This document shows positions 1 through 36,707 of a stretch of DNA of 36,707 bases, piece after piece. The notes below the pieces were generated by a model that saw only the letters and a program-made list of their open reading frames with translations, was not told the DNA's origin and made no database searches. Each line of letters begins with the position of its first letter. Within the stretch, counting starts at the first letter, position 1. The stretch covers positions 1 through 36,707 of IMG/VR virus record IMGVR_UViG_3300020171_000080. One strand, given 5' to 3'. Made by a program: the position numbers and the translations under genes. Source of the DNA: a virus.

Positions 1-233
1 GGACTCCATAAAGAACAGCTAAAATCAGCAGGTGGAAACATCGCTCCAGTAACCATCTCATTAATCGCATCGTTAATGCAAATATGACTATTAACCTTGC
101 CAACTAATTGCTCATCCCACCACTTGCACACGTCGCATCGTACAAACTTCGGCGGTATCAGCGACTGTACTCTCATATCTTTATCTGACATAATTTCTTC
201 TTCAAAGAAATCAGTAGGAAATTTAGGGAACAT
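1..233 (-). CDS. Hypothetical Cys-containing protein, C-terminus cut off
   Basis: This reading frame starts at the ATG at 233 and runs off the left edge of the window, so only the first 77 residues are visible. The start is supported by a clear AAAGGAG site 10 bases upstream. The protein begins MFPKFPTDFFEEE and has a CDVCKWWDE segment, then HICI and a later FSCSLW segment. Spaced Cys and His residues like these suggest a small metal-binding fold. It is the last visible gene of the leftward replication block, directly after the primase. I do not recognise a family. Confidence 0.7.
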   Translation of the reverse strand, partial: MFPKFPTDFFEEEIMSDKDMRVQSLIPPKFVRCDVCKWWDEQLVGKVNSHICINDAINEMVTGAMFPPADFSCSLWS

Positions 234-235
234 GG

Positions 236-1099
236 TTATATCTCCTTTATTGGTCTGTTTATAGCATTAAATATAATTTCTGTCAAGCCCCTTTGCACAA
301 GGTCGGCGGGGTCTTTCGCTCCATCTTGCCAAGTAACGGTTACTAATTTACCCCGCCAACCCAAGTGATTTACCAAATTCATACCTGTTTTTCCTTCGCC
401 CTTATCAGGTATCACCAATATCGGTTTTCTGCACCATTCCAACATTTCAGGTTTAGTAGATTCCTTGCCCGCCGTCGCCGAACATGATGGTATACCTATT
501 GCAGTCAGAGCAAGCGCATCAAACATACCAAACACCACTACAAGATAATCGGATTCATTTACTAATTTCCAGTTGGGCACATACAGCAGAGCAGGTTGCC
601 CTGTAGGTGTATCAAATCGCATACCCGTACTCATTTGTTTCTGTGGACTTGCTCGCACTACAGCACCAATAAATCTACGCTCTTCAGAATAAACTGGAAT
701 AGTGTACCATCCGTCTACATACCCTAAATTTTGTGGGATGATACACTTTTCCACTTTCCTTTGTGATAAGTACTTGGCGAGGGGATCGTAATTTCCCACT
801 AACATAGAATGAGCGGAATAAATTACAGATTCCAATTCATCTATATCAGAAGGAAGTACCTTTTTATAATGTGAATTACCCTCAACTTTTGTCGGGGCAG
901 TCCAACTATTTAATTGATTTAGCAATTTACCAAGAGAACCTTGCTCACCGCACCCATAACATTTGAAGAATGGTGGGTCTGACCGCCAAACCATGAGCGA
1001 TGGTTTAGAATCGGAGTGGTAGGGGCAGATAGCACTAATATACTTACCATGTTCTTGTACCCCTACCAACAGATTCTCTATTTCCTCAAACTTATTCAT
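236..1099 (-). CDS. DnaG-like primase (CHC2 zinc finger plus Toprim)
   Basis: This is a compact phage primase of 287 residues. The N-terminus has a CHC2-type zinc ribbon (C25, H28, C47, C50 in CPYHSDSKPSL and FKCYGCGEQG). This is followed by a Toprim-like half with VVFGMFDALAL (residues 188-198) and VIPDKGEGKTG (229-239). It probably makes RNA primers for phage replication. One oddity: the usual Toprim catalytic Glu of the EG motif is Phe here (F190-G191), while the following Asp (D194) and the later Asp (D232) remain. There is no separate helicase domain; an SNF2 helicase lies four kb upstream in the same direction. The start follows the preceding gene's stop (TAAATG), which suggests coupled translation. 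One genome-wide palindrome falls in its 3' end and encodes VTVT (residues 253-256). Confidence 0.85.
   Translation of the reverse strand: MNKFEEIENLLVGVQEHGKYISAICPYHSDSKPSLMVWRSDPPFFKCYGCGEQGSLGKLLNQLNSWTAPTKVEGNSHYKKVLPSDIDELESVIYSAHSMLVGNYDPLAKYLSQRKVEKCIIPQNLGYVDGWYTIPVYSEERRFIGAVVRASPQKQMSTGMRFDTPTGQPALLYVPNWKLVNESDYLVVVFGMFDALALTAIGIPSCSATAGKESTKPEMLEWCRKPILVIPDKGEGKTGMNLVNHLGWRGKLVTVTWQDGAKDPADLVQRGLTEIIFNAINRPIKEI
332..344. repeat. Dispersed palindrome AGTAACNGTTACT, copy 1 (perfect)
   Basis: Perfect 6+1+6 palindrome with centre base G, inside the primase gene and read as Val-Thr-Val-Thr in the KLVTVTWQD segment. It belongs to a ten-member dispersed family in this window. Confidence 0.9.
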
Positions 1100-1717
1100 T
1101 TAGGGCATCATTGTAACAGTTTTTACATATCCCTTATCTCCAACAGTTACCACAAGTTCTTTATCCTTACTCTTTATTAACTTATTTAATTCAGGTAAAA
1201 TATTATCAGAGTACGGAAAGTCAATATCTTCCAGTGGTACACCCATTTCATGTAAAAGCTCTTCCATACTCCTACTTCCCGATCCAGTTAGCATTATCTT
1301 GCCCTCATACTCTGGAGAGTTATCCCGCTTGAAGCAATACCAGTAACTTCGGGCAATCTCAAACCCCGCATAGTCCTTATCCTGTACTTTGAAGATAATC
1401 CAAAATTCCAGGTGAGGTGGGTTGCCGAAATTATCTACCTTCTTCTCATAGTAGATTGGGGGTTCATCTTTCTTTCCGCCAAAGTGGTCAAACTTACAGC
1501 GATATGCACCTTTAGGCGGGCGGGTTGAACGAATCTTGTTGCCCTCCGCATTTAATCCAACGAAATACTTACCATCTACAACCTTTGTGCCTTCATAGAT
1601 GTCTTCGGGCAGAATGTTAAAAACTTGGTTATCTTCGTAGTGAATTTTGATTTTATCGGGAGTAACAGTTACTTTCGCCATCCCATCAATTCCTTTTTCG
1701 ACTAATCTTCGAGCCAT
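1100..1717 (-). CDS. Hypothetical protein of the replication block
   Basis: A 205-residue protein with a good AGGAGG site before the ATG at 1717. It is mixed beta-rich, with aromatic and charged residues, including PPKGAYRCKFDHFGGKKDEPP and YWYCFKRD segments. It lies directly before the primase and downstream of the helicase and methyltransferase genes. A single-stranded-DNA-binding or other replication-accessory role would fit the location, but no motif proves it. It contains a dispersed palindrome at 1661, encoding VTVT at residues 16-19. The second Met (residue 13) lies just before this and could be an alternative start, but it has no good ribosome site. Confidence 0.65.
   Translation of the reverse strand: MARRLVEKGIDGMAKVTVTPDKIKIHYEDNQVFNILPEDIYEGTKVVDGKYFVGLNAEGNKIRSTRPPKGAYRCKFDHFGGKKDEPPIYYEKKVDNFGNPPHLEFWIIFKVQDKDYAGFEIARSYWYCFKRDNSPEYEGKIMLTGSGSRSMEELLHEMGVPLEDIDFPYSDNILPELNKLIKSKDKELVVTVGDKGYVKTVTMMP
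1661..1673. repeat. Dispersed palindrome AGTAACNGTTACT, copy 2 (perfect)
   Basis: Perfect copy with centre A, near the 5' end of the gene ending at 1100. In that gene it reads Lys-Val-Thr-Val-Thr-Pro. Confidence 0.9.
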
Positions 1718-1727
1718 TATAAGCCTC

Positions 1728-1979
1728 CTATTTTGATTGTTTGTTTAATTTGATTAAATGTTCGTTGTCTATTTCATCTACTAGGTCAGCCATATTTGAT
1801 ACAATGGCTTTAAGACCTTCTTCCGTCACAAAATAATTATTACCTTCTACACTCACCTCCTCGTCTGAAATTTCGGTACTTAAATATAAATTTTCTGGTT
1901 CGTACAGAACACCATACTTCTTATAAGTTGATCTATCCGGCATTATTGTTTTTATCTTTATATATATTTCCATTTTCAT
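1728..1979 (-). CDS. Hypothetical 83-residue protein
   Basis: A small acidic protein (MKMEIYIKIKTIMPD and so on) with an AAGGAGA ribosome site placed before the ATG at 1979. The site and start lie inside the 3' end of the endonuclease VII-like gene, so the two genes overlap by 47 bases. The overlap suggests the endonuclease gene was inserted or extended over its neighbour. I do not recognise a family. Confidence 0.6.
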   Translation of the reverse strand: MKMEIYIKIKTIMPDRSTYKKYGVLYEPENLYLSTEISDEEVSVEGNNYFVTEEGLKAIVSNMADLVDEIDNEHLIKLNKQSK

Positions 1980-2472
1980 AATTCTCCTTTAAATAAGATA
2001 ATGTTTTCTCAAATAACTGCATATCTTCACCCCACTTACCAACTGCAACATTACACTTCATACATAGCAATCCCCTAATTTCTCCTGTAATATGATTATG
2101 GTCAACTGCTAATCTTCTGCCCTTTCCATTTACTTCTCCACAAATAGCACACACTCCGTTTTGTTTCTCTGACATTTTATTGTAGTCATCTAAAGTTATA
2201 TTAAATCTATATTTGAATGATTTATTCAACATGCTCTCTGCGTGCTTTGTTCTATATTTTCTTTGTGATTCTTTACTTTTCTCTAAATTATTCTGTCTAT
2301 ATTTTCTTGAATACTCACTATATTTAGTGGGATTATTCTTCTGATGTTGTTTCTTATATGTATCTGCACATATCTTACATTCATTGTGAAGTCCGTCTCC
2401 TTGAGATGCGTTCTTATAAAATACATCAATGGATTTCTCTTGTTTACATTTCGTACAAATTCTTGTTTCCAT
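1933..2472 (-). CDS. Recombination endonuclease VII-like HNH nuclease
   Basis: A 179-residue nuclease with two zinc sites and a catalytic core. The N-terminal treble-clef-like part has C6-x2-C9 and C32-x2-C35 (ICTKC, ECKIC). A basic Tyr/Lys/Arg-rich middle (residues 38-80) probably contacts DNA. The C-terminal core is C108-x2-C111, LAVDHNHITGEIRG (D124, H125, N126, H127) and C137-x2-C140-N141. The DHNH...RGLLC..CN pattern is typical of the T4 endonuclease VII family and related phage homing nucleases. It has its own promoter and a structured leader (2490-2589), unlike its operon neighbours, so it looks like an independently inserted unit. The METRIC start is preceded by AGGGAACAGGG, nearly the same as in the HNH gene starting at 7222. 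Confidence 0.85.
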   Translation of the reverse strand: METRICTKCKQEKSIDVFYKNASQGDGLHNECKICADTYKKQHQKNNPTKYSEYSRKYRQNNLEKSKESQRKYRTKHAESMLNKSFKYRFNITLDDYNKMSEKQNGVCAICGEVNGKGRRLAVDHNHITGEIRGLLCMKCNVAVGKWGEDMQLFEKTLSYLKENYENGNIYKDKNNNAG

Positions 2473-2489
2473 CCCTGTTCCCTATAACA

Positions 2490-2589
2490 ATATCCGCCTA
2501 CCTGTTTATCCATTAGTCTGTCAGAACTTCGAGATGCTTCAGGTAGACGGATATTTGTGGATAAATTAAAAGCTCTCGAAAGTTCTGAC
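2490..2589 (-). promoter_or_regulatory. Structured mRNA leader of endonuclease gene, crossing helices
   Basis: Read along the minus strand, six segments occur in the order C-B-A-C'-B'-A'. C (2589-2574) pairs with C' (2534-2520) over 15 bp with one bulge. B (2565-2558) pairs with B' (2512-2505) over 8 bp. A (2554-2540) pairs with A' (2504-2490) over 15 bp with one mismatch or wobble. All three pairings cross each other, so they form pseudoknots or mutually exclusive states. Segment C begins where transcription should start from the promoter at 2596-2624. A' ends 17 bases before the ATG. The leader at 7239-7330 has the same layout with different sequence. Confidence 0.75.
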
Positions 2590-2595
2590 CTTTTA

Positions 2596-2624
2596 ATTAT
2601 ACCACAATTTTGATTTGCTGTCAA
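2596..2624 (-). promoter_or_regulatory. Sigma-70-type promoter for endonuclease gene
   Basis: On the minus strand TTGACA (2624-2619), 17 bases, then TATAAT (2601-2596), with TGTGG directly before the -10 (an extended -10 element) and TAA after it. The predicted start is about 2589. Confidence 0.85.
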
Positions 2625-2657
2625 GATAGTCATTTACTGCGATCTGGAGTAAACGAA

Positions 2658-2861
2658 TCAATCCTTATCGGTACTAACACCTTCTGCCTCCTTTACAGAT
2701 ACCCATGAATCTTTATACACATATGCCATATTTGAAAAATGTGTCTTGTCTTCTTTCATAACATTTCCAAATGTTAATGCACCATCCTCCCTCATTCCCA
2801 TATAGTCTGTATTTACATAGAAATGTGTACCACCTTTAAGCGTAACTTCCCATCGTTTCAT
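2658..2861 (-). CDS. Hypothetical 67-residue protein
   Basis: A small protein (MKRWEVTLKGGTHFYV) with an AGGAGG ribosome site before the ATG at 2861. The start follows the stop of the gene at 2863 by one base, so it is co-translated with that operon. The beta-rich pattern ending in WVSVKEAEG resembles small phage proteins of unknown function. No catalytic motif is visible. Confidence 0.65.
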   Translation of the reverse strand: MKRWEVTLKGGTHFYVNTDYMGMREDGALTFGNVMKEDKTHFSNMAYVYKDSWVSVKEAEGVSTDKD

Positions 2862-2862
2862 C

Positions 2863-3066
2863 TTATGCCTCCTCTTCTTCCTTATCCGTTTCGTCTTCTA
2901 ATATTTCAATTTCATTCAAGATAGTTGAGCCATCATAGACAGCATTTGCAATTCCATCTTTATGAACCGAAATACTTGTTGAATCAATTTTCACTTTTGT
3001 AATTCTATTAAAGACTAAATCTCGTTCATTTGTATTAGCCTCTTTGAAACAGATAGTTACTTTCAT
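2863..3066 (-). CDS. Hypothetical 67-residue protein
   Basis: A small protein with a very acidic tail (DETDKEEEEA) and a GGAGG site before the ATG at 3066. Its ATG overlaps the TGA of the upstream Lar-like frame (ATGA), which supports translation of that frame up to its end. Its family is unknown to me. Confidence 0.65.
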   Translation of the reverse strand: MKVTICFKEANTNERDLVFNRITKVKIDSTSISVHKDGIANAVYDGSTILNEIEILEDETDKEEEEA

Positions 3067-3389
3067 TTTGCCTCCAGTTGTTTTATTATCTCATTCCAAT
3101 CCTTCCTAACCATTCTTTCTATCTTATCCCACATAGAAGAATCATCGTCTTTTGCATATTCAAAATCCGCATTTTCCAAAAATCCAACTAAAGCATTCCC
3201 CTTCTCTTTCAAGAATTTTATCTGCTCATTGAGAGCAGATTCAAGAGGACGAGTATTCCATTACTCATCGCTCATCTTTAATCCAAAAGACATTTTACAT
3301 TTACTATTAGTGCAGGTGGGGATAGATTCTGGAACATCCGCATAACCAGCTACACTTCCACAAAACGGACACGGACATAATTCACTCAT
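3063..3389 (-). pseudogene. Lar-like zinc-ribbon gene interrupted by an in-frame TAA
   Basis: From the ATG at 3389 the frame encodes 42 residues beginning MSELCPCPFCGS, with a CTNSKCK second cysteine pair, then stops at TAA (3263-3261). The same frame then continues without another stop for 65 codons, beginning WNTRPLESAL, to a TGA that overlaps the next gene's ATG. CPFCG near the N-terminus and a following WNTR are the two hallmarks of the Lar-type restriction-alleviation or phage zinc-ribbon family, so the two halves belong to one gene. A single base change (CAA or GAA to TAA) would explain the stop. Neighbouring genes use TAA as a normal stop, so general recoding is unlikely. A short 42-residue ribbon may still be made. 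The other explanations are a sequencing error or readthrough. Confidence 0.75.
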
Positions 3390-3614
3390 TTATGCCTCCT
3401 TCAAAATATCAGGAAAATCTGGTAGTGTCGCCCAATGTGTTATACAGAAGTTTATTCCATCCTCTGATTTCAAAATCCATTTAGCATCATATTTATTATA
3501 GTAACCTATACCCATGATTAGCGAGGATATGAAACCATTTTCTGCTTTATTAAAAATCACGAGAACATCATCCCATCTTTCAGGTAAAATTTTTCCATTC
3601 TTATGCCACTCCAT
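3390..3614 (-). CDS. DUF551-like protein
   Basis: A 74-residue protein starting MEWHKNGKILPERWDDVLV and ending ITHWATLPDFPDILKEA. The N-terminal W...LPE...VLV pattern and C-terminal ThHW..LP.FP pattern match the DUF551 family, which is common in phages and prophages and has no known biochemical role. The ribosome site is GGAGG. The gene sits between the helicase and the Lar-like gene in one operon. Confidence 0.8.
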   Translation of the reverse strand: MEWHKNGKILPERWDDVLVIFNKAENGFISSLIMGIGYYNKYDAKWILKSEDGINFCITHWATLPDFPDILKEA

Positions 3615-5183
3615 TTATGCCTCCTTTATAATCTGATTTAGAATTATCTCTTCAATACTTGCACCACCAACTATACTTCCTATTATACCACCCTTTTCCT
3701 GTAATAGCAAGTGTATCTTCCAATCAATTGTGTTGTTTGCAACCAACTTATAGGAGTTTACAGGATTGGTTTGTCCTATCCTATGTAGTCTGCCTTCCGC
3801 TTGCTCCATCTTCGCCATGTTCCATTCCGTTTCCACAAAAAGGATTGTATCTGCTTTCCAAAGGTCTATACCCTCACCCCCCGCTTGTGAAATCACTAAC
3901 ACTCGTGGTAGTGTCTTTTCCTGAAATCGTCTGACTGTATCGGCTCGTTTAGTATTGCTGTCATCCCCCACAATCGTATCACAACCCCACTTACACAATG
4001 CTAACTTAATCTCATTGACAACTTCTCGATGATGGCAATAAATTACCAACTTACGACTATCGGAATCAGTTAGGAAATCCTCTGCAAACTCAATGGCATG
4101 TTTGACTTTACCTTTTCCCACTAATTGCCGCAAGTAGTTCAACTTGGACAGCGCATTCGGAGTAACGGTTACTTTCCCCTGTTCCTGCAACCATTTCCGC
4201 AAATCCCTAACTGCTCGATTATATTCCGCCATCTCAATATCTACGGGCATAACTGTTCGAGTCAGTTCAGGCAAGTCTTTCAATACATCCTGCTTCAATC
4301 GGCGGATCATAATGGGTTTCAATATCTCCCGCAATTCAGGAATATTGGTTGCACCATCCACTGTCCAGAATGTTTTGTACCCCATCTTTACCTTTGTTGC
4401 ACCGGCGTAGCGATTCGCAAATGCCCAGTAATTTGCCCATTTATAGGGATTAAGCGTATTGAGGATATTCCATAATTCAATCGGACGGTTCAGGAAAGGT
4501 GTACCTGATAACATCAGTCGTGCTTTGGTATGTACATTCTTGACTGCTTTCCCTCGTTTTGTAGAGCGATTAGAAATGTAGTGAACTTCATCTAATATCA
4601 TTAAATCAAACCTGAAATTATCTATCTTATTTACAATGTTAGAAAGTAGGTCATAGGACACAATAAATATATCATTCTCTTTATCTATGTCATCCTTACC
4701 TGTCTTGATAACAACGGCATCTTTACCCAACCATTTCTTGATTTCATCCTGCCACTTATAAATCACAGATGCAGGAGATACAATCAATATCTTTGTAGTA
4801 TTAGGGGATTCCTTGATTGCCCATAGTGCTTCGATAGTTTTGCCCAGCCCGCACTCTGACGCATTGATACAGTTGAATCCGTTATTATGAATAAAGTCTA
4901 CCGCTTCTCCCTGATAGGGATACAGCAAATGGCGATCTTGCTTGACAACTGGATTGAGATTAAAGCGGGCGAGTTTAAGGATATCACCAGAGATAGTGAA
5001 GTTATGTTCGTTGCCAAAGGATACAGCTATCTTCGCATACATCGGCGCGGCGGGTAAGTGCCAATAAGTATTATCCCTATCCCATACCCTGCCATAAAGT
5101 TCCTTAATCCGTTGTGTCATTCCAACCGAATAAGGGGTACGGATAACTACCCGATTATTTTCAAGAGTGATTGTTCGTTCCAT
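3615..5183 (-). CDS. SNF2-family DEAD/DEAH-like helicase (SMARCAL1-like)
   Basis: A 522-residue superfamily 2 ATPase. In order: an N-terminal HARP-like segment (residues 10-60, VRIRTPYSV to HLPAAP region), Q-motif LYPYQGEAV (87-95), Walker A SECGLGKT (109-116), DEVH box (198-201), SGTPF (226-230), YCHHREVV (382-389) and motif VI QAEGRLHRIGQ (461-471). Proteins of this type translocate on DNA and in phages probably remodel forks or help replication and recombination. The gene is translationally coupled to the methyltransferase (TAATG at 5183). A dispersed palindrome at 4161 encodes VTVT (338-341) in a linker before the second RecA-like domain, where it is unlikely to disturb the motifs. Confidence 0.9.
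   Translation of the reverse strand: MERTITLENNRVVIRTPYSVGMTQRIKELYGRVWDRDNTYWHLPAAPMYAKIAVSFGNEHNFTISGDILKLARFNLNPVVKQDRHLLYPYQGEAVDFIHNNGFNCINASECGLGKTIEALWAIKESPNTTKILIVSPASVIYKWQDEIKKWLGKDAVVIKTGKDDIDKENDIFIVSYDLLSNIVNKIDNFRFDLMILDEVHYISNRSTKRGKAVKNVHTKARLMLSGTPFLNRPIELWNILNTLNPYKWANYWAFANRYAGATKVKMGYKTFWTVDGATNIPELREILKPIMIRRLKQDVLKDLPELTRTVMPVDIEMAEYNRAVRDLRKWLQEQGKVTVTPNALSKLNYLRQLVGKGKVKHAIEFAEDFLTDSDSRKLVIYCHHREVVNEIKLALCKWGCDTIVGDDSNTKRADTVRRFQEKTLPRVLVISQAGGEGIDLWKADTILFVETEWNMAKMEQAEGRLHRIGQTNPVNSYKLVANNTIDWKIHLLLQEKGGIIGSIVGGASIEEIILNQIIKEA
4161..4173. repeat. Dispersed palindrome AGTAACNGTTACT, copy 3 (perfect)
   Basis: Perfect copy with centre G inside the helicase gene. It reads Lys-Val-Thr-Val-Thr-Pro, the same peptide context as copy 2. 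Confidence 0.9.
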
Positions 5184-5704
5184 TATACTTCATTGCCCCA
5201 AACATCCCAACCTTCTGTCTTTTGTCGAGCAAATAATTCAATCTTTGAATAAGAAGGATAACAGTGTTCAATTAGTTTTCTCGCTTCAATTGGTTTTACA
5301 GAATGTCCGCGTGTTGGGGAAGTAAACCAATTATTAACCGCCTTCTCGTGTCTACCTATACTGGGCAATGCACCTCTACTTGATTCAATTAAATGCTCGG
5401 TTGCATTTCTTGGATGTCCACCTGCCCCCGTAGGCTTGCACCATGTCCAAAGTTTGTCATATTGGAAACCCCAAAATTTCAATAATCCCAACGCCTCTGG
5501 AAGAAATCCATTAGTCGTCCACATAAATAATTTAGATAAATCTTCTGCTATTGACTTAACAGGAAGGGATGCGAGTTCCATCATTGTTAATGTAGGATAC
5601 TGTAAGGGTTTAGTTCCTATTGAGCCGCTACCTTGCCAACGAATATTCCACGGCGGGTCGGCATAGATGATTTGATATTTCTTATTTGGAAATGGCATTG
5701 TCAT
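5183..5704 (-). CDS. MT-A70-family adenine methyltransferase
   Basis: A 173-residue protein with the catalytic DPPW motif (residues 16-19 in YADPPWNIRW) and the later TSPTRGHSVKPIEAR and YPSYSKIELFAR segments typical of MT-A70-like N6-adenine methyltransferases. It probably methylates phage DNA, either to evade restriction or to mark sites. The ATG at 5704 overlaps the stop of the small membrane protein gene (ATGA), which supports this start over the second Met. It is followed directly by the helicase. No cognate restriction enzyme gene is visible. Confidence 0.88.
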   Translation of the reverse strand: MTMPFPNKKYQIIYADPPWNIRWQGSGSIGTKPLQYPTLTMMELASLPVKSIAEDLSKLFMWTTNGFLPEALGLLKFWGFQYDKLWTWCKPTGAGGHPRNATEHLIESSRGALPSIGRHEKAVNNWFTSPTRGHSVKPIEARKLIEHCYPSYSKIELFARQKTEGWDVWGNEV

Positions 5705-5829
5705 TTCTTATCTTTATCCCACCAAACATAATATTTGATTATATAATTCATATTTTCTATTATTGAATGGGTCATCCAAGATAGTAATAAAACAATAATA
5801 ATAATTATCAATATAATAATCCAGTTCAT
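5701..5829 (-). CDS. Small single-span membrane protein, 42 residues
   Basis: Begins MNWIIILIIIIIVLLLSW, a long run of Ile/Leu/Val that can span the membrane once, then a short Lys-rich cytoplasmic-type tail. Both ends overlap neighbours as ATGA (5826-5829 and 5701-5704), which strongly supports it as a real gene. It has a GGAGGAG ribosome site. Its role is unknown; tiny phage membrane proteins can act in lysis control or superinfection exclusion. Confidence 0.75.
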   Translation of the reverse strand: MNWIIILIIIIIVLLLSWMTHSIIENMNYIIKYYVWWDKDKK

Positions 5830-6002
5830 TTCTCCTCCATCTCATATATCTCATCTGCATAGAATGTAAGTCGTACGCCTTTGTGATAAGGTTTAGGCGG
5901 ATCAGAAATCAAAACTACGTACTTACCCTGTGCATCTTCTTCTAACCATGCTTTTCCAGCAGGAGTTATTACAAAGCGTTTCTGTTTATTCTTCTCGTTC
6001 AT
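5826..6002 (-). CDS. Hypothetical 58-residue protein
   Basis: Begins MNEKNKQKRFVITPAGKAWLEED and ends YEMEEK. The start at 6002 has GGAGGAATTAA upstream and overlaps the end of the preceding gene by 17 bases. Its stop overlaps the next start as ATGA. The RFVITPAGKAWL segment resembles a short winged-helix tail seen in DNA-binding proteins, but this is only a weak resemblance. Confidence 0.7.
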   Translation of the reverse strand: MNEKNKQKRFVITPAGKAWLEEDAQGKYVVLISDPPKPYHKGVRLTFYADEIYEMEEK

Positions 6003-6528
6003 TTAATTCCTCCTTCAATATATCAAAACTTCGCTTACTATCTTCTCCACCATGTGCAATTATAAACTTTTTTATATTATCAATTGGAATATACCCATAT
6101 ACCGTACTACAAGGAGCTTTGGTAATAAGTCTATGCCATTCTCTCTTCCAGCATCTAATAAACGCCCCAATAATTTCTTGTTTTTCACCGTAGTTCCAAG
6201 TTGCTTCTACAGATAATCGAATTCCCCAACAGAAATCATGTAACTTTTGCTTCGGTGTTTTACTCCATTCTTCTGCATATTCTCTCCATTCAATAGGAGG
6301 AACAACCGAAGGATAACCACATTCAAATTCAATCCAATTACCATAATTATTTCGGGGATCACAATAATGTGTTTCACTTGCCTGAACAGAAACATATTCT
6401 CCATCCTTGCAATAGATGGGAGGCACTAAAAAACTTCTATATTTCTTATTATCTATTAGGGATTTATCCAAATCTAACCCAATAGTAGGAGTAGTGGCAA
6501 TCCATTCCAAGTATTTATATTTACTCAT
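5986..6528 (-). CDS. Hypothetical 180-residue protein
   Basis: The start at 6528 (MSKYKYLEW) is chosen because GGAGGTAAAT lies directly before it; the in-frame ATG 12 bases upstream lies before that site. The protein is rich in Trp, Tyr and Cys, with segments HYCDPRNNYGNWIEFECGYP and FIRCWKREWHRL. It is the first gene of the operon that continues through the methyltransferase and helicase, and it has its own promoter at 6622-6649. Its family is unknown to me. Confidence 0.7.
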   Translation of the reverse strand: MSKYKYLEWIATTPTIGLDLDKSLIDNKKYRSFLVPPIYCKDGEYVSVQASETHYCDPRNNYGNWIEFECGYPSVVPPIEWREYAEEWSKTPKQKLHDFCWGIRLSVEATWNYGEKQEIIGAFIRCWKREWHRLITKAPCSTVYGYIPIDNIKKFIIAHGGEDSKRSFDILKEELNEREE

Positions 6529-6557
6529 ATTTACCTCCATAATTTCAGATTTGTTTG

Positions 6558-6594
6558 GAGTGGGATGGGTGTGATGACCTCTTCCATCCCACTC
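6558..6594 (-). promoter_or_regulatory. Leader hairpin upstream of the methyltransferase-helicase operon
   Basis: Two 11-base arms (6594-6584 and 6568-6558, GAGTGGGATGG with its complement) can pair across a 15-base loop within the untranslated leader that starts near 6615. No U-run follows, so it looks like a leader structure and not a terminator. Confidence 0.65.
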
Positions 6595-6621
6595 AATGAA
6601 AGGAGAACCTTTACAACCAAT

Positions 6622-6649
6622 ATTCTACCACTTTATTCTATTTTGTCAA
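6622..6649 (-). promoter_or_regulatory. Promoter for methyltransferase-helicase operon
   Basis: Minus strand TTGACA (6649-6644), 16 bases ending in GTGG, then TAGAAT (6627-6622). It lies partly inside the 3' end of the HNH gene. It would drive 6528 and onward. Confidence 0.7.
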
Positions 6650-7222
6650 GTATAAATAACGATTTCCTTTTCGGGCATTACAAGAATTGCATAATCCTTG
6701 TATGTTGCTTTTGGTTAAACCCCCTCCTTTAGACAAAGGAATTATATGATCTCGTTGTAGGGGTTTCTCTTCTCCACATATAGCACACTTATAATTTTGC
6801 CTCTCTTTTATTTCCTCCCATTCTACTGCAGTTAGATTACAGGGTAAATTCTTTTCAAGGGCTCTGCGTTTGCTATGCATTCGTGCGGTAAGTGCTTTCC
6901 CTTTATGTGTTTGTCTCCATTTGAATGCATATGTTTTATATTTAGAAGTTTGTCGTAATTCTTTCATAAGTAATTTATAATCATATGTTTGTCTATATTC
7001 CCGCATATATGCCCTACCTTTGCGAGAATTTCTCCATTTATTTTTATATTCCCTTTGCTGCGGTGTTTGGGCATAAATTGCCTTTCGTGCTTTACTGTTT
7101 GACAGTTGATTATATTCTTTGAAACATGCTTTACACCAAGGTCTATGTTTATTTATGCGATACACATAAAAATCACCTACTGATTTTATCTCTCCACACT
7201 TGCTACATCTTTTAGTTTCCAT
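6638..7222 (-). CDS. HNH endonuclease with N-terminal zinc finger
   Basis: A 194-residue protein from the METKRCSKCG start at 7222. That ATG is preceded by a leader end and ribosome region nearly identical to that of the endonuclease VII-like gene, so I prefer it to the upstream in-frame ATG. N-terminal C6-x2-C9 and C30-x2-C33 form a zinc finger. The basic middle carries repeated Tyr/Arg/Lys. The C-terminal HNH core is CAICGEEKPLQRDHIIPLS, then a Gly-rich turn and GLCNSCNARKGN. It is a close paralogue of the HNH protein at 22269-22808. It probably cuts or nicks double-stranded DNA and behaves as a free-standing homing endonuclease. Confidence 0.85.
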   Translation of the reverse strand: METKRCSKCGEIKSVGDFYVYRINKHRPWCKACFKEYNQLSNSKARKAIYAQTPQQREYKNKWRNSRKGRAYMREYRQTYDYKLLMKELRQTSKYKTYAFKWRQTHKGKALTARMHSKRRALEKNLPCNLTAVEWEEIKERQNYKCAICGEEKPLQRDHIIPLSKGGGLTKSNIQGLCNSCNARKGNRYLYLTK

Positions 7223-7238
7223 CCCTATATCCCGTAAC

Positions 7239-7330
7239 AAAAAGCCGCCCTCTACCCGAATAAGTGTCTGCTTAAGGACACGAGGTAAAAAGCGGCTTTT
7301 TATCCCTTATTCTTATCGTGTCCTTAAGCA
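7239..7330 (-). promoter_or_regulatory. Structured mRNA leader of HNH gene, same crossing architecture
   Basis: Along the minus strand the order is again C-B-A-C'-B'-A'. C (7330-7316) pairs perfectly with C' (7283-7269) over 15 bp. B (7312-7306) pairs with B' (7264-7258) over 7 bp. A (7301-7292) pairs with A' (7248-7239) over 10 bp, and A' ends in a U-run. C begins at the predicted transcription start, and A' ends 16 bases before the ATG. The arms share no obvious sequence with the leader at 2490-2589, yet the topology and the 3' flank TTGTTAYRGGRAYAGGGATG are conserved. Confidence 0.75.
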
Positions 7331-7335
7331 TATTA

Positions 7336-7364
7336 ATTATACCACTTAATCCCACTTCTGTCAA
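7336..7364 (-). promoter_or_regulatory. Promoter for HNH gene
   Basis: Minus strand TTGACA (7364-7359), 17 bases ending AAGTGG, TATAAT (7341-7336), then TAA. Its -35 lies 35 bases from the -35 of the rightward promoter at 7400, so the two form a divergent pair. Confidence 0.85.
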
Positions 7365-7399
7365 GATATTAGAAACAGTAAAGAGTATAGACTGTAACC

Positions 7400-7428
7400 T
7401 TGACATTTACAGCAAACGGGTGTATAAT
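7400..7428 (+). promoter_or_regulatory. Promoter for intergenic structured RNA
   Basis: TTGACA (7400-7405), 17 bases, TATAAT (7423-7428). The predicted start is near 7435. No reading frame with a ribosome site follows for more than 450 bases, so its direct product is a non-coding transcript or a very long leader. Confidence 0.8.
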
Positions 7429-7434
7429 TACTCT

Positions 7435-7880
7435 CATCATAGTGGGGATACAAGACAAATAAGAGTACGTCGGGTAACCACCGAACCCATAATGGGGAAC
7501 ACGAAAGATTCTTAATGTAATAGGTCAGTTTAGTCAACTATTAGTATTATTAGATGTGTGTCGCATTTGCGACATTAAATCGCTGGCGCATTTGCACTTA
7601 GATAAGAAGAGTCGCGTACTTCCATCTAATTTTACCATAAATTAGATATGAGGATGAAATGGCGTTAAGTGGTCTTCCAACAGGGTAATCTGGAATGGTT
7701 ATCTTATTCCCTTAACGCCCCACTTCGGCAGAAAAGCATGTCCAATCGGACAGTCCGCACCATCAACGGGTGATACTCACGGATTTCTATTCAGTTAGCC
7801 AGACCTGCCTAATGAACCTTTTTCGCAATATTCCAGCGGAAAAGTAAGGGTTCAGAAACTTACAGGTAGGGTATTGTTTA
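7435..7880 (+). ncRNA. Candidate large structured RNA, about 440 nt
   Basis: This stretch has no convincing coding frame but many local helices. They include TGTCGCA/TGCGACA (7559-7574), a 9-bp hairpin at 7624-7647, GGCGTTAAG with CTTAACGCC (7661-7719) enclosing TTCCA/TGGAA, and TGTCC/GGACA (7739-7752). Further helices are a two-step hairpin TCCG-CACC/GGTG-CGGA (7754-7783) and nested CCTG, TGAACC and CTTTTTCGC helices closing at 7866. CCACTT at 7720 can also pair with AAGTGG at 7667. The size, the promoter and the location in a phage accessory island fit the class of large ornate phage RNAs such as GOLLD or ROOL, but I cannot recall enough consensus to assign it. It could alternatively be the long leader of the small genes at 7904 and 8149. 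Confidence 0.6.
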
Positions 7881-7903
7881 ATATTTTATAAATAATAAGC
7901 ATA

Positions 7904-8152
7904 ATGTTTTACGAAGTAAAACTCGCCGAAGGTGACAAAGGATTTAATATGTTTAACAAGCATTATCATCTGTATTTTAGTATCCATCCTGAACTAAGAT
8001 TTGTGTGGCGGGGTCAATGGCTTCCTGGAGGTTGCAGTTCATATCCGTGGGATAGCCGTTTACTAACTTATTGGCAATTTGGATTCATTCGTTTTGGATA
8101 TTGGATAAATTGGTACAAGGGGCAAAAATGGATAGATTTTACTTATAGATGA
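7904..8152 (+). CDS. Hypothetical 82-residue protein
   Basis: Begins MFYEVKLAEGDKGFNMF and is very rich in Trp, Tyr, Phe and Gly. Its TGA overlaps the start of the HNH gene (ATGA at 8149-8152), which supports translation of both. No clear ribosome site precedes the ATG, so initiation may be weak or may depend on the structured RNA upstream. Its family is unknown to me. Confidence 0.55.
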   Translation: MFYEVKLAEGDKGFNMFNKHYHLYFSIHPELRFVWRGQWLPGGCSSYPWDSRLLTYWQFGFIRFGYWINWYKGQKWIDFTYR

Positions 8153-8403
8153 AAGATAAATTATGGTCATCTGTATGGGAATTATACGAAGGCATCTGTA
8201 TACTTTGCTATTCCGCCGCTTCATCTGTACATGAAATTGTACCCAGAAGTGTCCGCCCACAATTCTGGAATACATTAGACAATCGTGTAACACTTTGTAC
8301 TTATTGTCATAGTATGATACATAGTAAAAATCCCGCCGACTATGTTGAACTTCTTATAGTCAAGCGGGATCAATTACTGCAAATGTTGGGTAAGACTATT
8401 TAA
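8149..8403 (+). CDS. Compact HNH endonuclease, 84 residues
   Basis: A minimal HNH protein: C17-x2-C20 (CILC), VHEIVPRS with H28-E29, N45 in the helix-linking segment, then C50-x2-C53-H54 and H58 (LCTYCHSMIH). This is a complete zinc-bound beta-beta-alpha-metal core with almost nothing else. It is coupled to the gene at 7904 and is read from the island that starts with the structured RNA. It converges on the minus-strand gene at 8396, with the two stop ends overlapping by eight bases. It may be a homing nuclease or a nuclease remnant of a larger element. Confidence 0.8.
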   Translation: MKDKLWSSVWELYEGICILCYSAASSVHEIVPRSVRPQFWNTLDNRVTLCTYCHSMIHSKNPADYVELLIVKRDQLLQMLGKTI

Positions 8404-8623
8404 TCCATTTCCATTCACAAGATATACCAAATTCAGATAGTGAAATAGATGACTCTTTCTGTTTTGTGGAAAATTTGAAAGCATCTATTAATTCTCCCCA
8501 CCAATCGTTGTGTGTTCTGAAATTATAGCACCAAAATCCTTGATATCCTGCTAATATATCTTCAGGAGATTGACATTTCTTAATTACCCAAAAACCATTT
8601 TCCTTATTCTTTAGTTTTCTCAT
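8396..8623 (-). CDS. Hypothetical 75-residue protein
   Basis: Begins MRKLKNKENGFWVIKKCQSPEDI and has several Trp residues near the middle and end. An AGAAAGGAG site precedes the ATG, which overlaps the upstream stop as ATGA (8620-8623). It is the last gene of the leftward small-gene operon. Family unknown. Confidence 0.65.
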   Translation of the reverse strand: MRKLKNKENGFWVIKKCQSPEDILAGYQGFWCYNFRTHNDWWGELIDAFKFSTKQKESSISLSEFGISCEWKWIK

Positions 8624-8820
8624 TCCTGTCTCCTTTCTCTATTAACTAACCAAATTCCTACCTTACCCGCAACTTCTATCTTTGCATCATCTGATAGGGG
8701 ATGAAACCGTCCATCCCGCAAATTCTTGCAGGTGAATAGCAGCATATCCTGTTCTATCTGTGGCAGTTTATCAAATGCAGATTGGATGCTCTCTAATAGT
8801 AATTCATGGTCGGTCTGCAT
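8620..8820 (-). CDS. Hypothetical 66-residue protein
   Basis: A helical, charged small protein (MQTDHELLLESIQSAFDKLPQIEQD). It overlaps the upstream gene by 17 bases and the downstream start by ATGA. Its ribosome site is weak (AGAGAAAA), so it probably depends on coupling. Family unknown. Confidence 0.6.
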   Translation of the reverse strand: MQTDHELLLESIQSAFDKLPQIEQDMLLFTCKNLRDGRFHPLSDDAKIEVAGKVGIWLVNRERRQE

Positions 8821-9115
8821 TGATTTTCTCTATTTTATATCCGGCATTATTCAAAACTTCTTCGTGGGAGGTTGTTCCGCGCGATGAACCATCTAATTCT
8901 AACATATTTAATGGATTGCCTTCCTTATCTGATGGAAATATAAATGTTTCTGGTTGTCCTGTATCAAAGGCAAAACTGATGGCAGAAACTATTACATATT
9001 CTGTTTTAGGTTTACTACCACTAAGATTATCCCATTCGATTTTTGGGGTGACCTTAAATAATTTAGCGTTACTTTTCCACCCCTCAATATCCCTTATAAA
9101 TTTTGCCGTTTTCAT
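8804..9115 (-). CDS. Hypothetical 103-residue protein
   Basis: Begins MKTAKFIRDIEGW and has a beta-rich middle (EYVIVSAISFAFDTGQPETFIFPSDKEG). The spacing of short strands and GSSRGTTSHEEVLNNAGY resembles small phage proteins of unknown function. The ribosome site AAAGGAG is good. It is part of the continuous minus-strand operon. Confidence 0.65.
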   Translation of the reverse strand: MKTAKFIRDIEGWKSNAKLFKVTPKIEWDNLSGSKPKTEYVIVSAISFAFDTGQPETFIFPSDKEGNPLNMLELDGSSRGTTSHEEVLNNAGYKIEKINADRP

Positions 9116-9116
9116 T

Positions 9117-9302
9117 CTATTCTCCTTTCTTTGCTACCTTGAATATACGGTCTGCAATTGAATTGATCTCCGCCGGTTTCATGGGCAGGTATTCATCCGG
9201 TATCCACAACTCTACATCATACATCCAACTTGATTGTGCATTGAACTTGATAACGGCTTTCCAGGCAAGTTCAGCGATTTTGTCTAATTCTATGCTATTC
9301 AT
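9117..9302 (-). CDS. Hypothetical 61-residue protein
   Basis: A small helical protein (MNSIELDKIAELAWKAVIKF). Its ATG lies just after the stop of the repeat-containing gene with a GGAG site inside the end of that gene. Family unknown. Confidence 0.65.
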   Translation of the reverse strand: MNSIELDKIAELAWKAVIKFNAQSSWMYDVELWIPDEYLPMKPAEINSIADRIFKVAKKGE

Positions 9303-10049
9303 TTATTTCTCCTTCTTTAATTCATCTGCCGAAATTTCATAAATGATTTTGGCTTTCTTGTCTGAATGCAATCGCCAAGTCGTACCATCAAAAGACGACA
9401 CAATTCCACTCTCCCATAATTTATTGTTTGAACTAAAATCAAATTTGTATTTAATATCAACAAATGTGCTGATATAAGTCCACACGGAAGCCCTCACGGA
9501 AGTCCACACGGAAGTCCACACGGAATCCCCCACGGAAGTCCCCACGGAAGTCCACACGGAATCCCCCACGGAATCCCCCACGGAATCCCCCACGGAAGTC
9601 CCCACGGAAGTCCACACGGAATCCCCCACGGAATCCCCCACGGAATCCCTCACGGAATCCCTCACGGAATCCCTCACGGAATTCCAATCTTTTAATAGCT
9701 CAATTTGTTCTTCTGTTGGCTTTTTAACTGCTTTTAGTTCGAATGGATTGACAATCGGCTTAATGATTAATGGTTCTACAATAGTTTTAAAATCAACTTC
9801 TCTTACCCACGTTTCGGCTTGAATAGAATCATTGATTTCACCATGGATATTATCTATTTCAAACTCATCTGTTAATGGATTATATTCATAGCAATTTGGG
9901 GATTTAACAAGCTTGAAATAGCTGATAATGTGGTCGTGCGAATCCGCATCATTATCTTTGAGATGTTTCTTTCGGTAATTCCAATCAAAGTAAAATCGTT
10001 CATTTGGATGTCCGTCTGGTTCGGTTACAAAACTAAAGAATTGACACAT
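9303..10049 (-). CDS. Phage protein with MCQFFSF head and tandem SVxx repeats
   Basis: A 248-residue protein. Residues 1-120 form a head beginning MCQFFSFVTEPDG with DADSHDHII, a pattern I have seen in phage proteins of unknown function. Residues 124-191 consist of 17 consecutive four-residue units of the form SV(R/G/W)(D/T/A). Residues 192-248 are a short globular tail. The units are encoded by 12-base repeats whose changes are restricted to the last two codons. The alternative frame through the repeats is also open, as expected of a tandem repeat, and I do not treat it as a gene. The ribosome site is AAAGGAG. Function unknown; the repeat region may form a beta-solenoid-like or elongated surface. 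Confidence 0.75.
   Translation of the reverse strand: MCQFFSFVTEPDGHPNERFYFDWNYRKKHLKDNDADSHDHIISYFKLVKSPNCYEYNPLTDEFEIDNIHGEINDSIQAETWVREVDFKTIVEPLIIKPIVNPFELKAVKKPTEEQIELLKDWNSVRDSVRDSVRDSVGDSVGDSVWTSVGTSVGDSVGDSVGDSVWTSVGTSVGDSVWTSVWTSVRASVWTYISTFVDIKYKFDFSSNNKLWESGIVSSFDGTTWRLHSDKKAKIIYEISADELKKEK
9477..9680 (-). repeat. 17 tandem copies of a 12-base coding repeat
   Basis: Units have the plus-strand form CACGGAAKYCCY. The order of unit types itself repeats in blocks (Gly-Asp, Gly-Asp, Trp-Thr, Gly-Thr), which shows recent slippage or unequal exchange. The copy number is probably variable between relatives. Confidence 0.9.
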
Positions 10050-10185
10050 TGCTATCTCCTTTGTTTATTATAATTTTATCAAATATTGCGCATCCAAAAT
10101 CACTCAATCTTTCTATAACCAATTCCTCATCTTCATATACAATTCCATACCTATCGAGCATTTCTAAAAATTCATTGACCGTCAT
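10033..10185 (-). CDS. Hypothetical 50-residue protein
   Basis: The start at 10185 (MTVNEFLEMLDRYG) is favoured over the longer in-frame start at 10218 because an AAAGGAG site lies directly before it and the longer start falls inside the preceding gene. The protein overlaps the start of the repeat gene by 17 bases. Family unknown. Confidence 0.65.
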   Translation of the reverse strand: MTVNEFLEMLDRYGIVYEDEELVIERLSDFGCAIFDKIIINKGDSNVSIL

Positions 10186-10190
10186 TTTAT

Positions 10191-10574
10191 TTACTCCTTT
10201 CTCAATTGATCTAACCATTTCCTGATTGATAAATTCATTTCTGCCTGGCTTTTACGCCGACTGATAAGCAATACAGGGATATTATTATCTACACAATAGG
10301 AGAGTAACCGCTGCTTAACTGCCTTTGTTTTTGCACTCATCCCCCAGCCATTGATATAATAGTTTTCCTTGAATTCAATTGCAGCGTGGTCAAACTTGTA
10401 AGTACCAGCTCCAAATTTTATTAGTGCGGGTACTGTCCAATTTTCTCTATAATCATCCGCAGGTTTCAACCCGCATATTTTGGTATAGATTAAATCCAAT
10501 TCATCCAATGCCGCCCATAGCTTTACATATTCAGCGGATGGATTAATGATTCGTGTTTCGGGTGTGTATCTCAT
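10191..10574 (-). CDS. Possible small PD-(D/E)xK-type nuclease
   Basis: A 127-residue protein with FGAGTYKFDHAAIEFKENYYINGWG, then VKQRLLSYCVDNNIPVLLISR. An Asp followed by an acid-x-Lys (AIEFKEN), a conserved helix and a buried beta strand (IPVLLI) loosely fits the small PD-(D/E)xK nuclease layout seen in phage resolvases and VRR-NUC proteins. This is only an inference from the pattern. Its start overlaps the clamp-like gene as ATGA. A degenerate copy of the dispersed palindrome (10303-10315, two mismatches) reads Gln-Arg-Leu-Leu here. Confidence 0.6.
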   Translation of the reverse strand: MRYTPETRIINPSAEYVKLWAALDELDLIYTKICGLKPADDYRENWTVPALIKFGAGTYKFDHAAIEFKENYYINGWGMSAKTKAVKQRLLSYCVDNNIPVLLISRRKSQAEMNLSIRKWLDQLRKE

Positions 10575-11194
10575 GCTAATTCACTCCAATCTTCCTTTCT
10601 ATTTACCCATTCGTTCAAGTCGAATAAATCAACTTGTTCAAATGCACCTGTTTTATTCCCCTCTTTCACATTAAATGTCATAATATACGTCAAGATTTTA
10701 CCGTGCCATACTTCATGTTCAATATAAACTACGGGCGGCTGAAAGTTGAATATAAATCTATTATCAATCAGTTTCATAGCATCTGAATAATATTTAGGAT
10801 TAAATCCCATTCGCATACCTGCGTATATTGTAGTCGGTTTATCTACTGTACCGAGTTGACTTTTAGGATTTGCAAGCATAGTAAGGTCGGGGTATTTCTC
10901 ATATGTATCCAGCGCGTGAGATTTTACGGTAAAAACTAATTCCTTGCCAATTGGTTTAAATATCTCATATAATCCAGGTTGCAAGTCAATCGTTGCAGGT
11001 GCGGCGGTTTTATACATTTTCCAGACGTGTATTCTAAATCCATCCATACACATAATATAGTTATCTGCGACTTTGAGTAGTTGTAATATGGGTTTGGCAT
11101 TATCTAATGAGCGCGCCAATAGTACCCAGTTGATAACCTTTGCGGCATCTTTGTTTACCTCTATTGATATTAGTTTATCAGTTTCATTTTCCAT
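10571..11194 (-). CDS. Probable beta-clamp-like protein
   Basis: A 207-residue protein with ADNYIMCMDGFRIHVWKM, LQPGLYEI and later VVYIEHEVWHGKI segments. A DG(F/H)R(L/I)HV motif followed by a LPxGLY-type turn is typical of phage proteins related to the DNA polymerase III beta subunit. The length is about half of a bacterial clamp, as in other phage versions. It would tether a polymerase to DNA, but no polymerase gene is visible in the window. The ribosome site is AAAGGAG. The next gene starts within its stop (ATGA). Confidence 0.55.
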   Translation of the reverse strand: MENETDKLISIEVNKDAAKVINWVLLARSLDNAKPILQLLKVADNYIMCMDGFRIHVWKMYKTAAPATIDLQPGLYEIFKPIGKELVFTVKSHALDTYEKYPDLTMLANPKSQLGTVDKPTTIYAGMRMGFNPKYYSDAMKLIDNRFIFNFQPPVVYIEHEVWHGKILTYIMTFNVKEGNKTGAFEQVDLFDLNEWVNRKEDWSELA

Positions 11195-11218
11195 TATAGT
11201 TTCTCCTTTATAAATTAT

Positions 11219-11341
11219 TCACTGTAATTCTATACCATCCCAATTTTCGGGGATTTTATTTTCATCAATTTTCTGCATTATGTTTTCCACAACTGAATTT
11301 GTTAATTCTCTGACAAATACTATTTGCTCCATTTTATTCAT
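11219..11341 (-). CDS. Hypothetical 40-residue protein
   Basis: Begins MNKMEQIVFVRELTNSVVEN and ends IPENWDGIELQ. A strong AAGGAG site precedes the ATG at 11341, and the gene sits neatly between its two neighbours. The WDGIEL end is typical of small phage proteins, but the function is unknown. Confidence 0.65.
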   Translation of the reverse strand: MNKMEQIVFVRELTNSVVENIMQKIDENKIPENWDGIELQ

Positions 11342-11344
11342 TTC

Positions 11345-11854
11345 TTATTCTCCTTTATTGATTACATAACTTAATTCTAAATCGCCTTTTACTTGTTCAT
11401 CTGTTATAAGCATTTTGCTATAATCAAGATGTTTTGTTTCACCACTATTAGCCATTAAATATTCCATACCTTTTTCTTGCAAATATCTTTTATCCATCCA
11501 AAAAGTTGTACTTGAATCTGTCATTAAATCCTGTTCAACTAAAGATTCATTCTCTTTCCTATTTGAAGGCTTATTATTATAAACCCTTAATTCTTGTTCT
11601 GTTAGCGGTCTTTGTCCAACCATAAATACCTTAATGGTTTTGCCATCATATTCTGTTAACTTTGCGTTCTTGAATTCTAAGAATGATCCTTTAGTTTCGT
11701 TTTTATCGGGACTTAAATAAACTCCATTGCCTTGTTTCTTAACCACATAGCGTTTTATGTTAAGCCATTTATGTTCAGGCATAGTGGGAGCTTCCACTAA
11801 AGTTATGCTATCCCCTATATTTAAATCTCGTTTTAAATCTGATAATGTTTTCAT
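11345..11854 (-). CDS. Hypothetical 169-residue protein
   Basis: Begins MKTLSDLKRDLNIGDSITLV and has a basic, beta-rich first half (HKWLNIKRYVVKKQGNGVYLSP). AAAAGGAG precedes the ATG. It has its own promoter at 11886-11915, with a dispersed palindrome just upstream of it, so it may start a separately regulated transcript that includes the clamp-like gene. Family unknown. Confidence 0.7.
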   Translation of the reverse strand: MKTLSDLKRDLNIGDSITLVEAPTMPEHKWLNIKRYVVKKQGNGVYLSPDKNETKGSFLEFKNAKLTEYDGKTIKVFMVGQRPLTEQELRVYNNKPSNRKENESLVEQDLMTDSSTTFWMDKRYLQEKGMEYLMANSGETKHLDYSKMLITDEQVKGDLELSYVINKGE

Positions 11855-11885
11855 TCGTTTATTCTCCTTTTATTAGATTATCCTT

Positions 11886-11915
11886 ATTATACATATAACA
11901 TAATGCTTTTGTCAA
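11886..11915 (-). promoter_or_regulatory. Promoter upstream of clamp-like gene cluster
   Basis: Minus strand TTGACA (11915-11910), 18 bases, TATAAT (11891-11886). A perfect copy of the dispersed palindrome lies 34 bases upstream of the -35. Confidence 0.75.
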
Positions 11916-11949
11916 GTTAATTTAAGATTGCATTTTTCCATGATTAGAG

Positions 11950-11962
11950 AGTAACGGTTACT
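11950..11962. repeat. Dispersed palindrome AGTAACNGTTACT, copy 4 (perfect, intergenic)
   Basis: Perfect copy with centre G in the gap between the gene ending at 11985 and the promoter at 11886-11915. It is a plausible operator position upstream of that promoter. Confidence 0.9.
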
Positions 11963-11984
11963 TAAGATTTTCCGCCCGCCGCCC

Positions 11985-12206
11985 CTAAATATTTTGACGG
12001 GAGTAATTTAATAGGCGGATTTCCAGAATTTCGGGTGAACTGCTATACTGGATCCTGAACCACTGATAAACTTCATTCTTGCTATTTAAACTGAAATAGC
12101 GGGTATAGATTGCTCCGCCCGCTATTTTATAAGTAACCTGGTATTGATTCAATTTATACGGCTTGAATTTTAGTATAATTCCGCTGATATATTGGCGGAT
12201 ATTCAA
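11985..12206 (-). CDS. Hypothetical 73-residue protein, TTG start
   Basis: An open frame with TTG as the only suitable start, at 12206, inside the end of the preceding gene. A GGAG is present but farther upstream than usual, so expression is uncertain. The protein is basic and Tyr-rich. Family unknown. Confidence 0.45.
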   Translation of the reverse strand: MNIRQYISGIILKFKPYKLNQYQVTYKIAGGAIYTRYFSLNSKNEVYQWFRIQYSSSPEILEIRLLNYSRQNI

Positions 12207-12399
12207 ATCTCATTTCAAGCTCCAATAATTCAGCTCTAATAGGTAGACTATCGGCAATTTCTACTATAACAAATTTATCAGGATGAAAATTCTGTACTAA
12301 TAAATCGGCTTGTTGTTCCGCTTGTTCACTTGATAGGGTTATAGTTTTCAATCTCCAGTACTTGCTGTGATTATTCTTAAAGTAAATTCCATACTTCAT
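12154..12399 (-). CDS. Hypothetical 81-residue protein
   Basis: Begins MKYGIYFKNNHSKYWRLKTI; an AAAGAGG site precedes the ATG. The pattern of a strand, a helix (SSEQAEQQADLLVQNF) and another strand (KFVIVEI) suggests a small alpha/beta fold. Family unknown. Confidence 0.65.
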   Translation of the reverse strand: MKYGIYFKNNHSKYWRLKTITLSSEQAEQQADLLVQNFHPDKFVIVEIADSLPIRAELLELEMRFEYPPIYQRNYTKIQAV

Positions 12400-12439
12400 A
12401 TTTACACCTCTTTATTATATAGATTTATGAGACTAATAT

Positions 12440-12490
12440 AATCCCATAATATTAACCTGGATTACATAATCCAGGTTAGGCAATGGGATT
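12440..12490. repeat. Two-stage intergenic hairpin E1
   Basis: An outer 8-bp stem AATCCCAT/ATGGGATT flanks a 12-bp inner stem TAACCTGGATTA/TAATCCAGGTTA with a CA loop. It overlaps the stop codon of the minus-strand gene at 12489. It is one of four similar elements between 12.4 and 14.0 kb. Confidence 0.8.
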
Positions 12491-12845
12491 AATCTTGTTC
12501 TTTTTCTTCTAATTCCTCTTGCAGTCTTTCAAGATTTTCACTCCACCAATCATATAATGCTCGTTCAATACGTTCATAGATATTAGCTGCAATTATATTA
12601 ACTGGTGTTGGTGTACCATCGAAAGCTGCCCCTAATTCCGGTTCAGTAGTTGCAAGGTTAATATCATTAGCAGCGTACTGGAGTATATCGTAAGTATAAA
12701 CTGGAGTACTGGAGTCTGCAATTTCGTGAAATATATCTCCAGGTTCATCATTACGAATTTCATCCTGCATACTGTCAAGGTTCTCATTAATCAATTCATC
12801 AATTGCATCTTTACATAACTGTTCTATTGAATATTCGTTAGTCAT
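12489..12845 (-). CDS. Hypothetical acidic 118-residue protein
   Basis: A strongly acidic protein (MTNEYSIEQLCKDAIDELINEN up to LERLQEELEEKEQD), mostly helical by composition. An AGAGG site precedes the ATG, one base after the upstream stop (TAAAATG). Very acidic small phage proteins sometimes mimic DNA, but nothing here proves that. An E1 hairpin covers its stop codon. Confidence 0.65.
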   Translation of the reverse strand: MTNEYSIEQLCKDAIDELINENLDSMQDEIRNDEPGDIFHEIADSSTPVYTYDILQYAANDINLATTEPELGAAFDGTPTPVNIIAANIYERIERALYDWWSENLERLQEELEEKEQD

Positions 12846-12846
12846 T

Positions 12847-12990
12847 TTATCCTCTTTTATTATCTGATTTAGTTGTAAATATACGGCTACCGCATATACA
12901 AGTTAATTGCTTAACCTTGCCATTGCTCAGCCATCGCGCCTTCTTACTACTACGCCCACAGTGATTGCAAATGGTTTCATGTCGTTTCAT
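12847..12990 (-). CDS. Small zinc-ribbon protein, 47 residues
   Basis: Begins MKRHETICNHCGRSSKKARW and has a second pair CIC at residues 31-33. C8-x2-C11 with C31-x-C33 can bind one zinc. The protein is basic (many Lys and Arg), consistent with nucleic-acid binding. It is followed directly by the acidic protein gene. Confidence 0.65.
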   Translation of the reverse strand: MKRHETICNHCGRSSKKARWLSNGKVKQLTCICGSRIFTTKSDNKRG

Positions 12991-13027
12991 ACTATCACCA
13001 TTAAGGCTTTGAATTTAACCTATACGG

Positions 13028-13080
13028 TTATAACCTTATTGAATACCTGGATATATTCCAGGTATCGGATAAGATTATAA
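13028..13080. repeat. Two-stage intergenic hairpin E2
   Basis: An outer 12-bp stem with one mismatch (13028-13039 with 13069-13080), an internal loop TGA opposite CGG, and an inner 9-bp stem ATACCTGGA/TCCAGGTAT with a five-base loop. It covers the stop codon of the gene at 13075. Confidence 0.8.
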
Positions 13081-13260
13081 GAGGGTTAAAATACGTCGCA
13101 CAGCTTCTATTTTTCCCTTTAATTCGGATAATACCCGAATATTAACATAATCAATTTGCGCGGGGTATTCCCATTTATTTGCAAAAGTTTTCCTTCCGTC
13201 GTATTCTTTAATCCATATAGTGATTAAATTTTCTATCTTTTCTTTTGTGGAGTAATTCAT
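13075..13260 (-). CDS. Hypothetical 61-residue protein
   Basis: A helical protein (MNYSTKEKIENLITIWIKEYDGRKTF) ending in a basic amphipathic segment (KGKIEAVRRILTLL). AAGGA precedes the ATG. It follows the 29-residue basic peptide gene. Family unknown. Confidence 0.6.
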   Translation of the reverse strand: MNYSTKEKIENLITIWIKEYDGRKTFANKWEYPAQIDYVNIRVLSELKGKIEAVRRILTLL

Positions 13261-13272
13261 TTTATTTTATCC

Positions 13273-13362
13273 TTATTTTCTGTTAATCTTGCGGGACTTG
13301 CGCGCTTGTTTTGTCATGGCTATCTTGCGCTTGCGCTGTACTGTTGATAATACTTTTATCAT
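13273..13362 (-). CDS. Very basic 29-residue microprotein
   Basis: The peptide MIKVLSTVQRKRKIAM plus a Lys/Arg-rich tail has 11 or more basic residues and no acidic ones. An AGAGG site precedes the ATG at 13362. It would bind nucleic acid if made. Because it is so short it could be a chance frame, but the spacing fits the operon. Confidence 0.5.
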   Translation of the reverse strand: MIKVLSTVQRKRKIAMTKQARKSRKINRK

Positions 13363-13404
13363 ATTGTAACCTCTATAAACCGATCGTATATTTAAGCCGC
13401 ATGC

Positions 13405-13459
13405 TTATAATCGGATGAGTTACCAGGATTAGATTATCCTGGTAACATACTGACTATAA
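13405..13459. repeat. Two-stage intergenic hairpin E3
   Basis: An inner 11-bp stem GTTACCAGGAT/ATCCTGGTAAC with a six-base loop, flanked by an outer stem of eight bases with one mismatch (13405-13412 with 13452-13459). It covers the stop of the gene at 13454 and carries CGGAT on the opposite side from E2 and E4, as if inverted. Confidence 0.75.
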
Positions 13460-13678
13460 ACCCAATAGATGTTTGACTATTTGCTTTGTCCGCATACTTG
13501 CGTCGTAATCCCAACAAGTATGCCCATTATTGCATCCTTTATATACCATCGCGCGCGGATATTTATCCTTTGCGATACAATCATAAGGATAGTTACCTAT
13601 ACCAGCTGGTATCATGTCAGCACCGCAAAAGCATCTTATGGGTTTACCTGATTTGTTGTATTCGGTTATTGTATTCAT
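13454..13678 (-). CDS. Cys-containing 74-residue protein
   Basis: The start at 13678 (MNTITEYNKSGKPIRCFCGADM) is chosen because it follows an AAGG site and the upstream stop (TAAGATG). The RCFCG pair and later KGCNNGHTCW segment suggest one zinc site. The C-terminus is basic and helical. Family unknown. Confidence 0.65.
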   Translation of the reverse strand: MNTITEYNKSGKPIRCFCGADMIPAGIGNYPYDCIAKDKYPRAMVYKGCNNGHTCWDYDASMRTKQIVKHLLGL

Positions 13679-13679
13679 C

Positions 13680-13889
13680 TTATACCTTGCCCATTGCATG
13701 CCGGTGATTAAGGCGGCAGCAATTACCGCATACTGCCCCTAATATATACTCCATGCCCATGTCCTGCCCACACTGCGCGCATAGATGGATATTATCAGTT
13801 ACAATCTTGTTATTACGACAATCCCGGCCGTAATTTACAAGACTGCATGTATCACATTTGCCGTCGTTTTGAGTACAATAATCTTTCAT
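13680..13889 (-). CDS. Cys-rich zinc-finger protein, 69 residues
   Basis: Cysteine motifs KCDTC, RDC, LCAQCG and VCGNCC give at least nine cysteines, enough for two zinc sites. It begins MKDYCTQNDG with an AAAGG site. Its role is unknown; several neighbouring small genes also carry CxxC pairs. Confidence 0.65.
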   Translation of the reverse strand: MKDYCTQNDGKCDTCSLVNYGRDCRNNKIVTDNIHLCAQCGQDMGMEYILGAVCGNCCRLNHRHAMGKV

Positions 13890-13932
13890 GTTACACCTTT
13901 ATATTTGAGATTGTAATTTTACCTTGTAAGGT

Positions 13933-13986
13933 ATAATCTCATTGAATAAGGTAATCCTAATTGATTACCTTATCGGATGAGATTAT
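13933..13986. repeat. Two-stage intergenic hairpin E4
   Basis: A perfect outer 10-bp stem ATAATCTCAT/ATGAGATTAT, an internal loop TGA opposite CGG, and a perfect inner 11-bp stem ATAAGGTAATC/GATTACCTTAT with a six-base loop. It shares its internal loop with E2 and covers the stop codon of the gene at 13983. Confidence 0.85.
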
Positions 13987-14198
13987 TTTAGGTATTGTAG
14001 AATACCTAAATCAATTAGATGATTTAGTTTACCAGTTCCATTATATATTAATCCTATCTCTGCATTACGATAAAATGCTTTTAGATATTCACCAGTTCCG
14101 GCCGGTAATTCTACCTTGATCTTATCCCCGTTTTGAAATTCACATCCGCATATTGTAATACTTTGCTTTATTTCATATTCATTAAATTGCTTGTACAT
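13983..14198 (-). CDS. Hypothetical 71-residue protein
   Basis: Begins MYKQFNEYEIKQSITICGC; an AAGGAAGGTATAAA leader precedes the ATG, very similar to that of the next gene upstream. It overlaps that gene's end by 31 bases. Short strands and a Gly-rich turn are visible, but I recognise no family. Confidence 0.65.
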   Translation of the reverse strand: MYKQFNEYEIKQSITICGCEFQNGDKIKVELPAGTGEYLKAFYRNAEIGLIYNGTGKLNHLIDLGILQYLK

Positions 14199-14416
14199 TT
14201 TATACCTTCCTTTACAAGTGCTTTAAATTCATTCCATGTAATCATGCAGCTATTAGTAACCATGAAAAACATCATACCCACAATATATCCCTTATGTATA
14301 TAATGTCTGCTTTTATCTTCGTAACGCGATACTTTACCGATTAAACCACACTTCGGACAGCGGCAAAACATTTTACCATTTTCTCTTCGCTCCGTATAGT
14401 CAATTTGATTAGTCAT
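14168..14416 (-). CDS. Zinc-ribbon protein, 82 residues
   Basis: Begins MTNQIDYTERRENGKMFCRCPKCG; the FCRCPKCG cluster supports a zinc knuckle. The middle has a hydrophobic run (IVGMMFFMVTNSCMI). AAGGATGGTATAAA precedes the ATG. Family unknown. Confidence 0.65.
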   Translation of the reverse strand: MTNQIDYTERRENGKMFCRCPKCGLIGKVSRYEDKSRHYIHKGYIVGMMFFMVTNSCMITWNEFKALVKEGIKCTSNLMNMK

Positions 14417-14428
14417 TTTATACCATCC

Positions 14429-14599
14429 TTATATATTGATTAGAATTGATAAACGTTTTAATGCTCTGAGGTAATGCTTCTTGCTTCCTGGGGATCGCAT
14501 TAGCATACATACTAAGGCTGTAGTAAAGCGGTAATGGCACAAGTTAATGAGGTAATAATAATATGCCCGGGCTTGCTCAGTTGTAAAGGTATATTCCAT
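14429..14599 (-). CDS. Hypothetical 56-residue protein, first of leftward operon
   Basis: The start at 14599 (MEYTFTTEQARAYYYYLINL) has a clear AAAGGA site; the longer upstream frame would begin inside the promoter region. The protein is Tyr-rich and ends in a basic helix (SKKHYLRALKRLSILINI). It lies directly after the leftward promoter, where early regulators are often found. Confidence 0.65.
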   Translation of the reverse strand: MEYTFTTEQARAYYYYLINLCHYRFTTALVCMLMRSPGSKKHYLRALKRLSILINI

Positions 14600-14632
14600 T
14601 AGATTGTCCTTTCTTATGTGAAATATACCTAT

Positions 14633-14662
14633 AATGTAGCATATATGATTACAGATTGTCAA
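14633..14662 (-). promoter_or_regulatory. Promoter of the leftward operon
   Basis: Minus strand TTGACA (14662-14657), 18 bases, TACATT (14638-14633). It drives the small-gene operon that begins at 14599. Confidence 0.65.
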
Positions 14663-14696
14663 GGTAATTTAAGGTAATCGTATAGTAAGGTATAGT
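14661..14696. repeat. Three direct AAGGTA repeats at leftward promoter
   Basis: AAGGTAATTT, AAGGTAATCG and AAGGTATAGT begin at 14661, 14671 and 14687. The first two are one helical turn apart. They lie right at and upstream of the leftward -35, a good position for a regulator. Confidence 0.55.
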
Positions 14697-14720
14697 CATG
14701 TTAACGTCATTACCAGTCAT

Positions 14721-14740
14721 CTATTCTACTGTTAGAATAG
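14721..14740. promoter_or_regulatory. Operator-like palindrome CTATTCTA-4-TAGAATAG
   Basis: Perfect 8-base arms separated by four bases, lying between the divergent promoters. Its size and position suit a dimeric repressor site. Confidence 0.55.
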
Positions 14741-15042
14741 TAGTATAACATGCTTGTGTATTGGTGTACTCGCGCGCGCTCACTCTCACACCAGGATGGA
14801 GCGATCGCCAGCGTATCCTATGGTTTCGATAATTATTCTTATCACGACCATACACCCCCATATATAGCCCATATAATGAGGATACGCCCTACATGTGGGG
14901 GATAGTTCCCGCTCCCTTGTACAGCACAACTCAACGCCACCCCGCTTATCTTTGGGTTTGTTGGGGTAGGTATTGTTGTGTTTGGTTGTGTTGTGTTATG
15001 TACCCAGTGTCATCATAGTATTGCGTTATATCTGCCTATTTA

Positions 15043-15085
15043 TATGCGCCCTCTACAATACGCACTCCCACTATGCGCCCTCTAC
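15043..15085. repeat. Direct repeat of TATGCGCCCTCTAC
   Basis: The same 14 bases occur at 15043-15056 and 15072-15085, offset by 29 bases, a short distance upstream of the rightward promoter. Spacing of nearly three helical turns suggests cooperative binding. Confidence 0.65.
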
Positions 15086-15107
15086 GGGGTACATGCGTTA
15101 TGTTCAC

Positions 15108-15136
15108 TTGACTATTTATCTGTATCATGCTATAAT
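15108..15136 (+). promoter_or_regulatory. Rightward promoter for phosphoesterase gene
   Basis: TTGACT (15108-15113), 17 bases, TATAAT (15131-15136). The ATG of the gene comes eight bases after the -10, so its transcript would be nearly leaderless. Confidence 0.75.
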
Positions 15137-15143
15137 GCTGATA

Positions 15144-15641
15144 ATGAATGCTTATTTTACTGCTGATTTACATTTGGGGCATAAGAATATCATTCAATAC
15201 TGTAATCGTCCTTTCTCATCTACAGAGGAAATGGATACAGTAATCATTGATAATTGGAATTCGATAATAACGGAGAAGGATATTGTTTATATAATAGGTG
15301 ATTTTGCAGTTTGTGGAAAACAGCAAGCGATGGAGTATGAGCACAGATTAGGGGGGCACAAAATATTGATTCGGGGTGGACACGATAATTATAGAAGGGG
15401 GTTGTTTGAAACTTACGACTATCTGGATCGAAAGATAAACGGGATTACCTTTATTATGTTTCACTATCCATTACTTACTTGGAATAAGGAATATTATGGC
15501 TCTATTCATCTGCATGGACATAATCATAATAATCCAATAGAGGCAAAGAAAAATAGAGTTAATGTGGGCGTAGATGCTTGGAAATTTACTCCGGTAAGTA
15601 TTGATGAGATTATCAGTATTTCACCAATATGGCTCACTTGA
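15144..15641 (+). CDS. Calcineurin-like metallophosphoesterase
   Basis: A 165-residue protein from ATG 15144. Motifs in order: TADLHLGH (D8, H10), IGDFAV (D53), RGGHDN (80-82 region), HYPL (H107) and HGHNH (124-128). These make the two-metal active site of the calcineurin-like phosphoesterase family. The usual GNHD is GGHD here, which loses the Asn that normally binds a metal and the leaving phosphate. Possible substrates are cyclic nucleotides, RNA ends or DNA. RtcB lies two genes downstream, so an RNA-repair link is possible but unproven. The start is nearly leaderless, with no ribosome site. Confidence 0.85.
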   Translation: MNAYFTADLHLGHKNIIQYCNRPFSSTEEMDTVIIDNWNSIITEKDIVYIIGDFAVCGKQQAMEYEHRLGGHKILIRGGHDNYRRGLFETYDYLDRKINGITFIMFHYPLLTWNKEYYGSIHLHGHNHNNPIEAKKNRVNVGVDAWKFTPVSIDEIISISPIWLT

Positions 15642-15666
15642 CAAACCCTCAATATTATGATATAGT
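15638..15666 (+). promoter_or_regulatory. Promoter of structured leader RNA
   Basis: TTGACA (15638-15643), 17 bases, TATAGT (15661-15666), overlapping the stop codon of the phosphoesterase gene. The predicted start is near 15673. Confidence 0.75.
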
Positions 15667-15672
15667 AGATGG

Positions 15673-15789
15673 TGTGAGTGGCGGTGTGGTGGGACACACC
15701 ATCTAATAGCGTCAGTATTAGGAAGTTATGCGCTTCAACTATTAGATGAGAAGTGACTGACAATCAGGTAGAAATCCTGACCACTCACA
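15673..15789 (+). promoter_or_regulatory. Structured leader RNA with pseudoknot
   Basis: The RNA can close with TGTGAGTGG (15673-15681) to CCACTCACA (15781-15789), 9 bp, and its first strand begins at the predicted start. Inside, CATCTAATAG (15700-15709) pairs with CTATTAGATG (15739-15748). GTCAGT in that loop (15711-15716) can pair with ACTGAC downstream (15756-15761) as a pseudoknot. TCAGG/CCTGA (15764-15780) is a hairpin. A competing 10-bp helix (15667-15676 with 15695-15704) exists if transcription starts slightly earlier. The RNA may be a riboswitch-like leader or a small free RNA; a dispersed palindrome and a ribosome site follow. Confidence 0.65.
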
Positions 15790-15794
15790 ATAGA

Positions 15795-15807
15795 AGTAAC
15801 TGTTACT
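15795..15807. repeat. Dispersed palindrome AGTAACNGTTACT, copy 5 (perfect, leader)
   Basis: Perfect copy with centre T, placed between the folded leader and the AAGGAG ribosome site at 15809. A bound protein here could block transcription. Confidence 0.9.
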
Positions 15808-15821
15808 TAAGGAGATAATGT

Positions 15822-15872
15822 TTGCGAATATTAATTGCTTGCGAGTTTTCTGGGGTAATCAGGGAGGCGTGA
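15822..15872 (+). pseudogene. Remnant of a DNA cytosine methyltransferase N-terminus
   Basis: A TTG at 15822 after AAGGAG opens a 16-codon frame reading LRILIACEFSGVIREA, then TGA. The RILIACEFSGxxRxAF pattern is the first strand and SAM-binding loop of a phage DNA methyltransferase family. Nothing further of that protein follows. The stop overlaps the next ATG (TGATG). This looks like a deleted methyltransferase whose promoter and start region remain, or a short coupling peptide. Confidence 0.6.
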
Positions 15873-16447
15873 TGTTTTCAGAAGTTAAAATAGAAGCTGG
15901 TTGTCATAAATGCAGAAAGGAGGGCAAGTCAACAGATTCGGTTTATACAGACATAGATGCCCTTTGTGATTACCACCGTAAATTGGAGTATGATAAGAAA
16001 AAATGTTCAATATGTGGAAAGAATATTCCTGCCAATATAATAGGATGGTATGTACCTAATTTTGGGAGTTATATTGACATAAATTACTGGTGTCCAGATT
16101 GTATTAAGAAAGGTAATGATGCAATTACTAAAGCCAAAGAATTATTGCCAAAGTTGAAGGAAGATAGGGATAAATTGTGGGATGAACAGCACAAACTATT
16201 CGTATCCGATAAAATGGAATCCCCTATTTTTGAAGATGAAGATGGAGAATTCGCTCTTCTTGGCGAGGATTATGTTACCTTACGGCAGTTTCAGCAGGAC
16301 ATTAAGTATTATAAGAGACATAGAAATGAAATTATAGCTAATCGGGAACAACGCGATAAACTATATGCAAAGTATAATGAAATGAAAATCAAAGTAGATG
16401 AAGCTGAAAGGGTGAGTAATTATTATATGTTAAAAGCAAACAGGTAA
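15872..16447 (+). CDS. Zinc-binding protein with coiled-coil tail
   Basis: A 191-residue protein from ATG 15872, chosen because GGGAGG precedes it and TGATG couples it to the upstream stub; an in-frame ATG at 15818 would add 18 residues that translate the stub in another frame. Residues 9-90 hold GCHKCRKEG, LCDYH, KCSICGK and WCPDC, enough for two zinc sites. The second half is charged and helical (KAKELLPKLKEDRDKLWDEQ and EREQRDKLYAKYNEMKIK-type heptads). It may be a nucleic-acid or protein adaptor; I recognise no named family. Confidence 0.7.
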   Translation: MFSEVKIEAGCHKCRKEGKSTDSVYTDIDALCDYHRKLEYDKKKCSICGKNIPANIIGWYVPNFGSYIDINYWCPDCIKKGNDAITKAKELLPKLKEDRDKLWDEQHKLFVSDKMESPIFEDEDGEFALLGEDYVTLRQFQQDIKYYKRHRNEIIANREQRDKLYAKYNEMKIKVDEAERVSNYYMLKANR

Positions 16448-16457
16448 AGGTAGTATA

Positions 16458-16898
16458 ATGAGAGTTATAGACACAGAACGAATGGAGTGTTCTTGTGGAT
16501 GTGGTCAAATAATTAATAGCAAAGATAAATGGGGAAGGGCTAAATCTTTTGTTAGTGGACATAATGGAAGGAAATATACCAATCCAACACAGTATAAACG
16601 GGAGTGGAATTATAGAAATAGAGAATCGAGATATATTGCTAAGATAAAGAGAGGACATGAATTAAAAGTAAAGTCAATTGGATTATTAGGAAAAAAGTGT
16701 ACTGTTTGTGGCTTGAAATATAATGGGAAAAATGCGTGTGTGTTTCAGTTTCACCATAAAGATTCAAAGGAGAAAGAGTTTCCTATAAATACACGGACAC
16801 TTATAAATTATTCTTGGCAGCGAATAATAAATGAGATTACAAAATGTGATTTGCTTTGTGCTAATTGCCATTTTATATTACATAATGAGGAATATTAA
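16458..16898 (+). CDS. HNH endonuclease
   Basis: A 146-residue protein. The N-terminus has CSCGCG and SFVSGHNGRK, a zinc-knuckle segment often seen before HNH cores in phage proteins. The core is KCTVCGLKYNGKN, FQFHHKDSKEKEF with the HH pair, an IINEITKC helix, then LLCANCHFILHNEEY. The two CxxC pairs and HH/NCH residues support a zinc-stabilised nuclease. AAAGG precedes the ATG. Its stop overlaps the RtcB start (TAATG), so they are translated together. Confidence 0.8.
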   Translation: MRVIDTERMECSCGCGQIINSKDKWGRAKSFVSGHNGRKYTNPTQYKREWNYRNRESRYIAKIKRGHELKVKSIGLLGKKCTVCGLKYNGKNACVFQFHHKDSKEKEFPINTRTLINYSWQRIINEITKCDLLCANCHFILHNEEY

Positions 16899-18052
16899 TG
16901 TATAAATTCAAAGATGAATCTATGGTTGTACCTATGTATGTATGGTCAGCTAAAGATAGCATTGAAGAAAATGCGATAACCCAAATGAAGAATGTTAGTT
17001 CTTTACAATTTGCATATCATCATACTGCTTTAATGCCAGACGGACATTCTGGTTATGGTGCACCTATTGGTTGTGTCTTAGCTACAAAAGGAATTATAGT
17101 TCCATTTTTGGTCGGCGTGGATATTGGATGCGGGATGATAGCTGTAAAGACTACTCTTCGAGAAATAGATACGGATACCATTAAATCAATTATGGGCAAA
17201 ACCCGCGAAGTTATTCCTGTTGGATTTAATCATCAAACAAGTGAGCAGACTTGGGAGGGATTTTCGGAATCACCAAATGTGTCTATTATTCAACGAGAAT
17301 TAGTATCATCTAAGAAACAACTTGGTACACTTGGTGGAGGTAATCATTTTATTGAAATCCAGAAAGGTGATGATGGTTATATCTGGTTAATGATTCATTC
17401 TGGATCACGTAACTTTGGATTAAAGACTGCCAGTGAGTATCATAAGAAAGCACAGGCATTATGTGAACGATGGAATTCAAATATTCCAGATAAGGAATTA
17501 TCCTTTCTGCCTATAGAGACAGATGAAGGTCATCAATACTTTGATGCAATGAATTATTGTTTGCGGTTTGCACAAGCTAATCGTGCATTAATGATGAGTA
17601 GATTATGCGAAATTGTAAACAAAGCTACAGGTGCAGATAAGTTAGATGAAATCAATATCCATCATAACTACGCGGTATTTGAAAATCATTATGGCAAGGA
17701 TGTTCTGATTCATCGTAAAGGTGCAACTAAAGCGAATATTGGTTTACGTGGAATAATTCCTGGTTCGATGGGGACATCCAGTTATATTGTTGAAGGTCTT
17801 GGAAATGAGGAAAGTTTTCAATCCTGTTCACACGGGGCGGGGAGGCGAATGGGAAGAGGCGAGGCAACGAGAACATTAAATCTTGAGGAGGAACAGAAGA
17901 AAATGGCAGGTATTGTTCATGGTTTGCGAACAAGTAGAGAATTGGATGAAGCTCCTGGAAGTTATAAACCAATAGATGAGGTAATGAAAAATCAAGAAGA
18001 TTTGACCCATATATTAGTAAAACTTACTCCTCTTGGTAATATAAAAGGATAA
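16898..18052 (+). CDS. rtcB: RtcB RNA ligase
   Basis: A 384-residue protein with all signature segments: GVDIGCGM (D75, C78), LGGGNHF (N149, H150), IHSGSR (H167), HHNYA (H256), HRKGA and SCSHGAGR, whose His (H312) takes the guanylate. RtcB joins RNA with 2',3'-cyclic phosphate to RNA with 5'-OH, using GTP and Mn2+. In phages it repairs tRNAs or other RNAs cut by host defence ribonucleases. The length is slightly below the bacterial norm of about 400. No archease gene or tRNA gene is visible nearby. Confidence 0.93.
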   Translation: MYKFKDESMVVPMYVWSAKDSIEENAITQMKNVSSLQFAYHHTALMPDGHSGYGAPIGCVLATKGIIVPFLVGVDIGCGMIAVKTTLREIDTDTIKSIMGKTREVIPVGFNHQTSEQTWEGFSESPNVSIIQRELVSSKKQLGTLGGGNHFIEIQKGDDGYIWLMIHSGSRNFGLKTASEYHKKAQALCERWNSNIPDKELSFLPIETDEGHQYFDAMNYCLRFAQANRALMMSRLCEIVNKATGADKLDEINIHHNYAVFENHYGKDVLIHRKGATKANIGLRGIIPGSMGTSSYIVEGLGNEESFQSCSHGAGRRMGRGEATRTLNLEEEQKKMAGIVHGLRTSRELDEAPGSYKPIDEVMKNQEDLTHILVKLTPLGNIKG

Positions 18053-18055
18053 TAT

Positions 18056-18232
18056 ATGGCGCAAAGAGGAAATACTCTTAGTAGCAAGAAAGGTCGTAAG
18101 ATTGGTCGTAGTGTTAAAGAGCCAAAGCATATTTCTTATAACCAACGGCATCATTACACGGCACATTCCAATCCAAAGGCAACCCACCATCGCACCCCGC
18201 TGGAGCGCTATCATATGTTTGGTATAAGATAA
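18056..18232 (+). CDS. Basic His-rich 58-residue protein
   Basis: Begins MAQRGNTLSSKKGRKIGRSVKEP and has HISYNQRHHYTAHSN and THHRTPLERYH, giving many His, Arg and Lys. AAAGGAT precedes the ATG, four bases after the RtcB stop. It probably binds nucleic acid. Family unknown. Confidence 0.6.
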   Translation: MAQRGNTLSSKKGRKIGRSVKEPKHISYNQRHHYTAHSNPKATHHRTPLERYHMFGIR

Positions 18233-18243
18233 GGAGGTATAAA

Positions 18244-18468
18244 TTGCCAAAAGTTTTATTCTGTGATAAATGTAATAAACAACCCGCCGAAGAAGATTAT
18301 GATGGTGCTGTTCTATGTGAGCAACACATGGCGGAAAAACTCTTACCTTATATGCAAGCAGACTTGGATGAGTGTACAGAAAAACTTAGGGTATTAGAAA
18401 TGAATTGGCATAAACTAAAGAATGATTTAGCTGCTTTGCTACAAGTTGCAAGAGGTGATAATGGCTGA
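18244..18468 (+). CDS. Small zinc-knuckle protein, TTG start
   Basis: A 74-residue protein whose TTG at 18244 follows a strong AAGGAGG site. LFCDKCNKQPAEEDYDGAVLCEQH makes one Cys3His-type zinc site, followed by a helical tail (ADLDECTEKLRVLEMNWHKL). It overlaps the next start by eight bases. Function unknown. Confidence 0.65.
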   Translation: MPKVLFCDKCNKQPAEEDYDGAVLCEQHMAEKLLPYMQADLDECTEKLRVLEMNWHKLKNDLAALLQVARGDNG

Positions 18469-18877
18469 AGAATCGCGACTCTACTGTGTTAATCGAACTG
18501 TATGTGATATACTGGATGATATGCGTAAGGCATATGAAGTCCGCAATTTCTCCTACCTACTTGGATTGATGGAGGAGTTACAACACCGTGCGAACAGAAT
18601 GGAGGCGGGTTTACAGGATTGCAAAGACCTGATGGAGTTGGCGCAAGAGCGTAGCAAGTTGAAGGCGGAAGTGTTTTCATTGCGGGAAGAAGCCGCCAAG
18701 CAACGGTTACTTAAATTTTCACCAAACGGTGAAAATATAGATAATAGTGAAAATGTAGTAAAGACCAATGATGAGTGGATAGCGGAGAATTTGGATAAAT
18801 GGGAAAAGAAAGGAATAGAGGAAGACAATCTATGGGATGATGATTGGGAAAGTGTGATGAAGGATAATCCGCAATGA
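18461..18877 (+). CDS. Coiled-coil protein, 138 residues
   Basis: The start at 18461 (MAEESRLYCVNRTVCDIL) is set by AAGAGG directly before it. Residues 20-90 are a long charged helix (LMEELQHRANRMEAGLQDCKDLMELAQ and on). The tail is very acidic (EEDNLWDDDWESVMKD). A one-mismatch copy of the dispersed palindrome lies at 18699 and reads Gln-Arg-Leu-Leu. Family unknown. Confidence 0.65.
   Translation: MAEESRLYCVNRTVCDILDDMRKAYEVRNFSYLLGLMEELQHRANRMEAGLQDCKDLMELAQERSKLKAEVFSLREEAAKQRLLKFSPNGENIDNSENVVKTNDEWIAENLDKWEKKGIEEDNLWDDDWESVMKDNPQ
18699..18711. repeat. Dispersed palindrome, copy 6 (one mismatch, AGCAACGGTTACT)
   Basis: Here the reading frame would meet TAA if the site were perfect; the single T-to-C change makes CAA (Gln). 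It is the only one of the ten listed copies not read in the Val-Thr frame. Confidence 0.8.
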
Positions 18878-18886
18878 GTGATAACT

Positions 18887-18985
18887 ATGACAATAGGTGA
18901 ATATATGTTTATTGTCGGGGGATGGATAGTTGCAACAATTGTTGGATTTATACTATATTTCAAATTCTTACATAAGGAGGATTGA
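18887..18985 (+). CDS. Small membrane protein, 32 residues
   Basis: Begins MTIGEYMFIVGGWIVATIVG and continues with a hydrophobic segment and a short basic tail, giving one membrane span. The ribosome site is weak. The next gene's AAGGAGG lies in its last codons. It may be a small holin-like or exclusion protein; the short length makes this uncertain. Confidence 0.5.
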   Translation: MTIGEYMFIVGGWIVATIVGFILYFKFLHKED

Positions 18986-18987
18986 TT

Positions 18988-19323
18988 TTGGCTAAAAAGA
19001 ATAAATATTGTGGCAAGATTAAAGTTGGTATGGAGATATATAAGATACAAGTACAGGGCGGGGTAGTTGCAGATGACGGTAAAGGTTTACTGGGACAAGC
19101 AGATCACTCCAAATCTCTAATCCGAATTTCAACGGGATATAATAAATATGATCAATACAAAACACTTTGGCATGAAATTATCCATGCTATTAATGCTGAG
19201 CGTAATTTAGACTTAGAAGAAGCAAAGGTCAATCAACTTACTAATGGAATTGTATTATTGTTACACGACAATCCGAATTTGATTTCAATGATATTGGAGG
19301 AAAGATTTGGGAAAAACTATTAA
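18988..19323 (+). CDS. HExxH metallopeptidase-like protein
   Basis: A 111-residue protein from TTG 18988, seven bases after AAGGAGG. TLWHEIIHAINAE holds H62, E63 and H66, the zinc-binding and catalytic set, and a downstream acidic pair (E77, E78) could be the third ligand. Its size and HExxH...E layout resemble short ImmA/IrrE-type phage peptidases. It might cleave a regulator, but no partner is visible. Confidence 0.7.
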   Translation: MAKKNKYCGKIKVGMEIYKIQVQGGVVADDGKGLLGQADHSKSLIRISTGYNKYDQYKTLWHEIIHAINAERNLDLEEAKVNQLTNGIVLLLHDNPNLISMILEERFGKNY

Positions 19324-19331
19324 TGAAAACA

Positions 19332-19360
19332 TTGACAGCGAATGAATTATGTGATATAAT
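19332..19360 (+). promoter_or_regulatory. Promoter giving a leaderless transcript
   Basis: TTGACA (19332-19337), 17 bases, TATAAT (19355-19360); the ATG is at 19367, only seven bases after the -10. Confidence 0.8.
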
Positions 19361-19366
19361 AGCAGT

Positions 19367-19870
19367 ATGATACAAGAAATAAATGGATTTATCCGCAAGA
19401 TTGTATTTTTTCCTGCCTTTGATAAAACTGATAAAGATCCAAAGAAGGATTACGGTATCAGCGATGTAGAAATTAGATTTGTACTATTGCGTGCCGGCAA
19501 GGGAGTAGAGTTTAGTCTAAGTTCTAACTGGCATCTACCGCATATATTTGATAGACGAATGGATGCGATACGAGAAGATATTTTAGTTGGAAAAGAAAGG
19601 TTTCTATGGGAAAGATTTGCAAAAGAGTTCTTACAGGAAGTTTGTCTGTGGGATGCTTTCCATGTTAGAGAAGATGGCGATGACTGGATTGAATTTGATA
19701 CATTTAATCGGTTGTCATATTTAGATAGTTTACATCCAAATAAGAAAGTATGGTATTACTGGCTTCCAGATAGAGAGAAGGTAATCTGGACATCATTTCT
19801 GACAGATGGGGAAGATGCAATTTGGAATGGATTGGAGAGTATTTACAATGAAAATTTTTCAACAAAATAA
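19367..19870 (+). CDS. Hypothetical 167-residue protein, leaderless
   Basis: Begins MIQEINGFIRKIVFFPAFDK and has DYGISDVEIRFVLLRAGKG and FSLSSNWHLP segments, then a charged helical middle. It has its own strong promoter with no room for a ribosome site, so its mRNA is probably leaderless. I recognise no family; its mixed beta strands and conserved-looking Trp residues suggest a globular protein. Confidence 0.65.
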   Translation: MIQEINGFIRKIVFFPAFDKTDKDPKKDYGISDVEIRFVLLRAGKGVEFSLSSNWHLPHIFDRRMDAIREDILVGKERFLWERFAKEFLQEVCLWDAFHVREDGDDWIEFDTFNRLSYLDSLHPNKKVWYYWLPDREKVIWTSFLTDGEDAIWNGLESIYNENFSTK

Positions 19871-19873
19871 TAT

Positions 19874-20074
19874 ATGACAGAAGAAATCTGTCCCATCTGT
19901 ATGGGCACTAAAAAGTGTCTCAGTCAACGACACTATAATAAGGTAAGCGGAGGCACTCCAATCGAGCAGGTATGTTGGATGTGCGATGGTAAGGGAGTTA
20001 TAGTGAAAGAGGAAACTAAACATCTATTGATTCACAAGTATTGGCTAATGGGAGATAGAGATGGCGAAAGTTAA
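19874..20074 (+). CDS. DnaJ-type zinc-finger-like protein, 66 residues
   Basis: Begins MTEEICPICMGTKKCLSQRH and has VCWMCDGKGVIV. Two CxxCxG-like units match the DnaJ central zinc finger pattern in a very short protein. No clear ribosome site is present; coupling from the gene ending four bases upstream is likely. Confidence 0.6.
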   Translation: MTEEICPICMGTKKCLSQRHYNKVSGGTPIEQVCWMCDGKGVIVKEETKHLLIHKYWLMGDRDGES

Positions 20075-20105
20075 ATTGGGAAGTAGGAAAAAGGGGAAGA
20101 AGTAA
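20061..20105 (+). CDS. Basic 14-residue peptide
   Basis: MAKVKLGSRKKGKK between a GGGAGAT site and a TAATG overlap with the next gene. It is highly basic. It may be a coupling peptide for the next gene instead of a functional protein. Confidence 0.35.
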   Translation: MAKVKLGSRKKGKK

Positions 20106-20263
20106 TGCCTTGGAAAGTTGTCAAGAGAGGTAATAAGTGGCAAGTAGTAAATTCTGAAACGGGAGATGTGAAAGGTACTCATCCTTCCCGTAGACGTGCA
20201 GCTGCACAGATGCGAGCTCTATATGTTAATGTTCCAGAGAGCCGACCAAAGAAATCTAAATAG
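20105..20263 (+). CDS. Small phage protein with Ala/Arg-rich helix
   Basis: A 52-residue protein beginning MPWKVVKRGNKWQVVNSETG and continuing HPSRRRAAAQMRALYVNVPE. The W-x-V-V-x-x-G-N-K-W-x-V-V-N head followed by an RALY helix resembles short modules in phage head-region proteins. It may bind DNA through its basic helix. Confidence 0.6.
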   Translation: MPWKVVKRGNKWQVVNSETGDVKGTHPSRRRAAAQMRALYVNVPESRPKKSK

Positions 20264-20272
20264 GAGATTCTA

Positions 20273-20452
20273 ATGGTATTACTACAAGACATTTCCTTTA
20301 ATTATTCAGATGATAAATTTGGTTGGGATGACAGAGAACCTGAAGGCACAATGGATGAACCTGGTTGGCTCGGTATGCCTGAATGGGAACAGCTACCCCT
20401 GCCCCCACTTTACATCAAGGTAGAATATGACGACCAAGATAAAACAGACTGA
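20273..20452 (+). CDS. Hypothetical acidic 59-residue protein
   Basis: Begins MVLLQDISFNYSDDKFGWDD and is rich in Asp, Glu, Pro and Trp. TAGGAG lies upstream of the ATG. It overlaps the next gene by 26 bases. Family unknown. Confidence 0.55.
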   Translation: MVLLQDISFNYSDDKFGWDDREPEGTMDEPGWLGMPEWEQLPLPPLYIKVEYDDQDKTD

Positions 20453-20612
20453 CCACGGCACTTGGATTGTGTACGAGGGCAATGGTGGTGATAGTGACAA
20501 TAGCTATTTTGAGTATGATGAGTTTGATACTGTAGTGGAAGCGGCAGAGTACTTGGCAAATTTGGAAGATGTTGCTACATGGTTGGGCAATGATACGGAT
20601 GGGTTGGAATAA
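20427..20612 (+). CDS. Hypothetical acidic 61-residue protein
   Basis: Begins MTTKIKQTDHGTWIVYEGNG and is rich in Asp and Glu, with an amphipathic helix near the end (VVEAAEYLANLED). AAGG precedes the ATG. Family unknown. Confidence 0.6.
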   Translation: MTTKIKQTDHGTWIVYEGNGGDSDNSYFEYDEFDTVVEAAEYLANLEDVATWLGNDTDGLE

Positions 20613-20617
20613 TTAAA

Positions 20618-20917
20618 TTGCTATACAAAATTAAATTTGCATTTTGGCATTGGAAACGCAAACGAAAAGTGCATTTTTGGGCAGAAACTGAGAATGCAAA
20701 TTTTGAGTGTTGGAAAGTGGAATCACAACCATATAAAGATTGTATTTTTAGTGCGGGATTGATAAATGATGATACCGAAAAGATTTACCTAAGTCTTGTT
20801 CGTTATCCAGATAAAGATGAGTGGTCATTATATTTGAGACGGGATGAAGCGTTAGCAATCGCGCATGTTCTATTAGGTGCATTATGGTCGGATGAAATGC
20901 AAACAAGGCAAAAATGA
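20618..20917 (+). CDS. Hypothetical 99-residue protein, TTG start
   Basis: A basic, Trp-rich head (LYKIKFAFWHWKRKRKVHFW) followed by beta strands and a helix (RRDEALAIAHVLLGALW). The TTG at 20618 is the best start. Its stop overlaps the next ATG (ATGA). Family unknown. Confidence 0.6.
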   Translation: MLYKIKFAFWHWKRKRKVHFWAETENANFECWKVESQPYKDCIFSAGLINDDTEKIYLSLVRYPDKDEWSLYLRRDEALAIAHVLLGALWSDEMQTRQK

Positions 20918-21141
20918 TACAGGTAATTATTGAAGATATTCCGCATGGGAAGGAAACAGAGGCGGAAATTTGGGGGGTATTGAAGATAACACGAGAAAGT
21001 AATGGCAGACCCGATTGGAATGATTATACTTATAGTATTGACGATGATCCCAATAAATCGGGTAAAATCAGCAATCAATTCAAAGCGAATAGTATTTGGA
21101 AGCTGATTTGGAAAATATTAGATGCGGAATTTGGGGAATAG
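20914..21141 (+). CDS. Hypothetical 75-residue protein
   Basis: Begins MIQVIIEDIPHGKETEAEIW and ends NSIWKLIWKILDAEFGE. It starts in an ATGA overlap. The alternating strand pattern and Trp-rich helix suggest a small alpha/beta fold. Family unknown. Confidence 0.65.
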   Translation: MIQVIIEDIPHGKETEAEIWGVLKITRESNGRPDWNDYTYSIDDDPNKSGKISNQFKANSIWKLIWKILDAEFGE

Positions 21142-21142
21142 A

Positions 21143-21226
21143 GTGGGGGGTAAGATATGTGTTCATTGCGGGGTATATAAATTAGTAACAGAATTTCAAA
21201 TTAATTCTAATGGAGACAACAAATGA
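21143..21226 (+). pseudogene. Stub of an HNH-type N-terminal zinc finger
   Basis: A GTG-started frame of 27 codons reads KICVHCGVYKLVTEF followed by QINSNGDNK and TGA, which overlaps the lysozyme ATG (ATGA). The CxxCGxxKxxxxF..N..GDN pattern is the same as the N-termini of the HNH proteins elsewhere in the window, but no nuclease core follows. It is probably the remains of an inserted HNH gene. Confidence 0.55.
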
Positions 21227-21891
21227 AAGGATATTTTTGGCATCTACATCAAGACTTTATTCCGTCAAAATATGATTTTGCATACTTCAAGATTTCGGAT
21301 GGTAAGAATTATAATGCACCATTTAAAGATGCGTGGGATAAAGCGGGTGCAATCAGTAAAGGTATCTATCAAAGACCAATTATAACTGCGGATGTTTCAC
21401 TTGCAGACAATGTAAGTTTCATGGTTCAGCATGTAAGTAACTATGCGGGCGGGCAATCAGCCCTGGCTACCTTGCCCATAATTTTCAATGCAGAATATAA
21501 TATGAGTTTGATAGAAATTCAGTCTTATATAAGTTATCTTTGGAAAGAATTATTGAATCCGACCTATCCTAAACCAATGATGTATATAACAGCTAAACGA
21601 TGGGCAGAAATTCAAAAGGGGGACGATGCTGTAAATATTAGTTATAATATTTCAAAGGCTGCCAATATTTGTCTGAGTGATTGGACTATTTCTATTCCAG
21701 GTAAGGTTATACCCGCTATTACTATTACCGGTTGGGAATATGGTATGGGGTTATTACAGTATAGTTCTACTGGAAGTTTTACTGTAGTTCCAAGAGAAGT
21801 TACTCCTCCAGTTGATGGGGGTAATGATATACCAGTTGAGGGTGGATTTATCCATATGAAATGCCCTAAATGTGGGCAGGTAATATTCTAA
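21223..21891 (+). CDS. GH25-like lysozyme (probable endolysin) with zinc-ribbon tail
   Basis: A 222-residue protein. The first 190 residues follow the GH25 muramidase plan: FAYFKISDGKNYNAPF, GAISKGIYQ, LPIIFNAEYN (with E91 as the likely catalytic acid), PMMYITAKRW and a late LLQYSSTG. In most GH25 enzymes the acidic motif is DxE; here it is NAE, so activity may be changed. The C-terminus ends in MKCPKCGQVIF, a single zinc knuckle. GGAG precedes the ATG. It would cleave peptidoglycan for host lysis or during entry. Confidence 0.7.
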   Translation: MKGYFWHLHQDFIPSKYDFAYFKISDGKNYNAPFKDAWDKAGAISKGIYQRPIITADVSLADNVSFMVQHVSNYAGGQSALATLPIIFNAEYNMSLIEIQSYISYLWKELLNPTYPKPMMYITAKRWAEIQKGDDAVNISYNISKAANICLSDWTISIPGKVIPAITITGWEYGMGLLQYSSTGSFTVVPREVTPPVDGGNDIPVEGGFIHMKCPKCGQVIF

Positions 21892-21901
21892 AGGAGTTAT
21901 T

Positions 21902-22099
21902 ATGCACGAACACATCGAACCAAAAGATTGTGAGCACGAGTTGCAATACTGCAAGAAATGTGATGTGGTATATTGTGAGAAGTGTAAGAAGGAATGGAAG
22001 GCAGAAACAGTTTATATTTATAGTGGGATTACAAGTATGGATATAATCACAACACCAAATCCCAATAAATATTGGTATCCCCAGTCTACGGCGGGATAA
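21902..22099 (+). CDS. Cys-rich 65-residue protein
   Basis: Begins MHEHIEPKDCEHELQYCKKCD and continues VVYCEKCKKEW, giving two CxxC pairs plus His residues. AAAGGAG precedes the ATG. The metal-site pattern mirrors the lysozyme tail. Function unknown. Confidence 0.65.
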   Translation: MHEHIEPKDCEHELQYCKKCDVVYCEKCKKEWKAETVYIYSGITSMDIITTPNPNKYWYPQSTAG

Positions 22100-22105
22100 T
22101 ACTTA

Positions 22106-22118
22106 AGTAACGGTTACT
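22106..22118. repeat. Dispersed palindrome AGTAACNGTTACT, copy 7 (perfect, intergenic)
   Basis: Perfect copy with centre G, here extended to TAAGTAAC-G-GTTACTTA (8+1+8). It lies about 110 bases upstream of the promoter at 22229. Confidence 0.9.
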
Positions 22119-22157
22119 TAGTGTAGTCTTGTAGACTATATGTCTTCACCCTTAAGC

Positions 22158-22187
22158 GAGGGACTGAAATTGAACTCCCAGTCCCTC
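22158..22187 (+). terminator. Probable terminator hairpin
   Basis: GAGGGACTG (22158-22166) pairs with CAGTCCCTC (22179-22187) across 12 bases, followed by AAATTTTAG. The T-run is short, so termination may be partial. It separates the lysozyme cluster from the HNH-terminase transcript. Confidence 0.6.
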
Positions 22188-22228
22188 AAATTTTAGCATT
22201 TATTTATTATGATTTTTATAATAAGTAT

Positions 22229-22257
22229 TTGACAAAATAGCGATTGTGTGGTATAAT
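22229..22257 (+). promoter_or_regulatory. Promoter of HNH-terminase-portal operon
   Basis: TTGACA (22229-22234), 17 bases ending TGTGTGG, TATAAT (22252-22257), then TAA. It is almost the same as the promoter at 36106. Confidence 0.9.
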
Positions 22258-22268
22258 TAACGGTTGAG

Positions 22269-22808
22269 ATGGGTATAAAAACTTGTTATCGTTGCAAGAA
22301 AGTAAAATCATTATCTGAATTTCATAAACAAACAACTGCAAGTGATGGATTATACTCTTGGTGTAAGGAATGTAGGCGAGAGTATGATAAACAACCAGAA
22401 AGAGTTGCGTGTAGAAAAGCAAATGAGAAAACCCCACAATGTATTGCGTATAGAAGAGCACAAAGCAAACGCCCAGATAAGATAGAATGGTTACGAGAAT
22501 ACAATAGGTCTGAACGTGGATTAGCTTATCACCGCGCATGGGAGAAGACCCTCAAAGGAAAAGCCAAAATTGCTCGTAAGAATAGTAAACGTAGAGATTG
22601 GACAGAGAATACAGTTTGTGATTTGACCGCGCAAGAGTGGGAAGAGATTAAGGTAAGGCAGAATTATAAGTGTGCGATTTGTGGAGAAGTTAAACCGCTA
22701 CATCGCGACCATGTATTTCCATTAAGTTTAGGTGGAAATCTTACTAAAGCGAATGTTCAAGGTTTATGTATATCTTGTAATGGTCGTAAGGGCAATAAAA
22801 TAATCTAA
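22269..22808 (+). CDS. HNH endonuclease beside terminase
   Basis: A 179-residue protein: zinc finger C6-x2-C9 and C32-x2-C35 (TCYRC, WCKEC), basic Arg/Lys-rich middle, and core CAICGEVKPLHRDHVFPLS with GLCISCNGRKGN. It is a paralogue of the HNH protein ending at 6638. The ATG is 11 bases after the -10 with no clear ribosome site. In HK97-like phages an HNH protein next to terminase helps DNA packaging; here the gene's close similarity to an early-region homing-type HNH makes both packaging and homing roles possible. Confidence 0.85.
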   Translation: MGIKTCYRCKKVKSLSEFHKQTTASDGLYSWCKECRREYDKQPERVACRKANEKTPQCIAYRRAQSKRPDKIEWLREYNRSERGLAYHRAWEKTLKGKAKIARKNSKRRDWTENTVCDLTAQEWEEIKVRQNYKCAICGEVKPLHRDHVFPLSLGGNLTKANVQGLCISCNGRKGNKII

Positions 22809-22809
22809 A

Positions 22810-24375
22810 ATGGCGGTTTTTTCCAAACCCTTTTTGAACTGGCTTGACGAAGATGGATTCTTTGTTGCACAATACTGGGACATAGCAGAGAATCTTATGA
22901 AGGAAGACGGAAAGATGGGACTATTTCCGTGGCAACGCCAGATTTGTGAGTATACACTTACACAACATGAGGATGGTTCATTCCCTTATCTTACTGTAGT
23001 TTTAAGCGATCCGAAGAAAACTGGAAAATCCGCATGGGCAGCAGCGGTGGGTGCGTGGTTTGCAGAGTGTGCGCCGCCTCATACAGAAGTTTATGTATGT
23101 GCTAACTCACAAGAACAATCTGAACGGCGTATTTATGGTGATTTGTGCTATCATTTTGAGAAACGGGGTGGATGGAAAGTTACTAAGGGTGAAATTCTAA
23201 ATCCTGAAACGGGTACAGTTATCCGCACTATTACAAAGAGTTATACATCTGCGGCAGGTAGTCGTCATGCACTCACATTGTGGGATGAATTACATGGTGC
23301 AACCAGTGAAGATGATTGGCGTAGATGGGATGAGATGACCCCAATTCCTACTGTTCCTCATTCCCTTAGAATTGTAGCCTCTTATGCTGGATTCTTTGAT
23401 GAGTCTAAACTTTTGTACGACTTATATCTGAATGGGGTAGATAAAGATGAGGATTTAGGGGGTAAAGGTGAGAAGATTAAAGAATTAGATGGTCTTGCTT
23501 GTTACAAAAATGGAAATCTGTTTGTACATTGGGGGCATGGATTCTTATTTGGTGATCCATCTATGCCGTGGCAAACCGCTAAATATTATGATGATGCTAT
23601 GGGGACGGAGCGAGAAACTGCCTTTCTTCGTTTACATGAAAATAGATGGGTAACTTCTAATGAAATATTCATTCCAATAGAATGGTGGGATAGAGCGGCG
23701 AGTAAGTTTGAGCAATCTGCCGAAATTTGGAATGACCATCCATACAGATACTCACCAGTTTATCTTAGTGTTGATACTGGAATGAAACATGATTGTACAG
23801 GAGTTGTTGGGGTTTCTCCTGATGAAAAGTTAGGCAAAGTAATTCAAGTGTTCCATAAGAAGTGGACACCTATAGAGGGCGAAATCCTAAATCTACAGTT
23901 GGTCGAAGATTATATTGTAGATAAATGTAAACGATTTAATGTAGTTGAAATTTCCTGCGATCCATCTCAAATGTTACAGATTATGAATAGATTACGTAGT
24001 TTAGGATATACTGTATTTGAGTTTACCCAAGCTGGAAGTGCAATGGTAAGGGCATCTCAGAATTTGTATGACCTTTTGCACAATCAAAATTTATGGGCAT
24101 ATCCGTCTGATGATATGAAAGAGCATTTGCAGAATGTGGTAGCGCAAGCGACATCCGCAGGTTATCGTATTGTAAAAGATAAAACCAATCGGCGACTTGC
24201 AACTAAAAAGATTGATTTGGCGGTTGCGTTGGCGATGGCTTGTTCACGTGCGGTTGAAAATATGGGTGTGGAGCGAATAGACCCCATTGTAATTGAGGCA
24301 TGTTTGTCAAGATACTCTGACAATCGTCCGCCCAAAGAGCCCTCATATATTCCATTCGAGTTAAGAGATAATTAA
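22810..24375 (+). CDS. terL: Terminase large subunit
   Basis: A 521-residue packaging motor. ATPase: WQRQI, Walker A SDPKKTGKS (66-74), and Walker B LTLWDE with D159-E160. Nuclease: YLSVDTGMKHD (D322, D328), ISCDP (D384) and KKIDLAVALAMA (D469). It cuts phage concatemers and drives DNA into the prohead through the portal. It begins directly after the HNH stop with a weak ribosome site (translation probably reinitiates). No small terminase gene is recognisable next to it. Confidence 0.92.
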   Translation: MAVFSKPFLNWLDEDGFFVAQYWDIAENLMKEDGKMGLFPWQRQICEYTLTQHEDGSFPYLTVVLSDPKKTGKSAWAAAVGAWFAECAPPHTEVYVCANSQEQSERRIYGDLCYHFEKRGGWKVTKGEILNPETGTVIRTITKSYTSAAGSRHALTLWDELHGATSEDDWRRWDEMTPIPTVPHSLRIVASYAGFFDESKLLYDLYLNGVDKDEDLGGKGEKIKELDGLACYKNGNLFVHWGHGFLFGDPSMPWQTAKYYDDAMGTERETAFLRLHENRWVTSNEIFIPIEWWDRAASKFEQSAEIWNDHPYRYSPVYLSVDTGMKHDCTGVVGVSPDEKLGKVIQVFHKKWTPIEGEILNLQLVEDYIVDKCKRFNVVEISCDPSQMLQIMNRLRSLGYTVFEFTQAGSAMVRASQNLYDLLHNQNLWAYPSDDMKEHLQNVVAQATSAGYRIVKDKTNRRLATKKIDLAVALAMACSRAVENMGVERIDPIVIEACLSRYSDNRPPKEPSYIPFELRDN

Positions 24376-24387
24376 TTAGGAGCGACT

Positions 24388-26295
24388 ATGCCTGAAATGA
24401 TTGACCGAGAACTTTATCATGTGCGGCAAAACATTGCATTAGCAGAGAAGTTTAGCAATGATTGGCATGTAAATATTAATAAACGGCGCAGGTTGTACAA
24501 CTTTAAACACTACGATGATATAGGTGAAGCTAAAACTTCTGAATCCCGTTATGCTGACCCCACCTACACAAATACTGTGGATTTGGCTGTTGGTATACTT
24601 TTGGCTAATGAAATGGTATGGCACTCTCAAGGTTTTAAACCATCTGAGGAAGAAGAGAGACGCTCAAGTAGATTAGAGAAATTTATTGCAGGTGCTATTG
24701 ATATAAATTCAGATAGACAAGAATACAATTTAGTGTACGAAACTATTCTACACTTTGTGCGGGATGGTGGTGGAGTTATCTTGGGTGTTTGGGATGAACA
24801 ATTGCATGAAGATTTTGTTCCCACTATGCGCACAGATACAGAAGTAGAAGGCAGTTTCTCTGGTAAACTGTTTGCAGGGCTTCCCCTACGCATAGAAGCC
24901 ATTGATCCCCTGAAAATCAATATGTATCCTGGTGGTTCTCGGCGTTGGCAATGTGTATTTTGTAAAGAAACTATGAGTGCCTATGATGTTGAACATACAT
25001 ATGGCATAGAGTTGGAAGATTATAAAGATAAGACTGAATTAGAGAAGCTTGAAATCAAGGGAGCTTTTATTGATTATTGGGAATATGCTTGGAAGGTGGA
25101 AGTACCTTCAACGGAAGAATTAGTAGCACTTACCCCCGAAACAATGCCTGAAAAGTTAGGCAAGAAATTAATTGTTCAACATGCCATGTTGTTTGAAGAT
25201 AAGTTTATCCTGCGGTTGGAAGAGGCAGATGGGTACAAGGAAATTCCATATACAATTTCCTTCTATAAACCTACGGACAGAGAGAATAGTGATTGTTGGC
25301 ATAGCATTATTACCTCTCTGGAAGAACCAGTACGAGAGATGGAAGATGTTGTTAATATGCGTAAGCGTAATCTTCTCATCTATAGTTCCCTGCCGTTTCT
25401 TGCACGCACAAAGGGGGGGCGACCTATTGTATTGGATAAATCTCTTGGTAAAGCTATTCCCCTTGCAGAGGGCGAGGATTTGGGTTTCCCAGAATGGCGT
25501 GGCTCTCCCCCTGATTTTGATAGACAGATAGAATTATTTCGTGCCCGAATCCAACAGTCTGGATTCAGTGACATTATGTTTGGTTCGGGTGGGGATTCAT
25601 CTGGGTATGGTATGTCTCAACTTGGCGACCAGAATAGGTTACGCCTTGAAACACCTCTAATCCATCTTGAAGCACTATGGACATGGTCTGCACGTAAATG
25701 GATGGATTTAGTACAGGAGTTTGCACCGGATGGATTTTTCCATATATATGGACAAATGCGAGGTAAAGATTTTGCAGAGTTGGTTAGTGCAGAAGACCTT
25801 ACTGGACTATATATACGCTGTGAGATAAAACCGGACTTCCCGAATGAGAAGGTACGGAATGTGGCTATGGCAGTACAAGTTGCGGGCATATTATCTGAAC
25901 AAACCATTATGGAAGACTATCTTGGAATTGGACAACCCGATGAAGAGCATGAGAAGAAGTTGGCGGAGATTGCCGAGAAACATCCAATGATGATACAAGA
26001 AGGTATCATGGAGAAGTTGAAGGAGGCTGCGGACGGTGGCAATGATGTAGCCGCAATTGCGTTGGAATTACTTAAGCAACAGATTACCAAAGGACAAGGG
26101 CAGAATCCTGAAGGGCGTCCTCAAGAACCGAGCAACTTACCTCAACTTACTGGAACTCAAACTCCGACAGGCGGGGTAACTCCGACTAACAATCCAGCAA
26201 ATCCACAGAATGTACTCAAAGGAATGGTTGGTATGGCTAATGCTACACCCAATATGGCTGGAAATATTGGCGGGCAAGGGCAAGGACAACCATGA
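24388..26295 (+). CDS. Portal protein
   Basis: A 635-residue protein directly after terminase with AGGAG before the ATG. It has the long N-terminal helix-rich wing (KRRRLYNFKHYDD), a beta-rich middle, and the stem/crown pattern with PVREMEDVVNMRKRNLLI and later LGIGQPDEEHEKKLAEIAEKHP. The C-terminus is Gly/Pro/Gln-rich and disordered. It forms the ring through which DNA is packaged. The length is in the range of large portals. Its stop overlaps the next ATG. Confidence 0.8.
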   Translation: MPEMIDRELYHVRQNIALAEKFSNDWHVNINKRRRLYNFKHYDDIGEAKTSESRYADPTYTNTVDLAVGILLANEMVWHSQGFKPSEEEERRSSRLEKFIAGAIDINSDRQEYNLVYETILHFVRDGGGVILGVWDEQLHEDFVPTMRTDTEVEGSFSGKLFAGLPLRIEAIDPLKINMYPGGSRRWQCVFCKETMSAYDVEHTYGIELEDYKDKTELEKLEIKGAFIDYWEYAWKVEVPSTEELVALTPETMPEKLGKKLIVQHAMLFEDKFILRLEEADGYKEIPYTISFYKPTDRENSDCWHSIITSLEEPVREMEDVVNMRKRNLLIYSSLPFLARTKGGRPIVLDKSLGKAIPLAEGEDLGFPEWRGSPPDFDRQIELFRARIQQSGFSDIMFGSGGDSSGYGMSQLGDQNRLRLETPLIHLEALWTWSARKWMDLVQEFAPDGFFHIYGQMRGKDFAELVSAEDLTGLYIRCEIKPDFPNEKVRNVAMAVQVAGILSEQTIMEDYLGIGQPDEEHEKKLAEIAEKHPMMIQEGIMEKLKEAADGGNDVAAIALELLKQQITKGQGQNPEGRPQEPSNLPQLTGTQTPTGGVTPTNNPANPQNVLKGMVGMANATPNMAGNIGGQGQGQP

Positions 26296-26507
26296 AGAAT
26301 CCAATGAGTACTAGCAGGCGGGCAATAAATACGGCGTTTGGTAGTTGGCATAAAACGCTTGGATTAAATACTGATAGTGATTTGGATTTATATAAATCAT
26401 TGTCTCAAGATGATTTCAGACGCATTTCCGATAAGTATGGTATAGATAATACTGCCAACTATATCAAGGAAATGGAAAGTCGGATGTTGAAACAAGGGAG
26501 TAAATAA
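26292..26507 (+). CDS. Hypothetical 71-residue protein
   Basis: A basic, helical protein (MKNPMSTSRRAINTAFGSWHKT) that starts in an ATGA overlap with the portal. It may be a small head or DNA-binding protein. Family unknown. Confidence 0.6.
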   Translation: MKNPMSTSRRAINTAFGSWHKTLGLNTDSDLDLYKSLSQDDFRRISDKYGIDNTANYIKEMESRMLKQGSK

Positions 26508-26508
26508 T

Positions 26509-27474
26509 ATGTCATGGACATTTGGTGAGCAACCCGCAAAATTAGCTACACAACGAATTAAACCAATAAAACCCGATTACAAAAATCCTGTGTGGACTGT
26601 TCCCACACCCATTACTACTCCCCCAAGAATTACTGATTATGCAAATGTTACAGTGCGTACACCACTTGGAAATGTCGCACCGATAGATTTGAGGAATGTT
26701 GGAATTCCAATGGGAGCAATAACTACTCCAAAAGTAACTGCATCTGGTGGTGGGGGCGGCGGGGTTGGTTGGGGTTATCTTGTCAACGGTACTTGGGGTA
26801 AACTACCAGCGGGTACTTGGAAACCTGCCGGAGATGAAGTAGTTCCCACAGTTCCTACATGGTCTTCATCTTATTCAGTTCCTAATGCACCTTCGTGGTG
26901 GAAGGGAATGACCTATAGCGGGGAAGATGCAAATTCCAAATATGCAATGATGTTGAACGCACTTATTCCATCCTTATCACCCGAAGACCAGCGCACAATG
27001 GCAACCTATCTATATCAGACTTTCAATGCAATCATGCCAGATGCGTTTTCTGCATACAATCCAGAAGTGGCTAATTATGGGGCTATTCCTAAAATTAATA
27101 CAGAGTTACAGGCACAATATACGTCTAAGAAGCGTGCCACAGATGCATTGTCTGCATTGGATTCTATGGTAACAGGTGCGGGCAAACCCGTTACAAGTTT
27201 TGGAGAAGGATATACATATTTACGAAGTCTGTTGGGTACAATGGGTAGTTTTGGTGGGGAGAGTGCGATTAACAAACAAACACGGGAACAGGTGGTACAA
27301 CAGTTAGGGGCAGTTAGTCCTCTACTGGCGCAAGCTAAAGGTACGCTTGCTCCTTATGCTTCGATTGCACAGGCATTGACTACGCCCTTCTTCTCATCGG
27401 GTAGTGTGATGCCAATTTCAAAAGATGCCAAAGGTAATTATATCTTTGGTGACGTAAATAAACGATTATATTAG
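26509..27474 (+). CDS. Probable structural protein, 321 residues
   Basis: A Pro/Thr-rich N-terminus, then a six-Gly linker (SGGGGGGVGWGYL), then a helical domain (DANSKYAMMLNALIPSLSPEDQRT and so on). GGGAG precedes the ATG. The position between portal and scaffold and the low-complexity linker suit a minor virion or ejected protein. A motif NVTVRTPLG resembles a half site of the dispersed palindrome but is not a match. Confidence 0.55.
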   Translation: MSWTFGEQPAKLATQRIKPIKPDYKNPVWTVPTPITTPPRITDYANVTVRTPLGNVAPIDLRNVGIPMGAITTPKVTASGGGGGGVGWGYLVNGTWGKLPAGTWKPAGDEVVPTVPTWSSSYSVPNAPSWWKGMTYSGEDANSKYAMMLNALIPSLSPEDQRTMATYLYQTFNAIMPDAFSAYNPEVANYGAIPKINTELQAQYTSKKRATDALSALDSMVTGAGKPVTSFGEGYTYLRSLLGTMGSFGGESAINKQTREQVVQQLGAVSPLLAQAKGTLAPYASIAQALTTPFFSSGSVMPISKDAKGNYIFGDVNKRLY

Positions 27475-27482
27475 GAGGCAAC

Positions 27483-27722
27483 GTGGTAGTGTATAAATTT
27501 GTAGAGTACAATGATAGAACTGATAAGATGAAGGCACTGATTGACAAAGAATTACACAAAGACGGAGAATGGAAAATCGCCTTTGTAACTTCCCGTAATA
27601 TTAATACATTGGTTATCTTTGAGCAGATTAGTGATAGTAATCCCAAACCAAATCTTATAAGGGAAGTAACGGTTACTTCGGAAAAACCTATCAAGAAAGC
27701 ACCTATTACTGTAGCAGAATAA
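27483..27722 (+). CDS. Hypothetical 79-residue protein, GTG start
   Basis: GTG at 27483 follows AGGAGG. The protein begins MVVYKFVEYNDRTDKMKALI and ends with REVTVTSEKPIKKAP, which contains the dispersed palindrome at 27665. The sequence around this peptide resembles TEVTVTSKKPTGYP in the giant protein. Family unknown. Confidence 0.65.
   Translation: MVVYKFVEYNDRTDKMKALIDKELHKDGEWKIAFVTSRNINTLVIFEQISDSNPKPNLIREVTVTSEKPIKKAPITVAE
27665..27677. repeat. Dispersed palindrome AGTAACNGTTACT, copy 8 (perfect)
   Basis: Perfect copy with centre G; extended to GAAGTAACGGTTACTTC (17 bases). It reads Val-Thr-Val-Thr. Confidence 0.9.
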
Positions 27723-27723
27723 G

Positions 27724-30700
27724 ATGTCACCTTTACCATCTTGGTTAGTACCAACAACTCCCAAAACACCTGCAACTCCTACTGTACCCACACCTAAATC
27801 TACAAAGGCGGTTGGAGTTGCTAAATTTTGGACTACTTCTGACTTTAAGAATTTTGTAAAGAGTTCGGGAACGCAGACAGTTGAAACCCCAATAGGTACG
27901 GCATTTGGTTGGGGTGCGGGTGCACCTACTGGGGGGATTCCTACTGACCCAATTAATTTGTGGTTACAGAAATTTCAGAAGTCTCCAACACAGAAGAAGA
28001 CAGTAGAAGAAATCATTGCAGAGGCTAATGCTATTCTGCCTAAAGATGAATCGGGAAGATTTCCTCGTCTTAGTCAGGACTTGAGATATGGGGATACTTT
28101 ATTTCTGGATGATTCAACTGCAGAGATAACAGGTAATCCCAAAGACCCTAAGACAACTATCCCACTATTTTGGACGCCTGATGTATATGATCCTACTAAA
28201 TTAGTTTGGGGAACTACTGACACGGGCAAACCTGTTATATTAGATGAGAAGACAGCCCAGAATCTTAATACCTACTATTCTACATTTATCGATATAGACC
28301 CCAATCTTGTTAAGCAAAGAGAAATTCTAACTCAACGTGAGTTAGATGGATATATTCCAAAAACTATGTTGGATACTTATTATGCATCTCGTGGAGTAAC
28401 ATATCCTGGAACACGTTGGTATTTTTTCCCCGAAGATTTAATAGCATTAAAGAATATAGAATCATTGCCAAAAGAACAACAAGAGACGGCAATGATGGAT
28501 ATATTTAAACGAGCCAAACCATTTACTGCGGAAGAAGAACCGAGTTTGTGGTTGAAGATTGGCGAAACTGGGGATGTAATGAAGCAGGCGGCATCTGCTG
28601 GTGCACAACGAGGTCGCCTTATTTCCAAATTTGTGGCGGATTTTATTCATGCTTTAGCATATACGCTTGGAGTTAAGTTAGGAAGTGGTAATAAACGCGT
28701 AGGAGTGCAAGGATTACTCGATATTCAATCAGGTAAGCATAAGGAAGATTCTGGATATGGTAGCGGCTTTACCAATATTAATCAAAATGAATTAAGTAAG
28801 TCTACCTATAAGTGGACTAAATTACTTAAAGACCCCGCACAAATGGATAAAGTTTTCAATTTTAGTAATCTTTCTCCCGATAAGCAGAAGGTTATTCAAG
28901 ATAATATAGATAACTGGAATAAGATAATTATATCAGGAACGGAACAAGAGAAACAAGAACTTGCGGATAAATTCTATGTTATGGAGAATTTGGAGAACTT
29001 CACTAATGTGCGGATGGATGTGGAAGCCGTATTTGGTTCTCTATTAGATTTAGTAAACCCCGAAGCTGCAAAGGATTTTCTTGCAGAACGTGGGGTTTCT
29101 TCTTATAGAAATACGATTGCTTCTATTGATGCGGAGGTATCTGGTGGAAAGTATAAACGATGGGAAGATACAGGTTTTCAATTACTTACTCAACCCGAAA
29201 AGATTATAGAAAATTATCAGATGGTCGCAGAGGAAGCCGCACCTGTTCATACAGAAGCATATCGAATATTCAAGTTAGGTGGATTGGATAATCAGAAACT
29301 TGCAATAGATATGCTGGTAAAATCATATGGCAAGGAATATGCAGCACTTCCAACTGACCCATCTGCATCTTGGGAATGGATTGGTGATCCAGAACGTAGA
29401 GATTACTTCTTTACCATTGCTGCTCAATTAGAGTTGCAAAGTCATAGTCCTTTGAATCGTAATGAGATGCGACAGTTGATTAATACTATTGCCGATCCCG
29501 GCTCTGAACTTATTGGCGGATATGCTATTGATTTGAATAATTTTCTCAATCTTCCTATAGGTGGCATTGCTACAGAGATGGTAGGAGGAACAGGCTCTAA
29601 TGCATATAAGGCACTTGGATTTGGTAAGATTCCCAATTTTCCCAATGCGCAGATAGATAGTCTTGCAGTAAGTCTTACTTGGAATAAAGTTATCAAACCT
29701 CTTTTCAAAGCAGGGGGAGAGGCATTTACTAATTCCGCTTTGGGTAAATTTGCATTCGGTGCATTACATCTGGATACTATTTTCAAGAAGAGTGCAAAAT
29801 CTGTTGCTCGTGCACTTGCACAAGATGCTGAAAATATATTTAAATTGGTATCTTCTGCGGATAAAATGATATTAGATTCAGACGCACTTGTAGATATTTC
29901 ATCTCGTGTAACTACTTATGGCATGAGAATTTCTGCGCTAAAAGCGGGGGGATATACAATTGATGATATATTAGATATTATCAAGAAAGAAATGGTTAAT
30001 TCTGGAGATGCTACCCTTGCTACAGATAAGATAGTTAGGTCTATTTCTTCAATGGTAGACACAATTGACCCGCTGAAAAGTAACTGGGGTAAGATTATTG
30101 CCAAGAATTTTGATGATGCTAAAAGTTCTGCATTACTTACTGAGATTGTAAGGCAGAAGACGAATCCGGATGTACAGAGGATGGTACGAGATTTAGAAGA
30201 GGTCGCAAAATCAGGTACTATTGCAGACAAGAAAGCTCTTGATGATTTATATAGAGAGATTGTAGAGCGCGCCAAAGTAGTTGCAGATACTAAAATAACC
30301 CCCACCGTAATTTCCCGTATGTTTGGGAATGTATTTGATGGTGCTTATCTTGAAGCAAACAAAGCATGGGAAGGCACATCAATTCTAAAGGGTACATTTT
30401 CTGCATGGTTAGGATCGGTACTACCTGTTTCCAAATTCAAGAAGATTGACGGTGTAGTTACCGAAGTAACGGAAAGTCTGTTACATGGGACTGTTCAGGG
30501 TTGGAATGATGTTGTATATAAAACATATCGCAAGATGATGGATAATCTTGTGAATAAGTGGCTGTACATGACGGGGCGTTTTCCATCTTATCAACAAATG
30601 GAAAATGCTTCATCTTATGCACTTATGCACGGCACAGGAACAGTTGCAGATAGAGTTGGAGATATACTTTCATTTGGTAAAAATGTAGATACTCCCTCTA

Positions 30701-33700
30701 TGTCGTTAGCTCAATCATTAGCAGAAATACGGTATGGATCATACGGACTTAAAGGTTCAGATATTGGTGGAAATGTAATTAGTGAAGTGGAACGTGAGAA
30801 GGAATTGATGGAGAAAGCCTTTGGTTGGATTGTTTCTCCTATATCCGTTGGCAGTAATTTCAAGGATTCTTTTCAAGCGGCTAAACTACAAATTATTCAA
30901 GATATGATGGATGCAGGGTTGAAGATTGACCCTAAAACCATGACGGCTGACGAACTTCATCATGCACAAACTATTATTAATCAGAAGATGCCGTGGGCAA
31001 TAAAGACGGCATGGATTGATTCCATTAAAGACCAAACCAGTTTTATGGAAACATCATACCGAGCGTTGATGGCAGGTAAGATTATAGATGAGAATATGAA
31101 CCTGCTGGATAGTGCCGCCATGTCCGCTAATCTTAGTAATCTAAAGAATAGTCTAATAGCGGGAGGTTTATCTCAATCTAATGTGGATGCTATTATGGAA
31201 AGTGCAGAGTTGGCTTGGAAACGTTCTTATGGTAATCCTGATATATTTGAGAGATTAATGGATGTACAAGGAATGTTGAAAGGTACTTCTTTGAATTCCG
31301 CATGGATTCCAGATGAATTACTAAAGAATGCCACTCCCGAAGATATGATTGCATATCGTAAGATTGAAGCCGAATGGGATGGATACATTAGAACTCTTAA
31401 GGATAAAGGGGAAATTCCCACCTTAGAGAATGTACGGTCTTTCTTTAAAGAGGTTTCTAATCGGGTTACGGGTCTTGCAGAAGAAGCACATAATCCTGAT
31501 GGATTATATGCAACATCTATATTGGGAGTAAAGGAAGGCAAACCAGCCTTATCTGCATCTCTATCTAATCTACTTAATGAATATAAATCGGCAGGTGGGG
31601 ATATTTCCCAATTAAAGGGTATTCCTACTAAAGATGCTACTAAGATTATTAAAGATAATAAGATACTTCTCAAAGGTTTGGATATAAAGACGGCAGGTAG
31701 AAGTAATGGGGATATTCTTGCAGATTTGGCGGAAGCAACTGGAGGTATTCAGAAAGTTGCAAGTATAGCTATTACCCCGTGGTCAAAGTTAGTCCGTGAT
31801 TTATCTGAGAATTTTGACGAGTATCCAGATGAACTCATATCTGGAAATAAGTGGGCACTTCGCAATAAAGTTGCTACTATGATTCGGGATGATGGAACAA
31901 AGATAAAGGCAAAGGATTTCGCTAATCTATCTAATGATAATCAGGTAAAGTATATTCAAGCGATTGCTAAGTCGGAAGGGGATGAACTTTCAGATATACT
32001 TGCGCAAAAGACTGTATTAGATGTAAACAATAAGTTAGGTATAACTGATTATGTAAAGAATCAGGAATATGTTGAGTTTGAGAATAGTCAGATTCGTTCT
32101 CTATCTAAGAGCAAAGCTGTATCTAAGGAGCATGCAGGCAGGGTAAATGAGCTATTCAGCAACGTTGAGGGAGTGGATAATGATATGGCACAGTTCCGTG
32201 CTACTACATTTCCAGGTACGGCACGGGAGAGAAGCAATACGGTAGTTGATCGTAAGTTATACAAGACACAGTATGAACCAGCATGGAATTTAGACGCAGT
32301 ACATCAAACGGAATATTTGCGCCGTAAAGGTGATTATCTTGAAACGGTACGAAATGCTATTGAAAATGGAACATCTATTCCTAATGTTACTCGTTCACAA
32401 ATGTGGGAGTGGTACGGATTTACTAACCCCAAAGTAGATAATGTTGGTAATATTATTGGGATTGATTTAATAGATAAAGATTCGGGATTAGCTACCAACT
32501 CTTTTGGGCAAGTAAAGGTAGGTAAGTTTGGGGATGAAATGGTGGATAGTCCTACTCTATCTTTATTCAAACAGCGGTCACGAATGTCAAATGCTGTTGA
32601 CCTTGAATATTCAATATTACGTCCATTTCCTGATATAGTAGACGAAGCTACTCCATTTGCTAAAACTGCTACCGAGGTAACTGTTACTTCCAAGAAACCA
32701 ACAGGATACCCAAAAGGAACTTCTATAAAGATTACCCCTCTTGCGGATGAGACAATGGAACAAGCGTTGGCACGAGAGCGCAAAGCATTTGTTACTGCTA
32801 TCATTGAGCACGAAGAGTGGGGGACACAAACACCCAAATATTATGTACAGAAGATACTTACTCCCACATTGAATAAAGTGGGTAAGAAACTTGATGATTT
32901 ATCACCGGAAGAGATTGTAGATGAAATTAGAAAGTTAGCTAATATACGGGCAACAGAAGGATTACGTCATGTTCCCCAATCTCTAACGGATTTGGCAGAT
33001 AAGATTGCATACGATATTGAGCAATTTAATTCAATGGCAGTTACTGGAAGAAACATACCTACTCCTATTGTAATGGCGAGATTGCCCGATGATTTGAGGG
33101 CGTGGTCAATGTATCGCATGAACAATCTTGCAGAACTTGAATCTTTTCAAGCTTCCTTAAAGACTTGGGAGAAGTTTATTGGAGATAAGTTAGGGGATGA
33201 TACTCTGATGAAGATTCTAAAAATAGACCCAACAGATATGGGCAAGGTAAATCTTGCGGTAGGGGAAGCGGCACAGGGTATGGCAAAGACGAGAGATGCA
33301 GTCTTATATGGGGGAGAAATTGCGGGGCAAACAGTCGAGGGTGCAGTTCCAAAGATGAACGTGATTATGAAGAACTACACCACTTCTGCAACCAACTTTG
33401 ATGAGTTTATGAAAACCATGTTCCCCTTCTGGATGTTCCCCCGCTCCGCCGCGCTTGCATGGACTCGCTTGATTGCAGATAATCCTACTATTCTTACTTT
33501 GTATAATAAATATATTCGCTATAGTTATGCTCATGTAACGTCAAATGGAATGGTGGATAGTAAGGGGCAAGCTCTTAAGTCTTATGTGGGTAAAGTTCCT
33601 ATTATGAAGATCAACGGGCGTAACATTTGGATAGAGGCTTTTCCTGGATTACCTATTCGCTATATCTATAATTCTATTAGTGCAAAGCAACCCCAACAAG

Positions 33701-36075
33701 ATGAACAGGCGGATGTTCCCATTGTACAACAAGTATTTGGATTTATTAGTAGAGAGGGAGAAGCTCGTGGTTTGCGAATGGGGTTGTTGGCAGAGATAAT
33801 CACTTCTGCATTATCGGGAACACCTGATAGATATACAGGGCAAGGTGCGGTAGCAACTGCTGCTTCTTACGGCATAGAAACAGCATTACCAATTCCAAAA
33901 GAGTTGATTCCCCCTTTCCTTACTAATTTTATTGGAAACATGCTGAAGAAAGTAGGTATGCCTTCAATTGGAGATGCAGTTGACCCCCAAGTAACTTGGT
34001 TTGATTCTGTAGTTGAGGGTAAATTACTTACCCAATTACTTGCAGATATTCAATCCCGTCCTGGGGATACCAAATATGCGTTTGAAAGAGCGGCAGAAGT
34101 AAGAGATATATTAATGAATCCTAAACGGGAAGGTATTCCTGAATGGGATAAGTACGCGATGGAAACCAAGAATGATGATTTCTACAATAAGAATCTTGTT
34201 GGTTTTGTATCGGGATTTTACCCTCGCTATATGTCCGATGATGATATGAGTTTATATGCACTTCGTAATAAACTAAACTTTTTACGGGATGCTGCAAACA
34301 ATTTACTCGGAACATCATTATTTGCAATAATGCCAAACGAAGCAAGACGGCAACAATTATATAACAATGAACGATATGATACTCCTGAAGGATATGTATG
34401 GGGGTTGCGTCAAAACACTCAATTTGTCAAAGACGAGTACACAGATGAAGTAATCACCGATCCAGGAGATAGACGTAATCGTATGGCGCAGTTATACTCA
34501 GAGGATATTCAGACCGAAGAGTATTATGCAGAAATGGAACGAGTTGCAGAAGTTAGGGACGCCAAGTTGAAGGCATTACCTATTGGAGATGCAGATGCTA
34601 TGTTCCAAGTATATTCGGAATGGGGAGATACCCGCACACAGTTAGAGAAATTCTATCCGATGGCACAACGTGCATGGAGTAAAGGATATAAACCTGTGGA
34701 ATTGGTTTATAATCATTACTCAAGTTTGTGGTGGCAGTTGATTCGAGAAACCAAACCTAAGTATGATATTGAACATGGCATGAAGTATGACGAATATCAA
34801 ATCAATATGGATGAGTGGATTGATAAGACACTACCTATTTTGGGAAAGTCGCTCGCTACTACCTTTATGTTAAATATTGAAGGTGGGGGTGAAGATTCTG
34901 TAAAGATTACTAATCAATTACTTGCAGAAACCAATCGTAAGGGATGGGAAGCATATCAAGTTAATTCAGACGACATATTTGAAGCATTATTACGTGGATG
35001 GGAAACTTTATACCTTGATCCATTCTATGTAGCGATGGAGGGCAAGGAAAGTTATGCGTACCAGTTAGCAGAACAGCAATGGTTGGTTGTGAATAAACAA
35101 CCAACCCCGTCACAACTATATGATTTCATTATAAAGACCTATGGTAAAGATAAATGGACTAAAGATGATGTCTATAATGCTATGACCGTACCGACGGGGG
35201 AACCAAGAATGACTTTGGATGTCCCACAAAAGCAACAAACAGGCAAAGATGAGCGGGAAAAGCAGTTCAACGACATTAAAGAGTGGTATTCATGGGCAAA
35301 TGTAGCTACAAAATTATCTCAAGAGAAGAAACCCATTACATTTTCCGCCGTTTTCAAGAAAAATGGTGGGGATGCCAATGCTTTGAATACACTTTGGGGA
35401 GTTGTAAGTCCTTACTCCTTCTCAAATGTAGCAGAATTTGACAAATTATACGAAATTGCGCTCAAAACTAAAGAAGATATGCAGTTGCAACCCCCGGACG
35501 CACAGGGATTGGGAATATTAGCTAAAGCACAATCAGAAAATGATAAATTGGGGCAACTTTTGACCCGGCAATTTGGTGCTGCTTGGAAAGATACCTTTAC
35601 TTTATATGAACAGCAAACCAAAGCAGATAAGAAAGCATGGCAAAAGCAGAATCCAGAGAAATTTGCACAGTATGTAGAGTATACAAAGATAAAGAAACAA
35701 TTTGCACTTGAATATCCAGATTGGGCAGAATACTACGGGGGAAAATATGTAAGTAGTGTTGGTGCTTCTTCTGAGGGTTCAACACCATTAGTTCGAGCAA
35801 ATTATGGGGGAGGCGCTACTTCCATTCCCAAAGCAACAGTTACTTCCATGAAATTGTTTGGTGCACCTCTGCGAACTGGTACTAATTTAGCAAGTTTAGG
35901 TTTTAGTGGCGATTTCAGCAAGGTTGCGGGTGAATGGTTACTAAATGAAATATCCATAGCGGCTGGAGGTACTCGCAAATTGAGTAAGGCTGCACTTACC
36001 CGGTTGAGAAATATGCAGGGAATCTATCCGAGTCTATCGCGGGAAATTGGTGCGATTATTGCTAAATATTCATAG
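27724..36075 (+). CDS. Giant protein of 2783 residues, probable virion or ejected protein
   Basis: One uninterrupted frame of 8.35 kb between the structural candidate and the scaffold-like gene. It starts one base after the preceding stop. The first 60 residues are Pro/Thr-rich, and the rest is mostly helical with few obvious repeats. A hydrophobic FPFWMFPRSAALAWTRL segment near residue 1900 may contact membrane. I see no T7-like RNA polymerase signatures and no convincing lysozyme motif. Its size and position suggest a virion core or ejected protein, comparable in size to N4-type virion RNA polymerase but without its motifs. Two dispersed palindromes fall within it (residues 1652-1655 VTVT and 2704-2707 ATVT). 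Confidence 0.7.
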   Translation: MSPLPSWLVPTTPKTPATPTVPTPKSTKAVGVAKFWTTSDFKNFVKSSGTQTVETPIGTAFGWGAGAPTGGIPTDPINLWLQKFQKSPTQKKTVEEIIAEANAILPKDESGRFPRLSQDLRYGDTLFLDDSTAEITGNPKDPKTTIPLFWTPDVYDPTKLVWGTTDTGKPVILDEKTAQNLNTYYSTFIDIDPNLVKQREILTQRELDGYIPKTMLDTYYASRGVTYPGTRWYFFPEDLIALKNIESLPKEQQETAMMDIFKRAKPFTAEEEPSLWLKIGETGDVMKQAASAGAQRGRLISKFVADFIHALAYTLGVKLGSGNKRVGVQGLLDIQSGKHKEDSGYGSGFTNINQNELSKSTYKWTKLLKDPAQMDKVFNFSNLSPDKQKVIQDNIDNWNKIIISGTEQEKQELADKFYVMENLENFTNVRMDVEAVFGSLLDLVNPEAAKDFLAERGVSSYRNTIASIDAEVSGGKYKRWEDTGFQLLTQPEKIIENYQMVAEEAAPVHTEAYRIFKLGGLDNQKLAIDMLVKSYGKEYAALPTDPSASWEWIGDPERRDYFFTIAAQLELQSHSPLNRNEMRQLINTIADPGSELIGGYAIDLNNFLNLPIGGIATEMVGGTGSNAYKALGFGKIPNFPNAQIDSLAVSLTWNKVIKPLFKAGGEAFTNSALGKFAFGALHLDTIFKKSAKSVARALAQDAENIFKLVSSADKMILDSDALVDISSRVTTYGMRISALKAGGYTIDDILDIIKKEMVNSGDATLATDKIVRSISSMVDTIDPLKSNWGKIIAKNFDDAKSSALLTEIVRQKTNPDVQRMVRDLEEVAKSGTIADKKALDDLYREIVERAKVVADTKITPTVISRMFGNVFDGAYLEANKAWEGTSILKGTFSAWLGSVLPVSKFKKIDGVVTEVTESLLHGTVQGWNDVVYKTYRKMMDNLVNKWLYMTGRFPSYQQMENASSYALMHGTGTVADRVGDILSFGKNVDTPSMSLAQSLAEIRYGSYGLKGSDIGGNVISEVEREKELMEKAFGWIVSPISVGSNFKDSFQAAKLQIIQDMMDAGLKIDPKTMTADELHHAQTIINQKMPWAIKTAWIDSIKDQTSFMETSYRALMAGKIIDENMNLLDSAAMSANLSNLKNSLIAGGLSQSNVDAIMESAELAWKRSYGNPDIFERLMDVQGMLKGTSLNSAWIPDELLKNATPEDMIAYRKIEAEWDGYIRTLKDKGEIPTLENVRSFFKEVSNRVTGLAEEAHNPDGLYATSILGVKEGKPALSASLSNLLNEYKSAGGDISQLKGIPTKDATKIIKDNKILLKGLDIKTAGRSNGDILADLAEATGGIQKVASIAITPWSKLVRDLSENFDEYPDELISGNKWALRNKVATMIRDDGTKIKAKDFANLSNDNQVKYIQAIAKSEGDELSDILAQKTVLDVNNKLGITDYVKNQEYVEFENSQIRSLSKSKAVSKEHAGRVNELFSNVEGVDNDMAQFRATTFPGTARERSNTVVDRKLYKTQYEPAWNLDAVHQTEYLRRKGDYLETVRNAIENGTSIPNVTRSQMWEWYGFTNPKVDNVGNIIGIDLIDKDSGLATNSFGQVKVGKFGDEMVDSPTLSLFKQRSRMSNAVDLEYSILRPFPDIVDEATPFAKTATEVTVTSKKPTGYPKGTSIKITPLADETMEQALARERKAFVTAIIEHEEWGTQTPKYYVQKILTPTLNKVGKKLDDLSPEEIVDEIRKLANIRATEGLRHVPQSLTDLADKIAYDIEQFNSMAVTGRNIPTPIVMARLPDDLRAWSMYRMNNLAELESFQASLKTWEKFIGDKLGDDTLMKILKIDPTDMGKVNLAVGEAAQGMAKTRDAVLYGGEIAGQTVEGAVPKMNVIMKNYTTSATNFDEFMKTMFPFWMFPRSAALAWTRLIADNPTILTLYNKYIRYSYAHVTSNGMVDSKGQALKSYVGKVPIMKINGRNIWIEAFPGLPIRYIYNSISAKQPQQDEQADVPIVQQVFGFISREGEARGLRMGLLAEIITSALSGTPDRYTGQGAVATAASYGIETALPIPKELIPPFLTNFIGNMLKKVGMPSIGDAVDPQVTWFDSVVEGKLLTQLLADIQSRPGDTKYAFERAAEVRDILMNPKREGIPEWDKYAMETKNDDFYNKNLVGFVSGFYPRYMSDDDMSLYALRNKLNFLRDAANNLLGTSLFAIMPNEARRQQLYNNERYDTPEGYVWGLRQNTQFVKDEYTDEVITDPGDRRNRMAQLYSEDIQTEEYYAEMERVAEVRDAKLKALPIGDADAMFQVYSEWGDTRTQLEKFYPMAQRAWSKGYKPVELVYNHYSSLWWQLIRETKPKYDIEHGMKYDEYQINMDEWIDKTLPILGKSLATTFMLNIEGGGEDSVKITNQLLAETNRKGWEAYQVNSDDIFEALLRGWETLYLDPFYVAMEGKESYAYQLAEQQWLVVNKQPTPSQLYDFIIKTYGKDKWTKDDVYNAMTVPTGEPRMTLDVPQKQQTGKDEREKQFNDIKEWYSWANVATKLSQEKKPITFSAVFKKNGGDANALNTLWGVVSPYSFSNVAEFDKLYEIALKTKEDMQLQPPDAQGLGILAKAQSENDKLGQLLTRQFGAAWKDTFTLYEQQTKADKKAWQKQNPEKFAQYVEYTKIKKQFALEYPDWAEYYGGKYVSSVGASSEGSTPLVRANYGGGATSIPKATVTSMKLFGAPLRTGTNLASLGFSGDFSKVAGEWLLNEISIAAGGTRKLSKAALTRLRNMQGIYPSLSREIGAIIAKYS
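32676..32688. repeat. Dispersed palindrome, copy 9 (one mismatch)
   Basis: GGTAACTGTTACT; the 11-base core is perfect. It reads Val-Thr-Val-Thr in TEVTVTSKKP of the giant protein. Confidence 0.8.
35832..35844. repeat. Dispersed palindrome, copy 10 (one mismatch)
   Basis: AGCAACAGTTACT, read as Ala-Thr-Val-Thr in KATVTSMK near the end of the giant protein. Confidence 0.75.
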
Positions 36076-36105
36076 GGAATATAGTAGATATTTGTCATAA
36101 ATATA

Positions 36106-36134
36106 TTGACAAATAAGCAAATGTGTGGTATAAT
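36106..36134 (+). promoter_or_regulatory. Promoter of scaffold-like gene
   Basis: TTGACA (36106-36111), 17 bases ending ATGTGTGG, TATAAT (36129-36134), then TAA. It matches the promoter at 22229 at most positions, so capsid genes have their own strong start. Confidence 0.9.
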
Positions 36135-36163
36135 TAATACTTGGTAAGTGGAGGAAACTTAAT

Positions 36164-36707
36164 ATGGAAAAATCGGCTACGGAAGCTGTAAAGTCCGACG
36201 CTTCTGAAGAAGAGGTGGTCGTGGCTGGCGAGGTTTCTGCAAAAGAGACGCCCGCACAAGAATCCGAAGGCGCGGTGGAAGGTAGCGAAAGTCAGGAAAC
36301 TGCGCCTGCGGATGATGTAAAAGCAAAGTATGATGAACTCGTCCGCAAATATGAGAAAGACATTGGCGCGATCAAGTCAGTGCTGGATAAGAGACTATCT
36401 GATACGCAGAAGTCTGCGGAAGACCGAGAACGAGCCCTCAAGGCACAACTCGACGAACTTCGTAAAAAGACAATGAACGAAGATGATTACAAGGACTATG
36501 AGAGAAGTCTCTCCCTTGAAAGAATAACCGAGTTGCAAAAGGAAGTAGAGCATGAGAGGGCGGAGAAGGAACAGATAAAACAATTCAATTATTATCTGAA
36601 TATGTTCTCCCGTGATTTTGGGCTTTCCGAAAATGACTTCAAGACAGATGGGACTCTGGAAGAACTCTTTAACAGCGGGATGGCAGCGGTGAAGGATAAC
36701 CTTAAGA
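36164..36707 (+). CDS. Scaffold-like protein, C-terminus cut off
   Basis: The frame starts at ATG 36164 after GGAGG and stays open for 181 codons to the window end. The first 50 residues are acidic and low-complexity (EEEVVVAGEVSAKE and so on); residues 55-140 are a long charged coiled coil. This acidic-plus-coiled-coil layout and the position after portal fit a capsid scaffold or head-maturation protein. Its codons are more GC-rich (many GCG, GTC, CTC, GAC) than those of the preceding giant gene, so it may have a different history or be highly expressed. Confidence 0.7.
   Translation, partial: MEKSATEAVKSDASEEEVVVAGEVSAKETPAQESEGAVEGSESQETAPADDVKAKYDELVRKYEKDIGAIKSVLDKRLSDTQKSAEDRERALKAQLDELRKKTMNEDDYKDYERSLSLERITELQKEVEHERAEKEQIKQFNYYLNMFSRDFGLSENDFKTDGTLEELFNSGMAAVKDNLK

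Follow-up and report, generated by a model that had tools for sequence, protein, structure and literature searches.

The locus considered here raises the question of whether a short palindrome inside a phage gene is kept for the amino acids it encodes or as a DNA word in its own right and, in the latter case, of what might read that word. The window, meaning the whole stretch of DNA analysed, is a 36.7-kb piece of a tailed-phage genome in IMG/VR; its gene set comprises a primase, a SNF2-type helicase, endonuclease VII/HNH genes, an RtcB-like ligase, a terminase, a portal-like protein and a giant gene of 2783 aa. The terminase has a best identity of ~25% to named phages and shares 40–50% with many IMG/VR contigs. 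Related phage contigs and records are designated by G-numbers, and W denotes the window itself in the lists of motifs.

The palindrome and its copies in the window

Positions 18699–18711 read AGCAACGGTTACT, within the longer AAGCAACGGTTACTT, and the ORF at 18446–18877 (+) reads this copy as AAG CAA CGG TTA CTT (KQRLL). Given this reading frame, a perfect AGTAAC would create an in-frame TAA; the single-base departure that avoids the stop codon, pointed out in the first-pass annotation, is present as described there, and its frame is confirmed in this ORF. Regarding the encoded protein, it has no significant match in Pfam or PHROG, and its residues 16–76 share 61% identity over 61 aa with a protein of phage contig G001, so that the ORF is taken as a real gene; the G001 protein is the sole relative found, and it is distant and partial, with an alignment that does not reach the palindrome.

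The window contains ten near-perfect copies of AAGTAACNGTTACTT, none of which has more than one core mismatch; ~0.2–0.3 would be expected (Table 1). Seven cores are perfect and three have one mismatch, with Markov expectations of 0.0 and 0.15, respectively; an alternative count, allowing up to two mismatches of 14, also finds 10 sites, against 0.29 expected. Among the ten, the copy at 18699 alone lies in the AAG NAA CNG TTA CTT frame, where the consensus T would give TAA, while the earlier statement that the remaining coding copies are read as VTVT or ATVT is borne out for 332, 1661, 4161, 27665, 32676 and 35832 (GTA/GCA frame).

Table 1. Palindrome copies and genes considered in the text (window coordinates unless a record is named)
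Feature	Position	Strand	Remarks
Palindrome copy, perfect core	332–344	.	In primase gene 236–1099 (-), VTVT frame
Palindrome copy	1661–1673	.	N-terminus of gene 1100–1717 (-)
Palindrome copy	4161–4173	.	In SNF2-type helicase gene 3615–5183 (-)
Weak copy, two core mismatches	10303–10315	-	KQRLL in ORF 10191–10574 (-)
Palindrome copy	11950–11962	.	Intergenic
Palindrome copy	15795–15807	.	Intergenic, 11 nt ahead of ORF start at 15818
Focal palindrome copy AAGCAACGGTTACTT	18699–18711	+	KQRLL; T to C at the would-be-TAA base
Palindrome copy	22106–22118	.	Intergenic, ~110 nt upstream of strong promoter at 22229
Palindrome copy	27665–27677	.	End of ORF 27483–27722 (+), VTVT frame
Palindrome copy, one mismatch	32676–32688	.	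In giant gene 27724–36075 (+)
Palindrome copy AGCAACAGTTACT	35832–35844	.	In giant gene, ATVT frame; same T to C, no stop at stake
Primase gene	236–1099	-	Window's left end cuts off here
SNF2-type helicase gene	3615–5183	-	
RtcB-like RNA ligase gene	16898–18052		
ORF with focal copy	18446–18877	+	143 aa, no known family
Giant gene	27724–36075	+	2783 aa
Candidate HTH protein gene	G008 17242–17928; G006 16184–16873		Adjoins uvsX

As for the T to C change, its reading as stop avoidance holds to the extent that a departure is forced in the 18699 frame, but the change is not unique to that frame: it recurs at 35832 and in intergenic copies of G006 and G008. Since it occurs with no stop at stake, C is a tolerated letter that is used when needed. 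The weak copy at 10303, AAGCAGCGGTTACTC on the coding strand, had been offered as a second example; frame and KQRLL reading are indeed the same, but sites with two core mismatches number three in the window against 1.2 expected, so that this copy is not distinguishable from chance and may be a chance match or a decayed site.

Selection on the DNA word

One explanation is that the copies arise incidentally from protein sequence (VTVT, QRLL) or codon bias, and VTVT is indeed recurrent in beta-rich proteins. When synonymous codons were shuffled within each gene, however, ~0.25 coding copies were expected against 24 observed in seven records, counting coding copies that are perfect outside position 4; in G015, the figures were 0.12 and 10. 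The motif, abolished by such shuffles, is moreover found in three reading frames as well as in intergenic DNA.

A second line of evidence comes from the stop-forming frame, in which the AAGTAAC lineages have 14 copies. On the coding strand, the critical position of the 5′ half is never T in these 14 (C in 10, A in two, G in two), whereas its mirror in the unconstrained 3′ half is T in 13; at the other palindrome positions, the mean number of mismatches is 0.14, compared with 0.15 in intergenic copies. That T is missing from the 5′ half follows from the definition of an ORF; what is informative is that all the other positions are intact. G015 tolerates A at this place, and A is what each of its eight stop-frame copies carries. 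The palindrome was also considered as a supplier of stop codons, and this idea was rejected: nine called genes end on its TAA, which is not clearly above background.

Orthologous sites provide the third line. The comparison of codons between orthologues that had been proposed for the focal gene was run on other genes, with a favourable outcome: in the giant genes of G006 and G008, whose local identity is ~43%, an orthologous copy (57267 and 40757, respectively) reads AAGCAACGGTTACTT with no letter changed, and KQRLL is kept there with the identical codons CAA CGG TTA CTT, whose joint codon-usage probability is ~0.001, in flanking DNA that is 63% identical. At the start of uvsX, G013 and G005 both keep the palindrome, while its free centre turns Gln into Pro. 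The copy at 1661 has orthologues in G006 (23807) and G008 (9194, degenerate). Finally, the orthologous terminase site reads AAGTAATCGTTACTT in G024 and AAGTTATCGTAACTT in G016; the form common to G024, G020 and G026 is [AG]AGTAATCGTTACTT, and in G016 both halves are altered symmetrically, by two synonymous changes that fit the G016 consensus AAGTTAC.

Taken together, the synonymous shuffles, the asymmetry of the stop-frame copies, the conserved orthologous codons and the symmetric synonymous switch in terminase show that selection protects the DNA word itself, as the first-pass annotation had suggested. The shuffles, the stop-frame asymmetry and the orthologous sites, with their unchanged QRLL codons, refute an origin as a by-product of protein sequence or codon bias, which is hardly tenable.

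A lineage trait with a drifting consensus

Copy number per genome ranges from 6 to 15 in the window phage and its uncultured relatives; for several of the long relatives (51–66 kb) it is 8–14, of either this palindrome or a drifted form. A de novo dyad scan ranked AAGTAAC-N-GTTACTT first or close to first in W, G006, G007 (a genome of 57% GC), G008, G003, G013, G014 and G024. Sister records have drifted dyads, namely AAGAAAC (G010), AAGAAAG (G011/G012), AAGTAAG (G018/G017), GAGWAAG (G015), AAGTTAC (G016) and AAGTTAG (G027), and each changed position is mirrored in the opposite half. A collection-wide pattern scan returned, among the matches listed, mostly single chance copies, and it brought in G006, G002, G008 and G005.

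Regarding their layout, sites fall every ~3–8 kb throughout the genome, within and between genes and regardless of strand. About two thirds of the copies are intragenic, and many copies are found between genes or at gene ends; copies sit on either side of gene boundaries and within late structural genes. In W, G007, G015 and G011, the sites are spaced more regularly than at random (P 0.01–0.02 each), and Fisher's combination of ten P values gives ~1e-4. None of the strong promoters in the part of the window scanned (15108, 15638, 19332 and 22229) is overlapped by a copy. The literature searched contained nothing matching this sequence or dispersed phage palindromes of this kind.

The palindrome can be folded on paper into a stem of six pairs and a loop of three bases, and might then act as an RNA or DNA hairpin, either a terminator or an N4-type hairpin promoter. 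This reading is very improbable: predicted folding is no better than that of shuffles for three of four copies, the best fold at 18699 is another hairpin, and the palindrome has no conserved flank, T-run or orientation. The RNA hairpin was rejected on the first two of these grounds.

The candidate binding protein

A dyad with one central base points to a homodimer on double-stranded DNA, and the word most likely binds one that is predicted to be encoded by the phage. The best candidate appears to be a helix-turn-helix (HTH) protein of ~229 aa adjoining uvsX; it is present beside the uvsX-like gene in all nine near-complete motif-bearing records, and the truncated end of its gene lies on G005, a contig that was retrieved solely through the palindrome. 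The protein is missing from G019, G023 and G001. That the window lacks it is no surprise, since in G008 and G006 its module lies beyond the primase, where the window is cut off. Co-occurrence does not single out this protein, since the whole replication module (clusters 10, 11, 17 and 22) co-occurs with the motif. OmpR-type, HTH_36 and recombinase-like HTH proteins were rejected as binders, being found in only some of the motif-bearing records.

Profile and sequence searches of PDB and Pfam gave no significant match for the candidate; it has no relative among INPHARED phages, and further viral scans returned known members only. AlphaFold models have helices, an HTH and a beta-beta-beta-helix C-terminus, with the N-terminal ~80 residues modelled as helices. 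For the G008 model, the best PDB matches by Foldseek are P1 ParB, Myxococcus xanthus ParB, SopB, VirB and KorB, all weak (best E 0.045), and for the G007 model a ParB match is not clear. The N-terminal ParB/Srx CTPase domain is absent, with no Pfam ParB match in any of the nine members, and the adjoining gene is RecA/UvsX-like, with a sub-threshold match to ParA. The assignment of this protein as the binder is a lead and not proof, and its ParB-like fold is weakly suggested. As for specificity, the presumed recognition helix differs among phages having the same motif; DKYVKMW occurs in that of G010 and G015, the phages that have A at motif position 4 and also encode the protein, and not in the others.

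A host protein might instead bind the sites, which the phage would keep in order to recruit or exploit it. However, the consensus drifts with phage lineage across genomes of 38–65% GC, and the switch at the orthologous site is symmetric; both are easier to explain with a phage-encoded partner, so that a host binder is unlikely.

Proposed role and comparison with known systems

The preferred reading, to which a probability of about 0.6 is given, is that AAGTAACNGTTACTT is the genome-wide double-stranded site of a homodimer encoded by the phage, probably the ~229-aa HTH protein, which would organise or silence the genome as a whole. A sequence-specific homodimer would occupy the word on double-stranded DNA at the sites that the lineage keeps at intervals of ~3–8 kb; where a copy falls in the stop-forming frame, the forced base alone leaves the consensus, usually for C. 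The phage's own HTH protein, encoded beside uvsX, would act as the binder, and the coated sites would serve the whole genome, as dispersed KorB operators or stoperators do, and not as operators of single promoters. This last step, the organising or silencing role, is the weaker part: even spacing, placement at gene boundaries and in late genes, and distance from strong promoters fit a genome-wide role better than control of single operators, and such a role may consist of organisation, recombination, packaging or stoperator-like silencing.

In a bolder version, possible if doubtful, this lineage of uncultured phages of ~50–66 kb would carry a genome-organising code made of evenly placed dyad sites and a phage HTH protein of P1-ParB-like architecture, devoid of the CTPase domain and encoded beside a recombinase; its target would be the whole genome during replication, through compaction, recombination or packaging, rather than promoters, and the specificities of site and protein would shift in step from one lineage to another.

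Three known systems are close. The conserved inverted repeats of phiC31 are palindromic repressor sites at many places in its genome, between genes at promoters; they are dispersed palindromes like those described here, of which ~two thirds are, in contrast, inside genes. The KorB operators (OB) of plasmid RK2 are 13-bp palindromes with one central base, bound by a dimer of the ParB family, with roughly a dozen of them spread along a 60-kb replicon. Size, single centre and multiplicity over the replicon are thus alike. OB silences its target promoters from near or far (PMC11790492), a further likeness to the role proposed for the phage sites. The sequence differs, and the phage sites are mostly away from recognised promoters and often intragenic. 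The phage candidate also differs from KorB in having no N-terminal CTPase domain, and no KorA partner is known.

The third system, the stoperators of Cluster A phages (L5, Bxb1), supports a rival reading in which a phage repressor bound at these sites blocks promoters or elongation, as in L5-like mycobacteriophages or phiC31. The two sets are similar in being many short sites over a phage genome, in their number per genome and in a consensus that drifts between relatives (PMC6550527), and many of the copies described here lie between genes or at gene ends. Stoperators, however, have asymmetric sequences aligned with transcription (PMC6550527), and the protein that binds them is an immunity repressor. 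The phage word forms a dyad in all lineages and takes no particular direction relative to transcription; no copy overlaps the strong promoters of the part scanned, and no integrase or immunity repressor was recognised among the proteins scanned. Stoperators or operators are, on this evidence, rather unlikely. In its presumed working, the system comes closest to dispersed KorB operators or to stoperators, and it is placed under neither: the symmetry of the site rules out a stoperator in the defined sense, and the candidate has no CTPase domain, the defining feature of KorB/ParB.

Dispersed protein-binding sites that constrain coding sequence can seldom be demonstrated from sequence alone; here, three independent lines of proof are available, namely the stop-codon frame, the synonymous shuffles and the symmetric switch at an orthologous site. 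Because its sites vary naturally from phage to phage and a candidate protein can be named, the lineage moreover makes the genome-wide evolution of binding specificity directly testable.

Other features of the window and its relatives

The phage of the window encodes an RtcB-like RNA ligase (Table 1). The giant gene, which reaches 4251 aa in relatives, sits between portal and capsid-region genes and has no Pfam match; its product is perhaps a polyvalent protein injected from the virion. The ORF at 9303–10049 (-), whose protein has no known family, contains ~16 tandem 12-bp units at 9480–9690, which encode a run of DSVG/TSVG-like repeats.

An extended strong promoter of ~32 bp, with the layout TTGACA-17-TATAAT with TG followed by TAATTAA, occurs in four copies in the window (2593–2624, 7333–7364, 22229–22260 and 36106–36137). 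Three of the four precede paralogous endonuclease VII/HNH genes (1933–2472, 6638–7240 and 22269–22808), which look as if they were mobile cassettes bringing their own promoter.

Two relatives carry other recurrent sequences. In G019, GTCAGAANNNTTCTGAC recurs as six near-copies where none is expected, all of them outside called genes of at least 80 aa; these form a possible operator set. G023 (IMGVR_UViG_3300037246_001948) has a different replication module and is without the motif of the window; it carries 17 copies of GAACNNNNGTTC, all intragenic, against 2.2 expected after synonymous shuffling, another genome-wide palindrome, whose sequence resembles the Gram-positive LexA box.
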